DNA from: Acidobacteriota bacterium
Lineage (GTDB): Bacteria; Acidobacteriota; Terriglobia; Terriglobales; Acidobacteriaceae
Direction of reading: 5' to 3'
Length of the DNA stretch: 64,000 nt
NCBI GenBank assembly: GCA_021792795.1
Contig: JAJYUB010000003.1
Span: forward strand, 1-64,000
Notes under the pieces: model-generated
What the model was told of the DNA's origin: nothing
The model's database searches: none
Seen by the model: only the letters and a program-made list of their open reading frames with translations
In this document: one piece after another, positions 1 to 64,000 of the stretch
How positions within the stretch are numbered: the stretch's first letter is position 1
Layout: each line of letters begins with the position of its first letter
Made by a program: the position numbers and the translations under genes

Positions 1-118
1 TTACATCGACCATCACAATGAAAGCCCCAAACCCTTCATCTGGACCGCCAAGGCCGCCGACATCCTGGAGAAGGTCAAGCGCGCTCGGGCGGCCCTGCAT
101 AACGGTCAATCTGCATGA
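1..118 (+). mobile_element. IS630-family transposase, C-terminal tail (cut by window edge)
   Basis: Frame 2 is open from the window edge to a TGA at 116-118 and encodes about 38 residues. The stretch NESPKPFIWTAKAADIL followed by EKVKRARAAL is the typical C-terminal end of IS630-family DDE transposases (NPKPFVWT then ILEKV). Catalytic residues lie outside the window, so activity cannot be judged. The element end must lie just past the stop, because receptor coding sequence begins within about 15 bases; TA dinucleotides at 124-125 and 129-130 could be the target site, since this family inserts at TA. The element therefore appears to interrupt the receptor gene that follows. Confidence 0.75.
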
Positions 119-879
119 CGCACTACATTAGCAACTACAACTCGCTCCAGGTTTCGGTCAACCATCGCACGCAACACGGTCTGACCATCGGGATTGCGTA
201 CACATGGAGCAGGACCCTGACCAACCAGGGATATGACCGCGGCGCGGAAACCTACAATACCTATGACCCCAACTTCGATTACGGCCCTGCGCCGCTCAAC
301 CAACCGCAGACCTTCGTAGCCAACTACGTGTATATGCTTCCGTTCTACCAGCAGCAGCATGGACTGGTTGGCCACGTCCTGGGCGGCTGGGAACTATCTG
401 GAATTACCCAGTTTGACTCCGGGCAGTCCTTCTCAATCGATCAGGCGCTCGATAACTTCGATTGCATCACTCCGGTCGGCGCCACCAGCGGTTGTATTGC
501 CGGGACCTATCCCGGCGGCCTCGAAATGGATCCCAGCGACATTGCTCCCCGTCCGGATAAAGTCGCTCCCATTCATATGGTGAAGAAACAGACGCAGTGG
601 TTCAGCACGAATTCCTTTAAAGACGCAATTGGTCACTTCGGCAGCTCTAGTCAAGGGATTGTGCTCGGTCCTGGGCTGGAACTATGGGACCTTTCCGCGA
701 TCAAGAATCTCAACCTGGCGAGAGGCATGAGGTTCCAGTTCCGCGGCGAGTTCTTTAACGCGTTCAACCACAATAGCTTCAATTATGTCCAATCGAACAC
801 CGACTTTGGTGCCTTTGGCCAGGCCCTCGCCTCACACGATCCGCGCGAAATTCAGCTCGGCGGCAAGTTCTACTTCTAA
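119..879 (+). pseudogene. TonB-dependent receptor (Oar-like), C-terminal fragment
   Basis: About 250 residues match the C-terminal part of the beta-barrel of large Oar-like TonB-dependent receptors: NYNSLQVSVNHR, GLTIGIAYTWSRTL, LGGWELSGITQFDSGQSF, then RFQFRGEFFNAFNHNSF near the end. The protein ends in phenylalanine (KFYF), as expected for an outer-membrane barrel strand. Intact members are roughly 1000 to 1200 residues with a signal peptide, a carboxypeptidase-regulatory-like domain and a plug, all missing here. The ATG at 115 overlaps the transposase stop and is probably not a native start. The fragment is most simply a 5-prime truncation caused by the adjacent IS630 element. Confidence 0.8.
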
Positions 880-905
880 CCGCGTCGCATATCTGGCGAG
901 CACGA

Positions 906-940
906 ATGCTGCCGACTGAATTTCAGTCGGCAGCATTTTC
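906..940 (+). terminator. Rho-independent terminator after the receptor fragment
   Basis: A perfect 15-base inverted repeat (906-920 and 922-936) is followed by TTTCTTT. It lies 27 bases after the receptor stop codon, the right position and polarity for a factor-independent terminator of that gene. Confidence 0.8.
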
Positions 941-1258
941 TTTCAAGCCAGGCTGACTGAAACCCAGCCCACTCTCGCGCGGCAAGGGGACCTGATCTTC
1001 TCCGATCGTCGCAAATGCGTTTTATGCATCGACCGATCGCAACGCATTACGATGAATTGAAAGCATTCGAGCGTGGACCGAACGGGCCGGGCCCATCTCG
1101 AAAGCCAGAAATTTTTGCTGGTGCAGCAGGGTCGGGCGGAGCGCTGTTGCTGGATTCAAGGCTGGATTTGTTATGCGACTCAGTTTCGCGCGGGTACGGT
1201 GGAACAGTTTTGTTCCTGACGCAAACTCGCCTCGGACCGTCCGGCGTATTTTTGTGAG
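941..1258. other. Non-coding gap upstream of the GH20 gene
   Basis: About 320 bases lie between the terminator and the hexosaminidase. Open frames here (for example 1015-1257 on the plus strand) have Arg/Ser/Gly-rich translations with no family resemblance. A promoter for the GH20 gene is expected here but I found no convincing -35/-10 pair. Confidence 0.5.
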
Positions 1259-1264
1259 GTGAAA

Positions 1265-3433
1265 GTGGGCCATCTTCGTGTGAAGCGAGAACGGTTGTGT
1301 TCCCGTGCGACTCTCCAATGTCTCCGGTCTTTTGTTTTAGGCCTGCTGGTCTTGACGTTACGGCCCACGTTGTTCAGCCAGAGCAGCCTCTCGGCCTCTG
1401 CCCAGCGGCCGGCAACCAGGAATCTAGCGTTGATTCCGATGCCGCGCGAAATTCATCCAGGCACACTGCTGACTCTGGACCACGGGATCGGCATTTCAAC
1501 AACCGCAAAAGCTCCTGAAGACAAATTTGCCGTGAAGGATCTGGTGGACACGCTGCGGGAGCGCGGTGTCGATGCGCGCGAAGGCGGAAAATCCAATGTG
1601 AAAATTGTGCTGATGCGGCAGAGGACGAAGCAGGCAACCGACATCCTTGCACGCGCCCATGTCAACTTCGATGCCGTGATGCACGACGAGGGCTACGTGC
1701 TGGTCACCGCGGGAAACACTACTTACGATATTGCAGCCACTGCCGCTGGTATCTATTACGGCGCTCAAACGATCAAGCAATTGATTGCCGGCCAGGGCGC
1801 GAATGCCAAGTTGCAGGCGGCCATTGTGCGGGACTGGCCAGCCATGAGGTATCGGGGCCTCGACGACGATCTGTCCCGCGGTCCAGTTCCGACGCTGGCC
1901 TTTCAAGAACATCAGCTCCGCGTTCTTTCCGAATACAAAATCAATCTATACTCGCCATACTTTGAAAATACCCTGGCGTACACCGGCAACCCGCTCGCGG
2001 CCCCTCCCGGCGGCGCAATGACCCGGGAGGATGTCAAGCAACTTGTCCGCTATGCCGAGAAGTATCACATCGCCATCGTTCCTGAGCAGGAGGCATTTGG
2101 CCACCTGCATCATTTACTGATGTATGAGACATATTCCGATTTGGCGGAGACACCCCATGGCAGCGTGCTGGCTCCAGTGCAGCCCGGATCCGTTGAACTC
2201 ATCAAGCAATGGTTCACTGAAATCGCTACGATGTTCCCCGGACCTTTCATCCATATCGGGGCCGATGAAACATTCGACCTCGGCCAAGGTCAGACCAAGG
2301 AACTCGTCGAGAAAGAGGGGCTCGCCAAGGTTTATATCGATTTTGTCCAGCAGATTTATACTGCCCTTGCGCCTTTGCACAAGCGGTTGCTGTTCTGGGG
2401 CGACATTGCGATGAACGATCCTGCTTTGGTGAAAACGTTGCCCAGGGACATGATCGCAGTCGCATGGTGGTACCGTCCGGAACCGAATGGGTACGACAAG
2501 TGGCTGCTGCCATACGTGGATGCGGGGATGGAAACCTGGGTGGCTCCCAGCGTGAACGACATGCGGCTGGTGTATCCCGACAATGGCGATGCGCTGCTCA
2601 ATATCCAGCGATTTGTCAGCGATGGCCAGAGGCTTGGCTCGACGGGAGAGTTGAACACGGTCTGGGACGCAAACAATGGGGAAGGATTGTTTCTCGAAGA
2701 CTGGTACGGCGCATTGTTTGGCGCTGCCGCCGCGTGGCAGCAGGGCGCCAGCAGCATTCCACAATTTGAGTATAGCTACGGCCAGGTATTTCACGGCGAC
2801 CGGACCGGAAAGATCAATCAAGCCCAACTGGAGCTGATGGACGCGCATCGGCTGCTGCAGCAGGCCGGTTTTACCGGTGCCAGCGAGGATTTGTTTTGGA
2901 TGGACCCATGGAGCGCGGAGGGCCAGGATTCCTCAGTCAAGCTCCTTCCTGTGGCGCATGAGATGCGGCTCCATGCAGAGCGTGCGATCGTTCTCATCGC
3001 CCAGGCCCGCGCCGCCTCCCCGCTACGCGAAACCGACGCACTGGACGCCATGGATTTGGGTGCCCGGCGCATGGATTTTCTGGGCTATAAATTCCAGGCG
3101 GCCCAGGAAATTGTCGAGCAGTACAACCGCGCGTACCGGGAGCAGGCCGACCCCACCGCACGAAGAGATGTCTCGCGACTCCTGAGCGCCATCTACGGTA
3201 TCGACGGCCAGTGCCAGGACCTGCGCGACGGCTACGGGTTGACTCGCGATTTGTTCCGCCAAACATGGCTGAAAGAGAATCGACCCTACTGGCTCGACAA
3301 CGTCCTGGCCCATTATGACCTGAACATGCAGATCTGGATGCAGCGCGGGATGCGCTTCGGAGACGCAAGGACCCAATTCAGAAAGACGCACGCGTTGCCC
3401 AAACCGGAAGATCTGGGCCTGCCATCCAAATAA
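1265..3433 (+). CDS. Secreted beta-N-acetylhexosaminidase, GH20
   Basis: This is predicted to release terminal N-acetylglucosamine from chitin oligomers or peptidoglycan fragments outside the cytoplasm. A signal-like N-terminus (basic stretch then FVLGLLVLTL) leads into an N-terminal GH20b-like domain (about 55-190) and the catalytic barrel. The family motif HIGADE lies at about residues 332-337, with the Asp-Glu pair that polarises the substrate acetamido group and donates the proton. The frame is open from GTG 1259; GTG 1265 is preferred because GAGG sits five bases before it. At about 720 residues it is longer than minimal GH20 enzymes, with an extra helical C-terminal region. It stands 61 bases before the symporter gene on the same strand. 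Confidence 0.85.
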   Translation: MGHLRVKRERLCSRATLQCLRSFVLGLLVLTLRPTLFSQSSLSASAQRPATRNLALIPMPREIHPGTLLTLDHGIGISTTAKAPEDKFAVKDLVDTLRERGVDAREGGKSNVKIVLMRQRTKQATDILARAHVNFDAVMHDEGYVLVTAGNTTYDIAATAAGIYYGAQTIKQLIAGQGANAKLQAAIVRDWPAMRYRGLDDDLSRGPVPTLAFQEHQLRVLSEYKINLYSPYFENTLAYTGNPLAAPPGGAMTREDVKQLVRYAEKYHIAIVPEQEAFGHLHHLLMYETYSDLAETPHGSVLAPVQPGSVELIKQWFTEIATMFPGPFIHIGADETFDLGQGQTKELVEKEGLAKVYIDFVQQIYTALAPLHKRLLFWGDIAMNDPALVKTLPRDMIAVAWWYRPEPNGYDKWLLPYVDAGMETWVAPSVNDMRLVYPDNGDALLNIQRFVSDGQRLGSTGELNTVWDANNGEGLFLEDWYGALFGAAAAWQQGASSIPQFEYSYGQVFHGDRTGKINQAQLELMDAHRLLQQAGFTGASEDLFWMDPWSAEGQDSSVKLLPVAHEMRLHAERAIVLIAQARAASPLRETDALDAMDLGARRMDFLGYKFQAAQEIVEQYNRAYREQADPTARRDVSRLLSAIYGIDGQCQDLRDGYGLTRDLFRQTWLKENRPYWLDNVLAHYDLNMQIWMQRGMRFGDARTQFRKTHALPKPEDLGLPSK

Positions 3434-3494
3434 GCCGTGCGCACTCAAATTAATCGCGGCATTGCCGTGCGCTTGTCGTAGGATTTGCTGAGAG

Positions 3495-5042
3495 ATGCCC
3501 CGTATCGCCTATCTTGCAATTGCCTCCCCGCGCCCTATCCGCGCCATCGATCTGCTGATTGTTGTCCTCTACCTAGCGGGCATCACCCTATACGGTCTGC
3601 ATTTTCGCAGCAAGGGCGGTTCCCTCCGCAGTTACTTCCTGGCTGGACGAACCATTCCGTGGTGGGCCATCTCGCTTTCCATCGTCGCGGCTGAAACCAG
3701 TACGCTGACGATCATCAGCATTCCTGGGCTGGCTTTTTCCAGTGATTTTGGTTTTTTGCAGCTCCTGATGGGGTACCTCGTTGCCCGCGTGGTGCTCTGT
3801 TTTCTGTTTCTGCCCGCGTATTTCCAGGGCGAACTGCTCACCGCCTACCAACTGATCGACCGGCGCTTCGGGCCCAGACTGCACAAAGTGACGGCCCTGG
3901 TGTTCCTCATCACTCGTGCCGCCGCGGAAGGGGTGCGCTTGTTCGCGGTGTCGATTTTGATCGGCATCGCAATCGGCACCGGCGATATCGCTTCGATCGC
4001 GATCGTTACCGGCCTGACGCTGCTGTACACAATCAAAGGAGGTATGACCGCCGTCATCTGGACGGACGTGATCCAGATGTTGATTTATGTCGGCGGCAGC
4101 ATTGCGGCGCTATGGGCGCTGGGTCATCAGGTCCCGGGCGGCTGGCACACGATCCACCAGGCAGGCAGCGCAGCGGGGAAATTTTCCGTCTTTCATTTTG
4201 CCCTGAATCTCACAACCGCGTATACATTCTGGACGGGCCTGATTGGAGGCTGCTTTCTCATCATGGCAAGCCACGGAACCGACCAGTTGATGGTCCAGCG
4301 TCTGCTTGCCGCAAAAAATCTGCGCGAGTCGCGCTTCGCCCTTTTGTCCAGTTGGGCCGTCGTTTCGCTGCAATTCACGCTCTTTCTTTTCATAGGAGCG
4401 GGACTGTATGTCTATTACACGCGCGTGGCGTCGGGGGCGGCCTTCTCCAGTCCCGACCGGATATTTCCATCGTTCATCGTCGATCACATGCCGGCAGGGA
4501 TTTCAGGATTGATCGTCGCCGCAGTCCTGGCCGCGGCCATGTCGAACCTAAGCGCGGCGCTGAACGCACTTTCTTCTACCACGGTTGTCGATTTCTATAT
4601 GGAGCTTCGGCCCCAGGCTGCCGGGCGCGAACGCTCCAGCGTGGCGCACATTTCCACCTTCTTCTGGGCCGTAGTTTTGTGCGCGCTCGCATTCTTGTCG
4701 CGCGGCAGCAAGCACGCTGTTGAGGTCGGGCTTTCCATCGCCTCGGTCGCCTACGGGTCGCTGCTGGGCGTGTTTCTGCTGGGCACCGTCACCCGCCGGG
4801 CGAACGAAGCGGGGGCCATCCTCGGCATGATCTTCGGCCTTGCACTGAATATTTTCCTGTGGCGTCAACCAGCGTCCATCGCCTTGCAGATAGCGGGTTT
4901 TCACGTACTCTGGCCCAAGGTGGCGTGGACCTGGTATGTGGTGATCGGGACCTTTGCGACTTTCGCCGTGGGATATCTGTTCAGCGTTGTGTTGCCGGAG
5001 AAATTTTCGCGATTCCATTCGGCTCGCGAAGGGACCTCATAG
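3495..5042 (+). CDS. Sodium:solute symporter, SSS family
   Basis: This 515-residue membrane protein resembles the SSS (SLC5) family of Na+-coupled importers. The N-terminal helix AIDLLIVVLYLAGITLYG is followed by SLRSYFLAGRTIPWWAI and SIVAAETSTLTIISIPGLAF, the characteristic helix-1/helix-2 region, and KGGMTAVIWTDVIQ marks the core. About 13 hydrophobic segments can be counted. The substrate is not readable from sequence. Its position between a GH20 hexosaminidase and a dipeptide epimerase suggests uptake of an amino sugar or muropeptide product, which is inference. The ATG at 3495 follows the GH20 stop by 61 bases, so the two are probably co-transcribed. Confidence 0.85.
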   Translation: MPRIAYLAIASPRPIRAIDLLIVVLYLAGITLYGLHFRSKGGSLRSYFLAGRTIPWWAISLSIVAAETSTLTIISIPGLAFSSDFGFLQLLMGYLVARVVLCFLFLPAYFQGELLTAYQLIDRRFGPRLHKVTALVFLITRAAAEGVRLFAVSILIGIAIGTGDIASIAIVTGLTLLYTIKGGMTAVIWTDVIQMLIYVGGSIAALWALGHQVPGGWHTIHQAGSAAGKFSVFHFALNLTTAYTFWTGLIGGCFLIMASHGTDQLMVQRLLAAKNLRESRFALLSSWAVVSLQFTLFLFIGAGLYVYYTRVASGAAFSSPDRIFPSFIVDHMPAGISGLIVAAVLAAAMSNLSAALNALSSTTVVDFYMELRPQAAGRERSSVAHISTFFWAVVLCALAFLSRGSKHAVEVGLSIASVAYGSLLGVFLLGTVTRRANEAGAILGMIFGLALNIFLWRQPASIALQIAGFHVLWPKVAWTWYVVIGTFATFAVGYLFSVVLPEKFSRFHSAREGTS

Positions 5043-5288
5043 TCCGGCCTGATGGCGCCTATATTTTTTTCTAGCGCACTGCCGGAAAAGCGGCACAGCC
5101 AGAGCCTGAGAAGCAAGCGCTGTAGGCCCATCCACTCGGTCGTCAAACGCGCAGGCGAAGTGTTGGTGGTATGTGCCGCTCTGGTGCTACTCTGTTTTTT
5201 CTATCTTGATGAATTGCTACAATTTCAAAAGAAATAGTCTTCTCCATCCACAGCCGCCGAAAGGATTGCGATAGCAGTCCGGAAATCC

Positions 5289-5518
5289 ATGGCATCGATG
5301 AAAAACAATGCGTCGCGCGTTCAATGGTTTTTCTTGGCCCTGCCCGTGTTCTTGCCGGCGCCTTTGGCGGCGACGGCAAAATTACGCATGCTGGAATGTA
5401 CATCGGGGACTGGAAATTCATCCAGGCAACCACGCACGATCATCCAGTGATCCAAATCGGTCCACTGGATGCATATTGGCGCAAGCTGTTGGTGGTCGAG
5501 CGGAGAGTAAAACCATGA
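5289..5518 (+). pseudogene. NlpC/P60 (C40) peptidase remnant with internal deletion
   Basis: Two pieces in different frames make up this remnant. From ATG 5289 (or 5298) the sequence encodes a good signal peptide, VQWFFLALPVFLPAPLAATA. A shift of frame then leads to the C-terminal end of an NlpC/P60 peptidase, THAGMYIGDWKFIQATTH followed by LDAYWRKLLVVERR, ending at 5518. The fragment keeps the His-containing HAGMYIGD strand but lacks the catalytic Cys half, so most of the gene is gone. Intact relatives cleave the D-Glu to diaminopimelate bond in peptidoglycan peptides and often sit beside dipeptide epimerases. The stop overlaps the epimerase start, as in an operon. Confidence 0.65.
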
Positions 5519-6639
5519 ATCGTCGCAATCTATTGAAGAACGCGGGCGCAGCCGGTCTGCTGGCCTGCCTGCCTGGGGAAATAACCGCCTTCGCTGCAGA
5601 GAAAAAATCGGGCGTCCATGCGGCCTCCGTGAAGACGGAAATCTACCGCCTCAAGCTGCGCCACACCTGGACGACCACTATGTCGTCCAGCACCTATCGC
5701 GACGTCCTCTATGTCCATTACCATCACGATGGCATCCACGGCGTGGGCGAAGGCGCGCCCATCGTGCGCTACAAGGAAGACGCCAAAGGTGCGCAGGCAG
5801 CCGTTGAGTCAGTCCTCCCACTGTTGGATTCCTCCGACCCGACGCAATTTGAAAAAGTCATCTCCGAAGTCTTCGCCCGCGTTCCCGGCGAGTGGGCAGG
5901 CAAGGCCGCCATCGACATCGCCATGATGGATTGGATGGGGAAAAAACTCGGCGTCCCGCTCTATGAGTACTACGGACTCGATCCCAGGGACGCGCCCGTC
6001 ACCGACTTCTCCATCGGCATCGACACGCCCGCCATCACGCGCGAGAAGGTGAGGGAAGCGGCGGCATTTCCCGTCCTGAAGATCAAGGTAGGTCTGGATA
6101 CGGACGAGCAGACCATCGCGGCGGTGCGCAGCGTCACCGATAAGCCTCTGCGCGTGGACGCCAACGAAGGCTGGACCGACCGGGAAGTGGCGGCGCGCAA
6201 GATCGACTGGCTCGCTAAGCAAGGGGTGCAGTTTGTGGAGCAGCCCATGCCCGCCGACCGCATCGATGACCTGCGCTGGCTGCATGCGCGCTCCAGCCTG
6301 CCGCTGATGGGCGACGAATCCTGCCGCCATCCGGCGGACATTCCCAAGCTGGTGGGCGTGTTCGACGCCCTGAACTTCAAGCTCGACAAGACCGGCGGCA
6401 TGACCCAGACTTATATGATGATTCAAATGGCGCGTGCATTGGGGTTCAAAACTATGCTGGGTTGCATGGTTTCCAGTTCGTGCAGCATCACGGCGGCGGC
6501 CCATCTTTCTCCGTTGGTGGATTACGCCGATCTGGACGGCAACCTTCTTGTCGCGAACGATCCTTATCGCGGTGTCACGGTAAAAGAGGGCAAGCTGATT
6601 CTGCCGGACCGTCCCGGCCTCGGCCTGCTGCCCGCCTAG
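5515..6639 (+). CDS. Tat-exported dipeptide epimerase (L-Ala-D/L-Glu type), enolase superfamily
   Basis: A 374-residue member of the muconate-lactonizing subgroup of the enolase superfamily. The expected active-site set is visible: the KIK pair at about 189-191, metal ligands D215 (VDANEGW), E242 (VEQP) and D267 (GDES), and Lys in NFKLDKTGG. The C-terminal DLD near 339-341 is typical of L-Ala-D/L-Glu epimerases, where it binds the dipeptide amino group. The N-terminus NRRNLLKNAGAAGLLACL is twin-arginine-like, which is unusual because most such epimerases are cytoplasmic. ATG 5515 is chosen over the open frame from 5308 because of the upstream GGAGAG and the Tat signal. The role would be racemising murein-derived dipeptides for catabolism. 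Confidence 0.85.
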   Translation: MNRRNLLKNAGAAGLLACLPGEITAFAAEKKSGVHAASVKTEIYRLKLRHTWTTTMSSSTYRDVLYVHYHHDGIHGVGEGAPIVRYKEDAKGAQAAVESVLPLLDSSDPTQFEKVISEVFARVPGEWAGKAAIDIAMMDWMGKKLGVPLYEYYGLDPRDAPVTDFSIGIDTPAITREKVREAAAFPVLKIKVGLDTDEQTIAAVRSVTDKPLRVDANEGWTDREVAARKIDWLAKQGVQFVEQPMPADRIDDLRWLHARSSLPLMGDESCRHPADIPKLVGVFDALNFKLDKTGGMTQTYMMIQMARALGFKTMLGCMVSSSCSITAAAHLSPLVDYADLDGNLLVANDPYRGVTVKEGKLILPDRPGLGLLPA

Positions 6640-6677
6640 CGGAGGATTTCCAGGTCCTGCATTCAAAAACAGGATGG

Positions 6678-6704
6678 GTCATTCTGCGTGCAGCGAAGAA
6701 TCCC
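6678..6704. repeat. Short dispersed repeat resembling the GTCATTCTG...GCGAAGAATC family
   Basis: Bases 6678-6704 begin GTCATTCTGCGTGCAGCGAA and continue GAATCCC. This resembles an extragenic repeat common in several phyla, whose spurious translations read HSERSEESR or ILRAAKNP; here the two frames give HSACSEESR and ILRAAKNPE. Only one copy is visible, so the assignment rests on memory of the family. Confidence 0.4.
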
Positions 6705-6736
6705 GAGTGGCGAGGGGGGATGGCGACCCACCGCCG

Positions 6737-6964
6737 TCAGGCCTCTTCCAGCGCCTTTCTCAATTGGCCATGGGCTTGGGAAATGCGTTGTTCCGCCACG
6801 GCGCGGCCCAGATGGAACTTGTGCATCGCAACGGCAGTCTTCACCGGTCCCGCCTGCTGCAGCAGGACAGTTGCATCTTCTTTGCTCTTCACTTTTACGG
6901 GGATGTTTTGAGGGCCGTTCAGTGCCGCTTTTCTTAACGCAAAAGCTGCGCCGTGATCGTTGTT
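6737..6964 (-). CDS. Possible small ORF or gene remnant, unknown
   Basis: On the minus strand a 75-codon frame runs from just after an in-frame stop (6965-6967) to a TGA at 6737-6739. Its translation looks protein-like, for example NIPVKVKSKEDATVLLQQAG and TAVAMHKFHLGRAVAEQRI, ending QLRKALEEA, with charged-amphipathic composition and good third-position GC. There is no convincing ATG near the 5-prime end; an internal GTG and ATG exist. I do not recognise the family. It may be the 3-prime remnant of a degraded gene left between the epimerase and the subtilase. Confidence 0.3.
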   Translation of the reverse strand, partial: NNDHGAAFALRKAALNGPQNIPVKVKSKEDATVLLQQAGPVKTAVAMHKFHLGRAVAEQRISQAHGQLRKALEEA

Positions 6965-7038
6965 TCAGCCTACACCTAGAATAAAAACGCTCTCATCGGC
7001 ATTCCTTTATGATCTTCTAGAAGCCTGTCAGGAGACCC

Positions 7039-8895
7039 ATGAGCAAAATCCGACGTATGCCACTGTATACCCTCGTGTTGTTCTGTGCTGTCAGTGCTGG
7101 TTTCAGTCTGGGGCAGACAAAAAAGACGGTCAACACTGCGGCCGACCTGCCCCGTTTTAGCTATCCGTTGACCCAGCCCGCCAGTGCGCTGCTCACGTCC
7201 GATGACGCGACCTTCAGCGCGTTCGCGCGCAAGGTCGAGGCGGATGTGAACGCGGTGCTGTCGGACTATACCATCTCCGATAAAGCGACCTTGCGAGAGC
7301 TGCTGGGTGCCAAACTCGATACGCAGTTGCTGCACGGCGACATGCAGGGCGCGCTCGCGACCTCACATCAGATTCGCGATCTGCAGGACAAACCTGAGGC
7401 CAAACTCACCTCCGGCCTGATGACCGTCGCCATGGCGAAGGCGTATCAGGACAGTGGCGCCATCACGGGACCTGCGTACGACCAGGCATTTCAAAAGCGC
7501 TTTACTGAGGAGATCAACGCCCTGCCGTGGTCCTCCACGCAAGAGACTGTCAAAGGGATGCGGACCAGCTTCGAGCTGCTTTCGCCGGATCTCCTGGTGG
7601 GCAGCGCCAAGGCAAATCTCGATCCGCAGGTGGCAAAAACGGGAAGTCTCGATCTACCCGGAGCGGAGAGTCTGCTCGGGATGCGTGTCGCGGAAAAGCT
7701 TCAATTGCCGCTGGCGAAGAGCGCGCTGGCCGTGCTTTCGCCCTACATTGCCGCGCATGACGTGAAAAAGCCGGACATCTGGGCAGCGCGCGACGTGACT
7801 CTGACGACTGTCGATAAGCTGACTCCGGTTCGGATCGCCATCTTCGATTCCGGCGCGGACACCTCGCTGTATCCTGGGTTGCTGTTCGTCGACCCCCACC
7901 CGGATGGGCACAGTCCGCATGGACTCGCCTTCGATATGCAGGGCAAGATGTACAATGGCGATCTGCAACCCATGACCGCCGACCAAAAGGCGGCGTACCC
8001 GAAGGTGCTCACCGTATTTCAGGGCCTCGACGACCTGCAGAATGGCATTGATTCGCCGGCGGCGGCGGAGGCGCGAAAGACGCTCTCCACCATGCCTCCA
8101 GATCAGCTCGCGGAGTTTCTGAAACAGGTTCGCTTCATCGGTCAGTACATGCACGGCACCCATGTGGCCGGCATCGCGGTGCGCGGCAATCCGGCGGCGC
8201 GGTTGGTCGTGGTGCAGTTCAACGACTCGCTGCCGGACATACCCTTTGCGCCCACCGTCGCGTGGGCAAAAAAATTCAAAGCGGATTTCCATCAAGTGGG
8301 CGAATACCTCCGCAAGAACAATGTCCGCGTGGTGAATATGAGCTGGGCCGACAGCCAGGGCGAAATTGAACAATGGCTCAACAAGACCAGCACGGAGAAG
8401 GACCCCAACAAGCGCAAGCAACTCGCCGCGCAAATCTATGCCGTGTGGCGCGATGCGGTCGCGGGCGCGATCCAGGCCGCTCCCAACACGCTTTGGGTCT
8501 GCGCCGCCGGCAATTCCGACAGCAATGCCAGCTTCCTGGGAGACGTGCCAGCCTCGCTGCAGTTGCCGAATCTGGTGACCGTCGGCGCTGTGGACCAGGC
8601 CGGCGAGGAAACCTCCTTCACCAGCTACGGCAATACTGTGATTCTCGATGCCGACGGCTATCGTGTGGAAAGCTACGTGCCCGGCGGCACACGGCTGAAA
8701 TTGTCTGGCACCTCCATGGCCTCTCCGAACGTGGTGAACCTCGCAGCGAAATTGATTGCGCTCGATCCAAAGTTGACACCGGAACAGACCATTGCCCTGA
8801 TGAAACAGGCCGCCACGCCTAGCGCCGACGGTCGCCTGCATCTGATCGATCCGAAAGCGACCGTCGCCTTGCTGCAACAACAGATGGCGAAGTAG
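7039..8895 (+). CDS. Secreted subtilisin-like serine protease, S8 family
   Basis: A 618-residue protein with an N-terminal signal peptide (LYTLVLFCAVSAGFSLG). The S8 triad is complete: D270 in AIFDSGAD, H372 in HGTHVAG and S559 in GTSMASP, with the oxyanion Asn492 in AAGNSDS. About 240 residues precede the catalytic domain, and an insertion of about 90 residues separates the Asp and His motifs, so the architecture is not that of a minimal subtilisin. The long N-terminal region has no recognised domain and might act as a propeptide. ATG 7039 follows CAGGAG at good spacing. It probably digests proteins in the periplasm or outside the cell. Confidence 0.9.
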   Translation: MSKIRRMPLYTLVLFCAVSAGFSLGQTKKTVNTAADLPRFSYPLTQPASALLTSDDATFSAFARKVEADVNAVLSDYTISDKATLRELLGAKLDTQLLHGDMQGALATSHQIRDLQDKPEAKLTSGLMTVAMAKAYQDSGAITGPAYDQAFQKRFTEEINALPWSSTQETVKGMRTSFELLSPDLLVGSAKANLDPQVAKTGSLDLPGAESLLGMRVAEKLQLPLAKSALAVLSPYIAAHDVKKPDIWAARDVTLTTVDKLTPVRIAIFDSGADTSLYPGLLFVDPHPDGHSPHGLAFDMQGKMYNGDLQPMTADQKAAYPKVLTVFQGLDDLQNGIDSPAAAEARKTLSTMPPDQLAEFLKQVRFIGQYMHGTHVAGIAVRGNPAARLVVVQFNDSLPDIPFAPTVAWAKKFKADFHQVGEYLRKNNVRVVNMSWADSQGEIEQWLNKTSTEKDPNKRKQLAAQIYAVWRDAVAGAIQAAPNTLWVCAAGNSDSNASFLGDVPASLQLPNLVTVGAVDQAGEETSFTSYGNTVILDADGYRVESYVPGGTRLKLSGTSMASPNVVNLAAKLIALDPKLTPEQTIALMKQAATPSADGRLHLIDPKATVALLQQQMAK

Positions 8896-9027
8896 AGCGC
8901 GCTTCCCGCGTGGATCAAGGAGATTGCCAGGATCAGGTATGCTGCTCATGGGCCGACTCGCCAGCCCACAAGTAACTGGCGTTCTCAGAATCATTGACTC
9001 ATCGACCGGCCCACGCGGAGGCCAATT

Positions 9028-9445
9028 TTGTCATCTCCAGAATCGCGCAGCACCAAACCGGCGACCAGCCGCTTTGTCACGATGGTCTCAGCCATCTCCG
9101 CGCTTGCCGGGCTGCTGTTCGGCTACGATACAGGCGTCATCTCGGGAGCGATTCTCTTCGTCCGAAAAGATTTTCTGCTCTCGACCGTCCAGGAAGAAGT
9201 CGTCGTCGCGGCCGTTCTTTTGGGCGCGGTGGCGGGCGCCTCCTTCGGCGGCAAGTTGGCGGACCGCTTCGGGCGCCGCAAATTGCTCATCCAGGTCGCG
9301 ATTCTGTTCATCGTCGGCGCCATCGGCACCGTTCTCGCTCCCACGCCAACCTGGCTCGCGATCGGCCGCGTGGTGGTCGGCGTTGCCATCGGAATCGCAT
9401 CGTTTACCGCGCCACTCTATATCTCCGAAGTTTCGCCGCCCGCCA
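9028..9445 (+). pseudogene. Sugar porter family MFS transporter, N-terminal fragment
   Basis: The first 138 codons match the sugar porter branch of the major facilitator superfamily: LAGLLFGYDTGVISGAIL in helix 1, GGKLADRFGRRKLL in the first cytoplasmic loop, and APLYISEVSPPA after helix 4. An intact porter has about 450 to 500 residues and 12 helices; only four are present. Homology stops at SPPA, where the reading frame continues into an IS1634-like transposase sequence. The start is a TTG at 9028 with CGGAG seven bases upstream. The product would not be functional. Confidence 0.75.
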
Positions 9446-9707
9446 TCCTGCTGCGCGAGTCCTTCCGCCAGGACGGCAAATTCGAAAACCGCACCTTGGC
9501 CAACCGCTCCACTGGCCCCCGGCCCTCATTGCCGTTCCGCGGCGCGCCTTGCGTGGCGGCTTCTACCAGCACGCCGTGGCCGGTCCGCCCACCCTGGGCC
9601 CGACCTTCGGCCTGCTTTCCGCGCTCAAACATGTGGCCGGCCATATCGACATCACCGCCGTGCTGGGTCACCGCAAGTTGGGCAGGCTGGGCCTGCGTTC
9701 CCCCTGA
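9434..9707 (+). mobile_element. IS1634-like transposase N-terminal remnant, frameshifted
   Basis: In frame with the porter fragment, SPPAILLRESFRQDGKFENR then TLAN matches the N-terminal region of IS1634-family transposases (SPPAILLRESYREGGKVRNR). After a shift at about 9500 the homology goes on in the next plus frame: LHWPPALIAVPRRALRGG, then GPTFGLLSALKHVAG and ITAVLGHRKLGRLGL, to a TAG at 9705-9707. Intact transposases of this type have about 500 residues, so less than a quarter remains. The SPPA segment is shared by porter and transposase, pointing to a junction at microhomology. Confidence 0.6.
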
Positions 9708-9761
9708 TTTCCATTAGCTCGCTGCTTGCATCTGCATCACGATGGCATTGTAACGAATGCC

Positions 9762-10316
9762 TTAGACCAGCCCCGCTGCGGCAAACGTTGGCCGCGAAAA
9801 CAGCCGAGCAAATCCGCTGATCAGAAGGCTGATGCCAATCAAGGTGCCGAGCACCCACACAGAACTGAATGGCCAGTGCGCCCAGATCAAAATGCCCAGC
9901 AGTAGAGTGATCAGTCCATCCCATAGAAACCAGCCGGCGCGGTGGGAGCGGCGCAGACGGAAGTACAGCACAAGTTCAACGACGCCCTCAATCGCAAAGT
10001 AGGAGGCCAGCAGCAACGTCAACGTAACCAGGCCGCGTGCGGGATGGAAAATCATATAGAAACCGACAAACAGGTATAGGACCGCAATGGTCAACTGCCA
10101 AATCACCGCGCCGGTGCTGCGAGAATGCCAGCAGTAAAGTAAGTGGACCACGCCGGCAACCAACAACAGCCAGCCGATGACGGCAGTTACCGCAATCCCC
10201 GCGATGAATGGCAGAAGGATGGCCAGAAGGCCGGCGATGATCAGCAGAACTCCAACGATCGTGCGTCCACTGTTCTTTTCTGCGCGAGATGTTGGGCGCA
10301 ATCTAGTTTCGTCCAC
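9762..10316 (-). CDS. HdeD/DUF308 family membrane protein
   Basis: A 184-residue integral membrane protein with six hydrophobic helices, matching the HdeD/DUF308 family: GVLLIIAGLLAILLPFIAGI, VIGWLLLVAGVVHLLY and FYMIFHPARGLVTLTLLLAS, with LILWDGLI-type and GISLLISGFARL repeats. Family members are small inner-membrane proteins linked in enterobacteria to acid resistance; the molecular role is unknown. The start is GTG at 10316, preceded by GAGGGG eight bases upstream. It is isolated, convergent with the transposase remnant and upstream of nothing on its own strand. Confidence 0.85.
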   Translation of the reverse strand: MDETRLRPTSRAEKNSGRTIVGVLLIIAGLLAILLPFIAGIAVTAVIGWLLLVAGVVHLLYCWHSRSTGAVIWQLTIAVLYLFVGFYMIFHPARGLVTLTLLLASYFAIEGVVELVLYFRLRRSHRAGWFLWDGLITLLLGILIWAHWPFSSVWVLGTLIGISLLISGFARLFSRPTFAAAGLV

Positions 10317-10434
10317 GATTTATCCCCTCAAGAGAAATCAAAAACGCTGGCTTAGTTGTACTCTTATGGATTGCTCCGTTGCCAGCTTTTGTTTCAGAAA
10401 GAAGCTCCTATGTCTTTTGCTTGCTTGTAGTTCG

Positions 10435-12057
10435 TCACAGGGGGGCGTCCAGGTCGCTGAAGACAGCCATGGCGGCGTTGCGGCCGTTGATGCCGATGAC
10501 GCTGCCGCCGGGGTGCGTACACGCGCCGCACAGATAGACGCCCTTCATCGGCGTCCTGGTCGATAGGCGGTTGCTCCACATGTAGGCAGGCAGGCACTCG
10601 CCCTGAAAGATGTGCCCACCCGTCAGGCCAACTTTCTGCTCAATGTCCGGGGGGCCAAGCACTTGCGCATCCACAACTGCGTCTTCAAGATTGCAGCAAA
10701 AACGGCCGACAGAGTTGAGCGCCAACGCTCGCGCCTCGTTGCGCCGGTCTTCCCAACTGCCGGATACGAACGAATATGGCACGTACTGCGCAAAGACGCT
10801 CATGGCGTGCATGCCTGCGGGAATCACGCTCGCATCATGCACGCTTTGAAAGTAAAGCTCGCACCAAAGTTGCTCTGGAAGACATCCAGCGCGGGCTGCG
10901 GCGTATCCCGCTTTCCACTCTGACTTCGTCAATGGAGCGTTGATCTGACCGTAGTGATGGGGCTGGAGTGTTCCCGGACGCGCAATGAAGTTTGGCAGTT
11001 CACGCAGCAACACATTCAACTTGACGGTGCATCCCTCGATCGGTACGGACCGGACTTTTTCGGCCCAGACGGCATCGGCAGAGCCGTCCAGCAGGGTGAG
11101 CGTGCGAATTGGATCTGCATTCGAGATGACAATCGGAGCCGTGATCCGTTCTCCGCCCTCAAGCAATACGCCTTCCCCTGGCAGGATGCGCGCCACGGTA
11201 AGGCCTGCCGCCACAACCGCTCCCGCCTCCCTTGCGGCATCGCAAAAATAAAACGAGACCATGCCCATGCCGCCCTTTACGTATCCCCACATGCCCGCCA
11301 TTCCGCCCAGCCTGCCGGAGGAGTGGTGGAATCGGATGGAAGCCGTACCCGCGTCGAAGGGACTCGCATTCGTGCCGATCACACCCTGGCCCAGATAGGC
11401 AATTTGCAAGCGTTCATCGGTCAGATATCGCTCGACGAATTCAGCCATGGACCAGTCGAAGAGCAGGCTGTGGGCTTCCGGATCGCCTGCGAGGAGAGCG
11501 TCAAGTTGCTCAGGGGTCGGCGCATCGCCAATCCACATGTCCCGCCGACTGTTGGTTGCGTTGCCGTCCAACATGCCGCTCGCAGGCCGAAGCAAATTTC
11601 GCAACCGTCGGACCACATCGTTCATCGCGCGCCAGCCCTCAACGTCCTTCGGCGAAAATTGGCGCACTTCCTCTTCGCATCGGTCGTCGTCATCCCAAAG
11701 CTGAATGCTGCTGCCATCCAGAAAAGGTACGAAGAGTCCGTTCACCGCGGGTGTCCACTCAAACCCGCGGCTTGGCAAACCGAGTTCCTCGACGACCAGC
11801 GGATGCAGCAGTCCAGCGAGATACGCGCAGGGCGACATACGCACTCCGGGGAAGGGCTCTTCGATGGTGCAGGCGCCGCCCACCCGTTCGCGGCCCTCAA
11901 TTACCAGCACGCGCTTTCCTGCCCGCGCCAGGTAGGTGGCACAGGCCAGGCCATTGTGCCCCGCGCCGACAACAACCGCATCCCAGGAGCGCGCTGCGAT
12001 TTCCTTCAATGGCGCTGGAAGGCCGATCTTCCCAAGTACTGCAGCGGTCGCGGACAT
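10435..12057 (-). CDS. NAD(P)/FAD-dependent oxidoreductase, phytoene desaturase/PYROXD2-like
   Basis: This 540-residue flavoprotein has an N-terminal Rossmann motif VVVGAGHNGLACATYLARAG (about 29-47) with VLVIEGRERVGGAC after it, and ends with YLCGACTHPGGSVIGINGRN, the C-terminal FAD-contacting segment of carotene desaturase-like and PYROXD2-like enzymes. The GAGHNGL variant of the dinucleotide motif favours the PYROXD2-type subgroup over true phytoene desaturases. No crt genes are nearby, so a carotenoid role is not supported; the substrate is unknown. The gene stands alone, 120 bases from the DUF308 gene. Confidence 0.8.
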   Translation of the reverse strand: MSATAAVLGKIGLPAPLKEIAARSWDAVVVGAGHNGLACATYLARAGKRVLVIEGRERVGGACTIEEPFPGVRMSPCAYLAGLLHPLVVEELGLPSRGFEWTPAVNGLFVPFLDGSSIQLWDDDDRCEEEVRQFSPKDVEGWRAMNDVVRRLRNLLRPASGMLDGNATNSRRDMWIGDAPTPEQLDALLAGDPEAHSLLFDWSMAEFVERYLTDERLQIAYLGQGVIGTNASPFDAGTASIRFHHSSGRLGGMAGMWGYVKGGMGMVSFYFCDAAREAGAVVAAGLTVARILPGEGVLLEGGERITAPIVISNADPIRTLTLLDGSADAVWAEKVRSVPIEGCTVKLNVLLRELPNFIARPGTLQPHHYGQINAPLTKSEWKAGYAAARAGCLPEQLWCELYFQSVHDASVIPAGMHAMSVFAQYVPYSFVSGSWEDRRNEARALALNSVGRFCCNLEDAVVDAQVLGPPDIEQKVGLTGGHIFQGECLPAYMWSNRLSTRTPMKGVYLCGACTHPGGSVIGINGRNAAMAVFSDLDAPL

Positions 12058-12296
12058 GAAGACAGTATCTATGATCGTGCCTCATGAAGAAAAATGGCCC
12101 TGAATCGAGAACCCCGATTTTTTTTGAACAGGGTCGACCTAGTATCGTTGCATGTGCTCGCAGATCGAATTCGCCAGCTGCGCGGTGAAGATTGCCGGAT
12201 CGAGGCTTGCATCCACTTCTTCGCGATCGCCGTCGTGTGAAGATGGGCGAGGACTGACCTGCTCATCGCAGCAAGGACCCGTTCTGAAGCGACCGC
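12058..12296. other. Intergenic region with possible minus-strand gene remnant
   Basis: The gap separates the divergent oxidoreductase and tagaturonate reductase genes. On the minus strand a frame ending at 12139 reads DGDREEVDASLDPAIF then TAQLANSICEHMQRY, which looks like a natural C-terminus, but I cannot assign it and its upstream part runs antisense into the next gene. A weak hairpin (AATCG 12103-12107, CGATT 12115-12119) followed by eight T residues is also present. Confidence 0.3.
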
Positions 12297-13874
12297 GTGA
12301 CACTGGTACATTGGGGAAGGAGAAAAGGTGGACCAAGGGAGATGGAAGTCTCAACCGCTGCAACGCTGCCACGTTTGAATGTTGGGCTTCTACGGAGACA
12401 TCCCGAATGGGCGGCGAACGCAATTCTCCAACCGCTTCCGGAAAAAGTCCTCCAGTTTGGCGCGGGCGTTTTTCTCCGGGGTTTCGTGGACTGGATGGTA
12501 GACGGCATGAACCGCCAAGGCCTATTCAATGGCAGCGTGGTTGTGGTGCCATCGATGACTCCGGGGAAAGTAACGGCGCTCAATCGGCAGGATGGCGCCT
12601 ACACCCACCTTGCGCGAGGGTTGCAGGATGGCCAGGTCGTCGAGGAAAAACGCATTGTCACCGCGATCCGTCGAGGTATCGATCCGTATACCCAGTTTCA
12701 TGAATACCTACAGTGTGCCCACAATCCTGAGCTTCGCTTCATCGTGTCCAACACAACGGAGGCTGGCATTGCATATCACTCCGACGACAAACAGAGCGAC
12801 CAACCTCCTGTTTCATTTCCTGCGAAGCTGACGCTGCTGATGATGGAGCGCTACAAGGCGTTCGCCGGCGATCCGTCCAGTGGATTTGTTCTTTTGCCTT
12901 GCGAGTTGATTGAGCGTAACGGCGACAATCTGAAGAAGACGGTGCTGCAAACGGCGGCAAACTGGAATCTCGAATCGAAGATTGTGGACTGGATCGAGAA
13001 GGCCAATGTCTTTACAAACACATTAGTGGACCGCATCGTTACCGGTTTCCCGCGCGACGAAGCCCAGGCCTTATGGCAGGCGTCCGGATACATCGACGAC
13101 TTGTTCAACACCTCTGAAGCATTCCATCTGTGGGTGATTGAAGGGCCGGCTGCGCTGGCCAGGGAACTGCCTCTTGTGGAAGCCGGCTTCAACGTAATCT
13201 TTGCCGACGACATGACGCCGTATCGCGACCGGAAGGTACGAATTCTGAATGGTGCTCATACGACCACCGTGCTGGCTGCATATCTGGCAGGTGAGGACCT
13301 GGTAGGCGATTGCATGAAGGACCCGTTGATCGGTGGCTTTATGGAGCGCGCCATTTACGATGAGGTCATCCCCACGCTGGCATTGCCGAAAGACGAGTTG
13401 GACACCTATGCCGCCGCCGTTTTTGAGCGCTTCAGCAATCCGTTTATCAGACATGCGCTGCTCAGCATCTCCTTGAATTCCGTTTCCAAGTACAAGGCGC
13501 GGGTTTTGCCGTCGGTCGAGCAGTATATTTCGGTCAATGGGCTGGTGCCCGCTCGCCTGGCGTTCGGGCTCGCCGCGCTGATCGTTTTCTATCGCGGCAC
13601 TGTCATCCAAAACGGCGCGCTGATCGGACAACGCGACGGCAAGGAATATCGCATTCAGGACGACGTTCCGGTCCTGGAGACTTTTGCGGGTCTTTGGTCT
13701 GGTTTTGACGGGTCAACGGCCGGGCCCCACAGGCTGACCGATGCAGTGTTGCAACGGAGAGACTGGTGGGGCAAGGACCTGCGGCAGTTGCCAGGCTTGT
13801 CGGCGGCTGTCGGCGGCCATGTGGAATCAATCTTGAATCGGGGAATGAGAGCCAGCCTCCAGCAGGTGGGTTAG
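12297..13874 (+). CDS. uxaB: Tagaturonate reductase (mannitol dehydrogenase family)
   Basis: Predicted to interconvert D-tagaturonate and D-altronate with NAD(H) in galacturonate catabolism. The N-terminal dinucleotide motif LQFGAGVFLRGFVDWM (about 52-67) and IVSNTTEAGI (149-158) are typical of altronate oxidoreductases in the mannitol dehydrogenase family; RILNGAHTTTV marks the C-terminal domain. At 525 residues it is slightly longer than enterobacterial UxaB. The start is uncertain: GTG 12297 opens the frame, while ATG 12342 has AGGGAG immediately before it, which is too close for a normal ribosome site. No uxaA or uxaC is in the window. Confidence 0.8.
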   Translation: MTLVHWGRRKGGPREMEVSTAATLPRLNVGLLRRHPEWAANAILQPLPEKVLQFGAGVFLRGFVDWMVDGMNRQGLFNGSVVVVPSMTPGKVTALNRQDGAYTHLARGLQDGQVVEEKRIVTAIRRGIDPYTQFHEYLQCAHNPELRFIVSNTTEAGIAYHSDDKQSDQPPVSFPAKLTLLMMERYKAFAGDPSSGFVLLPCELIERNGDNLKKTVLQTAANWNLESKIVDWIEKANVFTNTLVDRIVTGFPRDEAQALWQASGYIDDLFNTSEAFHLWVIEGPAALARELPLVEAGFNVIFADDMTPYRDRKVRILNGAHTTTVLAAYLAGEDLVGDCMKDPLIGGFMERAIYDEVIPTLALPKDELDTYAAAVFERFSNPFIRHALLSISLNSVSKYKARVLPSVEQYISVNGLVPARLAFGLAALIVFYRGTVIQNGALIGQRDGKEYRIQDDVPVLETFAGLWSGFDGSTAGPHRLTDAVLQRRDWWGKDLRQLPGLSAAVGGHVESILNRGMRASLQQVG

Positions 13875-13892
13875 TACGGCGCTACGGTGAAG

Positions 13893-13920
13893 TCGAGACT
13901 CTCGCTGCATCGAGACTCTC
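13893..13920. repeat. 11-bp direct repeat, 17-bp period
   Basis: TCGAGACTCTC occurs at 13893-13903 and again at 13910-13920, between tagaturonate reductase and the MFS gene. It could be a paired regulator site for the downstream gene or chance; nothing else supports a function. Confidence 0.3.
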
Positions 13921-14096
13921 TCTACATTCGGAAACAGTTTAATTTCCGTGAGCTTCGGCTCGACCGGCGATCGCTCGTTCACCTCATCCCAGCCTCGCCA
14001 ACGCCCTGGCATCGTGTCTAAGCAGCACGGGGGTTTCCGCTGGATGCGGATTGCGCCGGAAGCATGGCGCAACGAAACTATGACAGGATAGAAGGG

Positions 14097-15422
14097 ATGT
14101 CGATTCCGTACGACCCGCCCCGAGCCGCTGCCGCGTTTGCCTCCCGCGACTTTCGCCGATATCAACTGGCGCGGCTGCTGGTCATCATCGGCGCCGAGGC
14201 GCAGGCGGTCGCAGTGGCGTGGCAAATCTACGCCATCACCCATCGGGCCATTGACCTTGGCTACGCTGGCCTGGCCCTTTTTCTGCCCGGCATTTTGTTT
14301 TTGCTCGTCAGCGGGCATACCGCAGACCGTTACGACAGAAGACACGTCATCCTGGCTTGTTATGGCCTGCAGTGTTTCTGCACCGGGACGCTCTTTTATC
14401 TGTCATGGATCGGCACCCAACATGTCGCGGCGTTGTTCGCCGTGTTGTTCCTTGTCGGTACGGGCCGGTCGTTCAGTGGCCCGGCGAGTTCGGCGCTGCT
14501 GCCGCATTTGGTGCCCAAAGGGCACTTCGTCAACGCCGTTTCCTGGGGCGCGTCGATCTTTCAGTTGGCCAATTTTGTCGGTCCGGCGCTGGGAGGCGTG
14601 TTATTCACTTTGCCGCTTGAGCGTTGGCTGCCGGGCCCGCTGGGCAAGCATCTGGCTGGCGGCGCAATCGTGTACATGATCACTTTGAGCACTTTGTTTG
14701 TCTTTCTGTTCCTGCTCGCTTCGCTTTCAGTTCGTCCGGGACGCCAGGAACAGCGGGCCATATCCGCTGAAACTCTTTTGGCGGGATTCCGCTACATGTG
14801 GCATAAAAAACTGCTGCTTGGCGTCACCACGCTGGACCTGTTTGCGGTGCTATTGGGCGGAGCTGTCGCCCTGTTGCCGATTTTTGCCGAAAGCATTCTG
14901 CATTCCGGCCCAAGCGGTCTGGGAATCTTGCGTGCCGCTCCTGCGCTGGGGGCCCTGTCGATCTCGATCCTGATGACCTGGCGGCCGATGAGTCGCCACG
15001 CCGGGGTCCGCATGTTGTTTTCTGTGGTGATCTTTGGCGCGGCCACGGTGGTGTTTGGCCTGTCGCGCAATATGGCGCTTTCGCTGGCAGCCTTGTTTCT
15101 TGTCGGGGCGGCGGACATGGTCAGCATCATCGTCCGGGCGTCCATGCTGCAGTTGGCCACTCCGCAGGCGATGCGCGGGCGGGTGAGTGCCGTGAACGCG
15201 TTGTTCATCGGAGCAAGCAATGAGTTTGGCAGTTTTGAAAGCGGCGTGACTGCGCAGTGGTGGGGCGCGGTGCGGGCGGTGGTCATTGGAGGCGTGGGTG
15301 CAATGGCTGTCGCCGGCGCCTGGACGCTGCTCTTTCCTTCATTGCGCAAAGTGAACCAGTTGAGCGAACACGAGATGCTAGGGGCCGAACAAGAAGCTGC
15401 AACGGCAGAGCCGCAGAATTGA
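14097..15422 (+). CDS. MFS transporter, DHA3/EntS-like exporter
   Basis: An approximately 440-residue major facilitator protein with 12 predicted helices. RDFRRYQLARLLVIIGAEAQ at the N-terminus and SGHTADRYDRRHVILACYGL in the helix 2-3 loop resemble the MFS_3 (EntS/DHA3) exporters rather than sugar porters. SGPASSALLPHLVPKGHFVN after helix 4 is also typical of that group. Substrates in the group include siderophores and drugs; none can be assigned. ATG 14097 is preferred to 14064 because AAGGG precedes it and residues align better with family N-termini. The gene is convergent with the diguanylate cyclase gene. Confidence 0.8.
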   Translation: MSIPYDPPRAAAAFASRDFRRYQLARLLVIIGAEAQAVAVAWQIYAITHRAIDLGYAGLALFLPGILFLLVSGHTADRYDRRHVILACYGLQCFCTGTLFYLSWIGTQHVAALFAVLFLVGTGRSFSGPASSALLPHLVPKGHFVNAVSWGASIFQLANFVGPALGGVLFTLPLERWLPGPLGKHLAGGAIVYMITLSTLFVFLFLLASLSVRPGRQEQRAISAETLLAGFRYMWHKKLLLGVTTLDLFAVLLGGAVALLPIFAESILHSGPSGLGILRAAPALGALSISILMTWRPMSRHAGVRMLFSVVIFGAATVVFGLSRNMALSLAALFLVGAADMVSIIVRASMLQLATPQAMRGRVSAVNALFIGASNEFGSFESGVTAQWWGAVRAVVIGGVGAMAVAGAWTLLFPSLRKVNQLSEHEMLGAEQEAATAEPQN

Positions 15423-15588
15423 ACTGCTTGGCTGTCCGAGGCCGAAGGGCCGCAACGATGCGCGGACCGGCGAACACCTCCCATCTGCGAAAGTGGCCGC
15501 GATCGAACCGGCCGCCTCGGAGCGCAACAGCCTCAAAATGCAGCGGGAGGGACCTGTATGGCTTGGCACAATGGCGGTCTGCGGGGTT

Positions 15589-17004
15589 TTACTGGGAGGA
15601 AAGCAGGGCAGACGGAGACGCGGCAGACGCTGTCTCGATCTGGGACTTCGCCTGTCGTTTCGCTCGATACATATCGGCGTCGGCCCGCGCGCACAACGAG
15701 TCGGCTGTCTCGCCATCGTCCGGATACACGGCCACCCCGATGCTGGCTGACATGCGCAACTGCAAATGCCGAACGGCAATCGGCCGATCCAGTTCCAGTT
15801 GAAGTTTTTCCGCCAGAATTCTTGCGCCGTCCGGCTGCAGGATGTCCGAGACGAGAACTGTAAATTCATCTCCGCCAGAGCGCGCAAGCGTGTCCGCTCT
15901 TCGGACCACTTTGCCCAGGCGCAATGCAGTTTCCCGCAAAACCCCATCCCCAACGGCATGTCCGTGCAAGTCGTTAATCTGTTTGAATCCGTCCAGGTCT
16001 ACCACCATGACCGCTGCCCGTGTGCGGTTCCGTTCCGCGCGTTCCAACATGTTGTTCAGGCGGTCCTCCAGCAGTCGCCGGTTTGGCAGGCCTGTCAGCG
16101 CGTCGTGTAAGGCAAGATGCTCGGTGCGCCCGATCTCTTCTTCCAGAAAAGTCAGCAAAATGCCAATGGCAATAATGAATTTCGGAAGGTCCCGGACGGT
16201 TGCGCCAATTGTCAAATGTGGAACATACATAATTCGAATCAGCAGCCCGACTGGGAAAACGGCCGACCCGGCAACAAATCCAAACACTGCGGTCGCCACT
16301 CCGGTCGTCTTTCGCTCGAAATTCTGCCAGTATCGGATGCCCGCAACCAGATAAAGCCACGAAAGCGTTGCATCAATCCCGTATCCCATCTGATTTCGAT
16401 AGGCAAAAGCGGCAAGTAAAAGCGCAAGAAATAGGGCGGACGAAAAGCTGAAAACATTGTCGCGTGCAGAACGCTTTGCCCGCACCAGGAAATGCAACAG
16501 AGAAATGCTGGCCGCCATTACCGCCACTGCGGCGTAGTAGGGGAACGCCCTTTCAACATTCCAAACTGCCAGCGCGCTGTACGTCATCAGCGCGGTTGTC
16601 CATACCGTCATCAAAACCGGCTGTTCCGCAAATAGATCCAGGCGGGAAGCGGCGTGGATGAATGCGATTCCGGCCATGTCCAGCGCCAGCAGGGAAATTG
16701 TTGCAAGCACTGTTCCCCAGAAGCCGCTGCTCAGAATAACCAGATGCGCAGTGAAGTGCAACAGGACAAATGTCCAGGCAATCAGCCAATAATTCACCTG
16801 CTTTCGGGCATGGTTCCGCAGCATCGACCAGAAGACAAACTCCAGCGCGGCAAATGCAATCAGGTGCGGGATCGAAGAATAACGCAGCATAGGTAGGCCA
16901 TGGGCTATAGAAAAGAGTTTGTGCTCTATCATAGAGCCCCGCCAGCCGTCAGAGGGCAAATATTTTCTGGGAATCCAGGGGTTACATTCCTCGCAAACCG
17001 GCAT
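15589..17004 (-). CDS. Membrane-bound diguanylate cyclase (GGDEF)
   Basis: Predicted to make cyclic di-GMP from two GTP. The first 290 residues contain about eight hydrophobic helices forming an unassigned membrane sensor; the GGDEF domain fills 300-460. The active-site motif is canonical (SGGDEF, GGDEF at 377-381), and the product-inhibition I-site is present as RRAD (368-371) exactly five residues before it, so feedback inhibition is expected. NDLHGHAVGDGVLRE is the usual helix upstream. No EAL or receiver domain is present. Translation might instead begin at the internal ATG near 16932 (MIEHKLFS), closer to the first helix. Confidence 0.9.
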   Translation of the reverse strand: MPVCEECNPWIPRKYLPSDGWRGSMIEHKLFSIAHGLPMLRYSSIPHLIAFAALEFVFWSMLRNHARKQVNYWLIAWTFVLLHFTAHLVILSSGFWGTVLATISLLALDMAGIAFIHAASRLDLFAEQPVLMTVWTTALMTYSALAVWNVERAFPYYAAVAVMAASISLLHFLVRAKRSARDNVFSFSSALFLALLLAAFAYRNQMGYGIDATLSWLYLVAGIRYWQNFERKTTGVATAVFGFVAGSAVFPVGLLIRIMYVPHLTIGATVRDLPKFIIAIGILLTFLEEEIGRTEHLALHDALTGLPNRRLLEDRLNNMLERAERNRTRAAVMVVDLDGFKQINDLHGHAVGDGVLRETALRLGKVVRRADTLARSGGDEFTVLVSDILQPDGARILAEKLQLELDRPIAVRHLQLRMSASIGVAVYPDDGETADSLCARADADMYRAKRQAKSQIETASAASPSALLSSQ

Positions 17005-18241
17005 AGATCGCCAGCCCGGAAGTCAAAACTGTGACACCGGCCACGATCCATCGATAGATGCCGGACAGTCGATGGCCCGGGGGCAAGGCTCGAATGGCCA
17101 GGATCACCAGAAAACCGAGCACCATGGGCAGTAGGAACGCATTCATGACCTCAACCCATATGGTTAGCGCCACCAGGTCGGGGACGGCGGCTACCATGAC
17201 AGCGCCCGCCAGCACGCCGATGGTAAAGACGACATAAAACCACGGGGCCTCCAATGGATTGTGTTCGAGCGAGTGTTTGTAACCGGTTACCTCGCCAAAA
17301 CCCCACGCAGCGGCCAGCGAGACCACCACAGAGGCAATCATCGCCGCTCCAACGACGCCAAGGCTGAAGAGCAATCGCCCCATGGCCACTCCCATAAATG
17401 GAGTTAGCGCATGGGTAATGTCGCCAATGGTGTTCAGGCTCGCGCTCGGATTTACTTTTCCTATGGTCGCCGCGGTCGAGACCAGGACGGCAGCCATCAC
17501 CAGTTGCGTAACCACGGCGCCCACGCCCGTGTCCCAGCGCGCATCGCGATAGTGTTCGGGGCGCAGCCCTTTGTCGGCGACCGCGGACTGCTGGTAGAAG
17601 ATCATCCACGGCATAATCACCGCCCCAATGTTGGCTGAGACCAGATAGAGATAGGCCGGTGAAGACAAGGGAGCATGCAGCACGCCTGCCGCCAGGTCAT
17701 GGACGCGCGGGTGGGCGGCAACTGCGACCCAGAAAAAGGCGAACTCAAAAAGCCCCAGGGCAATGGCCACTCGCTCCACGCGGCGGTATGACCCAGTCCA
17801 CACCACAAACAACAGAAAGGCGGCTGCCAGGCTCAAACTGATGCCACGCGGCACCCCGAAAAGTTGTCCCACAGCCGCCACTCCGGAAAATTCCGTCAGC
17901 AACGCCCCGATGGTCGCCACCGCCAGACCGATCACAGAGATCCAGGCCCAGCCCGCGCCAAATGTCTCGCGGATCAGTTCGCCGTGGCCCTTGCCAGTGA
18001 AGATCCCTAGTCTGACGGTCAGGTCTTGCACCACAAAAAGGACTGGCATCAAGAGAAACTGCAGCAGCAGCAGGTGGTATCCCCACTGTGCGCCGCTTTG
18101 CGCAGCTGTGATGATGCTGCCGACATCGGTATCGGCAAGCATCACCACAAGGCCGGGACCCATCACAGCCAGGAAGAGTTGCCAGCGCTTTGGGAGTCGG
18201 GAAAAGTTGGATACAGGGACGTTTTTCACAAAAGAAGCCAA
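16982..18241 (-). CDS. NRAMP-superfamily divalent metal transporter with non-canonical site
   Basis: A 419-residue protein of 11 helices with the LeuT-like NRAMP fold: MGPGLVVMLADTDVGSIITA, then QSGAQWGYHLLLLQ, matches the helix-1 region of MntH. The metal-binding motif differs: canonical DPGN is D-V-G-S at 39-42, preceded by an extra acidic D37. On helix 6 the usual MPH is MPW (210-212), so the Asp and Met are kept but the Asn and His are lost. The ion may differ from Mn2+/Fe2+. The C-terminus overlaps the diguanylate cyclase open frame by 23 bases on the same strand, so the two may be co-transcribed. No Mn riboswitch was recognised upstream. Confidence 0.8.
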   Translation of the reverse strand: MASFVKNVPVSNFSRLPKRWQLFLAVMGPGLVVMLADTDVGSIITAAQSGAQWGYHLLLLQFLLMPVLFVVQDLTVRLGIFTGKGHGELIRETFGAGWAWISVIGLAVATIGALLTEFSGVAAVGQLFGVPRGISLSLAAAFLLFVVWTGSYRRVERVAIALGLFEFAFFWVAVAAHPRVHDLAAGVLHAPLSSPAYLYLVSANIGAVIMPWMIFYQQSAVADKGLRPEHYRDARWDTGVGAVVTQLVMAAVLVSTAATIGKVNPSASLNTIGDITHALTPFMGVAMGRLLFSLGVVGAAMIASVVVSLAAAWGFGEVTGYKHSLEHNPLEAPWFYVVFTIGVLAGAVMVAAVPDLVALTIWVEVMNAFLLPMVLGFLVILAIRALPPGHRLSGIYRWIVAGVTVLTSGLAIYAGLRGM

Positions 18242-18412
18242 ACCCCAATCATAACGGGTACAGGAAGAACTTCTTCTATGTCGAACAACTTTCTCATTCG
18301 CTTGCCTTCCCTGTCATCCCGGAATTTCTTCTTCTCGTGAATTGGTTCGGACCTGCTGAATCGCTACCCCAGTGCCACGTGCTGAGCCTAGCATCGACCC
18401 AAATCCTTGAGA
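18242..18412. other. Divergent intergenic region, NRAMP side
   Basis: About 170 bases precede the NRAMP start on the minus strand and the CRP-like site on the plus strand. Short frames exist but none has a recognisable product. I saw neither a yybP-ykoY riboswitch core nor a clear MntR or Fur box. Confidence 0.4.
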
Positions 18413-18448
18413 TGTGACAAACGGCACACATTTCGTCTTTTTTATAAG
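18413..18448 (+). promoter_or_regulatory. CRP/FNR-family-like site and -10 box upstream of the Usp gene
   Basis: TGTGA-CAAACG-GCACA at 18413-18428 matches nine of ten arm positions of the TGTGA-N6-TCACA consensus. A TATAAG hexamer at 18443-18448 follows at a distance compatible with an activator overlapping the -35 region. The Usp coding start is about 270 bases downstream, a long leader, so assignment to that gene is tentative. Confidence 0.4.
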
Positions 18449-18717
18449 AACACATGGGTGAAGCGTTCTTGTTGCGAATCGCGGGAGGGAGCGCTGTCAA
18501 CGGCTGGTTCGGTTCGGTCCCGTCTCACGGCGCAAGGCCTCGATCCGTGGACCGGCCAGGCAGGAAAGCGGACGGGTGGACGTGACCTGTCGCGGGCGAA
18601 GCTGTGATTCGAATCACTGAACTGGCCCCGTCTTTTCGCTACCCTTCAGACGGAATTGAAAAGCTGTCTCTTCGACTTATTTCCAACCGGAGAGACACGC
18701 GTTTCAGCGGAGGGGTT

Positions 18718-19638
18718 ATGGAACAGCTTCGCGAGACGACCGCTTCCCCGATCGGCCATGAGCTGCGGCTTGGAACGTGCAAAGCGAAGTTCAGAAAAAT
18801 CGTCATTGGCATCGATTTTTCCGGGCCTGCGGTCACCGCCTTGAACGCCGCCGTATCGCTTGCAGGAAAATATGAAAGCACTCTTTTCCTGGTGCATGCC
18901 GTACCGCCGGTCCTCTATGGCCCTGGCGCAACTCCTGAGCTGCTCGATGTAGATTTGGACACGGTCCGGGCGCAGATGAAAGAGGTCGTTGCCAAGGCGG
19001 GCATTGGGTCGATTCGCCACAAGGCCATCGTTGAATTTGCCGAGCCGACGGACCTGATCGATGGAATTGCGCGGGCCCAGGCTGCGGATTTGGTTGTAGT
19101 TGGCTCCCACGGCGCGCATGGGCTGGAAAAGTTGGCGTTTGGGTCGGTAGCGGAAAGTGTCTTGCGCAGAGTGCCTTGTCCGGTGCTGGTGATCGGCCCG
19201 CATTGCCGCGAGAATCTGGAATCCATTGCATCCATCGTCTTTGCGACAGACCTCGAGATCGGCGCTTTTCGTCCGGCCCAGTATGCCTCTTCCATCGCGG
19301 AAGAAATGAACGCCCGCCTGATCTTGCTCCACGTCAGAAAGCCTGTACCAAACGATGCCGAGATTTCGCATGAGGGCGTCGAAGGCCGCCTGGCCCGCAC
19401 ACTGCGACAACTTCTGCCCCCGGATGCCGAGTTATGGTGCCAGCCGAAAATACGTGTCGAAGCAGGGAACGCCAGCGAAGAGGTCCTCCTTGTGGCCCGA
19501 TCTGAATCCGCGAACTTGATCGTCGTCGGCGTCCGGGAAAAGTCGCCGCTGGCCGACCATTCTCCCTGGTCGACCCTTTCCCAGATCATTCGCGGCGCCG
19601 AGTGTCCAGTGCTTGGCGTTCGCGGCCATCTGATATAA
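18718..19638 (+). CDS. Universal stress protein, tandem UspA domains
   Basis: About 306 residues forming two UspA folds. The first domain carries the ATP-binding signature G-2X-G-9X-GS exactly (GSHGAHGLEKLAFGS), so it probably binds ATP; the second has a degenerate version (VVVGVREKSPLADHS). ATG 18718 is chosen because GGAGGGG lies four to five bases upstream; the frame is open back to 18604. Tandem Usps act in stress survival, often under low oxygen or starvation. A CRP-like palindrome lies upstream and another downstream, before the cytochrome c maturation operon. Confidence 0.85.
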   Translation: MEQLRETTASPIGHELRLGTCKAKFRKIVIGIDFSGPAVTALNAAVSLAGKYESTLFLVHAVPPVLYGPGATPELLDVDLDTVRAQMKEVVAKAGIGSIRHKAIVEFAEPTDLIDGIARAQAADLVVVGSHGAHGLEKLAFGSVAESVLRRVPCPVLVIGPHCRENLESIASIVFATDLEIGAFRPAQYASSIAEEMNARLILLHVRKPVPNDAEISHEGVEGRLARTLRQLLPPDAELWCQPKIRVEAGNASEEVLLVARSESANLIVVGVREKSPLADHSPWSTLSQIIRGAECPVLGVRGHLI

Positions 19639-19774
19639 AGCGTGGTTCGCGGCGGCATCCTTCCTTCCCTGCTCCGGTAGATGTTCGCTTTGCCGCAGGG
19701 AACATTCGATGGCCTCCGCGGGTCTGCTCTCGTGAGCGTCGGCAATAGGAGGCACCCAGAGAAATCTGTATGAT

Positions 19775-19790
19775 TGTGATGGTGGTCACA
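19775..19790. promoter_or_regulatory. Perfect CRP-family palindrome upstream of ccmF
   Basis: TGTGA-TGGTGG-TCACA is a perfect match to the CRP consensus half-sites with the six-base spacer. It lies about 160 bases before the ccmF start in a 298-base gap after the Usp gene. A CRP/FNR-family regulator controlling cytochrome c maturation is biologically sensible, but no such regulator gene is in the window. Confidence 0.55.
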
Positions 19791-19806
19791 GTGCCGGCGA
19801 CGCCAA

Positions 19807-19834
19807 ATCCCCTAAGCTTCAAACTGTAGGGGAT
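19807..19834. repeat. Inverted repeat upstream of ccmF
   Basis: ATCCCCTA (19807-19814) and TAGGGGAT (19827-19834) form an eight-base perfect stem around a 12-base loop. There is no T-run after it, so it is not a classical terminator. It sits between the CRP-like site and ccmF and may be an operator or leader hairpin. Confidence 0.4.
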
Positions 19835-19936
19835 CCAAGAGAACAAGGCTTTTCCGGTGAGCGGAGCAGCATAGGTTCAGGGCCGACCCAAATGGCCCGG
19901 TGGCTCGGCGACAATCGACAGGGTAGAACAGGCGCT

Positions 19937-21985
19937 ATGGCGGCATTCGGTAGTTTCGCAATCCTTCTCGGACTGGTGTTATGCGCCTACAACTTCCTGG
20001 TGGGCGCGATTGCCCTGCGTCAGATCGCAGTCCATCCGCAAGCGAGCTTCGGACCGGAACGGCTGGCGGAGTCTGCGCGGCGTGCCGGAATTGGAAGCTT
20101 TATTGCCCTGAGCGCGGCGGCCTTCGCGCTGATCTACTGCGCGTTTACCAACGACTTTTCCGTCTCCTACATCCTTCATCATTCCAATCGGGCGCTGCCA
20201 TGGCCGTATAAATTTGCGGCGTTGTGGTCCGGGCAGGAAGGTTCCCTGCTGCTGTGGGCCTGGCTGTTGGCGGCCTACGGATTTGTGCTGCGCGTGCGGC
20301 ACAAAGTGGACGTCAAGCTGACCGCCTATGCCTCCACCATTCTGGCCGCTGTCCAGGTCTTTTTCACCCTGCTGATCGTGTTTCCGGCGCCGCCGTTTGC
20401 GCTGACGCAGGGGGCTGTGCCGGCGGATGGCTTCGGGCTGAATCCGTTGCTGCAATATCCCGAGATGGTCATCCATCCTCCGATGTTGTACCTGGGCTAT
20501 GTTGGGTTCAGCGTGCCGTTTGCCTTTGCGCTGGGCGCTCTGATGATGCGCTACCCCGGCGAAAAGTGGATACACATCACCCGCCGCTGGACCATGGTGA
20601 CATGGCTATTTCTGACGTGCGGCATTTTTCTCGGCATGCATTGGGCCTACGCCGTGCTGGGCTGGGGCGGCTACTGGGGCTGGGACCCGGTCGAGAATGC
20701 TTCCTTGATGCCATGGCTGACGGGCACGGCATTTTTGCACTCTGTGATGATGCAGGAAAAGCGCGGCATGATGAAGTCCTGGAACGTGTGGCTGATCTTC
20801 ACCACGTTCATGCTGTCGATTCTTGGCACGCTGTTGACGCGCAGCGGCCTGGTCAGCTCCGTCCACGCGTTTGCCGAGTCGTCGATCGGTACCTGGTTCT
20901 GGGTCTTTCTGCTCATCGTGCTCAGCGTGTGCCTGTTTACCTACATTTTGCAGCGGGACCACTTGCAGTCGGAGCATAAGCTGGAATCGCTGATATCGCG
21001 CGAATCGAGTTTTCTGTTCAACAATCTTGTCCTTCTGGCGGCCTGCTTCACTGTTCTTTGGGGAACACTGTTTCCCATCATTTCGGAGTATGTCGAAGGT
21101 TCAAAAGTCACGGTCGGCCCTCCGTTCTACAACCGCGTGGCCGTCCCAATTGGAATCTTTCTCTTGTTTCTCACCGGGATCGGCCCCATCCTGGCCTGGC
21201 GCAGCACATCGTTCAAAAGCGTGCAGCGTAACTTCCTCTGGCCGTGCATCGCTGGAGTGGTCGCAGCACTGGTCCTGATGGCTGCCGGGATGCGTCCCTG
21301 GCAGGACATGGGAACGCTCTACTCGCTGATGACCTTCTCGCTGGCCGCGCTGGTGGTCACCGCGGTGGGCAGCGAGTTCTGGCGCGGGGCGCGCGTCATT
21401 CAACGCCACACCGGCAAGAACATGCTGTTTTCGCTGGTGCAATTGACGCGGCGCAACACGCGCCGCTACGGCGGCCACTTGGTCCATATTGGCGTCGTGA
21501 TCGTTTTTGTCGGGCTTGCCGGCTCTGCCTTCAACCAGTCGAACGAGCAGGAAATGGGCTTTCACGACTCGATGACGATTGGGCAGTATCGCCTGGTATG
21601 CCAGAGTTACACCCAGGACTCCAATGCAAATTACGACAGCGAATATGAATTGCTGAATGTGTACAAAAACGGCAAATTCCTGGCGCAGATGGCGCCCGAG
21701 CGGCGCTTCTATCATGCCAGCCAGCAGACCGAGACCATGGTGGCCAATCATTCCACGTTGGAACGCGATTTGTATGTCGTCTATGAAGGCAGAAATCAGG
21801 ACACCAACCAGCCCATCATCAAAGTCATCCTCAATCCATTGGTGGCCTGGATCTGGATTGGAGTCGCGGTGATGGCGTTCGGAACGCTGCTGGCTCTGGT
21901 CCCAAACATGAGCGCGGAGCAGGCGGCGAGGCCGCGCAAACCGGCGGAAGAAGAAGTTCCTCTGCCTGCCGGGGTGGGAGACTAA
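19937..21985 (+). CDS. ccmF: Cytochrome c heme lyase subunit CcmF
   Basis: CcmF passes heme to apocytochrome c at the outer face of the inner membrane, working with CcmH. The tryptophan-rich WWD signature GWGGYWGWDPVENASLMPWL is present, as are conserved histidine-containing segments MVIHPPMLYLGYVG and GGHLVHIGVVIVFVG, and about 15 hydrophobic helices. ATG 19937 gives the usual N-terminus (MAAFGSFAILLGLVLCAYN); the frame opens at 19892. It begins a run of four same-strand genes with gaps of 3 bases or less between the first three, so a maturation operon is clear. CcmA-E and CcmG are not in the window. Confidence 0.92.
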   Translation: MAAFGSFAILLGLVLCAYNFLVGAIALRQIAVHPQASFGPERLAESARRAGIGSFIALSAAAFALIYCAFTNDFSVSYILHHSNRALPWPYKFAALWSGQEGSLLLWAWLLAAYGFVLRVRHKVDVKLTAYASTILAAVQVFFTLLIVFPAPPFALTQGAVPADGFGLNPLLQYPEMVIHPPMLYLGYVGFSVPFAFALGALMMRYPGEKWIHITRRWTMVTWLFLTCGIFLGMHWAYAVLGWGGYWGWDPVENASLMPWLTGTAFLHSVMMQEKRGMMKSWNVWLIFTTFMLSILGTLLTRSGLVSSVHAFAESSIGTWFWVFLLIVLSVCLFTYILQRDHLQSEHKLESLISRESSFLFNNLVLLAACFTVLWGTLFPIISEYVEGSKVTVGPPFYNRVAVPIGIFLLFLTGIGPILAWRSTSFKSVQRNFLWPCIAGVVAALVLMAAGMRPWQDMGTLYSLMTFSLAALVVTAVGSEFWRGARVIQRHTGKNMLFSLVQLTRRNTRRYGGHLVHIGVVIVFVGLAGSAFNQSNEQEMGFHDSMTIGQYRLVCQSYTQDSNANYDSEYELLNVYKNGKFLAQMAPERRFYHASQQTETMVANHSTLERDLYVVYEGRNQDTNQPIIKVILNPLVAWIWIGVAVMAFGTLLALVPNMSAEQAARPRKPAEEEVPLPAGVGD

Positions 21986-21988
21986 GCC

Positions 21989-22495
21989 ATGCGCGCATGT
22001 CAAACGCATGTCTCGCGCATCTTCGACCGCTCCTTGCTGCGGACCTGGTTTCAACTTTCGGCGGCATGTCTGCTCCTGATCTTTATGGCGGGGGCGGGAG
22101 ACACGGCGGCGCGCTACAAGCTGCTTGGCCATCAACTGATGTGTACCTGTGGCTGCGGCCAGGTACTGCTGGAATGCAATCATGTGGGCTGCACCGTCTC
22201 CACGCAGGAAGAAGCCGAGCTGCGCAATGCGCTGGCCCGTGGTGACAGCGATCAATTGGTTCTGCAGGGTTTTGTGCAGAAGTATGGACCGACCGTGCTC
22301 GCCGCGCCCCCGCAGAGCGGCTTCAATTTAGTTGCGTGGATTGCGCCGGGTCTGGTCTTTTTGCTGGCCATGCTGGGCACGGCATTGTTGATCCGCAAAT
22401 GGAAGCTGCACCCGGTCGCCATGCCTCCGGAGATGGCAGCGGACCCACACACCGACGCGGTCCTGGCGAAGATCCGGAAAGAGACGGAGCTATGA
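21989..22495 (+). CDS. ccmH: Cytochrome c maturation protein CcmH-like
   Basis: A 168-residue protein with an N-terminal hydrophobic anchor, a CcmH-type domain and a C-terminal transmembrane helix (WIAPGLVFLLAMLGTALLI). The redox motif region reads LMCTCGCGQVLLECNH with a further Cys (VGC) after it. This is the CxCxC variant in place of the proteobacterial LRCxxC, and I believe it is normal for this lineage. CcmH reduces the apocytochrome disulfide before heme attachment. It starts three bases after ccmF, and its TGA overlaps the ATG of the next gene (ATGA), indicating translational coupling. Confidence 0.85.
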   Translation: MRACQTHVSRIFDRSLLRTWFQLSAACLLLIFMAGAGDTAARYKLLGHQLMCTCGCGQVLLECNHVGCTVSTQEEAELRNALARGDSDQLVLQGFVQKYGPTVLAAPPQSGFNLVAWIAPGLVFLLAMLGTALLIRKWKLHPVAMPPEMAADPHTDAVLAKIRKETEL

Positions 22496-22770
22496 CAATT
22501 CTGGCCTGTGCGGCGTTGCTGATTGGCATCTTCCTCTACGTTTTCTATCCTCAGTCGAAAACGGAAGAACAGACGCAGAAGACGCGGCTCGAATTTTTAC
22601 GTGAGCGGAAAGACGCGATCTACGAAAATCTCCGCGATCTGAACTTTGAATATCGGGCGGGCAAATATCCGGAAGAAGATTACCTGGCGCAGCGGGCGGG
22701 TATGGAAAATGAGGCCGCTCAAATCCTCGCTGAAATTGAGTTCCTGGAAGCCGGCACGCATGCGGCCTGA
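22492..22770 (+). CDS. Small membrane-anchored protein, CcmI N-terminus-like
   Basis: A 92-residue protein with one N-terminal membrane helix (ILACAALLIGIFLYVFY) and a charged helical tail: RLEFLRERKDAIYENLRDLN, then EYRAGKYPEEDYLAQR. The tail pattern (predicted coiled-coil with a short GKYPEEDY turn) resembles the N-terminal membrane part of CcmI, the apocytochrome chaperone, and small proteins found in this position in other ccm operons. The start overlaps the ccmH stop by four bases. It lacks the TPR domain of full CcmI, so the name is only by analogy. Confidence 0.7.
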   Translation: MTILACAALLIGIFLYVFYPQSKTEEQTQKTRLEFLRERKDAIYENLRDLNFEYRAGKYPEEDYLAQRAGMENEAAQILAEIEFLEAGTHAA

Positions 22771-22809
22771 ACTCGTCACTCCTGTTGAATGACTTTAGAA
22801 AGAGACTCC

Positions 22810-24225
22810 ATGAAACTTCAGCATTCCTTCTTGCTTTCAGGTTTTCGCGCCAAAGTTGCGCGTTTGCCGCTCTTGAGCCTGGTATTCGTTCTGATGGCTG
22901 GCACGACAGCGGCCCTGGCAACTCCCATTTCAGGCACGGTCACGGACCAGACGACGAAAAAACCCGCGGTTGGAGACAGCGTCGAATTGATGCGCCTGGG
23001 GATGGAGGTTGCGGCCAAGACCACCACTGACGCTCGTGGTCACTTCACGCTGGATGCCACGGACAGCGAACCCATGCATCTGTTGCGCGTGACTCACGAC
23101 AAAGCGACATACTTTCATCCCGTGCCGGCGGGCACGGCTACGGTGAATGTGGATGTGTACGATGTCGCGGAAAAGGTGGCGGGAGTTTCGACGGAGGCCG
23201 ATGTGGCGCGCATTGAAGCCAGTCCCAACGGTCTGAGTGTGATTGAGAATTTTTTTGTGAAGAATGCTTCTTCTCCGCCGCGTACCCAGTTCGGCCCGCG
23301 CGCGTACGAAATTTATTTACCGAAAGAAGCGCAGGTCGTTGCCGCCGCCGCACAGGGACCCGGAAGCATGCCGGTGCAAACACCGCCCACGCCGCTGGGA
23401 GCGGCGGGCGACTACAGCTTTGTCTATCCGCTGCGTCCGGGAGAGACGCGTTTTCAGGTCAGCTATCAGCTACCCTATTCCGGCAGCTTTCAGTTCCATC
23501 CCAGGGTGGCGGCGCCGGTGGATAATCTTGCCATCATCCTGCCGAAGAGCGTTCAGTTTACCGGCACGCCTGCAAGCGCATTTCAACCCATCGATGAAGA
23601 TGTAAAGGTCCAGACCTTTCTTGCCAGGAATGTGACCGCGGCAACGAAGCTGGCGTTTACGGTTTCCGGTACCGGATTGCTTCCCCAGGAGAATGCCGCT
23701 GGACCGGATAACGGCAATGGCGGCCAGAGTGCCGGCGCGGACCAAGGAGCGATGGGCCCCGAGGCAGCAGGGCAATCGGCGGAGGAGAACAACACGCGTC
23801 CTGGGATCGGGCTCGGCGTTCCCATCGATACACCCGATCCGCTGCACAAATATAAATGGTGGATTCTGTCGCTGGTGGCGGTCCTGCTGGCGGCAGGCGC
23901 GGGTTTTCTGATGAAGCAGAACCAGCCGGTCGCGGCAACAGCCGCGGGTCCCGCTGTTCCACTGGCAAGCACCCCACCTGCAACGCGACCCGCCGTAGGC
24001 TACAAGCCTCCGCTTGCCGCTCCCGGACTGCGCGCGACCGGGGTGGAATCCCCTCGGTCCAAGCTGATGGAGGCATTGAAGGAAGAACTGTTTGCGCTGG
24101 AAACGGAGCGACTGGAGGGCCGTATCTCTCCGGAAGAATTTGACCGGCAGAAGGCAGCGCTTGAAGTCGTGTTGAAGCGTGCCTTGCAGTCCGGCAAGGG
24201 ACAAAGTCCAGCCGGGTCGGCATAG
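22810..24225 (+). CDS. Exported protein of unknown function linked to cytochrome c maturation
   Basis: A 471-residue protein with a signal peptide (LPLLSLVFVLMAGTTAALA), then a carboxypeptidase-regulatory-like beta-sandwich (SGTVTDQTTKKPAVGDSVEL to about 120), a second beta-rich region to about 300, a Gly/Asn/Gln-rich linker, one membrane helix (WWILSLVAVLLAAGAGFLM), and a cytoplasmic tail. The tail ends in a helix LMEALKEELFALETERLEGR with ISPEEFDRQKAALEVVL, which strongly resembles the tail of the preceding CcmI-like protein. The order fits a periplasmic sensor or scaffold anchored in the inner membrane. It begins 40 bases after the CcmI-like gene and is probably in the same operon. Confidence 0.7.
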   Translation: MKLQHSFLLSGFRAKVARLPLLSLVFVLMAGTTAALATPISGTVTDQTTKKPAVGDSVELMRLGMEVAAKTTTDARGHFTLDATDSEPMHLLRVTHDKATYFHPVPAGTATVNVDVYDVAEKVAGVSTEADVARIEASPNGLSVIENFFVKNASSPPRTQFGPRAYEIYLPKEAQVVAAAAQGPGSMPVQTPPTPLGAAGDYSFVYPLRPGETRFQVSYQLPYSGSFQFHPRVAAPVDNLAIILPKSVQFTGTPASAFQPIDEDVKVQTFLARNVTAATKLAFTVSGTGLLPQENAAGPDNGNGGQSAGADQGAMGPEAAGQSAEENNTRPGIGLGVPIDTPDPLHKYKWWILSLVAVLLAAGAGFLMKQNQPVAATAAGPAVPLASTPPATRPAVGYKPPLAAPGLRATGVESPRSKLMEALKEELFALETERLEGRISPEEFDRQKAALEVVLKRALQSGKGQSPAGSA

Positions 24226-24235
24226 GCTGCTGTTG

Positions 24236-24259
24236 AGCCGATGACGCAACCGTTCGGCT
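24236..24259. terminator. Weak hairpin between convergent genes
   Basis: AGCCGA (24236-24241) and TCGGCT (24254-24259) form a six-base stem with a 12-base loop in the 32-base gap between two convergent genes. There is no T-run, so termination is only suggested by position. Confidence 0.25.
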
Positions 24260-27200
24260 ATGCGCGCGTACCGCTATCGACCAGCTTTGGCTGAAAATTG
24301 ACGTTTCCCGCGCGAGGCACTTCTTGCGCCGCGATGACTTGTACGGGTTTCTCGTGCAGCAGCAACTCCGTCGCTCGCACGCGAGGATCGCTGTGGAACC
24401 ATCGTTGAAAGGCCTTGTCCGCCAGCAGGTTTGCAATTGCCAATAACGACATGCCCTGGTGATGCGCCATCCACGACCGCACTAAGGTATATCGCGCTCC
24501 CTTTTCATGTTGCGTGCTGTCGGAATAATCCGCCGATTCGTAGAAGCCAAATTCTCCCAGCCAGCCCAGCTTTTCCATTCTGCGCAGATTGGCCAGCGCA
24601 TGAACGGGGTCGGCTTCCAGGGCCAGTACGGCAGCGTACGGCGCGATGACGAGGGAACCTTCCGGCGGCGGATTGATCGCCAGCGTCGGCACGCCGAACG
24701 CATGATACTGATAGTTTCCTTCCGCGTCGCGCTGGCTATGGCTGGCCTCGGAAATTCCCCAAGGCATGCGCGCGCGGGCCACATATTCTCGCTGGGCGCG
24801 CACCGCTCCCGGCAACGACTGCGCCAGCAATGTGTCCGGCGACGTCTGCATCCAGAGTGTCGGCATCATGTACTCAAACATGGTGCCGGACCATGACAAC
24901 AACACAGGATTGCCGTCGATCATCGTGGTCTTGCGCCCCACTCTGAACCAACTGTCCTGCAACGCGTCGCCCTTCGCAATGGCGAGGAAAATGGCGGTGC
25001 GCGCCTCGGAAGCAAGCAGGTCATAGCAGGAATCCAACTGTCGGTCCTTTTCCGTGTCGTAGCCGATTGTGAGCAGGCGACGATAGGGATCGACCAGGCC
25101 CCGATAGTCCGTTGCTTGGAACATGCGTTCGCCGATTGCCGCGATGGACTTGAGGTTCTCGATCAGCGCGGCCAGCCGCTTTTCGCTTTCAAGCAGAGCA
25201 GAAATCAACTCGTTCGCGAGTCCACCATTTTCCGGCGCGCCATCGTTCGCTTTTTGCGCGCAGGCGGATCGCAATTCCCGGCATATGTTCAACGAGTTTT
25301 CTGGCGTATAGAAATCGAGTGGACGATTTCCGATGGCCCCCTCCGATTCGATGAGCGTCGAAAATTTTGGCAGCAACCACGGTAGATAATTTGCGACGAA
25401 ACTCACAATGGCCTGAGCGCGCGTTGCGGCTGCGATCGTCTTCACGGAGTCAGAAGCCAACTCCAGCGTAAGAAGCTGCGCCAACCATGCTTCGGACAGC
25501 GCTTTCAGGTCCGCGTGCAATGCCGATTTTATTTTCGCCTCGGTAGAGGACGGCGTCTTCGCCTCCATCGCAATGTCGAGCAAGCCTTGCCGCAGCGGGG
25601 GTAGCATCGATGTCTCCAGCAACTCCAGTGTTCCCATGCGCAAGCTGCAGAGCGAGGCCAGAAAATTGCCGCTGTCGACCGTCGAGGCGATGTAAGGGCG
25701 GATGGGTTCAAGGGTCGTCGTCGAGTGCCAGTTCAGCAAATGTCCCTTCCACTTGGGAATTTGGTCGAGCGTGCGCAGGTTCGCAAGCGTCTGGTCCACG
25801 TATTCCGGCAGTGTCAGGTACCCAAGAATCACGGCAGCCTGGCGCGCATTCAACTGCAGCCCCGCGTTCGTCGGCGAGACGCGCAAGGCTTCGCGGTGCC
25901 CCTCTTCCTGCACATTGTCCGGCACCAATCCATGGTTGCCTTCGGCGGAATACTGCGCAAAATACCGCCAGGTACGCCATGCAATTTTTCGAAGGAACCG
26001 CGCATCGGCATCGGAAAGGTCCACTTCCACATGTGAAGACCGATTCAACCACCACGTGATGGGCTTGGCCAGTGACCAAAGGACCAGGACGGGCAAGGCC
26101 CACGGCAACGCGGTAGGACGCACCGACACGACAAGAATCAGCAGCACAGCCGAGAGCAGCGGGACCAGTCCCATAGTGATCTCGACCGGCGTCCGTTTGC
26201 TCGCTCCCGCTTCCGCCTCCGCCGCGGTTTCCCATTCCAGGAGTCGCTTGCCCGTGACAAAACTTCGGACCAGGGACCGCACGATGGCGTCGAACATCAG
26301 AAGGGTTTGATGGGCCAGCAAAGCGAAATTCAGGGCGGTCGAAAACAGCAATACCAGCGAATCGCGGAGCGCCTGGCGGACATATCCACTCTGCTCCGCC
26401 ACGCTGGCCCGTACCAGGGAGAATAGAAACTGAACAGCCACCGGAATAATCAGGATCAGCAGCGTTGCCAGCGTCCAGTAGCGGGCGCTGCCGGGTAGCC
26501 AAAGCCATCCGGCAACCAGCAGCAGGAACGTTGCGGGCTCAACCAGACTGCGCCTCAAATTGTCGAAGATCTTCCACCTGGAAATATTGGAAGTAGGATT
26601 TTGTACCAACTGGCCGGAATCATTGGGGACCCGTCCAAGCAGCCATCGCAGGATCTGCCAATCCCCGCGTACCCAGCGGTGTTTCCGGCGATTTTGCGCA
26701 CTGTAATGCGACGGATAATCGTCCATCACTTCGACATCGGTCAGCAATCCCACGCGGGCGTAGGCTCCCTCGATTAAATCGTGGCTCAACAGGGAATTCT
26801 GCGGGAAGCGACGGTCCAGCACGGTGTGCAGTATTTGAATCTCATAGAGACCTTTGCCGGTGAAGATGCCCTCGCCGTACAGGTCCTGATACACGTCGGA
26901 GATGGCCCGCGTATAAATATCGAAGCCTGTCTGGCCGGAGTAAATCGCGGCAAGTCGTGAGCGCGCCACGGAATGCACGGCGACGCCAACCCGAGGCTGC
27001 ATCAACCCATATCCCTGGGTCACGATCCTTCTTTGCGGATCGAGGATGGCGCGGTTCAACGGATGCGCCATCGCTCCGACCATGCGGTGCACAGAATCGC
27101 GCGGCAATTTCGTGTCCGAATCCAGCGTCAAGACGTACCGCATTCCCTTCAGGATGGCGGGATCGCCGGCTTTGAATGGAAAACAATCCATGCCGCCCAT

Positions 27201-28709
27201 TGCCAAACGATTCAGGTCCAGCAATTTTCCTCGCTTGCGCTCCCAACCCATCCACACTCCCTGCCGCGGATTGAACACGCGATGGCGATGCAGCATCAGG
27301 AAGGCGCCGCTGTGCGCGCCTGCATAACGTCGGTTTAGATCGTCGATCAGTTGACCAGCCAGCAGCACCAGGGGATGAGTATCGCGCTCCAGCGGTTTTT
27401 CGACGGAATCCGGCAGATCGGTCAGCAGCGCATAGTGGACGTTCGGATCTTGATTTGCTAGGCTGCGGACTTCCAATGCATCGACCAGGTCGCGCACCTG
27501 CTGCTCGTTCAACAACAACGTTGGGACGGCCACCAGAGTTTTGCAATCGTCTGGAATGCCTTCAGAGAAATCGAGTTTCGGCAGCGGCTGCGGCTTCAGA
27601 ATTGCGCTGATGGTGTGGTTCATCAATTCCACCGCGCCTTGAGATACCGGCAAAAGTAGAAGCAAAAACGCGAAGGCCAAACTTCCCAGCGGATTGTACA
27701 GGGGTACCAGCGGAAGGATGATCGCAGCCATGGCCACCAGCGCGATGGTTTGGATCCCGCCGATATAGAAATCGTCCGGGTAGGCGCGCAGAACGGTGCG
27801 CGCGCGGTCCAGCAAGCGAGGATGGAAATCGCAGCGCTTTCGCAGCTCGTTCAGGCCATCTCCGATCAGGTAGTGGCCGATATGAGAACAACGTGTCGTG
27901 ATGCGCTCGTTGACGTTAGGTTGCTGCGACGAATTGCGCGCCATCGTCAGCGCCATGTTCGCAACCTCGACTTCATTCAATGGAGATCGCGCCGCCACCT
28001 TGGCGACTGCAATCCGGTACATGTCGCGGCTCTCGAAATCCATGCGCGCATACGTGCCCGTTGGATCCTGGCGAAGAATGTCCTCGAACGGGACCAGGGG
28101 TTCCAGAATGTTCGACCACACCGGCAGGCTGACCTCATGCAGGCAGAGTAGCGCTGCATTCAGGGCGGCATCGCTGGCCGGCAAGTTGCTGAATGCTCCT
28201 GAGGCCTGCGCTAGAATTTCTTCCAGCAGCGCCAGTTTCAGAATGACCGGGAAAGTCCACAGTTCTCGAAGACTGAGCGGTTCTTCGGCTTGAAATCCCT
28301 TCAGGAAGCTGGAGAGACCCGGTAAGCCCCACTGATATTTCGCCGCTTGCAACAGGGCCTGTGCGACGCCAAGAATTCTCGGCGCTTCGGTCCCTGTGAC
28401 GCTGCGCGCAAACGGCAACCTGACCAGGATGCGCAACGCACTCTGGATCTCGATCGCGGAAGACCGCAACAGCCGCGTGCTGCCTTCCAGCCGCTGGATG
28501 CCGGGCGATTTCTCTTCTCGCTCTGCCGGTTGCCGCGCCCGGATTTGCTCCTCTGTATAACGCGCTAGCGCAAAGGCCGAAGCCACCGCCAAAAGAGTTT
28601 GCTCTTTGAATTGCTTCGTGCTGGAGTGTTGAGCCAGCATCGCCTGGCGGCTTGCGAATGCGCGCCCTTGCGCGCTCAGATCATGGCCAATCGTGACGGG
28701 AGAGTTCAT
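24258..28709 (-). CDS. Short cyclic beta-1,2-glucan synthase-like protein (GT84 plus glycoamylase-like domain)
   Basis: A 1483-residue membrane glycosyltransferase related to NdvB/Cgs. After a 300-residue N-terminal helical region come two membrane helices (about 318-360) and a GT84 domain with VLTLDSDTKLP (526-536), GYGLMQPRVGVAVHS, GEGIFTGKGLYE (612-623), EVMDDYPSHYS and RRKHRWVRGDWQ (674-685), all typical of NdvB. More membrane helices follow (725-765, 785-805, 845-875). The C-terminal part, about 905-1455, is the glycoamylase-like domain (NHGLVPDN, GEFGFYESADY, HHQGMSLLAIAN). Full-length Cgs proteins continue with GH94 phosphorylase modules that control chain length; these are absent and the protein ends naturally. 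Its ATG overlaps the stop of the ABC exporter gene upstream (ATGA). Confidence 0.85.
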   Translation of the reverse strand: MNSPVTIGHDLSAQGRAFASRQAMLAQHSSTKQFKEQTLLAVASAFALARYTEEQIRARQPAEREEKSPGIQRLEGSTRLLRSSAIEIQSALRILVRLPFARSVTGTEAPRILGVAQALLQAAKYQWGLPGLSSFLKGFQAEEPLSLRELWTFPVILKLALLEEILAQASGAFSNLPASDAALNAALLCLHEVSLPVWSNILEPLVPFEDILRQDPTGTYARMDFESRDMYRIAVAKVAARSPLNEVEVANMALTMARNSSQQPNVNERITTRCSHIGHYLIGDGLNELRKRCDFHPRLLDRARTVLRAYPDDFYIGGIQTIALVAMAAIILPLVPLYNPLGSLAFAFLLLLLPVSQGAVELMNHTISAILKPQPLPKLDFSEGIPDDCKTLVAVPTLLLNEQQVRDLVDALEVRSLANQDPNVHYALLTDLPDSVEKPLERDTHPLVLLAGQLIDDLNRRYAGAHSGAFLMLHRHRVFNPRQGVWMGWERKRGKLLDLNRLAMGGMDCFPFKAGDPAILKGMRYVLTLDSDTKLPRDSVHRMVGAMAHPLNRAILDPQRRIVTQGYGLMQPRVGVAVHSVARSRLAAIYSGQTGFDIYTRAISDVYQDLYGEGIFTGKGLYEIQILHTVLDRRFPQNSLLSHDLIEGAYARVGLLTDVEVMDDYPSHYSAQNRRKHRWVRGDWQILRWLLGRVPNDSGQLVQNPTSNISRWKIFDNLRRSLVEPATFLLLVAGWLWLPGSARYWTLATLLILIIPVAVQFLFSLVRASVAEQSGYVRQALRDSLVLLFSTALNFALLAHQTLLMFDAIVRSLVRSFVTGKRLLEWETAAEAEAGASKRTPVEITMGLVPLLSAVLLILVVSVRPTALPWALPVLVLWSLAKPITWWLNRSSHVEVDLSDADARFLRKIAWRTWRYFAQYSAEGNHGLVPDNVQEEGHREALRVSPTNAGLQLNARQAAVILGYLTLPEYVDQTLANLRTLDQIPKWKGHLLNWHSTTTLEPIRPYIASTVDSGNFLASLCSLRMGTLELLETSMLPPLRQGLLDIAMEAKTPSSTEAKIKSALHADLKALSEAWLAQLLTLELASDSVKTIAAATRAQAIVSFVANYLPWLLPKFSTLIESEGAIGNRPLDFYTPENSLNICRELRSACAQKANDGAPENGGLANELISALLESEKRLAALIENLKSIAAIGERMFQATDYRGLVDPYRRLLTIGYDTEKDRQLDSCYDLLASEARTAIFLAIAKGDALQDSWFRVGRKTTMIDGNPVLLSWSGTMFEYMMPTLWMQTSPDTLLAQSLPGAVRAQREYVARARMPWGISEASHSQRDAEGNYQYHAFGVPTLAINPPPEGSLVIAPYAAVLALEADPVHALANLRRMEKLGWLGEFGFYESADYSDSTQHEKGARYTLVRSWMAHHQGMSLLAIANLLADKAFQRWFHSDPRVRATELLLHEKPVQVIAAQEVPRAGNVNFQPKLVDSGTRA

Positions 28710-30553
28710 CGGTAGCTCGCTGCCTGCATTTCAAACATTTCCGCGTACAGGCCCCCGTGTCGAATCAGTTCTTCGTGGGTCCCTTCTTCAGTCAAAACGC
28801 CGTGGGAGAGGACAACGATGCGGTCGGTCATCTTGACGGTCGAAAAACGATGGGAAATCAACAGCGCCATTTTTCCTTTTGTCAGTTCCGCAAAACGCTG
28901 AAAGACTTCCTGTTCGCTGCGCGCGTCCAACGCCGCCGTCGGCTCATCCAAAATCAACAGTTGCGCATCCCGCAGATAGGCGCGCGCCAATGCCATCCGC
29001 TGCCACTCCCCGCCGGAAAGATCGACCCCACCCTCAAAGCGTCGTCCCAGTTGCTGCTCGATCCCTCCTGAGAGTCGCCCAATCACCTCGTCCGCGAGGC
29101 TCATTTGCGCTGCTGCTTCGATCCGGTCCAGCCGATCGCGCTCTTCAATGCGGCCCACTGCGATGTTGTCGCGTGCCGTCATCTCATAGCGCATAAAATC
29201 CTGGAAGATCACTCCAATCTCGTGACAAAGATCCTCCATGTCATAGTCGCGCAGATCCACGCCGTCGATCAGGATTTGCCCGTCCGTCGGGTCATATAAA
29301 CGTGTGATGAGCTTTACGATCGTAGTTTTTCCCTGGCCATTTTCCCCAATCAGCGCCACCCGTTCTCCGGGGCGAAGGCGGAAGTTGAAGTCCTTCAGGA
29401 CAAGCCGCGTGGTCCCGGGGTAGGCGAACGAGACATTCCGGAACTCGACCCCCTGTCGTATCGGGCGCGGAATTTTTATGGCGTTCGGCTTCGACCTGAC
29501 AGCAGGTTCCATGGCAAAAAAACCAAGAAGATCGGTCAGGAACAAGGCCTGGTCGGCAACGCCGGAAGCATTCACGAAAATCTGCTGCAGATTGGCGCTG
29601 ACTTGCAGAATGGCTGTCGTCAATATTACCAGGACAGCGATCTCAAAACGTCCGCGAATCGTGTCCCAGAGCACCAGAGCGTAGGCGCTGTAATATCCCG
29701 CAGTGGCAAGCAAAGACAAAAACGTTCCAGCAGCGAGCTTGCGTTTGGAGAGATCGACATTCTGATCGAAAATGGTGTTCGCCATGCCGCTGAAGCTCTC
29801 GATCAAGAAATCGCGCAGCCCGAAAAGCTTCAGCTCTTTCGCCGCTTCTTTGCTGCCGCCAAGGTCCCGCAAATAATCCATCTTGCGCCGCAGCGGGGTC
29901 TGCATGAAATTCTTGGCGTACCCGAGGAATGCAAAGTGGCTTTCTCCCAGCAAAGCTGGAATGGTACCAACGATCAACAGCAACAGCAGCCAAGGAGAAT
30001 ATTTGGCGATTAACAACGACAAAGAAATGGTCGTCAACACCAGTTGGATCAGAGTGCCAACCATCTGGATCATGGCGATCCGGTCCGTCGCCTGTGCCTT
30101 CGCCCGCTCCAGACGATCGTAGAAATCGGGGTTCTCGAACGCAGTGATGTCGAGTTTCGAGGCATGTTCGATGACGCGAACGCTGATGTGTTGCAGATAA
30201 AGATCGCCGAGCAGGCTGTCGCAGAACCCCACGCCTCGGCTCAACAAGGCGGCAAGCGAGGCAAGCGCGAATTCCAGAACGACAATCCACCAGAAAAATT
30301 GCGGCAAAGCCGTGTGCTGGTGCCGAACCATGACAATGGCGTTAATCAGCCAGCGGGAAACCTCCAGGATCGCCACTGGCATCAACGCCAGCGCCACTCG
30401 CAAGGCCATCGACCAGATGACCGTCTTCGGCCCGCATTCCCACACCATGCGCATCACGGGAGGGATGTTGCGCATCGCGCTCAACCGTGACCGCCACGTG
30501 TCCCCGTACGATTTGTTGGTTGTAGTTTCTGTCACCGCTGGCCGACAACGCAT
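28706..30553 (-). CDS. ABC exporter (fused permease and ATPase)
   Basis: A 615-residue half-transporter of the exporter type: six membrane helices in the first 330 residues and one nucleotide-binding domain after 365. Walker A is GENGQGKTT (403-411), the signature is DLSGGEWQRM (511-520) and Walker B is LLILDEPTAA (532-541), with H-loop ISHRFSTV. It works as a dimer in the inner membrane. Its stop overlaps the start of the glucan-synthase-like gene by four bases, so the two are translated together; in rhizobia the glucan exporter NdvA is the partner of NdvB, making glucan export the leading hypothesis. An internal ATG near residue 27 could be the true start. Confidence 0.88.
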   Translation of the reverse strand: MRCRPAVTETTTNKSYGDTWRSRLSAMRNIPPVMRMVWECGPKTVIWSMALRVALALMPVAILEVSRWLINAIVMVRHQHTALPQFFWWIVVLEFALASLAALLSRGVGFCDSLLGDLYLQHISVRVIEHASKLDITAFENPDFYDRLERAKAQATDRIAMIQMVGTLIQLVLTTISLSLLIAKYSPWLLLLLIVGTIPALLGESHFAFLGYAKNFMQTPLRRKMDYLRDLGGSKEAAKELKLFGLRDFLIESFSGMANTIFDQNVDLSKRKLAAGTFLSLLATAGYYSAYALVLWDTIRGRFEIAVLVILTTAILQVSANLQQIFVNASGVADQALFLTDLLGFFAMEPAVRSKPNAIKIPRPIRQGVEFRNVSFAYPGTTRLVLKDFNFRLRPGERVALIGENGQGKTTIVKLITRLYDPTDGQILIDGVDLRDYDMEDLCHEIGVIFQDFMRYEMTARDNIAVGRIEERDRLDRIEAAAQMSLADEVIGRLSGGIEQQLGRRFEGGVDLSGGEWQRMALARAYLRDAQLLILDEPTAALDARSEQEVFQRFAELTKGKMALLISHRFSTVKMTDRIVVLSHGVLTEEGTHEELIRHGGLYAEMFEMQAASYR

Positions 30554-30709
30554 CTACATAGAAGAGTCAGGGATATTTTCAACCACGCAAGAACAAAGTC
30601 AAGCAATTCCGTGGTGCAATTGACGATGGGATGCTGTGGGTCCTGTTACCACCAGCTTAGATGAAGATGCCGATTTTTTGTTTGCCTTCTTCCAATTGAA
30701 GGCATTCTT

Positions 30710-32539
30710 ATGGAATCACTCAATATGGCGCAACGACCGATTGAATCCTGTGGCGTGATTGGCGATTTGCACACCGTGGCTCTGGTAGCGACGGACGGCA
30801 CGATTGACTGGTGCTGCATGCCCCAGTTTGACTCGCCCAGCGTGTTTGCTGCCTTGCTGGATGAAAATAAGGGCGGCCATTTCAAACTGGCGCCGGAACA
30901 AGCCGGGACCAACCGCCAGATGTATATGCCGGAAACCAATGTGTTGCTCACCCGCTTTCTGCGCCCGGAGGGCGTCGGCGAAGTCATCGACTTTATGCCG
31001 GTACGCGAGGACAAAAGGCAGCAGAGCGAATCGGTCATGCACGAAATTGTGCGGATCGCGAGGGCTGTCCGCGGAGCGGTCCGTTTCCGCCTCGAATGCG
31101 CTCCAGCCTTCAATTATGCCCGCACGCCTCATCGGGCTACCTCAATCGAAGGAGGAGTTTTATTCGAAACGGAAGAAGATCGCATGGTGCTGCTTGGCCC
31201 CGGCGAATGGCAAATTGAGGGTGGCGTCGCGACTCTAGACTTTACGTTACAGCCTGGCGAAACCGCCGAGTTTGCGTTGCGCTACATCACCCAAGAAAAT
31301 GCCGACGGCATCAAGGCGCCCATCGATGGAAATCGTTTGATGAACGAAACCCTCGCATTCTGGCGCGAGTGGCTTTCCCAGTGCAAATATGAAGGCCGTT
31401 GGCGAGAGACCGTTCTTCGCTCCGCGCTGACGCTCAAATTGCTGACCCATCATCCTACCGGCGCGATCGTCGCCGCGCCCACGTGCAGCCTGCCCGAGGA
31501 AATTGGCGGGGTGCGCAACTGGGACTATCGATATACCTGGGTGCGCGACGCCGCTTTCACCGTCTACTCGCTTGTAGGTCTTGGCTTCCCAGATGAGGCG
31601 ACCGCGTTCATTGAATGGCTGGCCAAGCGGATCCATGAAGCGACGGGCGCTCAAGGCCCCTTGAATACGATGTATAGCATCGACGGCGTCAGCGATCTGC
31701 CTGAGTTTACTCTTGACAACCTGGAAGGCTATCGAAATTCGCGGCCCGTCCGTATCGGCAATGCCGCTTCCAACCAATTGCAATTGGATATCTATGGCGA
31801 GATGATGGACGCGATTTATCTCTACGACAAACACGTCTCTCCAATCTCCTATGATCTGTGGATGCGCGTCCATACGGTGCTGGTTTGGGTGGCGGAAAAT
31901 TGGGGCCAGCCCGACGATGGCCTGTGGGAAGTGCGAAGTGAACGCCGGCAGTTTGTGTATTCCAAGTTGCAATGCTGGGTCGCTCTGGACCGCGGCATTC
32001 GCCTCGCCAGCCAGCGCAGTCTTCCGCTTGACCGTGTCAAGTTGGAGACACAGCGAGATCGCATCTTCGCCTCGATTATGGAAAATGGCTGGGACGAAGA
32101 GCAGCAAAGTTTCGCGCAATCCTACGAATCGAAATCGCTGGACGCGAGCAGCTTGATGATGCCTATCGTTAAATTCATCGCGCCGCGGGACCCGCGCATG
32201 CTCAGCACCATCGATCGCACCATGGAGAAGCTTGTCTCCGATAGCCTGGTCTATCGATATGAACTGGATGGCGAACTCGCAACCAAGGATGGGCTGAGCG
32301 GGCATGAGGGCACATTCAGCATGTGTACCTTCTGGCTGGTCGATGCGCTGGCGCGCGCGGAACGCCTTGATGAAGCGAGATTTATCTTCGAAAAAATGTT
32401 GAGCTACGCCAACCACCTTGGACTTTATTCTGAGGAGATCGGCGCAACCGGCAGTGCCCTTGGCAACTTTCCGCAAGCATTTACGCATCTGGGGCTTATA
32501 AGCGCTGCTTTGCATTTAGATGAAAAATTCCGGAGGTAG
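30710..32539 (+). CDS. Glycoside hydrolase family 15 glucoamylase-like enzyme
   Basis: A 609-residue cytoplasmic protein without a signal peptide. [20 protein letters not shown], then [19 protein letters not shown], is the N-terminal beta-sandwich of bacterial GH15 proteins; [20 protein letters not shown] starts the (alpha/alpha)6 barrel. [20 protein letters not shown] carries the general acid Glu, and [20 protein letters not shown] near 575-594 carries the general base Glu. The family covers glucoamylases, glucodextranases and trehalases. Together with treZ and treY downstream it would act on alpha-glucan or trehalose. The gene is divergent from the ABC exporter across 156 bases and leads the treZY operon. 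Confidence 0.88.
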
Positions 32540-32569
32540 ATGTCATTTCCCAAGCAAACGAATCGATGA
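32540..32569 (+). CDS. Nine-codon mini-ORF between GH15 and treZ
   Basis: Directly after the GH15 stop, ATG 32540 opens a frame encoding MSFPKQTNR and stopping at TGA 32567-32569, which overlaps the treZ ATG (32566) as ATGA. GGAGG at 32532-32536 precedes it closely, while treZ itself has only a poor ribosome site. This arrangement could couple treZ translation to the upstream GGAGG through termination-reinitiation. The peptide itself is unlikely to have a function. Confidence 0.4.
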   Translation: MSFPKQTNR

Positions 32570-34452
32570 TCCCTGGTGTTCGCAAGAAGTTATGGACGCC
32601 GACTTTTGGGCCGGACGTTCAACGAGATGGATGTTTGTTTCGGCTATGGGCGCGCCCTGGAGCGAAGATTGAATTGATTCTCGACAGCGAGCCGGCGCGG
32701 CCACCAATTGCCATGTCTCCGGACGAGAACGGAATCTATCGCGTCCACGTCGCTGGCGCGGGTCCCGGCACGCGGTACTGGTTCAAGGTCGATGGAGCGG
32801 GGCCGTTTCCCGATCCGGCATCACGCTTTCAGCCAACGGGCGTACATGGTCCCTCGCAGGTCGTTGCGCCAGCCAGATTTCTGTGGAAGGCCAGCGACTT
32901 CTGCGCGCCATCGCTGCGAGAGCTGGTCATGTACGAAGTTCACATCGGTACGTTCACGCCCGGTGGAACATTTCTTGCGCTGATCGACAAGCTCAACGAC
33001 CTGCAACAATTGGGCATCAACGCAATCGAACTGATGCCGATCGCAGATTTCGCCGGCGAATATAACTGGGGCTACGATGGCGTCTCGCCCTACGCGCCTT
33101 CCCATAGTTACGGCACTCCGGATGACTTTCGCAGACTGGTGGACGAAGCCCATTCCACAGGAATTGCCGTCTATCTCGATGTCGTCTATAACCATCTCGG
33201 CCCGGATGGAGCCTATCAATCGGTCTTCGCTCCGCAATTTTACACACGCAAACATAAAACACTCTGGGGCGACGGGTTGAATTTCGACAGCGAGGGCCAA
33301 GACATGGTCCGTGCATACTTCATAGAGAGCGCTCTGGCGTGGATCTACGATTATCGCGTGGATGGATTGCGCGCCGATGCCACGGATACCATTTGCGATA
33401 ACAGCAAGCTGCATTTTTTAACGGAGCTAACGGAGCAAGCGCATCAGGCTGCGCACTCGCTCGGAAGGGAAGTGCTTTTGATAGCGGAGGACGCGCGGAA
33501 CGAGCGCAAAGTCATCCTTCCGGTCGACCAGGGCGGCCATGGATTTGACGCCGTGTGGTCCGATGACTTCCATCACCATATGCGACATCGTCTTGCTGGG
33601 GACAGTGACGGCTATTACCACGACTTCGATGGGACGACAGAGAGCATCGCCAAGACCATTGAGGATGGCTGGTTTTTCACCGGCCAATTCGCCGGCTTTC
33701 ACGGACATGCTCGCGGAACAAGCCCGACAGGGTTGAGCCTTGCGTCGCGCGTCTTCTGTATTCAAAACCATGACCAAATCGGCAATCGTGCCTTCGGCGA
33801 ACGATTGTCCTCTCAGATTTCCTGCGCAGCCTACTGCGCGGCCAGCGCACTGTTGCTGTTGTCTCCGGAGGTCCCGCTGCTATTTATGGGTCAGGAATGG
33901 GCGGCGCCAGGGCCGTTTCTTTTTTTCACAAACCATCACGATGAACTCGGCCGCCTTGTCACCGAAGGCAGGCGTAAGGAATTCGCGCGTTTTTCCGCGT
34001 TTGCAGATACTGCGAATCATGACGCCATTCCTGACCCCCAAAAGATTGAGACATTTCGCCGCAGCAAGCTGGATTGGGACGTCCGACAAGGCCCTGAACA
34101 TGCACGGTGTTTGCAATGGTATCGGACACTGTTACAGATTAGGAGACAGCTATTGCACCGTGCAAATTTTCAGGCATGTCGGGCGTTGAATGAAAAAACG
34201 ATCGAATTGCGATGGAAATCAGTTGACGGAAATTTCTCCGCCATTGTGGCCCTTGAGGGCCCGGCTGCCGTCAGCGAACAATCATGGCGCGACATGGCGA
34301 TGGTACTGGTCAGCGAGGATGCCCGTTTTATGGTGAATGCTTGCCGTGTCGACTGGCAGCCTGGCGTGGGCACGCTGTCCTTTGAGCGAGCGGGGGGGGC
34401 GCTGCTCGCTAGCGGCGATCTCGCTCGTATCGTGGAAGAACGGCCACAATGA
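32566..34452 (+). CDS. treZ: Malto-oligosyltrehalose trehalohydrolase
   Basis: TreZ cleaves the alpha-1,4 bond next to the trehalosyl end of malto-oligosyltrehalose, releasing trehalose. The 628-residue GH13 enzyme begins with an N-terminal CBM48/isoamylase-like domain (RLWARPGAKIELILDSEP, GTRYWFKVDGAGPFPDPASR). Catalytic elements are VYLDVVYNHLG (202-212), GLRADATDT with the nucleophile D271, LLIAEDARNE with acid/base E308, and QNHDQIGNR with D403. ATG 32566 overlaps a mini-ORF stop. The stop overlaps treY by four bases. No signal peptide is present, so it acts in the cytoplasm. Confidence 0.93.
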   Translation: MIPGVRKKLWTPTFGPDVQRDGCLFRLWARPGAKIELILDSEPARPPIAMSPDENGIYRVHVAGAGPGTRYWFKVDGAGPFPDPASRFQPTGVHGPSQVVAPARFLWKASDFCAPSLRELVMYEVHIGTFTPGGTFLALIDKLNDLQQLGINAIELMPIADFAGEYNWGYDGVSPYAPSHSYGTPDDFRRLVDEAHSTGIAVYLDVVYNHLGPDGAYQSVFAPQFYTRKHKTLWGDGLNFDSEGQDMVRAYFIESALAWIYDYRVDGLRADATDTICDNSKLHFLTELTEQAHQAAHSLGREVLLIAEDARNERKVILPVDQGGHGFDAVWSDDFHHHMRHRLAGDSDGYYHDFDGTTESIAKTIEDGWFFTGQFAGFHGHARGTSPTGLSLASRVFCIQNHDQIGNRAFGERLSSQISCAAYCAASALLLLSPEVPLLFMGQEWAAPGPFLFFTNHHDELGRLVTEGRRKEFARFSAFADTANHDAIPDPQKIETFRRSKLDWDVRQGPEHARCLQWYRTLLQIRRQLLHRANFQACRALNEKTIELRWKSVDGNFSAIVALEGPAAVSEQSWRDMAMVLVSEDARFMVNACRVDWQPGVGTLSFERAGGALLASGDLARIVEERPQ

Positions 34453-37367
34453 CGGACCGAAGAAGTGTCAGCGCGACCTATCGCCTGCAATTTACAAACA
34501 AGTTTGGGTTTGCCGACGCCGAAGCGATAACTCCCTATCTCCACAATCTCGGCATTAGCCATATCTACGCTTCACCAGTGTTTGAAGCGCGGCCTGGGAG
34601 CCTCAGTGGCTACGATACCTGCGATTTTTCCCGGATCAGTCCGGAACTTGGCGGGGAAGAAGCCTTCCACTCGCTCGTGAACGCGCTGCACCGCAAGGGA
34701 ATGGGGCTGGTCCTCGATTTCGTCCCCAATCACATGAGCGCCCATCCCCAGTGGAACCGGTGGTGGCGAAGCGTCTTGGCCAACGGCCCGTCTTCTTCCG
34801 TGTCGGAATATTTCGATGTCGATTGGAACCCTGTCAACTCCAACCTGCACGGCAAGGTCCTGCTCGCGATTCTTGAACGGCAATACGGCGACGTGCTCGA
34901 GTCGGGAGAAATGCGCATTGCATATCGCGATGGAGAGTTTTGCCTGCTGTACGGCGACTGCAATTTGCCGCTCAATCCGCGTCAGATGAAGGTCCTGCTT
35001 CGTCATCGGTGGCACGAAGCGGTAGAGTCAGTCGATATCGACCATGCAACACGCCAGGAGTTTGAAAGCATTCTGTTCCATCTGGACCACATTCCCAGCT
35101 ATCAAGAGGCAGGCTTGATGGCGCGCGCCGATCGCGAGCGCGAGACGGCCATTGTTACGCGCCGGTTGATTCAGGTGATGCAGGCAAGCCCGGCGCTGCG
35201 CGACCACTTGGGACGTGTGATAGAGGAATACAACGGTATCCCCGGTCGGCCAGAATCGTTCGATCTGCTGCATGAGCTTCTGGAGCAACAGCCGTATCGG
35301 CTCTCGTACTGGCGCACGGCAATGCAGGAAATCAACTATCGGCGCTTCTTCGACATTAACGACCTCATCGGCCTGCGTATGGAGTACGAACCGTTGTTTC
35401 GCACGGCCCACGTCAAGCTAATTGAGTTGGCAGAGAAGGGCGCCATCGACGGCGTGAGGCTCGACCACATCGATGGATTGCTCGATCCGCAACAGTATCT
35501 GTTACATTTGCGCGCCGTTACCGTAAAATCGGCGAGGCCATTGTATTTGATTGTCGAGAAAATACTGGCGCGGCAGGAATGGTTGAGCCCAAATTGGCCC
35601 GTCGATGGCGCTACAGGCTATGAATATCTGGCCCTGTTGAACGGGTTATGGGTCGAGGAACGAAATCTTCCAGAGATAGACCAAATCTATCTGCACTTTC
35701 GTGAACGAAGAAAGCCGGACCGGGATGCCGTTTATCATGCCAAGAAGTTGATCACAGCTTCCTCCATGGCGAGCGAGTTGAATGTCCTGGCGCACGAGCT
35801 GAATCTTCTTTCCGAAGAAAATCGCCGCAGTCGCGACTTCACTCTCGACGGACTGCAAGAGGCGCTGCGGGAGGTGGTTGCTTGCTTTCCCGTCTATCGC
35901 ACCTATATTTCCGCGCGCGGCTTCAGCGCCACCGACGAAATGGCCATTGACGAGGCAATCGGCCAGGCGAGGCGCAGGAATCCAAGTATCGATTATTCCA
36001 TCTTCGAATTCATCCGGGGCCACATCTGTCCTGTGCGGCAGCCGGAGGAACCAGAAGAAAACTTTGCGGAACGCCTCCGCTTTGCCATGAAGTTTCAGCA
36101 ATACACCAGCCCGGTGCAAGCCAAGGGCATGGAAGACACGGTGTTCTATCGCTACAGTCCGCTGGCTTCGCTGAATGAAGTGGGCACTGGGACCGGTCGC
36201 AGAGCGACCACTCCGCAGGAATTCCACGACGCTAACATCCATCGCATGGAACGCTGGCCAAATGCGATGCTGACAACTTCCACACACGATACAAAGCGCG
36301 GTGAGGATGCACGCATGCGCATCCATGTTTTGACTGAACTGCCGGAAGAGTGGAGATCCAATTTGCTGCAATGGTCTCACGTGAACGAAAGAGCCAAGAC
36401 CCTGGTGAATGGCCACCCTGCGCCGGATCGTGGCGACGAGTATCTGTATTACCAGACGCTGCTCGGGATGTGGCCTCCGCGGCAGAAGGTACCCGAGGAC
36501 GATACTGTCGCCCGGATGAAGGCCTTTATGAACAAGGCCCTGAAAGAGGCAAAAGTCCACACCAGCTGGGTCAATCCATCCAATGAATACGACGGCGCCG
36601 TGGAAAAATTTGCAGAACAGACCTTGCGCGGCGCATCTTCGTCGGCATTCCTCGCATCCTTCGTTCCCTTTGCAGAGCGAATCGCGGTCCTGGCGGCGTG
36701 GGGATCGATTTCTCAAATTGCCCTGAAGCTGATGAGTCCCGGCGTTGTCGATACCTACCAGGGCGGTGAGTTGTGGGACCTCAGCCTGGTGGACCCTGAC
36801 AATCGTCGCTCGGTCGATTACGACACACGCCGGCAGCGGCTGGATGCACTGACGAAGCACATTGTCGGTCCGCATCTCTCGCCTGAGAAACGGTCTCGCG
36901 CAGTCGCGGAGATTTGCGAATCCTGGTGGACCGGTGACGTAAAGCTGTTCTACGTTGCACAGGGACTGCGGCTGCGAGAGAAGGAGCCCGACTTGCTCCT
37001 ACGCGGCAGCTATTATCCTCTGAGTGCGGAAGGAGAGAATGCCGAGCATCTGGTTGCCTTCGCTCGGGAATACGACGGAAAAATTTTGCTGACCATCGCG
37101 GCGCGTTGGTTCGCATCTTTATTGTCGAAACCGGCGGCACTGCAGGACCTGGAGAAGAATCTTCAGCAGGCCTTCATCGAGATTCCCGCGGTTGAATCGT
37201 CGAATCGATCGACGCCAATGAACTTTACCAATGTTCTGACCGGAGCGGCTGTCCATGCCGAGAATGTAAATGGCATGATGCGGCTGCGCGCGGGAGAAGT
37301 CTTGGGTGCGCTGCCTGCTGTATGGCTGCTCGGCAGTCGCGAAAAGCGCGTCAAGGGCTGTCCGTGA
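34449..37367 (+). CDS. treY: Malto-oligosyltrehalose synthase
   Basis: TreY isomerises the reducing-end glucose of maltodextrins to an alpha,alpha-1,1 bond, giving TreZ its substrate. The 972-residue length is larger than the usual 700 to 900. SATYRLQFTNKFGFADA at the N-terminus, GLVLDFVPNHMS (86-97), GVRLDHIDGL (335-344, nucleophile D339), LIVEKIL (E370) and TTSTHDTKRGEDAR are all typical of the family. It overlaps treZ by four bases (ATGA), so both enzymes are translated together. With GH15 upstream, the operon makes trehalose from glycogen or maltodextrins, a desiccation and osmotic protectant. Confidence 0.93.
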   Translation: MTDRRSVSATYRLQFTNKFGFADAEAITPYLHNLGISHIYASPVFEARPGSLSGYDTCDFSRISPELGGEEAFHSLVNALHRKGMGLVLDFVPNHMSAHPQWNRWWRSVLANGPSSSVSEYFDVDWNPVNSNLHGKVLLAILERQYGDVLESGEMRIAYRDGEFCLLYGDCNLPLNPRQMKVLLRHRWHEAVESVDIDHATRQEFESILFHLDHIPSYQEAGLMARADRERETAIVTRRLIQVMQASPALRDHLGRVIEEYNGIPGRPESFDLLHELLEQQPYRLSYWRTAMQEINYRRFFDINDLIGLRMEYEPLFRTAHVKLIELAEKGAIDGVRLDHIDGLLDPQQYLLHLRAVTVKSARPLYLIVEKILARQEWLSPNWPVDGATGYEYLALLNGLWVEERNLPEIDQIYLHFRERRKPDRDAVYHAKKLITASSMASELNVLAHELNLLSEENRRSRDFTLDGLQEALREVVACFPVYRTYISARGFSATDEMAIDEAIGQARRRNPSIDYSIFEFIRGHICPVRQPEEPEENFAERLRFAMKFQQYTSPVQAKGMEDTVFYRYSPLASLNEVGTGTGRRATTPQEFHDANIHRMERWPNAMLTTSTHDTKRGEDARMRIHVLTELPEEWRSNLLQWSHVNERAKTLVNGHPAPDRGDEYLYYQTLLGMWPPRQKVPEDDTVARMKAFMNKALKEAKVHTSWVNPSNEYDGAVEKFAEQTLRGASSSAFLASFVPFAERIAVLAAWGSISQIALKLMSPGVVDTYQGGELWDLSLVDPDNRRSVDYDTRRQRLDALTKHIVGPHLSPEKRSRAVAEICESWWTGDVKLFYVAQGLRLREKEPDLLLRGSYYPLSAEGENAEHLVAFAREYDGKILLTIAARWFASLLSKPAALQDLEKNLQQAFIEIPAVESSNRSTPMNFTNVLTGAAVHAENVNGMMRLRAGEVLGALPAVWLLGSREKRVKGCP

Positions 37368-37393
37368 ACGCTGCCCGATCCATCTTGGTTCCG

Positions 37394-38824
37394 CTAGAAG
37401 GCTTCGGAGTTTCCCGAGTCGGGCTCGAATCCGACCATCTGCATGGCATTCGTAATTTCATTGTTGCGCATAAAGTAATTCCAGCAGAAGCCGGTGCGAA
37501 GGTTCTCCGCCATCATCACGCTGATTCCTAAATCTATGCCGAGTTGATCTTCTGCATACCAGTTGGACTGCGGTTGAAATGCGTCGATAAATCCATAGCG
37601 GGTCCAGGCTTTCTCGCCATATTTTTCCCGAATCGACAGCAAAACATGGGAACACTCGGCGGGCAAAAAAACCAACGAACCGGCCGTCGCGCACGGCACA
37701 ATGGTCCCGTCGATGCCGCCAAACTGCGGCGGCCCACCCCACACGCGATAGCCTGTAGGCGACTCTGAAGCCGTGATCCCCCACAGGTTCTGGTCCATCC
37801 AGTGAAACTGGCGGCCCAGTGTCAGGCAAAAGAGCTGATGTGCCCGCGTGGCCGCAATCGAATTCACGAAATAGTTGGCGTGTTCATCGCGCAGATGCCG
37901 AAAATCGCACCAGGCGTGCGCATACTGATGAATAAACAGCGGCGCTATGCCGCTGATGAATTCGATGCCGCCAAACTCAATAATTGGACGAGTCACAGCG
38001 TTCCAGGCGCTCGGCGGAATGGCATTGCGAGGTGCGCCGATCGCCATCAGCAGCATCGTCAGCATCTCGGCATAGACGTCCCAACGATATTTAATGAACC
38101 CCGACTCAGGCAGCCAGCCCATTGACAGCGTGTCGCTGCCGTTCAGCATCCATTGCCAATCCACACGATTGTACAGAGTGGTTGCCAGCGCATGGATGCG
38201 AAGATTGCCGCTGAAATACTGGCGGCATAGCAGAATGCCGGAGAGCAGCAGGGACGTGTCGATGGAGGAAAGCTCTGAGCCGAAAAGTCGCTCGCCACTT
38301 TCAATGTCCAGAAAGTGATACAAAAATCCATGCACATGCGGACACTGCTCCAGCAGAAACGCCAGCGTGGTCTCGACCCGCTGTTCGCAAACGGAGGGCG
38401 GCAAGTACTTGCGATGGGCCGCAATACACAGGGCACTCAGGCCAAACCCAGTGGCCGCGATGCTGGCAACGCGGCTGTCGGAGCGGCCGACCGCGGGAGC
38501 GTGGTCCCGTATCAGGCCCGTTGTCGGATGCGCCTGGTCGTAGAAATAGGCCACACCGCGGCCTTCCATGTCGTCCAGCATTGCATCGACCACAGTGGAA
38601 ATCTGGGTGAGCGGGCGATTGATGAATTGTCCCGGCGGGTGGGGATACTTTTTTGCGACTTCACTTTCTCGCTGCGGCGCCTTTTCTTCCGCCGGGGCAG
38701 TGGTCTGTGGCTGCGCGGGTGCTGATGCTTGCGCCATTCCCGGCAGTCCCATCGCCAGTCCGGCAGCGGCAGATGCCCCGACTCGGCGTATCAAATCGCG
38801 GCGTGTAACTTGCTTGTCGTTCAA
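37394..38824 (-). CDS. Tat-exported GH144-like (glycoamylase-fold) endo-beta-1,2-glucanase
   Basis: A 476-residue protein with a twin-arginine signal (TRRDLIRRVGASAAAGLAM), a proline-rich spacer and an (alpha/alpha)6 barrel of the glycoamylase type (PF10091-like). Family features are VASIAATGFGLSALCIAAHR, GFLYHFLDIESGERLFGSEL, SSIDTSLLLSGIL, GWLPESGFIKYRWDVYAEML, and FIHQYAHAWCDFR. Characterised GH144 enzymes cut linear beta-1,2-glucan; the match here is by pattern, so the substrate is a prediction. It is convergent with treY. The same fold makes up the C-terminal third of the glucan-synthase-like protein 9 kb away, supporting a shared beta-glucan theme. Confidence 0.75.
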   Translation of the reverse strand: MNDKQVTRRDLIRRVGASAAAGLAMGLPGMAQASAPAQPQTTAPAEEKAPQRESEVAKKYPHPPGQFINRPLTQISTVVDAMLDDMEGRGVAYFYDQAHPTTGLIRDHAPAVGRSDSRVASIAATGFGLSALCIAAHRKYLPPSVCEQRVETTLAFLLEQCPHVHGFLYHFLDIESGERLFGSELSSIDTSLLLSGILLCRQYFSGNLRIHALATTLYNRVDWQWMLNGSDTLSMGWLPESGFIKYRWDVYAEMLTMLLMAIGAPRNAIPPSAWNAVTRPIIEFGGIEFISGIAPLFIHQYAHAWCDFRHLRDEHANYFVNSIAATRAHQLFCLTLGRQFHWMDQNLWGITASESPTGYRVWGGPPQFGGIDGTIVPCATAGSLVFLPAECSHVLLSIREKYGEKAWTRYGFIDAFQPQSNWYAEDQLGIDLGISVMMAENLRTGFCWNYFMRNNEITNAMQMVGFEPDSGNSEAF

Positions 38825-39046
38825 TCGGGCAGCAATCCTTACTTAGTAGAATAAAGGGATTGGGTCGCCAACACATTTTCCCTGCGCACAGCGATCCATC
38901 CTACCGTGTTAGACACCAACTTGCCACCAAAAGGAGCCTTGGGTGTGAAATATTTATCAAGCTCGCGGCGATGACAGCACGCTGATCTTGCAAGACCTGG
39001 CGCAAAGAATCGACAATTTCGCCTGCGTTCGGCATATCGAAACGCC

Positions 39047-39130
39047 TCAGCGCTTCTTATGCTCGAAATAAATGACCGGACCGTTTCGACGAATGCTGGC
39101 TTTCAACATTCCTTGGGCATCGCTCGCGGT
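39047..39130 (-). pseudogene. 2-oxoacid dehydrogenase E1 beta fragment
   Basis: In a frame different from that of the E1 alpha gene, 27 codons ending at TGA 39047-39049 read ASDAQGMLKASIRRN then GPVIYFEHKKR. This matches the E1 beta segment normally written [23 protein letters not shown], near the middle of the protein. No other part of E1 beta was found on either side. The piece overlaps the last 28 bases of the E1 alpha frame. It is what remains of the partner gene that normally follows E1 alpha. Confidence 0.55.
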
Positions 39131-40185
39131 AAATCCTTGCGGTGAAGTTCCAGATCGCGAATGTCAAACGAGGACAGAGAATCCAGGCACTCGATTGGCT
39201 CCAGTGGCGGAGCTTTCTCGGCCACTACAATGGCGTCGTCAAGCTCCTTCTGGAACGCATCTGAAATTTTCTTCTTCCAGGCGCCCGAAAAAAGCCCCTT
39301 GCCGGTCAGGTAGCGTTCCATGGCAGCGATGGGATCTTTCGACTTCCACTCCTCCACTTCCTCCTCCGCGCGATATTTTGCCGGATCAATCTCAGCGTGG
39401 CCATGCCCGCGAGAGGTTTGGGCTTCAATCAGCGTCGGGCCTCCGCCGGATCGAGCTCGCTCAATGGCTTCCTGCGCGACCCGATACATGGCGACCGCAT
39501 CGTTGCCATCCACTGTGATAGTCGGAAAACCGTACTCCATTGCCTTCCGGCCGATGTCGTCCGCCTCGGTCTGCAATTTCACTGAGACAGATTCCCCCCA
39601 CAAATTGTTCCGGCAAACATAGACGATGGGCAAATTGCGAACGCCGGCAAAATTCAGCGCTTCATCCCAGAAGCCTAGCGAGGTTGGGCCTTCGTCGGAG
39701 AAAGCGACGACGACGTTGTCATTTTTCTTCATCTGGTTGGCCGCTGCGATGCCGGTCCCGAAATTCAACTGGGCGGCAATCGTAGAGGCCGGGGTGAGGA
39801 TGTTCCGTGGCGCATGTCTGCGGCGCGCGGGTGCCGAACGACCTTTATCTGGGCTGGTGCTGGGCCCGTAAAGTTGGCGGAATATGGCAGCTAGAGGCAC
39901 GCCCTTGATGAAATTCAAGATAAAATCGCGATGCGACGGCGCCACCGTGTCCTCGGGGCGCAAATCGATGGCCGCGCCTACCGCTGCGGCCTCCTGGCCG
40001 ACGGTTGCGTGGTAGTTGCCCTTGAATCTCGCCTGCTTTGTTATGGTCAGTGCCCGCTCTTCCAGAAGGCGGCACTTCAGCATAGTGCTGTACAGTTGCT
40101 TCAGCTTGTCGTTACTAATCAATGGGTTGGTGTGGTTTGAGTTTGGCATCCCATCTGCGACCAGGTCCTTTACTTTTGTCGCCAT
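39103..40185 (-). CDS. TPP-dependent 2-oxoacid dehydrogenase E1 alpha, probably decaying
   Basis: A 360-residue protein of the pyruvate/branched-chain/acetoin dehydrogenase E1 alpha family: KLKQLYSTMLKCRLLEERAL, NYHATVGQEAAAVGAAIDL, TIAAQLNFGTGIAAANQM, GFWDEALNFAGVRNLPIVYV and SRGHGHAEIDPAKYR. The thiamine-pyrophosphate motif normally starts GDG about 30 residues before NN; here it reads S-D-E (FSDEGPTSLGFW), so two of three residues are changed although CRNN is kept. The loop DKGRSAPARRRHAPRNI is also unusual. Residues after about 335 look out of family. Its E1 beta partner survives only as a fragment downstream. The gene is probably non-functional or has changed role. Confidence 0.7.
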   Translation of the reverse strand: MATKVKDLVADGMPNSNHTNPLISNDKLKQLYSTMLKCRLLEERALTITKQARFKGNYHATVGQEAAAVGAAIDLRPEDTVAPSHRDFILNFIKGVPLAAIFRQLYGPSTSPDKGRSAPARRRHAPRNILTPASTIAAQLNFGTGIAAANQMKKNDNVVVAFSDEGPTSLGFWDEALNFAGVRNLPIVYVCRNNLWGESVSVKLQTEADDIGRKAMEYGFPTITVDGNDAVAMYRVAQEAIERARSGGGPTLIEAQTSRGHGHAEIDPAKYRAEEEVEEWKSKDPIAAMERYLTGKGLFSGAWKKKISDAFQKELDDAIVVAEKAPPLEPIECLDSLSSFDIRDLELHRKDLPRAMPKEC

Positions 40186-40492
40186 TCTTCAGGTGGTCCT
40201 CGATAGAGTTAGTGTAGCTCAACAAGGGGCCAGTCTCTTTCGGCAGATTGCTCGCGGACGGTTCTGCGCCGTACTTCAAATCCGTCGTGCGTCGATTTCC
40301 ACGACGGTGTGCAAGGGCCTGTGAATATCAAGGTCCCGCATGCGCAAAGACCCTCTATTTTTCTGCTCTTCGACCTGTTTGCACCAATCTCGTGGCCATT
40401 GGTTTTCAAGACGCGGATCGAAATTCTTCTGACCCTGGGGCTTCGCCGTTTGTGCGCGCGTTTGCGCGAAAACAGTTCGGCGCACAACCTCA
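40186..40492. other. Gap between argJ and E1 alpha, nothing recognised
   Basis: About 300 bases hold frames in both directions (for example minus 40276-40485 and plus 40309-40515), with conflicting, low-plausibility translations. No terminator or operator stands out. The region may be a degraded gene. Confidence 0.4.
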
Positions 40493-41746
40493 TCAAGTCG
40501 AATACTCCGCGTTGATCCGCACGTACTCCGCGGTCAGGTCGCAGGTCAGAAAATCGCAGCCAGCGTGTCCCATTCCAAGGTCCAACCGAACATTCACGGT
40601 CCGTTGCAGCATCGCTTCGTGGACCTTGTCTTTGTCGAAATCGTTTGCCGCCCGGCCGTTGCGGCAAACCGGCAGACCCGCTATCCAAATCGATGTTCGT
40701 ACCGGGTCGATAGGCGCGCCAGAATACCCCGCGGCAGCCAGAATTCGGCCCCAGTTTGGATCGCAGCCGGCAAATGCAGTCTTCACCAAGGGAGAATTCG
40801 CAATGCTGCGGGCGATCCGCTTCGCGTCGTCCCTGGAGGATGCGCCGTCGATCGCCAGTTCAATCACGTGGCCTGCGCCTTCGCCGTCCTCCATCACTTG
40901 CCTTGCCAGCGACCCGCAGACTTCCAGCAGCGCGCCGGAGAAAGCATGCGAGGCCGGCCCGTCGGTGGAATGCGTGATGGATACGCCGCTGGCTCCGCTG
41001 GCCAGCAACAGCACGGTGTCGTTGGTTGAAGTGTCGCCGTCGATCGAGATGCAATTGAACGTGGGTTCGATGGCATCGTTCAAGTATTTCTGCAGATCGG
41101 GCGCTTCCACCTTCGCATCCGTAAAAATGTAGACCAGCATGGTTGCGTGTGGGACCAATTGTGGCGCAATCATGCCCGCTCCCTTGGCCACTCCAAACAA
41201 ATGGACCTGCCTGTCGCCCATGTTGATCGCAGCACTGGCGATTTTCGCGCGCGTATCGGTGGTCAGGATTGCTTCCGCGAATTGCTGTACGTGGGCAGCG
41301 CTCTCTCCTAACCGCGTCGCAATCTGTGGCAGCGCTTCGACCAGCTTTTCGGCAGGAAGAGGTACTCCGATAATGCCCGTGGAAGAAGGAAAAACCTCTT
41401 CTGTGGAGCAGGCAAATTTCTTGGCGGCAGCCTTGCACACCGTCAGGCAGGCTGCAACGCCTTGTTCGCCGGTGGCGCAGTTGGCATTGCCGGCATTCAC
41501 CGCGACGAATCGTACCCGGCCGCCAGATTGTCGCAGGTGGTCGCGGCCGACAAGAACAGGCGCGGCCATCATGCGATTGCTGGTGAAGACGGCGGCTGCG
41601 GTTGTTCCTTCCACCGCGTCAGCGCAGGCAAAGTCTGGCTTGCCGCTTGGCTTGATGCCCGCCCGCGCCGCGCCAAAGCGAAAACCCGCTGGCCTGTGCG
41701 AGAAAGAGAAAGAGGGAGGCGAGAAAGCTTCGTGCGACATTGCCAT
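40493..41746 (-). CDS. argJ: Glutamate N-acetyltransferase / amino-acid N-acetyltransferase
   Basis: ArgJ transfers the acetyl group from N-acetylornithine to glutamate (and may use acetyl-CoA), closing the cyclic arginine pathway. The sequence has AAAVFTSNRMMAAPV, VNAGNANCATGEQG, FPSSTGIIGVPLPAEKL, ILTTDTRAKIAS and GAGMIAPQLVPHATMLVYIF. The last holds the Ala-Thr autocleavage site, with a short insertion against the usual APNMATML. FAGCDPNWGRILAAAGYSG is in the beta subunit. The start is ATG 41746 or 41740; the frame remains open to 41911 but that would overlap the divergent ABC gene. It is separate from the arg operon but only 0.8 kb from its end. Confidence 0.9.
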   Translation of the reverse strand: MAMSHEAFSPPSFSFSHRPAGFRFGAARAGIKPSGKPDFACADAVEGTTAAAVFTSNRMMAAPVLVGRDHLRQSGGRVRFVAVNAGNANCATGEQGVAACLTVCKAAAKKFACSTEEVFPSSTGIIGVPLPAEKLVEALPQIATRLGESAAHVQQFAEAILTTDTRAKIASAAINMGDRQVHLFGVAKGAGMIAPQLVPHATMLVYIFTDAKVEAPDLQKYLNDAIEPTFNCISIDGDTSTNDTVLLLASGASGVSITHSTDGPASHAFSGALLEVCGSLARQVMEDGEGAGHVIELAIDGASSRDDAKRIARSIANSPLVKTAFAGCDPNWGRILAAAGYSGAPIDPVRTSIWIAGLPVCRNGRAANDFDKDKVHEAMLQRTVNVRLDLGMGHAGCDFLTCDLTAEYVRINAEYST

Positions 41747-41759
41747 TATCCTTGTATGA

Positions 41760-42554
41760 ATGGAAGCAGAATTGGGTCCATCGTTATTTATTGAAATGAA
41801 AAATATTTCTGTGGCGCGCGGCGATGCCATCGTGCTCCACGAGCTTTCGCTGCGCGTCGGCCAGCGCGAACACATTGCCATTCTGGGTCCCAACGGCTCC
41901 GGAAAATCCACCCTGATCCAAACCCTTACCTGCCGGCTCTATCCGCTGGTGCGGGAAGACTCGTACCTGCGGATCTTCGGCCGCGAACGATGGGACCTGA
42001 CCGAGCTGCGCCGGCACCTGGGCGCTGTTGCTGCGGAGTTGCCAGGCGAACGCACGCCGCAAACAACGGGTCGCGATGCAGTGGTGTCGGGATTCTTTTC
42101 GAGCTCGACCTTGTGGCCGCACTTCCACGTGACTGCGCCAATGTGGCAGCGGGCGGACGAAATTCTTCACTTGCTGGAAGTCGAACACCTCCGCAACAAG
42201 CCGGTCGGCCAAATGTCGGCGGGAGAAACGAAACGCATCCTGATTGGGCGGGCCATCGTGCATCGGCCAAAAATTCTTTTGCTGGACGAGCCCAGTAACG
42301 GGTTGGACCTCGCCGCGCAGTGGGAGCTGCGGCACACCATGCGCCGGTTGGCGCAGCAGGGAACCGGGGTTCTTTTGATCACCCATCATCTTTCCGACAT
42401 TCTGCCGGAAATCGAACGCGTCGTCATGATGCAGGCGGGTCGCATTGTCGGCGATGGTTCGAAGGCCGAGATGCTGGCCGCGGACCGGTTGCAACAACTG
42501 TTTGGGGTGGAGGTGGAACTTGCCGAGCGAAATGGTTTTTATCATGCTTGGTGA
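41760..42554 (+). CDS. Stand-alone ABC transporter ATPase
   Basis: A 264-residue nucleotide-binding subunit: Walker A GPNGSGKST near residues 43-51, signature QMSAGETKRILIGRA, Walker B KILLLDEPSNGLDLAA, and the His switch LLITHHLSDI. The sequence resembles ModF/YlmA-type ATPases, but no permease or binding protein is adjacent, so the substrate is unknown. It starts 14-20 bases from the divergent argJ start; the internal ATG 41796 (MKNISVARGDAIVL) would leave more room for promoters and is a reasonable alternative. The gene is convergent with the acetyltransferase gene that ends the arg operon. Confidence 0.8.
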   Translation: MEAELGPSLFIEMKNISVARGDAIVLHELSLRVGQREHIAILGPNGSGKSTLIQTLTCRLYPLVREDSYLRIFGRERWDLTELRRHLGAVAAELPGERTPQTTGRDAVVSGFFSSSTLWPHFHVTAPMWQRADEILHLLEVEHLRNKPVGQMSAGETKRILIGRAIVHRPKILLLDEPSNGLDLAAQWELRHTMRRLAQQGTGVLLITHHLSDILPEIERVVMMQAGRIVGDGSKAEMLAADRLQQLFGVEVELAERNGFYHAW

Positions 42555-42573
42555 TTTGCCTCGGACGGCCACT

Positions 42574-43092
42574 CTATATTTGTAATGGGACCAGGTGCTC
42601 TTTTACCCGCACCGGACCCAACACGGCTGTGTCCGGCAACGTGCCGCGGGCCATGGCAAACTCATCGCACGCATTCAGCCGCGGGCAATTCGCGCAATCT
42701 TTGTAGATTTTGTCCGGCAATGCAGTCCGGTCGACCTGCGCAAATCCGAAGCGCTGAAAAAATCCGGGGATACGAGTAAACAGGCAGACACACGGAACGC
42801 AGTGGCTCTCCGCTTCTTCCAGCAACGCTTCCACCAGGTGCCCGCCCGCGCCCTGCTTCTTGGCTTTTTCGCTGACGGCGATCGAACGGATCTCCGCGAG
42901 ATGCGGGCCGTACAGATGCAGCGCTCCGCAGCCCAGGAACTCTCCGTCGTCGGTCTCGACCACGGTGAAATCGCGGACATTCTCGTAGATCTCTGCAAAC
43001 GTGCGCGGAAGCAGCGTGCCATCGTAGGACAGGCTTCGAATCAGGCCGTGGATCGCGTTTGCATCCGGCAAACGCGCCTTACGGGCCCGCAT
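42574..43092 (-). CDS. GNAT acetyltransferase, N-acetylglutamate synthase-like
   Basis: A 172-residue GNAT protein with RKARLPDANAIHGLIRSLS at the N-terminus and the acetyl-CoA loop SEKAKKQGAGGHLVEALLEE. PGFFQRFGFAQVDRTALPDKIYKDC is typical of the short N-acetylglutamate synthases homologous to the C-terminal domain of ArgA. The Cys cluster KDCANCPRLNACDE is also common in that group. ATG 43092 is preceded by GGAGG at ideal spacing and overlaps the end of argH by 14 bases, making it the last gene of the arg operon. It would make N-acetylglutamate from acetyl-CoA, priming the cycle kept going by ArgJ. Confidence 0.8.
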   Translation of the reverse strand: MRARKARLPDANAIHGLIRSLSYDGTLLPRTFAEIYENVRDFTVVETDDGEFLGCGALHLYGPHLAEIRSIAVSEKAKKQGAGGHLVEALLEEAESHCVPCVCLFTRIPGFFQRFGFAQVDRTALPDKIYKDCANCPRLNACDEFAMARGTLPDTAVLGPVRVKEHLVPLQI

Positions 43093-44560
43093 GTTTTCCT
43101 CCCCGCGGTGCGATGGCAGCGTCGCTGCCAAAACGATCTGCATAATGATTGGACGCAGGTGAATGCGCTTGTGATTCCATCCACTGCGACGCGCGCAGCT
43201 CTGCCGTCGCCAGATCTTTGCGCACGCGAGACCGGGCCGTCCCCCCAATCGCGTCGTGACAATCGAGCGTCGCTTCCAGCGTGATGGCTGCAAAAAAGTC
43301 CTGCTCAAACGCCGGACTGAACTCGCGCAATTCTTCCAGCGTCAGTCCGTCCAGCTCGCAACCTTTGCCGAGACAATGGCGCACTGCGTTGCCGATGATT
43401 TCATGGGCCGCGCGAAACGCCACGCCCTTGTGTACTAGATAGGTGGCCGCCGCCATCGCGTTCAGGAATCCGGATGTGCATGCTGTCAGCATTTTGTCTG
43501 CACGGAAATGAAGCGCGTGCGTAAACCTGCCCAGCAGCAAGAGCAATGCATGCATTTCTTCGGTCGCCGCAAAGATCGCTTCCTGCGTTTCCTGCATGTC
43601 CTTGTTGTAGGCCAAAGGCAGCCCCTTCAGTTGCAGCTCCACCGTATGCGAGGCCGCAACGATGCGACCGGACTTGGCCCGTGCAAGCTCCGTCAGGTCG
43701 GGGTTTTTCTTTTGCGGCATGGCGCTCGAACCGGTCGAAAACGCCTCCGGCAAATCGACAAATCCAAACTCCGCTGTCGCGTAGAGAGTGATCTCTTCCG
43801 CGAAGCGGCTGACATGCAGCGCAACTTGCGCCAGCGTCTGCAAATACTCCAGCACAAAATCGCGATCGCTGGTGGCGTCCATGCTGTTCGCCGTCGGCGC
43901 ATCGAAACCAAGTTCCTGCGCGATCATCGCGCGGTCCAGCGGCAACGTCGCGCCCGCGACTGCGCCCGAGCCGAGCGGGCAAACATTCAAGCGCTTCGCG
44001 CAATCTTCCAGCCGCGTACTGTCCCGTTGCAGCATGGAAACGTAGGCCAGCAACCAATGCGCGACCAGCACGGGTTCGGCCCGCTGCATGTGCGTGTAGG
44101 CGGGCATCGCCGCCTCGCCCGCGGATTTCGCCTGCGCCAGGAATGCCTGCACCCACAAATGAAGATCGGCCTGTAGCGTCGTGATCGAGTCGCGAACGTA
44201 CAGTCGCAGATCGGTGGCAATCTGCTCATTCCGGCTGCGGCCTGTGTGCAGTTTCAGCGCGGTATTCCCGATGCGCAATTTCAATTCCAGCTCGACAAAA
44301 TGATGCACGTCCTCTGCATCCTGATGTTTCTCCCCGACTGCGCCTCCAGTCTCGAAGTCTGACAGGATGCCGTCCAGGCCCTCGCGAATCGAGTGCAACT
44401 CGTCGTCAGACAACACACACAGTTCCGCCAACGCGCGCGCGTGCGCCTTGCTGGCAGCCACCTCGTAGGGAATCAGCCGCCAGTCGAAGCGAAACGAGCG
44501 TTGCCAGCCATCGAACGTAGCGTCCAGTGGCTCACGAAATCTGCCCGACCACATTTTCAC
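43079..44560 (-). CDS. argH: Argininosuccinate lyase
   Basis: ArgH splits argininosuccinate into arginine and fumarate. The 493-residue sequence starts MKMWSGRF and carries HTGRSRNEQ (105-113), THMQRAEPVLVAHW, and the superfamily signature GSSAMPQKKNPD (277-288), whose flexible loop holds the catalytic Ser. It is longer than the usual 460 residues because of a basic C-terminal tail after about 475. The ATG overlaps the argG stop by four bases, and its own 3-prime end overlaps the acetyltransferase gene. Confidence 0.95.
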   Translation of the reverse strand: MKMWSGRFREPLDATFDGWQRSFRFDWRLIPYEVAASKAHARALAELCVLSDDELHSIREGLDGILSDFETGGAVGEKHQDAEDVHHFVELELKLRIGNTALKLHTGRSRNEQIATDLRLYVRDSITTLQADLHLWVQAFLAQAKSAGEAAMPAYTHMQRAEPVLVAHWLLAYVSMLQRDSTRLEDCAKRLNVCPLGSGAVAGATLPLDRAMIAQELGFDAPTANSMDATSDRDFVLEYLQTLAQVALHVSRFAEEITLYATAEFGFVDLPEAFSTGSSAMPQKKNPDLTELARAKSGRIVAASHTVELQLKGLPLAYNKDMQETQEAIFAATEEMHALLLLLGRFTHALHFRADKMLTACTSGFLNAMAAATYLVHKGVAFRAAHEIIGNAVRHCLGKGCELDGLTLEELREFSPAFEQDFFAAITLEATLDCHDAIGGTARSRVRKDLATAELRASQWMESQAHSPASNHYADRFGSDAAIAPRGGKHAGP

Positions 44561-45768
44561 CGCACGGTCTCCAGGTGCTTCTTCAAGTGGGTCAGGGTGC
44601 GCGCCGGCAAGCCAAGAATGCGAATGAACCCGGCCGCATCTTTCTGGTCGTAGCTTGCGCCCATCGTGAACGACGACAATTCCGGCGAGTAAAGAGCGTA
44701 CTCGCTGGCGCGCCCGGCGATGCTCACGTTGCCCTTATATAGTGCCAGTTTCACCGTTCCCGTCACGCTTTTTTGTGTCGTCGCGACAAACCCATCCAGC
44801 GCCTCGCGCAGCGGGGTGAACCACAGGCCGAAATAGACCAACTCGGCATATTTCAGCGCGATCTGCTGCTTGTAGTGCTTCACTTCGCGTTCCAGCGTCA
44901 TCGCCTCCAGTTCGCGATGCGCAGCCGTAATCAACGTGCCGCCGGGCGTCTCGTAGATGCCGCGGCTCTTGATGCCGACGAAGCGGTTCTCCACCAGGTC
45001 GATGCGCCCCACAGCATTGCGCGCCGCAATTTCATTCAGCAGTTCCAGCAGTTGTACCGGATCTAGGCGCATGCCGTTTACAGAGATTGGAGTCCCCTGC
45101 TCAAATCCAATCTCGACTATCTCGGTGCGATCCGGCGCATCCTGCGGCGAACGCGTCCACACCCAGGTGCTTTCCAGCGGAGCGTTGCCGGCATCTTCCA
45201 ACTCGCCGCCTTCATGGCTGATGTGCCACAAATTGCGATCGCGCGAATGGATCTTCTCGCGGCTCTGCGCCACTTGGATTCCATGCGCTTCCGCGTAATC
45301 CAGGCAATCTTCACGCGACTTCAAGTCCCATTCGCGCCAGGGCGCGATGATCGTCAACTCCGGCGCAAGCGCCTGGTAGGCGTGCTCAAAACGAACCTGA
45401 TCGTTGCCTTTTCCCGTTGATCCGTGAGAAAGCGCATCTGCGCCCTCGGCGAGCGCCACCTCGACTTGGTGCTTGGCGATGACAGGCCGCGCCATCGATG
45501 TCCCCAGCAGGTATTTGTCCTCATACACAGCGCCCGCGCGCACGGTCGGAAACACATAGTCCGTCAAAAATTCCTCGCGCAAATCCAGCACGACGGCTTT
45601 TTTCGCGCCCGTGGCGTATGCCTTCGCGACCACTGCGTCCAGGTCTTCGCCCTGGCCGACATCGGCGATCATCGCGATCACATCCATGCCGTAATTCTCA
45701 TTCAGCCAAGGAATGATGATGGAAGTATCGAGGCCGCCGGAATATGCCAACACAACTTTCTTTGCCAT
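44557..45768 (-). CDS. argG: Argininosuccinate synthase
   Basis: ArgG joins citrulline and aspartate using ATP. The 403-residue protein shows the ATP pyrophosphatase P-loop AYSGGLDTSIIIPWL (8-22), SHGSTGKGNDQVRFE and REWDLKSREDCLDYAEAHGI, all typical of the short (type I) enzymes. AAGGAG precedes the ATG with seven bases between. A 23-base gap after argF is the only non-overlapping junction in the operon, so this ribosome site allows independent initiation. Confidence 0.95.
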   Translation of the reverse strand: MAKKVVLAYSGGLDTSIIIPWLNENYGMDVIAMIADVGQGEDLDAVVAKAYATGAKKAVVLDLREEFLTDYVFPTVRAGAVYEDKYLLGTSMARPVIAKHQVEVALAEGADALSHGSTGKGNDQVRFEHAYQALAPELTIIAPWREWDLKSREDCLDYAEAHGIQVAQSREKIHSRDRNLWHISHEGGELEDAGNAPLESTWVWTRSPQDAPDRTEIVEIGFEQGTPISVNGMRLDPVQLLELLNEIAARNAVGRIDLVENRFVGIKSRGIYETPGGTLITAAHRELEAMTLEREVKHYKQQIALKYAELVYFGLWFTPLREALDGFVATTQKSVTGTVKLALYKGNVSIAGRASEYALYSPELSSFTMGASYDQKDAAGFIRILGLPARTLTHLKKHLETVR

Positions 45769-45791
45769 GTGAAACTCCTTTTCAAACCTTG

Positions 45792-46901
45792 TTAGAAGGA
45801 CGAATGTGTCGAGCGCTTCCGCGGGACGCGATTGAAAGGCCGCACGCCTTCGAGCCGCGAACCGGATATGTCCGTCAGCGGCGCGGCGTCCAGCAACAGA
45901 AGAAGGATGGCTTTCTGCGCATGCATCCGATTTTCTGCCTGATCGAAGACAACGGACTGCGCGCTGTCCATCACTTCATCTGTCACTTCATTGCCCCGCC
46001 GTGCAGGCAGGCAATGCATAAACGCAGCATGCGGCGCAGCCAACGACATCATCTGGCTGTTTACCTGGTAGGACGCAAAAATTTGCTGCCGCAGGTCGGC
46101 TTCGTTCTCCTGCCCCATGCTGGTCCACTGGTCGGTGTAGATGGCGTCTGCTCCAGCAACAGCTTCGCTGGGGTCCGTGACGCAAGTCACGGTGCCCGCC
46201 GGAACCTCCTCCGCGCCTGCGGCCAGGGCTTCGGCGGCGGCAAGAAACTCCGGCTTTGGCCCATAGTCCTTCGGCGAGGCCAACGTGATGCTGGCGCCTG
46301 TCAGCGCCGCTGTCAGCAACAGCGAGTGGGCGACGTTGTTGCCATCGCCGACATAGGCCAGCCGCAGGCCGCGCAAATCGCCGAAGCGCTCCTCCAGCGT
46401 AAAGATGTCCGCCAGCGCCTGGCATGGATGCTCGATGTCGCTCAGCGCATTCACCACCGGGACGCGCGCATACCGCGCCATCTCCGTGATGGTTTCGTGG
46501 CTAAAGGTGCGCAGCACAATCACATCAATCCAGCGCTCCAGGTTGTGGGCAACGTCGGCCAGGGTTTCCCGTTCGCCCAACCGCGAACCCTTCTGGTCGA
46601 TAAAGATGGCAGAGCCGCCCAGCGTGTTGATGCCCGTCTCAAACGTCATCCGGGTGCGTAGCGAATCCTTCTCAAAGAACATGGCCAGTTGTTTGGCGCT
46701 GAGCGCGTGCCAGTAAAGTTCCGGGTGCGCCTTTACGGCATGCGCTGTGTCCAGAATCAGCCGCACATCCGCCGCGCTCAAATCGCGGATCGAACAAAGG
46801 TCGCGTCCCGCCAGCGTATTCTGTCGTTTTGCGGCGGCAACGGAAATGGGCGCGTCCTGCGCGATTGCGGATGATTTCATTGCGTAAGATTTTGTCGTCA
46901 T
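45792..46901 (-). CDS. argF: Ornithine carbamoyltransferase
   Basis: ArgF makes citrulline from ornithine and carbamoyl phosphate. The carbamoyl phosphate loop reads SLRTRMTFE (80-88) where most enzymes have STRTR; EHPCQALAD (157-165) is intact. The ornithine loops are DQWTSMGQE (257-265), keeping D-x-x-x-SMG, and HCLPARRGNEV (296-306), with Arg-Arg where most enzymes have His-Arg. The SMG loop argues for ornithine rather than acetyl- or succinylornithine. At 369 residues it is longer than the usual 310-330, with an N-terminal extension of about 30 and a basic tail. The ATG overlaps the argD stop by four bases. Confidence 0.9.
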   Translation of the reverse strand: MTTKSYAMKSSAIAQDAPISVAAAKRQNTLAGRDLCSIRDLSAADVRLILDTAHAVKAHPELYWHALSAKQLAMFFEKDSLRTRMTFETGINTLGGSAIFIDQKGSRLGERETLADVAHNLERWIDVIVLRTFSHETITEMARYARVPVVNALSDIEHPCQALADIFTLEERFGDLRGLRLAYVGDGNNVAHSLLLTAALTGASITLASPKDYGPKPEFLAAAEALAAGAEEVPAGTVTCVTDPSEAVAGADAIYTDQWTSMGQENEADLRQQIFASYQVNSQMMSLAAPHAAFMHCLPARRGNEVTDEVMDSAQSVVFDQAENRMHAQKAILLLLLDAAPLTDISGSRLEGVRPFNRVPRKRSTHSSF

Positions 46902-48148
46902 GCGTGGGCCCCTTGCACTGCTGCCGGAAGGTTCGCAGCCGTGGCTGCGCTGGACAAAATCTCATCCAGCGTTTGTACTGCCTGGTCGATATGTTGGCGC
47001 TGAAGAATGTACGGCGGCAAAAAACGAAGGACGGTCTCGCTGGTCCGATTGATCACAATGCGGCGCTCCAGCATCCGCGCGACCACATGTTTCGCCAATT
47101 CGGCATTCGACAGTTCCATCCCCAGCATCAGTCCCTTGCCGCGCACCTCGACTGCTGCGGAATGATTCGCGGCCAGCGACTGCAATTGCTCGAAAAAATA
47201 TTTCCCCGTCTGACGAATATGGTCCAGCAGATTGTCGCGACGCATGGTGTCGATGACCGCGATTGCCACCGCGCATGCCAATGGACCGCCGCCAAATGTC
47301 GTGCCATGCATGCCTGGGGAAAGCGCGCGCGCGGCCTCTTCCGTGCACAGCATGGCCCCAATGGGAATTCCGCCGCCGAGCGGCTTGGCCAACGTCGTCA
47401 CGTCGGGCAAAATGCCGTACTGCTGATACGCGCACCACTCGCCCGTGCGGCCTAGCCCGCTTTGGATTTCGTCTGCCAATAGCAGCGCGCCAGTCTGGTG
47501 GGTCAGCCGCCGCGCCGCCGCGAAGAACTCCTTCGACACAGGATGGATGCCGCCTTCACCCTGCACCGGCTCCAAACAAACGGCGCAAACTTCGGCGGAG
47601 AATTTCGCCTCCAGGTCGGCAACGTCGTCGAACCGGACAAACTCCACTCCAGTCAGCAAAGGCTCAAAAGGTCCGCGATAGGCCAGTTTGTGCGTCGTCG
47701 AAACCGCGCCCATGGTGCGCCCATGGAAGCTGTGCTCCAGCGCCAGAATTTTCGTGCCCAGCCGAGTTCCTTCCGACCGCCGCAATGTGGCGTAGGCGCG
47801 CGCCAGCTTCAACCCGGCTTCCCATGCCTCCGTGCCGCTGTTGCAGAAAAATACTCGGTCCAGCCCTGTCATTTCCGTCAGGCGCAAGGCAAGCTCTGCC
47901 TGGCCGGGATGGTAAAAAAGATTGGAAGTGTGCATCAGCTTTCGGCTTTGCTCGTCAATCGCGGCCTGAATGGCCGGATGACCGTGGCCCAGCGCGCACA
48001 CGCCGATGCCGCTCAACAGGTCAAGATATGCTGCCCCGTTTTCATCGAACAGATGTACCCCTTCGCCGCCAACAAAACTGATTGGAGTGCGATCGTAGGT
48101 CCTGACCAGCAATTTCGCTTCCGCCGTGCGAATGTCGTTCAGTTTCAT
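46898..48148 (-). CDS. argD: Acetylornithine aminotransferase
   Basis: ArgD, a PLP-dependent class III aminotransferase, converts N-acetylglutamate semialdehyde to N-acetylornithine. Recognisable parts are [80 protein letters not shown] and [18 protein letters not shown] with the Schiff-base Lys. ATG 48148 overlaps the argB stop (ATGA), so the longer open frame from 48190 is rejected. With 416 residues it is of normal length. Confidence 0.93.
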
Positions 48149-48927
48149 GCCACCATCACCTCCGTGCCTTGTGGGGTCCGTGCCGAGCAAATACCGGGCA
48201 ATAATGCCGCTGCGTCGGCGGGAAAAATACGCACGCGCTGCACGCCGCCCAGCAACGCCTCGCGACAGGCGCTCAACTTCGGCAGCATGCCTCCGCTGAC
48301 GACGGCCGCGCGCGTCAGCTCCGGGATTTGTTTCAACGTCAGCCAGCGCATCACTTCGCCGTCCGCTCCGCGCACGCCGGGGACATCGGTCAAAAACACC
48401 AGCACGTCCGCGTGGCAGGTCATCGCGCAGGCGGCGGCCATCTCGTCCGCGTTGACGTTGTAGTATTCGCCGTCGAAGCCCAGCGCCACACTGGAGAGGA
48501 CGGGGACCGCGCCCATCTGCCAGATCGCCAGCAACCAGCGCGGATCCGAAGACGCGATCTCTCCCACAAATCCAAGATCGGGCGCGGTGCGTTTCTTGCG
48601 GGCGCGAAATACCAGCCCGTCGCCGCCTGAAAGCCCGACGGCAGCTTGGCCATGCTTGCCAATGGCCGCCACCAATTGCTTGTTGACGCGTCCGGCAAGC
48701 ACCATCAAGGCCGCATCGCGGGTTTCGGCGTCGGTGATCCGCAGGCCCGCGATAAACTCGCTTTGCTTGCCCAGTTGCGCCAGCGTCCGCGTCAGAGCGG
48801 CCCCGCCGCCGTGGACCACGGCGACCTGATGGCCGTCGCGCGCCAGGTCGACGATCGCCTGGGTGCTGCCGCGCAGCGTGACCGGGTTTTCCAGCGATGC
48901 TCCGCCGAGCTTGATGACGAATTTCAC
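48145..48927 (-). CDS. argB: N-acetylglutamate kinase
   Basis: ArgB phosphorylates N-acetylglutamate. The 260-residue amino-acid kinase shows VKFVIKLGGASLENPVT at the start, VAVVHGGGAALTRTLAQLG, VGLSGGDGLVFRARK and YYNVNADEMAAACAM. GTG 48927 is the start, with GGAGGGG six bases upstream, and it overlaps the argC stop as GTGA. The frame is open to 49017 but the upstream part is antisense-like filler. The N-terminal helix that lets arginine-sensitive hexameric kinases respond to arginine is absent, so feedback inhibition may fall elsewhere. Confidence 0.93.
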   Translation of the reverse strand: MKFVIKLGGASLENPVTLRGSTQAIVDLARDGHQVAVVHGGGAALTRTLAQLGKQSEFIAGLRITDAETRDAALMVLAGRVNKQLVAAIGKHGQAAVGLSGGDGLVFRARKKRTAPDLGFVGEIASSDPRWLLAIWQMGAVPVLSSVALGFDGEYYNVNADEMAAACAMTCHADVLVFLTDVPGVRGADGEVMRWLTLKQIPELTRAAVVSGGMLPKLSACREALLGGVQRVRIFPADAAALLPGICSARTPQGTEVMVA

Positions 48928-49988
48928 GCGAGCCCCTCCTGCTCCGGCCATCCGAACAGTAGATTCATGTTCTGCACCGCCTGGCTGGCGGCGCCTTTCA
49001 GCAGATTGTCCAAACATGCCACCACGATTAGCCGCTGCCCGTCACTCGCCAGAGCAAAACCAAGATCGCAATAGCTGGTCCGCACTGAAAATTGAATCTC
49101 CGGCAAGCGCGTTCCGTACCACCGCACCATCGGAGAGTCCGCATAGAAGTTCCGAAAACACGCGTCGATTTCTTCCGGCGTCGTCCGTTGCTGCAACTTT
49201 ATATAGACCGTCGAAAAAATTCCCCGCGGAATCGGCAACAGGTGCGGCGTAAAAATAATGTCTTTGGCTTGCAGTCCAAGCTGCTCCAGCAATTCCCCGG
49301 TATGCCGGTGGTTAAAGACGGAGTATGCCGATAGATTGTCGGCCGCATGCATAAAATGCGTTTTTGCGGTCGGCGTTTTTCCCGCCCCGGACACTCCCGA
49401 CTTCGCGTCGCACACAATTCCATGCCCCAGATCGATCCGCTTTTCGCGAATCAACGGGGCCAGCGCGAGGATGACGGAGGTCGCATAGCATCCAGGGTTG
49501 GCAACCAGCTTGGCCTTCGCAATCTGTTCGCGATGCAGTTCCGGCAATCCATACACGGCCCCTTGCTGGATAGACTCGGCCGCGGCGGGATCGTGGTCCT
49601 CAAGTTTGTAGATTGCTCGATTTGTCTCCTCATCGAGTCGCCACGCGCCGCTCAAATCGATGACGCGGACACCATGCTGCAACAGCTTCGGCACCCAGGC
49701 GCGAGACTGCTCATGCGGAGTGGCCAGAAACACCACGTCAACCTTCTGCTTGCCCAGCGCGTCCCAGCGGAACGGTTCCACGGTGACACTGCCCGCGCCG
49801 TTGTTGCCGGCAAGTTGCGGATGCAAATCTGTCAACGCGACCCGTGTGCCTTTCTCTTCTTCAGGCCGCCCGAAAAACAGCGGCGCGCGTCCGCGTAGCC
49901 GCGGATGGTGCAACAGCAGGCGTGCCAGCTCCGCGCCTGCGTAGCCGCTGACGCCGAAGACTGCGGTTTGGTGTGGAGGGGAAGTCAT
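48924..49988 (-). CDS. argC: N-acetyl-gamma-glutamyl-phosphate reductase
   Basis: ArgC reduces N-acetylglutamyl phosphate with NADPH. The 354-residue protein has the nucleotide motif VFGVSGYAGAELARLLLHHP near the start, FLATPHEQS, and VANPGCYATSVILALAPLI with the catalytic Cys, then DAKSGVSGAGKTP and HLLPIPRGIFSTVYI. ATG 49988 overlaps the argR stop by four bases (ATGA). Length fits the type 1 (about 350-residue) group. Confidence 0.95.
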   Translation of the reverse strand: MTSPPHQTAVFGVSGYAGAELARLLLHHPRLRGRAPLFFGRPEEEKGTRVALTDLHPQLAGNNGAGSVTVEPFRWDALGKQKVDVVFLATPHEQSRAWVPKLLQHGVRVIDLSGAWRLDEETNRAIYKLEDHDPAAAESIQQGAVYGLPELHREQIAKAKLVANPGCYATSVILALAPLIREKRIDLGHGIVCDAKSGVSGAGKTPTAKTHFMHAADNLSAYSVFNHRHTGELLEQLGLQAKDIIFTPHLLPIPRGIFSTVYIKLQQRTTPEEIDACFRNFYADSPMVRWYGTRLPEIQFSVRTSYCDLGFALASDGQRLIVVACLDNLLKGAASQAVQNMNLLFGWPEQEGLA

Positions 49989-50425
49989 GCTTCGAGTAAA
50001 TTCTCCAGGCGATGGCGCAGGCTGCTGGCGTGTTTCTGGTCCTGGCAAATAATCAGGACCGTGTCGTCTCCGGCAATGGTGCCCAATACCTCCGGAATGC
50101 GCTCATGATCGAGCGCAGCGGCGACCGGTTGAGCGCTGCCCGTCGTCGTGCGCAGTACCAGTTGATTCGTTGCCTGCTGCACGGCGAGCCCGAAATTTGC
50201 AAACACATCGTCCAGCGAAGGAAGATCGTCGTTTCCGGGGGAGCCGTTGGGCACGGCATAGCCATTCGGTCCCTTGTACAGCCGCAAGTCGTGAATGTCC
50301 CGCGATAGCGTGGCCTGTGTCACGTCGAACCCCCGTCGCACCAGCTTGCGGCGCAACTGGTCCTGGCTGACGACAGGGCCCTCACCCAACAGTTGACGGA
50401 TCGCATTGTGGCGTTCGTTCTTCAT
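49985..50425 (-). CDS. argR: Arginine repressor
   Basis: A 146-residue ArgR/AhrC homologue, first gene of the arg operon. The N-terminal winged helix contains NERHNAIRQLLGEGPVVSQD and GFDVTQATLSRDIHDLRLYK with the conserved SRD recognition segment; the C-terminal part has AALDHERIPEVLGTIAGDDT with the GTIAGDDT arginine-binding loop. ATG 50425 is chosen from alignment of the N-terminus; the open frame runs to 50542 through the operator. It should form a hexamer with arginine and repress its own operon. Two palindromes resembling ARG boxes lie 34-67 bases upstream of the start. Confidence 0.93.
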   Translation of the reverse strand: MKNERHNAIRQLLGEGPVVSQDQLRRKLVRRGFDVTQATLSRDIHDLRLYKGPNGYAVPNGSPGNDDLPSLDDVFANFGLAVQQATNQLVLRTTTGSAQPVAAALDHERIPEVLGTIAGDDTVLIICQDQKHASSLRHRLENLLEA

Positions 50426-50458
50426 GGCAGTTCCCGCGCGGGGCGCGGCTTCTTTCAG

Positions 50459-50493
50459 TGTATAACAATACAAACCTATGCATAAATATGCAA
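50459..50493 (-). promoter_or_regulatory. argR operon promoter with two tandem ARG-box-like palindromes
   Basis: TGTAT-AACA-ATACA (50459-50472) and TGCATAAATATGCA (50479-50492) are inverted repeats whose centres lie 20 bases apart, about two helical turns, as in paired ARG boxes of other bacteria (TGAATwwwwATTCA, centres 21 apart). On the minus strand a plausible promoter, TTGCAT (50488-50493), 17-base spacer, TATTGT (50465-50470), overlaps both. ArgR bound here would block polymerase. Confidence 0.65.
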
Positions 50494-50609
50494 TAGTTCC
50501 TGATGCAGGAGTTTCCCCATTTTTTCCGGCCGGGTGCCCCATTCAAGCCTCGTTTTGGCTTGAGTGGGGGAAGCTCGAGACATGTATTGTCTGATATAAG
50601 GGCATTGCA

Positions 50610-52412
50610 ATGACTTTCGATCTGAAAACGCTGAATGATGTTTTTTTTCGCGCCTGCAGCGCCGGCGACCAGCGGGTGATGCAGTGGCGGGATGCTGCCG
50701 GAAAGTGGCAGCCCATCACCGGGGGCCAACTCTACCAGCGGGTTTGCGCATTTGCCGCCGCGCTCTCCGGCTGGGGTATTGCGAAGGGCGACCGGGTCGC
50801 GCTGTTGTCGGAGAATCGCTGGGAGTGGGCTGTCACCGATTTTGCCGTAATGGCGCTGGGCGCGGTCGATGTCCCGCTGTACCCCAGTTCGACCGCACAG
50901 CAGGCGGCCGCGATGCTGGCCGATTCCGGCGCGCGCATCGTAGTCGTCTCCACTCCGCAGCAATATGAGAAAGTCGTCGCGCTGCGGAACCAGACCCAGA
51001 TCGAACGCATCGTCCTGATGGACCACGCCCCGGCCGTGACCCAGGCCGTTTGGTTTGGCGATTTCATGCCCGATCCAAAGGCGATCGCGGGAAGTTTCGA
51101 GCGTGACAGCAATTTCGACCGCCGCGCCTACGATGTCCAGCCGGAAGACCTGGCCACCATCATGTATACCTCCGGCACCACCGGCGAGGCGAAGGGAGTT
51201 ATGCTTACCCATGGCAACATCGCTTCAAACCTGAACTTTTCCACCGCCGCATTCCACTGGGGCCGCCAGGACATCTGCATTTCATACCTGCCGCTGTCGC
51301 ACATTACCGCGCGGCATGTCGATTATGCCCTTCTCTGCCATGGCGCAACCATCGCCTATTGCTCCCCGTTCGATTTGCTGAAGCAGGCCATGGGCGAAGT
51401 ACGTCCGACGGTGTTTATCGGAGTGCCGCGCGTCTACGAAAAAGTCCGGCAGGAGGTGTTGCGCCGCGCCCAGGGTTCGCGTGCGACCTCGGCCATCTTG
51501 AATTGGTCCCTGCGGCGCGGAGGCAAGAATCGCGCTACGCTGCTCGCCGGGGCGACGCCGCGAAAAACATCCTGGAAGCTGGCAAATCGCCTCGTGTTCC
51601 GCAAAATTCAGCAGGGTTTTGGAGGTCGCGTGGGCACGTTTGTCTCTGGAGGCGCGCCGCTCGGCCTCGACACCGCCGGCTGGTTTCTGGACGCGGGCAT
51701 TCGCATCCAGGAGGGCTACGGTCTCACCGAAACTTCCCCCGTGGTTGCGCTGAACACTCATTTACCCTGCCGCATGGGCAGCGTTGGCAAGCCGCTTCCT
51801 AACGTCCAAACCAAACTGGCAGCGGACGGAGAATTGCTGGTGCGGGGGCCTTCCGTCTTTCAAGGCTATTGGAACAAACCGGAGGCCACCGCTGAAAGCT
51901 TCGATGCGGAGGGATGGTTTCTGACAGGAGATGTGGCCCGCTTCGATGAAGACGGTTTTCTCTACATTACCGACCGCAAGAAGGACCTGCTGAAGACCTC
52001 CGGCGGCAAGCTGATTGCTCCCCAGCCGATTGAAAATCAGTTGAAGGCCGACGGGTTGGTCGGCAATGCCGCGGTGGTCGGCGATAAGAAAAAATTCGCG
52101 TCCGTGCTGATCTCTCCAAACTTCCCGGCACTGGAAGCCTGGGCCAGGGGGAAGGGAATCGCCTTCGACAATCGCCAGCAATTGGTGGCGCATCCGGAAG
52201 TGCTGGCCCTGTACCAACAGATTGTCGATCGCGTCAACTCCACCCTGGCCAGTTTTGAAACGCTCAAGCGCCTGCTCATCGTTGCCGAGGAATGGTCGCT
52301 CGACTCCGGCGAGATGACGCCCAGCATGAAGCTGAAGCGCCCGGTCGTGGTGCAGCGCTATGCTGCGGAGATTGCCCGCTTCTACCTGGAAGATGGGGCT
52401 ACGCATCGGTAG
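50610..52412 (+). CDS. Long-chain acyl-CoA synthetase (AMP-forming)
   Basis: A 600-residue adenylate-forming enzyme that activates fatty acids to acyl-CoA. The AMP-binding P-loop YTSGTTGEAKGVMLTHGNI starts at 186; GGAPLGLDTAGWFLDAG and IQEGYGLTETSPVVAL form the core, GWFLTGDVARFDEDGFLYIT carries the ribose-binding Asp, and DRKKDLLKTSGGKLIAPQPI is the hinge with the FAA1-type linker. Domain layout fits FAA1/FadD-like synthetases used in beta-oxidation or lipid recycling. It is divergent from argR; AAGGG lies upstream of ATG 50610. PfkA follows on the same strand 118 bases later. Confidence 0.88.
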   Translation: MTFDLKTLNDVFFRACSAGDQRVMQWRDAAGKWQPITGGQLYQRVCAFAAALSGWGIAKGDRVALLSENRWEWAVTDFAVMALGAVDVPLYPSSTAQQAAAMLADSGARIVVVSTPQQYEKVVALRNQTQIERIVLMDHAPAVTQAVWFGDFMPDPKAIAGSFERDSNFDRRAYDVQPEDLATIMYTSGTTGEAKGVMLTHGNIASNLNFSTAAFHWGRQDICISYLPLSHITARHVDYALLCHGATIAYCSPFDLLKQAMGEVRPTVFIGVPRVYEKVRQEVLRRAQGSRATSAILNWSLRRGGKNRATLLAGATPRKTSWKLANRLVFRKIQQGFGGRVGTFVSGGAPLGLDTAGWFLDAGIRIQEGYGLTETSPVVALNTHLPCRMGSVGKPLPNVQTKLAADGELLVRGPSVFQGYWNKPEATAESFDAEGWFLTGDVARFDEDGFLYITDRKKDLLKTSGGKLIAPQPIENQLKADGLVGNAAVVGDKKKFASVLISPNFPALEAWARGKGIAFDNRQQLVAHPEVLALYQQIVDRVNSTLASFETLKRLLIVAEEWSLDSGEMTPSMKLKRPVVVQRYAAEIARFYLEDGATHR

Positions 52413-52530
52413 CCGAAATTCTTCCCGCACCCTGGCTACTCTGCCGCCCATTCCGCGTCAGCCTGTCAGACGTACAATCGAAGTACAAACTGATGGACCA
52501 TTGATATCGATTGTTCAAGGAGAAAGCATC

Positions 52531-53574
52531 ATGCGGGTTGGAATTCTGACGGGTGGCGGGGACTGTCCCGGCCTGAATGCGGTCATTCGCGCAGCCGTGC
52601 GCAAAGGCATTTTTCATTACGGCGATGAGTTTATCGGCTTCATGGAAGGCTGGCGGGGTGTTCTGGACGACAAGATCATGCCACTGACCATTGAGAGCGT
52701 GTCCGGAATCCTGCAACTGGGTGGGACCATTCTGCGCACCTCCCGCACCAACGTCCGGAAAAAGCCGGGTGGCATCGAACAATGTATCGCCACCATCCAG
52801 CGCTACAAATTGGACGCCCTGATCACCATCGGTGGGGACGATACCCAGGGCGTGGCCAATGCGCTGGTTGAGAAAGGCGTGCCGTGCATCGGCGTACCCA
52901 AGACCATCGACAACGACCTGAGCGGCACGGATATCTGCTTCGGTTTCGATACCGCAGTTAGCATTGCCACAGAGGCCGTCGACCGGCTGCACTCTACCGC
53001 TGAGGCACACAGCCGCGTCATCGTTTGCGAAGTCATGGGTCGCGATGCCGGTTGGATCGCCCTCTACAGCGGTGTTGCCGGCGGGGCGGATGCCATCCTG
53101 GTCCCGGAAAAGCCGATCGATCTGGATATGGTGATCTCCCGAATCAAGGAGCGCCGGGCGCGAGGAAAATATTTCAGTATCGTTGTGGTTGCCGAAGGCG
53201 CCAAGATGCCAGCCACCGGCGAAGTCGCAACCCACGGCAAGGTGACCGATGAATTCGGCCATGCTCGCCTGCTCGGAATCGGTCAATACGTCGCCGATGA
53301 GATTGAGAAGCGCACTGGCTTTGAGACCCGCGCCGTCAACCTGGGCCACACCCAGCGAGGCGGAACGCCCACGGCGTTTGACCGGATGCTGGCGACCCGC
53401 TACGGATCGGCCGCCATCGATCTGGCGCACAAGGGAAAATTTGGCCGCATCGTCGTCCTTCGGGGCAGGGAAATTACGGACATTCCGCTGGCCGACGCGA
53501 TCGCGAAAAACCGAATCGTTGGAGATGAACTCCTTGAGCTGGCCAGCGGTCTTCAGGCTGTCATCAAGAAGTAG
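52531..53574 (+). CDS. pfkA: 6-phosphofructokinase, PPi-type active-site residues
   Basis: A 347-residue PfkA-family enzyme phosphorylating fructose 6-phosphate. ILTGGGDCPGLNAVIRA (5-21), ALITIGGDDTQG (96-107), VPKTIDNDLSGTD (122-134) and VCEVMGRDAGWIALYSGVAG are the nucleotide and substrate loops. Position 104 is Asp and position 124 is Lys; ATP enzymes have Gly at 104 (and Gly or Lys at 124), whereas Asp104/Lys124 is the pyrophosphate-type combination. The phosphoryl donor may therefore be pyrophosphate, making the step reversible; this is a prediction. ATG 52531 follows AAGGAG. The open frame from 52360 overlaps the preceding gene and is not used. Confidence 0.9.
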   Translation: MRVGILTGGGDCPGLNAVIRAAVRKGIFHYGDEFIGFMEGWRGVLDDKIMPLTIESVSGILQLGGTILRTSRTNVRKKPGGIEQCIATIQRYKLDALITIGGDDTQGVANALVEKGVPCIGVPKTIDNDLSGTDICFGFDTAVSIATEAVDRLHSTAEAHSRVIVCEVMGRDAGWIALYSGVAGGADAILVPEKPIDLDMVISRIKERRARGKYFSIVVVAEGAKMPATGEVATHGKVTDEFGHARLLGIGQYVADEIEKRTGFETRAVNLGHTQRGGTPTAFDRMLATRYGSAAIDLAHKGKFGRIVVLRGREITDIPLADAIAKNRIVGDELLELASGLQAVIKK

Positions 53575-53603
53575 CTTTCGTTCGGTGCTTTACTGTTCCC
53601 ATG

Positions 53604-53630
53604 ACGGCCAGCCTTCCTTGGGTTGGCCGT
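53604..53630 (+). terminator. Hairpin downstream of the phosphofructokinase gene
   Basis: ACGGCCAGCC (53604-53613) pairs with GGTTGGCCGT (53621-53630) over ten positions with one G-T pair and a seven-base loop, 30 bases after the stop. The T-rich stretch (GTTTTCTTT) comes only about 17 bases later, so it is a suboptimal intrinsic terminator. Confidence 0.5.
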
Positions 53631-53917
53631 TGTGCGTTGCTCCGTGTTTTCTTTGACGCAAAACTATCCCACCTCTGCGCCGAGGGTTTCGTTGGGAAGG
53701 GAACCAGCGCCGCCACAACCCAATTGGCAGCGGTGGAGTGAGGAGATCTCCCATCCGGTAGGGTTTTCTCGCAGTTATGTGCGCTAATCCCCGATGGTCA
53801 CGACCGTACTGCCGACAAAGCACCAAAGAATGGGGTTGAATTCCGCGGAAAAACGGTCTATAACCAAAGTCCCACGCTGGCTTTGCGGCTGGCGACTCAG
53901 GGGATTTCGGAGAGCAT
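53631..53917. other. Intergenic, nothing recognised
   Basis: This stretch between the hairpin and the HTH gene has only short, unconvincing frames. A promoter for the HTH gene is expected but no clear hexamer pair was found. Confidence 0.4.
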
Positions 53918-54298
53918 ATGGCAGGCTCAGTCCGCAGAAAGATCACTCCTTCCGGCCCTTCGACAGTGGCGGCAAATGCAACCCGCGCCAACCAGCGTCG
54001 GGCCGCACTCACCTTCCCGGCCCCCAAGCCTGTGGCGCCCGAAAGTCGCGGCGCCTGGGAAGTGCGTGAGGTCATGGACATTCGCCAGGCCGCCGAGTAC
54101 TTGGGCATCAGCTCCGACAGCCTGTACAAGTACGCAGCGGAAAGCGTGATTCCCTCGTTTAAATTGGGCAATCGCTGGCGCTTCAAGCGCTCATTGCTGG
54201 ATAGCTGGATGGAGCTGCAAAGTTCTCCCGGCTTGGATCTCGCAACCGAAAAAAGCGTAAAATCCAGGCAGAAAAAGCCAGTCGGCCGCGCTCGCTAG
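53918..54298 (+). CDS. Excisionase-type helix-turn-helix DNA-binding protein
   Basis: A 126-residue protein with a disordered, basic first 50 residues and a MerR-like/excisionase HTH (HTH_17) from about residue 53: MDIRQAAEYLGISSDSLYKY, then IPSFKLGNRWRFKRSLLDSW. This is the pattern of phage excisionases and many small chromosomal regulators; the tail is lysine and arginine rich. No integrase or phage gene is nearby, so a mobile-element origin is not supported. The first ATG (53918, after GGAGAG) gives the long form; ATG 54072 (start of the domain) would give a 75-residue minimal protein. The target is unknown. Confidence 0.75.
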   Translation: MAGSVRRKITPSGPSTVAANATRANQRRAALTFPAPKPVAPESRGAWEVREVMDIRQAAEYLGISSDSLYKYAAESVIPSFKLGNRWRFKRSLLDSWMELQSSPGLDLATEKSVKSRQKKPVGRAR

Positions 54299-54565
54299 GG
54301 TCCAATTTCGGGCGACTCGCCGCCCAAACTGCCCACAATTCGTCCCCGCTTATCCACCCTTCCACACGGAATTCAAGAATCTGCACCATTCATGCGCCTT
54401 GCTCCGCGCCGGTCAGAATCCTACACTGGACCCTCTGGAGAATCTTCGCCTTTTGCGGCGCGGGCCTTTTGTGGGATATTTCCTCTCGGGCTGGAATGTA
54501 CGCGGCTTCCAAGTCTCGATCTTGCAACGAATTGCAAAGGTAACACAATTAGTAGCGGTATTGGC
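54299..54565. other. Long leader region upstream of nrdJ, part without signals
   Basis: An open frame (54392-54748) crosses this stretch, but its translation is low-complexity in class and matches nothing known. I looked for a cobalamin riboswitch B12 box, which could control a B12-dependent enzyme, and saw none. Confidence 0.4.
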
Positions 54566-54594
54566 TTGACAGACGCTACCGACAGCGGTACTTT
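54566..54594 (+). promoter_or_regulatory. Sigma-70 promoter and inverted repeat upstream of nrdJ
   Basis: TTGACA (54566-54571), a 17-base spacer and TACTTT (54589-54594) form a strong housekeeping promoter about 260 bases before the nrdJ start. TACCG-ACAG-CGGTA (54577-54590) is an inverted repeat within the spacer that reaches into the -10 box, and AGCGGTA recurs upstream at 54554-54560. This geometry suits a repressor site; the protein is unknown. Confidence 0.55.
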
Positions 54595-54852
54595 CCCTCT
54601 ACGGGCCTTTGGAGGAATGAATGGCCGAATGCGGCTACCGAATCCGAAAACGGACCGGTCGGGGAACTTTAAATCGGTTCAGTATGCAAAAATTTGTCTT
54701 TCCGGAATGCATGCCGCAAAAGTCAGGATTTCATCCCGTAACACTTGAGCCGCGGAGCCAGAAACAGGTTTGAGACAGAAAAAATGCGGGTTCGGCATCC
54801 TATTCCGGAGGGGCCGAAATCAGCTCAGAATTCAGTACCAGGAGATGCCAAC

Positions 54853-57800
54853 ATGGCCGAAACAACCAAGACGCAAACGCCCGATGCAGCCGCCAAGGCT
54901 GTTGAGTCCTCCCCTATTTCCAGAAGTGGTTCCGGTTCGGCAGCAACCGGGACTGGCCTGCAATGCAAGCGTTTCTTCAGCCGTCCGGATGTTTCGCCTT
55001 ACGACGAAATTCAGTGGGAATTCCGCGCCGCATCTATCGTCGACTCAAAAGGGAACAGTATTTTCGAGCAGAAGGACGTGGAAGTTCCCGCCGACTGGTC
55101 GATGACGGCGACCAACATCGTCGCCAGCAAGTACCTCCACGGCCAGATCGATACACCGCAGCGCGAAACCGGCGTGCGTCAGTTGATTTCCCGCGTCGCC
55201 GAGACGATTCGGGACTGGGGCATCGCCGGCGGCTATTTCCGCACCCCCGAAGACGCCATCGTCTTCCATGATGAACTGGCCCACATGCTGTTGAATCAAA
55301 AGGTCGCCTTTAACTCGCCGGTATGGTTCAACGTGGGCTGCGATCGGCTGGAGCCGGATTCCGAGGCCCAGAACTGGCACTGGAATCCTCATGCCTGCGC
55401 GGTTGAGTTTGCTGCAACCGGTTATCGCAACCCGCAGTGTTCGGCCTGTTTCATCAATTCCGTCAAGGACTCGCTGGACTCCATCCTGACCCTGGCCAAG
55501 ACCGAAGGCATGTTGTTCAAGTGGGGATCCGGAACGGGCACCAACCTGTCCACCATTCGCGGCTCTACGGAGAACCTCTCCGGCGGCGGCGTGGCCAGCG
55601 GCCCGTTGAGCTTTATGCGTGGGTTCGATGCCTTCGCCGGCGTCATCAAGTCCGGCGGCAAGACGCGCCGCGCCGCAAAGATGGTCATCCTGAACATCGA
55701 TCACCCGGATATCGTGGATTTTATCGAGTGTAAGTCGAAAGAGGAGGCCAAGGCCTGGACGCTGATGCGCGCCGGCTACGATGGATCGGGCCCGGATTCA
55801 GAGGCCTTCACCTCCATCTTCTTTCAGAACGCCAACAATTCCGTGCGCGTCAACGACGAGTTTATGCGCGCCGTAATCGACGACGATGATTTTTCCACTC
55901 GTTCGGTCAAGGACGGCGCTCCATTTAAGAAATACAAAGCGCGCGATTTGATGCACAAGATCGCGGAGAATACCTGGCACTGCGGCGATCCCGGCATGCA
56001 GTACGACACCACCATCAACAAATGGCATACATCCAAGAACACTGCCCGCATCAATGCGTCGAATCCATGCTCGGAATACATGTTCCTTGATGATTCGGCA
56101 TGTAACCTTGCCAGTTTCAATTTGATGAAATTTGTAACTCCTTCAGGCACATTTGATATTGCAGCCTACCGCCATGCCGTCGATATCCTGATCACGGCCA
56201 TGGATATCCTTGTGGACAACTCCGGCTATCCCACCGAGGCGATTGGCCGCAACTCCCACGACTATCGCCCGCTGGGGCTGGGGTACGCCAACCTGGGTGC
56301 GCTGTTGATGGCCTTCGGTCTGCCCTACGATTCCGATGCCGGCCGCGACTTTGCCGCCTGCCTCACGGCGATTATGTGCGGCCAGGCGTATCTGCAGTCT
56401 TCTCGTGTTGCCGAGCAGTGCGCATCCCTCCCAGCCGCAACCCCGCTGACACAGTCGATTGAACGTCAGGGGGGCGCATGCCCTGGTTTCTACGTGAACC
56501 GTGAGCCGTTTCTCGATGTCATCCGCATGCATCGCGCGGAAGTGAACAAGATCGGCCGGTCGCACAAGGGTTCGGAGTCCTTCAGCGTTCCGCAGTTGGA
56601 CGAGCTGATCGACGCCAGCCGCGATTGCTGGGACAAGGCGCTCGTCCATGGCGAAAAATTTGGCTATCGCAATTCGCAGGTCACCGTCCTGGCGCCCACT
56701 GGGACCATCGGCTTCATGATGGACTGCGACACCACTGGCGTTGAACCCGATCTGGCGCTAGTCAAATATAAGAAGCTGGTCGGCGGCGGCATGATCAAAA
56801 TTGTGAATAACACCGTTCCCGCGGCGCTGTTCAAGCTGGGTTACAACAATGAAGATGTCGACGCCATTGTCAGCTACATTGACGCGACCGGCACCATTGA
56901 AGGCGCGCCGGGCCTGAAGCCGGAGCACCTGCCGGTCTTCGATTGCAGTTTCAAGGCGTCAAAGGGCACGCGCAGCATTCACTACATGGGCCATGTCCGC
57001 ATGATGGCCGCCACCCAGCCATTTATTTCCGGCGCCATCTCGAAAACGGTCAACTTGCCCAGCAATGCCAGTGTCGACGACATTGCGGAAGCTTACATCG
57101 AGTCGTGGCGTCAAGGTTTGAAGGCTGTCGCTGTCTACCGCGATGGCTCCAAAGGCACGCAGCCGCTGAATGTAACGGATTCTCTCTCCAGCGGCGGAAA
57201 CTCTGCGCTCGACGCCGTTGCCGAGAAATTGTTGCAGTCCATCACGTCGCTGCCGATGGATACCGCTGCCGTCGAAGCGCTGGTGGTGCAACTCGCGGCC
57301 AACCCAACCGAGAGGGTGCAGCTTCCAGCAGCCAGTCTGGAAACGCTGGCGCGCGCTACCATGCAGAACGCCCTTGGGGTTGTGTTGACCCAGCAGGACC
57401 CGAATGCGCCTCCGCGCACCGTGCGCCATCGCCTGCCGGAAGAGCGGCCTTCGCTGACGCATAAATTCTCCATTGCCGGACACGAAGGCTATATTACGGT
57501 GGGCCTGTATCCCAACGGCCAGCCCGGCGAGATCTTCATCAAGATGGCGAAAGAAGGCTCAACCGTCAGCGGTTTGATGGATGCCTTCGCCACCGCGATT
57601 TCGTTGTCATTGCAGCATGGCGTGCCGCTGAAGGTGCTCTGCGAAAAGTTCTCCCACCTGCGCTTTGAGCCTTCCGGCTGGACCGGCAATGAAGAAATTG
57701 GCTTCGCCAAGTCCATCATGGATTACATTTTCCGCTGGCTACAGTTGCGTTTCCTTTCCGGAACGCAGTTGCCGCTGTTTGCCGGTCTGGCCGCGCAGGC

Positions 57801-58095
57801 GGCTGCGGCGGAAATCCAAAAGACCTTCGCGCCGGAGCAGCATCAACCTGCCCGTGGAATGGGGGCCACCACGGCCCCGCAAGGCGGAATTCTGCCGGAC
57901 ATCCACGCTAGCCACGGTCAAGCCCAAACCAGTCTGCGCATGGATGATCGCGGCTTGGTCCACGCCGCCGACGCCATGCGCGGTTTCGTCGATATGGGCG
58001 ATGCGCCCACCTGCCACACCTGCGGCGCCATCATGATTCGTAACGGTAGCTGTTACAAATGCGTGGAATGCGGCAGCACCAGCGGTTGTTCTTAG
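54853..58095 (+). CDS. nrdJ: Adenosylcobalamin-dependent ribonucleotide reductase, class II
   Basis: NrdJ reduces ribonucleotides to deoxyribonucleotides with a B12-derived radical, with or without oxygen. The 1080-residue chain has QKVAFNSPVWFNVGC near 160, SACFINSVKDSLDSI, KWGSGTGTNLSTIRGSTENL, NPCSEYMFLDDSACNLASFN (substrate site with NPCSE) and VLAPTGTIGFMMDCDTTGVE. The C-terminus carries a zinc-ribbon-like CHTCGAIMIRNGSCYKCVEC with a final GSTSGC, typical of the long NrdJ group. ATG 54853 follows AGGAG; the open frame from 54745 adds a leader that lacks similarity. No nrdA/B is in the window, so this may be the main reductase. Confidence 0.95.
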   Translation: MAETTKTQTPDAAAKAVESSPISRSGSGSAATGTGLQCKRFFSRPDVSPYDEIQWEFRAASIVDSKGNSIFEQKDVEVPADWSMTATNIVASKYLHGQIDTPQRETGVRQLISRVAETIRDWGIAGGYFRTPEDAIVFHDELAHMLLNQKVAFNSPVWFNVGCDRLEPDSEAQNWHWNPHACAVEFAATGYRNPQCSACFINSVKDSLDSILTLAKTEGMLFKWGSGTGTNLSTIRGSTENLSGGGVASGPLSFMRGFDAFAGVIKSGGKTRRAAKMVILNIDHPDIVDFIECKSKEEAKAWTLMRAGYDGSGPDSEAFTSIFFQNANNSVRVNDEFMRAVIDDDDFSTRSVKDGAPFKKYKARDLMHKIAENTWHCGDPGMQYDTTINKWHTSKNTARINASNPCSEYMFLDDSACNLASFNLMKFVTPSGTFDIAAYRHAVDILITAMDILVDNSGYPTEAIGRNSHDYRPLGLGYANLGALLMAFGLPYDSDAGRDFAACLTAIMCGQAYLQSSRVAEQCASLPAATPLTQSIERQGGACPGFYVNREPFLDVIRMHRAEVNKIGRSHKGSESFSVPQLDELIDASRDCWDKALVHGEKFGYRNSQVTVLAPTGTIGFMMDCDTTGVEPDLALVKYKKLVGGGMIKIVNNTVPAALFKLGYNNEDVDAIVSYIDATGTIEGAPGLKPEHLPVFDCSFKASKGTRSIHYMGHVRMMAATQPFISGAISKTVNLPSNASVDDIAEAYIESWRQGLKAVAVYRDGSKGTQPLNVTDSLSSGGNSALDAVAEKLLQSITSLPMDTAAVEALVVQLAANPTERVQLPAASLETLARATMQNALGVVLTQQDPNAPPRTVRHRLPEERPSLTHKFSIAGHEGYITVGLYPNGQPGEIFIKMAKEGSTVSGLMDAFATAISLSLQHGVPLKVLCEKFSHLRFEPSGWTGNEEIGFAKSIMDYIFRWLQLRFLSGTQLPLFAGLAAQAAAAEIQKTFAPEQHQPARGMGATTAPQGGILPDIHASHGQAQTSLRMDDRGLVHAADAMRGFVDMGDAPTCHTCGAIMIRNGSCYKCVECGSTSGCS

Positions 58096-58194
58096 GGACT
58101 AACAGAACGCCGCGCCACGCAGCCACGCAGATGTTGAAAACAGTCATGGCGGCAGCGACTGAGGCTGGACTCTGCCGTTGTTCTGCGTTCTCGC

Positions 58195-59319
58195 TCAATT
58201 TTTGTAAACGCGCGCGTAGTCCACTAGCATCTGCGAGGGGAAGGGAGTGCCAGCGTTCGGGGCGCCTGGATAATCCCCGCCAATGGCCAGGTTCAACAGG
58301 ATGAAGTTGCTTTGCCCGCCGTCGAATGGCCACGCCGCGCCCGCCAATCCGGAAATGCTTGACGTGGTGTAGGTGACGTAAGGCTGGCTCGGATCGTCCA
58401 CATAATAGCTCACGCTGCCTTTGGTCCAGATCATGCCGTAGGTGTGCCACCCGGCCGCAGTCTGTCCGCTGGGGAAGTTGTAGTTTGTGCCCAATGGGGT
58501 ACCGATGAAACCAGGTCCGTGAATCGATCCCCGGTTCCAATCGGGCGTGGTTGCCGCGTTGATGCGTTCCAGCACATCCTGCTCGCCGCAAGCCGGCCAT
58601 GGATCGGTGAGGATGTTGTTGCCCATCAACCAGGCTGCGGGCCAGAAGCCCTGCGCCTCTGGGACCCGCGCTCGTACTTCAAAGCGGCCGTATTGAAAAC
58701 TGAACAGGCCCTGTGTCTTCAGCCGCGCCGAAGTATAGACGCCCGTCGAAAGCTGCTGCGCCACAATGTGCAGGTACCCATCTGTTCCGACATAAGCATT
58801 CGGATTGGCAGTGCTACAGGGAGAGGCAGTTGACCCCCATGCGCAGTAGTTCTCCAACTCATGGTTGCCGAAGCCGCTGTTGCCTGTGTCGTAAGTCCAA
58901 ACCAATGGATTCGGTTGCGTATTGGCGCCCGTTGAATTCGTGAACTCGTCCGACCACACCAGGGTCCCCGATGGAATGTTGGGAGTAAAACTCCGGCTGG
59001 CAACGCTGCTCGTGGTATCGCCGGAAGCCGTGGCAATCGCATTGACCGTGAGGTTCGCGGCCACCAGGAACGGGGCTTGATACATTTGCGAGGAAGTGGT
59101 CGGCATCGAACCGTCCAGCGTGTAGTACACGGTTGCACCGGAGGTAGCGGATACCAGGCTCACGACCACGGCCCCGTTCTGTGCCGCAGTCGTCGCGATG
59201 GTGGGCGAGGCCGCCTGGGTAGCTGAGGTTGAAAGCGAATTTCCTCCTCCGCATCCAGCAAACAGAACCACGATCGAACAGGACCATCTCCCAAGCGAAA
59301 AATTGAATAGGCTCGACAT
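58195..59319 (-). CDS. GH16 beta-glucanase lipoprotein with chitobiase-like N-terminal domain
   Basis: A 374-residue lipoprotein: lipobox LFAGC follows a short hydrophobic segment, so it should be lipid-anchored. Residues about 45-120 form a CHB_HEX_C-like beta-domain ([20 protein letters not shown]). The GH16 domain follows from GTLVWSDEF, with [20 protein letters not shown], then EQDVLERI with the E-x-D-x-x-E catalytic pattern, and [21 protein letters not shown]16 enzymes cleave beta-1,3/1,4 glucans such as laminarin. ATG 59319 is preceded by GGAGGGA. It lies downstream of, and in line with, the GH18 gene. Confidence 0.85.
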
Positions 59320-59443
59320 CTGATGATTCCCTCCGTTCTGCGGGTTGAACGACGTTTGTGCCATGTGGATAGCCAGTCTGGCGCAGCGCACGGGTTCGTT
59401 ATTTCTCCATCGTCATCGACAACGCCAACTCTCCGCACAGCCC

Positions 59444-61531
59444 CTATCTGCTCATCGAATAGCTGTGGAGTTGCGGCCCAATCAGGTTCGAATATTTGAA
59501 ATTGTCATAGCGATCGGAATCGATGGTCCAGAACATCGCTCCGATCATCGCTGGATAACCCGAACCCTTGCGCAGTTTATATGCCGTCCCAGCCGGAGCC
59601 TTGCCAGTAATGATGTAGTCCATCGCCTGGCTAACAATCTCCGGCGCGGAGTAGCCGGTGAGGAAGCCGACCGCGACCTTGCTGGCCGGCAGTCCTGGAA
59701 AAAATTGTCGCGGATTGCCTCCTACATTGAAGCCGCGCAACAGCAGCTCGGTCATGGCGGCGTGATAGTCGACCGAGTGGGACTGATAGATTTCGCCATC
59801 CAGCCCTTGCAGCGGCGGCGTGTTGTAGTCCTGCACGTCGACGAACGAGAGGATGTCTCGCAGCCCCTCGATGAGCGGAAGATACGACCCGAACTGGCCG
59901 CCGTAGCTGGGATATCCGCCGGGAATTTGTGTTCCTTCCGGCACCAGGCTGAGCATAAAGGTGGGCCCGAAGTGATCGTGCAGTTGGCGCAGGCCAGCGA
60001 TCAGATTTACGACGGATGGCGTGGTGGGATGTTTAAAATCCGTGTCCCCCGGCGCCAGCGCGAGCGATGGCGTTTCAAAGTCGATGTCAATTCCGTCGAA
60101 GCCGTACTCAGAGACGATGCCGGTGACGGAGGAGACAAAATTCGGAATGTCGTGTGGGTCGTCCAGCTTGAAATATTTCCCTCCGCCACCCAGCGAGAGC
60201 ACCACTTTTTTCCCCTGACTTTTCAGGTAGGCGATGTCAGTCTTTAATTGGTCCGACGTGATGCCGATAGGCGGATGAAACGCGAGTGTGCCTTCGGGCG
60301 CGTTAGGATCGGGTGGAGCGAAGGCGACGATAACGACGTCCCACTGCGGTGAGACGTCACGCAGCGGGAACGCTGCGCCGCCGAAGCTGGAGCCGGTCCA
60401 GTAGCCAATCAATCGATGACCGTTCGGGGAGCTGCTCCAAGGGACCGGGGCTGCGGAGGGTCCAGCGTCACTGGCCGCGCGAAGTTTTCTGTTCCCGCAT
60501 GGCCGGGCTGGTTCTGACAGCGCTCTAGCATCGGGAAAGCTGTAGGGGACTCCTGGGCTCGTTGCGGTTCCGAGATACCAGTGCAGCGTCGCCACGTTCG
60601 ACAGGTGATAGGCGAATCCTGCGGTACGCGCAACAAACGGCGTCGAAACGGGAAAGCTGTTTTTAGAATTCGTATTGGTGGGTTCGAGAAGGAAGTAATT
60701 GGAACCGACACCGGCTCCGGCGCAGCCACGGCCTCCTCCAGGACGCAACCACGCCGGGAAAAAGTTTCCGGCAGCCGCAGGCGTGCGGAAATAGGCGTGA
60801 GGATCGTGCAGCGGATCGTTGATGAACTCTGCCAGTTGCTGGGTGAGCGGCTGGATGTCGCGGTCTTCGACGATGGCCGGCGCGGCGTGCAGGTAGGAGC
60901 CGAGCACGAAGGAATTTCCGGTGGCCGCGTCGACGCCGTGCGTTCCCCAGGAGCAGCAAACGGTCGCATCGCCATCGGTGTAGTAGGTGGTGTTATGAGT
61001 CACGGCGATGACGAGTTTGCCGTCCTGGCGTGGAATTTGCTGGAAGAGTTGCTTCTCGAGAAACTCAATGTCGACGACCGCGAACGAGCTGCCGCTCTTC
61101 TTTGATCGCAGAATGTAGCCGTAGCCGGGTGGAATCGTGATGGAAATGGGCTTGATGTCCGGCTTGCCAAGCAGCGTGCGTCCGCTCGTGCCCGACGGAA
61201 AGGTCGAGCGGAGCAATCCATCGGCGTATTGCGTCTTGTCGCCAGAGGCAAACGCGAACCTGGAGTAGATCGGCGACTTTAGAATGCGCGATACATCCGG
61301 ACCCGCGTCCATCCGAACGGGCTTCGCGCCATCGAAGGTGAGGGTGACAGAAACCAGCACGGTGGGGATGACGGTCGTTCCGCTCTGGGCGGGGTCGCGG
61401 CCCGCCAGCGTGTAGGAGTTACCGCCGATCGCTCGATTGAAAGTGGGAATGGTGCCTTGCGCAAGCGCGGAGCGCAGCGGCAGGCAGAGGAAAACTAGCA
61501 GGCAGAGGGCCTTGATTCGAGTTTCCAGCAC
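59444..61531 (-). CDS. Secreted GH18 chitinase-like protein
   Basis: A 695-residue exported protein. The first 420 residues form an uncharacterised region with beta-rich segments and a Cys pair (DATVCCSWGTHG); the GH18 barrel occupies about 420-690, with KVVLSLGGGGKYF and the catalytic DGIDIDFE (479-486, acid Glu486). GTG 61531 is chosen because it gives a clean signal peptide (LETRIKALCLLVFLCLPLRSALA) and has GAAGG seven bases upstream; the frame is open to 61711. With GH16 downstream and GH20 in the window, it suits degradation of fungal wall or chitin. The long N-terminal region has no domain I recognise. Confidence 0.8.
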   Translation of the reverse strand: MLETRIKALCLLVFLCLPLRSALAQGTIPTFNRAIGGNSYTLAGRDPAQSGTTVIPTVLVSVTLTFDGAKPVRMDAGPDVSRILKSPIYSRFAFASGDKTQYADGLLRSTFPSGTSGRTLLGKPDIKPISITIPPGYGYILRSKKSGSSFAVVDIEFLEKQLFQQIPRQDGKLVIAVTHNTTYYTDGDATVCCSWGTHGVDAATGNSFVLGSYLHAAPAIVEDRDIQPLTQQLAEFINDPLHDPHAYFRTPAAAGNFFPAWLRPGGGRGCAGAGVGSNYFLLEPTNTNSKNSFPVSTPFVARTAGFAYHLSNVATLHWYLGTATSPGVPYSFPDARALSEPARPCGNRKLRAASDAGPSAAPVPWSSSPNGHRLIGYWTGSSFGGAAFPLRDVSPQWDVVIVAFAPPDPNAPEGTLAFHPPIGITSDQLKTDIAYLKSQGKKVVLSLGGGGKYFKLDDPHDIPNFVSSVTGIVSEYGFDGIDIDFETPSLALAPGDTDFKHPTTPSVVNLIAGLRQLHDHFGPTFMLSLVPEGTQIPGGYPSYGGQFGSYLPLIEGLRDILSFVDVQDYNTPPLQGLDGEIYQSHSVDYHAAMTELLLRGFNVGGNPRQFFPGLPASKVAVGFLTGYSAPEIVSQAMDYIITGKAPAGTAYKLRKGSGYPAMIGAMFWTIDSDRYDNFKYSNLIGPQLHSYSMSR

Positions 61532-61682
61532 GGTTTGACCTTCGATGAGCAAACTTATACTGCGCTTATATCTGCATTCTTTCATGGAGGTCAAACGGGG
61601 CTGTTCGGAATGTGGTCCGATCGCATAGAGTGAATGCAGGAGCCGGAACCCAAATCTACCGACGCAACGGGGTACGCAATCC

Positions 61683-62459
61683 ATGCCAAGCAAGCGAGTC
61701 GAAGATCGCACCCAACCTCGCGAGACGATCGTTCAGGGTTTTGCCTCCACCTGCGGTGTCTTGGCCATTGGGCTCTTTATCGTCACATTTTTGTTTCAGA
61801 ACTTCGTCATCCCGTCCTCGTCGATGGCGAGCACTTTGCTTGTTGGCGATCACGTGATGGTTGAACGCCAGGCTCTAGCTCCAGCCGCGAAGTGGGCCCC
61901 GTTCTTGCACTATCGGGACGTGCATCGTGGCGATATCATCGTCTTCTACAAACCAACAGGGCAGCCCAGCGGGGAACACATATTTATGGTCAAGCGCGTG
62001 ATTGGAATTCCTGGGGACAGGATTCACCTTCGAAACGGAATCGTTTACCTCAACGGGGTCGCCCAGAATGAGCCTGAAGTAACAACGCCGACTTCCTCGC
62101 CTTACGATGCCTATGTGAACGATTTTCCTTCGGTGGGCCCATGGAGGGAACCAGGAGTGACGGCCGAGTGGTCGGTCATGCTGCCCACATATATTCACGA
62201 CGGAGACCTTGTCGTTCCGCCAGGGAAATATTTTGCGATGGGCGACAACCGTGACAATAGTCTGGATAGCCGTTACTGGGGCTTCGTCCCACGCGAGAAC
62301 ATTATCGGGCGTCCACTATTCGTGTACTGGTCCATTGTCATGCCCGAATCGGGCGTAGACGAAGCGCCGCTCTCCGAGCGAGCGGGATCGACAATGCATG
62401 AGTTGGCCCATTTCTTCGATCGGACTCGCTGGAGAAGAACTTTCCATCGAATTGAGTGA
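61683..62459 (+). CDS. lepB: Signal peptidase I
   Basis: A 258-residue membrane-bound serine protease that removes signal peptides at the outer face of the inner membrane. One N-terminal helix (GVLAIGLFIVTFLFQNFVI) leads to the catalytic box IPSSSMASTL (nucleophile S47), then FMVKRVIGIPGDRI (base K104) and MGDNRDNSLDSRYWGFVP. All three boxes of the family are intact, though PSSSM replaces the common PSGSM. It is divergent from the GH18 gene and ends 134 bases before the LacI-type operator. Confidence 0.92.
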   Translation: MPSKRVEDRTQPRETIVQGFASTCGVLAIGLFIVTFLFQNFVIPSSSMASTLLVGDHVMVERQALAPAAKWAPFLHYRDVHRGDIIVFYKPTGQPSGEHIFMVKRVIGIPGDRIHLRNGIVYLNGVAQNEPEVTTPTSSPYDAYVNDFPSVGPWREPGVTAEWSVMLPTYIHDGDLVVPPGKYFAMGDNRDNSLDSRYWGFVPRENIIGRPLFVYWSIVMPESGVDEAPLSERAGSTMHELAHFFDRTRWRRTFHRIE

Positions 62460-62592
62460 TCGAGGCAGCCGTGTCTACCGGCATTTTATTCCTGCGGGAC
62501 CATGGGTCTCAGAGCAAACGTCCTTGCGACGGTTCTCTCCGGTGTCCAAGTCGACGGGCAGCGATATCTCGTCTCGCCTCCAATCTTTCTTA

Positions 62593-62620
62593 TTGAATCG
62601 TTTGAAAGATCATGTATTTT
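62593..62620 (+). promoter_or_regulatory. Operator and promoter of the LacI-family regulator gene
   Basis: TTGAATCGTTTGAA (62593-62606) is a 14-base near-palindrome with the central CG and AA-n-CG-n-TT core of LacI-family operators. It overlaps a possible promoter, TTGAAT (62593-62598), 16-base spacer, TATTTT (62615-62620). The regulator start is 180 bases downstream. A 13-of-14 match on the other strand occurs just after the gene, which supports autoregulation. Confidence 0.6.
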
Positions 62621-62799
62621 ATAGATACCTATTTCAAACCTACCGCATCGGGCAGGCGGAACGAAGCAGAGGAGCGAATGGTTGGATGCGCAACTCTGTC
62701 ATCGGATGGATGTTGGCTGCGACGCGCGCGGTGGAAAAGCACGCGATCGATGTGATGATCGGCGCGCAAACGGTCTCGCGCTGGGTATGCACTTAATGT
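62621..62799. other. Leader between operator and LacI-family gene
   Basis: A frame ending at 62796 reads MRNSVIGWMLAATRAVEKHA followed by 16 residues, but it has no recognisable homology and stops three bases before the regulator ATG. It might be a leader peptide; otherwise nothing is seen here. Confidence 0.3.
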
Positions 62800-63921
62800 A
62801 TGGCGATACGAAAAGACGGACAAAATAGTTTCTCGCGCACCACTCTGGCGGATGTCGCACGCGAAAGTGGGTTCTCCCCCTCAACGATTTCTATCGTTTT
62901 GAATGAAGCCCCCATTTCCAGGTACGTCGCGGCAAAGACCAAGGAACATATCCGTGAGGTTGCCAAGCGCCTGGACTACCGGCCCGATGCCTTCGGACGG
63001 TCCCTGCGAAAACGGCGCAGTCACACCATCGGTGTGATGATCTTCGATATCTCCGACCCCTTCTGCACGCTCATTCTGCAGGGCATTGAAAAGAGCCTCC
63101 ATTCCACCGAATTTCTGCCTTTTATCGTCGATGCCCATAACCAGCGGGAGCAATTCGAGCGCTACCTGGCCATGCTGCTGGAATACCGGGTGGAAGGCCT
63201 GATCGTCGTGGCGAATTGGCTGTTTATCGACATTGAGACGCTGTCGGAGCTGGAGCGGCATCGGGTGCCGACGGTCCTGGTTGGGTCGGAGATGCGCAGC
63301 GGTCCTCTCGGTTCCGTCCTGGTGAATAACGAGCAAGGCGGTTATCTCGCGCTGCAACACCTGCATTCGCTGGGACACAGAAAAATTGCTTTCATCCGCG
63401 GACCTCGCCAGTTGTGGGACAGCAGCCGTCGCTGGGACGGTGTGCTCCGCTTTGCCGCCGAAGTCGGGCTCAAGATGCCGAAAAAATGGGTGGTGGAATT
63501 GACCGGCTCTTCAGAGTCCAACTCGAGTTTTGACGAGGGCAGATCTTTGACCTCCACCATGTTGCAGAACGATGCAGGCTTTACTGCGCTGCTGGCCTTC
63601 GACGATCTCACCGCATTCGGCGCCGTCCGAGCATTGCGCGACTTTGGCCGAAGTGTTCCGGAAGACTGTTCTGTTTTGGGCTTTGACGACGTCCCGCATG
63701 CCGCGCTCTTCAACCCCAGCCTTTCAACCGTGCGCCAGCCGATGGAGCGAATGGGTTCCATTGCCGTGGGACGGATTCTCAACGAAATTCAGCAGGGTGG
63801 GGAAGTCGCGCCGGGAAAGGGCCGCGTCGACCTGCTGCCGCCGGAACTGGTCCAGCGTGAATCGACGGGTGCCATCCATCCAACAAGCAAGATTTTGGCC
63901 CGAAAAATTGGGAAAATTTAA
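62800..63921 (+). CDS. LacI-family transcriptional regulator
   Basis: A 373-residue repressor with an N-terminal helix-turn-helix (TTLADVARESGFSPSTISIV, then LNEAPISRYVAAKT, then HIREVAKRLDYRPDAFGRSL) and a periplasmic-binding-like effector domain from about residue 68 (HTIGVMIFDISDPFCTLILQ, VLGFDDVPHAALFNPSLSTV). The effector is probably a sugar but cannot be read from the sequence. ATG 62800 is the first codon of the frame. Operators with almost identical sequence lie 194 bases upstream and 42 bases downstream of the coding region, so it likely represses itself and the gene beyond the window edge. Confidence 0.9.
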   Translation: MAIRKDGQNSFSRTTLADVARESGFSPSTISIVLNEAPISRYVAAKTKEHIREVAKRLDYRPDAFGRSLRKRRSHTIGVMIFDISDPFCTLILQGIEKSLHSTEFLPFIVDAHNQREQFERYLAMLLEYRVEGLIVVANWLFIDIETLSELERHRVPTVLVGSEMRSGPLGSVLVNNEQGGYLALQHLHSLGHRKIAFIRGPRQLWDSSRRWDGVLRFAAEVGLKMPKKWVVELTGSSESNSSFDEGRSLTSTMLQNDAGFTALLAFDDLTAFGAVRALRDFGRSVPEDCSVLGFDDVPHAALFNPSLSTVRQPMERMGSIAVGRILNEIQQGGEVAPGKGRVDLLPPELVQRESTGAIHPTSKILARKIGKI

Positions 63922-63926
63922 ATTCC

Positions 63927-63976
63927 TTGACAGCGACATCGGAATTGCTTAAAACGCTATTATTCAAACGATTCTA
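63927..63976 (+). promoter_or_regulatory. Promoter with LacI-type operator for the next gene
   Basis: TTGACA (63927-63932), 17-base spacer, and TAAAAC (63950-63955) form a promoter directed out of the window. TTCAAACGATTCTA (63963-63976) just downstream of the -10 box matches 13 of 14 positions of the reverse complement of the operator at 62593-62606. A repressor bound at the start site would block transcription of the unseen downstream gene. Confidence 0.65.
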
Positions 63977-64000
63977 TGTTCCCGTGCATCGAACGCTCCT

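Follow-up and report, generated by a model that had tools for sequence, protein, structure and literature searches.

The window, by which we mean the whole 64-kb stretch of DNA analysed here, encodes an Nramp-related transporter on its minus strand, with a diguanylate cyclase frame lying downstream of it:

16982..18241, minus strand: Nramp-related transporter gene, 419 amino acids from a TTG at 18241, with an alternative GTG at 18229; PF01566 match of 237.5 bits
15589..17004, minus strand: diguanylate cyclase frame (GGDEF), which shares 23 bp at its 5' end with the transporter ORF; gene order conserved in the genus

A preliminary description of this DNA had reported an NRAMP ORF at 16982-18241, and both the exact coordinates, which lie on the minus strand, and the family were confirmed, the PF01566 (Nramp) score lying above the Pfam gathering score of 29.8 bits. 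The GTG is present in all five aligned genus sequences and the TTG in four (L007 has CCG), and the true start may be the GTG. As dN/dS was 0.04-0.06 in all four same-genus comparisons (two of them near saturation, with dS above 1), the transporter gene is under purifying selection.

It had further been proposed that the transporter overlaps the 3' region of the cyclase frame, hinting at joint expression. A same-strand overlap does exist (16982-17004), but the parts that overlap are the 3' end of the transporter ORF and the 5' end of the cyclase frame; an internal ATG in the latter, if used as the start, would abolish the overlap. The transporter-cyclase order is kept in all four distinct orthologues from the genus whose downstream DNA is long enough, a count from which L008 (about 250 bp downstream) was left out, and joint expression is possible; the order was, however, not seen beyond the genus, where the sole cyclase match near a gene of the same clade (defined below) is one opposite-strand GGDEF protein at locus L073. 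Apart from that match, the flanking genes of the window's transporter recur within the genus only, and no widespread conserved neighbours were found across the clade in the 59 of the best 80 of at least 552 scan loci in which the gene was placed, a comparison in which antisense shadow ORFs disturbed gene calling.

Metal-site motifs and place among Nramp-related proteins

The positions of the metal site and its surroundings were compared with those of DraNramp:

18116..18133, minus strand: TM1 motif D37-T-D39-V-G-S42, at DraNramp positions Y54, D56 and N59
17891..17893, minus strand: TM3 Glu117, at DraNramp E134; present in 94/94 clade members
17606..17623, minus strand: TM6 motif A207-V-I-M210-P-W212, at DraNramp A227, M230, P231 and H232
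17495..17497, minus strand: TM7 Met249, at DraNramp N275; present in 94/94 clade members
17141..17152, minus strand: TM10 E364-V-M-N367, at DraNramp Q378 and L381

Canonical Nramps carry Y-M-D-P-G-N in TM1 and A-x-x-M-P-H in TM6, where the window protein has DTDVGS and AVIMPW. The replacement of DPGN by D-V-G-S and of MPH by MPW, as first described, is thus real, with M and P retained and only H changed to W. The extra Asp two residues before the TM1 motif is also present, as D37, but is widespread among Nramp-related proteins: the -2 position is D or E in 21/21 clade, 9/9 sister-clade and 7/8 EleNRMT-like rows, as against Y in 11/11 canonical rows. We therefore rejected the idea of a private feature; D37 aligns with DraNramp Y54, a reported Mg2+-selectivity site.

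To delimit the window type, we used identity rather than motif. With a threshold of at least 45% identity to the query, the lowest value inside the group was 51% and the highest outside it 36%, which returned the same 94 rows of the 184 in the site alignment; 13 of the others are canonical and 77 are of other types (window copies L003 and L005, fragments L175, L181 and L182 and 16 identical duplicates were omitted). All 94 fit D-T-[DE]-[VA]-G-S together with A-x-x-M-P-W, and we coin the name DTxVGS for this clade. Invariant in 94/94 are Asp at Y54, Ser at N59, the TM6 Ala-x-x-Met-Pro-Trp, Glu at E134 and Met at N275, a conservation that is partly by construction for the 80 scan loci, which were chosen by the patterns AVIMPWM and M[LM]ADTD[VA]G; the 15 distinct clade sequences found by motif-free homology searches all fit the motif as well. 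At D56, the position of the metal Asp, 83 of the 94 rows carry Asp and 11 carry Glu; at Q378 (E364), 70 carry E, 21 carry Q and 3 another residue or a gap; at L381 (N367), 93 carry N and one has a gap.

The proton-pathway positions E124, D131, R352, R353, H232 and H237 are A, L, Y, V, W and Q in the query. Among the canonical TM3/TM9 proton-pathway residues and the TM6 His, only E134 is kept, although TM9 is aligned with some uncertainty, as canonical rows show gaps at Y336 in the larger alignment. Across the clade, the Asn and both His are replaced in every row, and the TM3/TM9 proton-pathway residues are absent.

An AlphaFold2 model built from 37 sequences (mean pLDDT 82.5, pTM 0.85) places both motifs at helix breaks, at residues 38-39 and 209-210, and Nramp structures top the list in a fold search. 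In a tree of 66 rows with the motif columns removed (rows thinned from 94/13/77 to 21/12/34 for the DTxVGS, canonical and other types; ScaDMT, with 281 residues, omitted; L129, which sits next to the canonical clade on a very long branch, retained), the window type forms one clade (100/100) within the Nramp-related proteins. A 100/98 branch separates it from canonical Nramps, and it is joined (100/98) with a DNDAGA / DNDAGG-PWQ / ENDAPS clade, EleNRMT (Eggerthella lenta NRMT, PDB 7QIA/7QJI) having its own place elsewhere (94/66). The phylogeny including NRMTs that the preliminary description had suggested thus puts the window protein outside MntH and apart from EleNRMT.

These results bear on the possibility that the protein is an ordinary H+-coupled MntH with neutral motif changes. 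It shares with canonical MntH and DraNramp the Pfam family, the fold, the metal-site Asp, the TM6 Ala-x-x-Met-Pro and the TM3 Glu, but it lacks DPGN, both TM6 His, the TM3 Asp/Glu and the TM9 Arg pair, belongs to a separate clade, and falls far under all NCBIfam MntH/Nramp cut-offs (101.3 against 430 bits for MntH, 53.4 against 272.5 and 36.1 against 50). We consider this reading very improbable and rejected it on these grounds.

The DTxVGS clade is an uncharacterised, unnamed side-branch of the Nramp-related proteins. These are described as lacking the canonical TM1/TM6 motif (PMC12873925), to which the clade, with its TM6 Ala-x-x-Met-Pro kept, is by its residues a partial exception; their groups are reported as uncharacterised except for the NRMT-like proteins and MntG (PMC12873925). 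MntG/YcsG (PMC10448178) is assigned there to a 'G-motif 3' group. In the literature searched, no description of a DTxVGS/MPW type was found; the clade may correspond to one of the groups left unnamed in PMC12873925 or PMC13060092.

Occurrence across phyla and sites upstream of the gene

A profile search of the window's own genome returned four Nramp-family matches: a canonical DPGN/MPH MntH (contig C74) adjoining a DtxR-like regulator (named by eye), a DNDAGG/TTIAPW protein (C42), a DNDAGA/TTIAPWQ protein (C63) and the DTxVGS type. Of 61 relatives, counting the window's own genome, 12 carry the DTxVGS type (at least 56% identity), including 6 of 10 within the genus; in the other four genus genomes, which are 73-94% complete, it was not found. 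Among 199 sampled Acidobacteriota it was seen once, in the window's own genome, and among 200 sampled Pseudomonadota five times, bait genome counted (at least 52% identity). A wider scan found at least 552 stretches with a relative, and the best 80 of these comprise 77 Pseudomonadota, 2 Acidobacteriota and 1 Actinomycetota. Named acidophile genera are frequent among these best 80. Because the seven Acidobacteriota rows do not form one clade (p-AU 0.0025), transfer of the transporter gene between phyla is likely, and the window's gene looks horizontally acquired.

All 17 genomes of the genus Acidithiobacillus carry the DTxVGS type, which is the sole match to the query in six; the query was the window protein rather than the Pfam model, and the single Nramp match was confirmed by Pfam in G068 and G071. 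Contig ends split or truncate three of the Acidithiobacillus copies, and no full-length canonical-type match was listed among the 17 genomes, two short unclassified fragments (G476:C139 and G477:C100) aside. In 4 of 12 other carriers, the DTxVGS type is the only Pfam Nramp match.

To examine regulation, the roughly 200 bases before each gene were scored against the E. coli Fur-box consensus (19 positions), from which Acidobacteriota boxes may differ; E. coli mntH, the positive control, scored 15/19. Fur-box-like sites of at least 13/19 precede 36 of 80 clade genes (the best 80 of at least 552), sites that are not independent since the sequences are related, compared with 6 of 399 upstreams of other ORFs and 11 of 800 random windows from the same loci. 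At 14/19 or more, the counts are 16/80 for the same best 80, 0/399 and 1/800. Among the other-ORF controls are some ORFs that are not genes, and the random windows fall mostly in coding sequence, a weakness of which the dinucleotide shuffles (200) are free; with these, 22 of 61 clade upstreams reached p<=0.05. Carriers of the 36 sites include Rhodanobacter, Thiomonas, Acidiphilium, Acidocella and Mangrovitalea, and the best sites score 18/19 (L177, in G070, a Coxiellaceae record) and 17/19 (L102, Rhodanobacter glycinis). Distances from box to gene are approximate, as starts were set from alignments. Such sites precede 1 of 45 other Nramp-related genes (those among 76 whose upstream DNA was long enough, many of them from Acidobacteriota, where boxes may differ) and 1 of 6 canonical genes, that one being the E. 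coli control; in this comparison the clade is represented by 106 rows including duplicates, and we prefer the 80-locus count.

By the E. coli consensus, the window's own gene has no Fur-box-like site (11/19, p 0.32), and none of the 12 Acidobacteriota members, window's gene included, exceeds 11/19 (range 9-11/19). In Acidithiobacillus the sites score low (10-13/19), yet TTGACA is present in 16/16 upstream rows and AAAC[AG]GGAATCATTC in 15/16 (rows including duplicates). These conserved elements fit the sigma70/Fur promoter described for the Fur-regulated Acidithiobacillus 'mntH' (PMC2631029). Given this promoter and the occurrence of the type throughout the genus, that 'MntH', which we know by its description, is probably a member of the DTxVGS clade; it is described as similar to the proton-dependent MntH (PMC2631029), unlike the H+-independence proposed below.

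Magnesium-type control was also considered. An Rfam search at the gathering threshold, covering the window and 26 of the 80 scan loci, found no M-box riboswitch, and in the window no Rfam element of any kind; riboswitch control was rejected within that range. Nor does an MgtE_N neighbour lie beside the window gene, the genome's MgtE_N match being on another contig, C42. This matters for comparison with Acidobacterium capsulatum Acp2977, an Nramp-related protein of the same phylum reported as NrmT and encoded beside an MgtE_N gene, which is reported to rescue an Mn2+ transport defect fully and an Mg2+ defect only with low-millimolar Mg2+ (PMC4072509). The position of the MgtE_N match led us to reject the window gene as the Acp2977 counterpart; by its MgtE_N neighbourhood, as described, Acp2977 most likely matches the DNDAGG paralogue type (e.g. 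L029 of G031).

Substrate and ion coupling

We favour, with some reserve, the reading that the protein is a LeuT-fold importer of Fe2+ and/or Mn2+ from an uncharacterised Nramp-related clade. We infer the substrate, the direction of transport, the lack of H+ coupling and the ligand roles, the last by comparison with DraNramp (PMC10185341) and BfraNramp (PMC12873925). Import of Fe2+ or Mn2+ is favoured because Ala and Met are retained and Fur-box-like sites precede clade genes; the Met is reported to filter against Ca2+ in EcoDMT, as seen with M235A (PMC8806188). H+-independence is predicted because W212 replaces His and the acidic/basic chain of TM3 and TM9 is absent. The ion would probably sit between the broken TM1 and TM6 helices. 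Its predicted ligands are D39, the hydroxyl of S42, the carbonyl of A207 and the thioether of M210; E117, D37 and E364 would supply negative charge nearby, and the metal would move along the membrane potential without H+ co-transport. BfraNramp (clade B) likewise keeps the Met and the TM3 Glu, the latter binding Mn2+, and is reported to be H+-independent; unlike the window protein, it has DPGN/MPH (PMC12873925).

Several observations count against an Fe2+/Mn2+ substrate: the Acidobacteriota members lack a Fur-box-like site and the Acidithiobacillus sites are weak; the own genome already has a canonical MntH by a DtxR-like regulator; and D, M, W and N are native at Y54, N275, H232 and L381.

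These residues are central to a competing interpretation, in which the protein is a broad, H+-independent Mg2+/Mn2+ transporter of the NRMT type and the kept Met is no bar to Mg2+ given the other changed selectivity positions. Five 'core' Mg2+-selectivity positions are described in DraNramp (Y54, A85, M230, H232 and L381), with N275 coupled to Y54 (PMC13060092). In the window protein, Y54, A85, H232 and L381 are changed to D, L, W and N, M230 is kept and N275 is Met. Changes in DraNramp at Y54 (to D, with N275 changed), H232 and L381 are reported to permit Mg2+-dependent growth despite Met230, although Trp is not among the H232 changes listed (PMC13060092). Most EleNRMT-like rows show the same residues at Y54 (D), A85 (L), H232 (W) and L381 (N) and likewise lack Asn at N275. 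EleNRMT, itself reported to be H+-independent (PMC8806188), is the best match to the window protein by sequence (170.8 bits, followed by ScaDMT at 59.6) and by fold (Z 47.7, 29% identity over 382 aligned residues, with DraNramp close at 45.7); the two proteins have in common Trp at the His232 position, the Glu of TM3, Leu at A85 and Asn at L381. Moreover, CorA, MgtE and an over-cut-off MgtA were not found in the own genome by profile search, which makes an Mg2+ role for some Nramp-related protein there attractive.

Against this stand the metal-site residues themselves. DxxN-A/CxxM is described as the signature of Mn2+/Fe2+ carriers and DxxG-TxxA/T as that of NRMTs (PMC8806188), and the clade, lacking the latter, has a mixture, DxxS-AxxM. 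From EleNRMT (GNDAGG / TTIAPW) to the window protein, Gly is replaced by Ser, Thr-Ala by Ala-Met, Gly by Asp at -2 and Ala by Met at N275. EleNRMT-like rows are changed at all five core positions, and sister-clade rows have D/E at Y54, W at H232, Ala at L381 and mostly Ala at A85; Met at 230 occurs in 0/17 rows of these two groups, and as the root was not inferred, the two changes at Met230 are not readable as two gains. The absence of an M-box and of an adjoining MgtE_N, the Fur-box-like sites of the clade, the presence of CorA in 9 of 10 proteobacterial carriers tested and the failure to find the gene in four genus genomes also speak against Mg2+. We regard the Mg2+/Mn2+ interpretation as a serious candidate that is nonetheless rather unlikely, and iron or manganese uptake as more likely than magnesium uptake. 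The early suggestion of altered selectivity, possibly for Mg2+, therefore holds in part: the protein is not a canonical MntH, its nearest structure is EleNRMT and its Mg2+-selectivity positions are altered, but NRMT hallmarks are missing.

The Glu found at the metal Asp raises the further possibility that metal transport has been lost, leaving a sensor or a carrier of another solute. The Asp equivalent to D39 is reported to be strictly required for Mn2+ in DraNramp (PMC13060092), and in a tree that includes three of the 11 rows with Glu, the change from Asp appears in at least three separate places. Loss of transport is quite unlikely, however, as the remaining site residues are invariant, the gene is under purifying selection and the Fur-box-like upstream sites point to a metal.

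Returning to Fe2+/Mn2+ import, we tentatively extend it to the clade as a whole, in a proposal that may well prove wrong: Fur-controlled, H+-independent Fe2+/Mn2+ importers would replace MntH in many acidophiles, the canonical Ala-x-x-Met selectivity filter would have arisen, or been retained, on an NRMT-like scaffold independently of the DPGN/MPH Nramps, and D37 would share the essential role of the metal Asp, so that this Asp could repeatedly change to Glu.

The DTxVGS clade uncouples traits that canonical Nramps combine: it retains the TM6 Met but has lost the TM6 His, the TM1 Asn and the proton-pathway residues, and it is changed at several reported Mg2+-exclusion positions. An assay of the clade would reveal whether the Met alone sets transition-metal selectivity and whether this filter evolved more than once. 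H+-independent import would suit cells living in acid, and the clade suggests a route by which Fe2+ or Mn2+ could be imported there without proton entry.

Metal-site residue and gene integrity in the clade

The metal-site Asp of the Nramp-related transporter (D39, at the DraNramp D56 position) is otherwise conserved among the members of its DTxVGS/MPW clade and is replaced by Glu in the members at loci L039, L044, L066, L073, L080, L089, L098, L100, L107, L160 and L169. In a tree holding 3 of these 11 Glu rows, the Asp/Glu difference falls in at least three separate lineages. The clade gene of one Acidithiobacillus-genus genome (G468:C1:1275576-1276774) appears as two overlapping matches, probably split by a frameshift. 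At locus L108, the clade gene is followed, after about 2 kb, by a fluoride riboswitch (8313-8399).

Upstream repeat and other genes of the window

16982-18241, minus strand: the transporter
18413-18430: inverted repeat TGTGACAAACGGCACACA, between the transporter and a divergent universal-stress-protein gene
24258-38824: carbohydrate genes, whose products are two glucoamylase-like proteins, a GH15 protein whose N-terminus is trehalase-like, an alpha-amylase-type enzyme and an ABC transporter
54745-58095: class II (B12-dependent) ribonucleotide reductase

The repeat resembles a CRP/FNR-type site; a similar repeat was seen by eye in three of five same-genus upstream regions.

Nramp genes and Mg2+ uptake in the same genome

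Three additional Nramp-family genes lie on other contigs of this genome (C74, C42 and C63). Searches of it found no CorA, MgtE or ZnuA, and no MgtA match over the cut-off. Because CorA, MgtE and an over-cut-off MgtA were not found, Mg2+ uptake here is unexplained, unless an Nramp-related protein, or a family beyond those searched, provides it.
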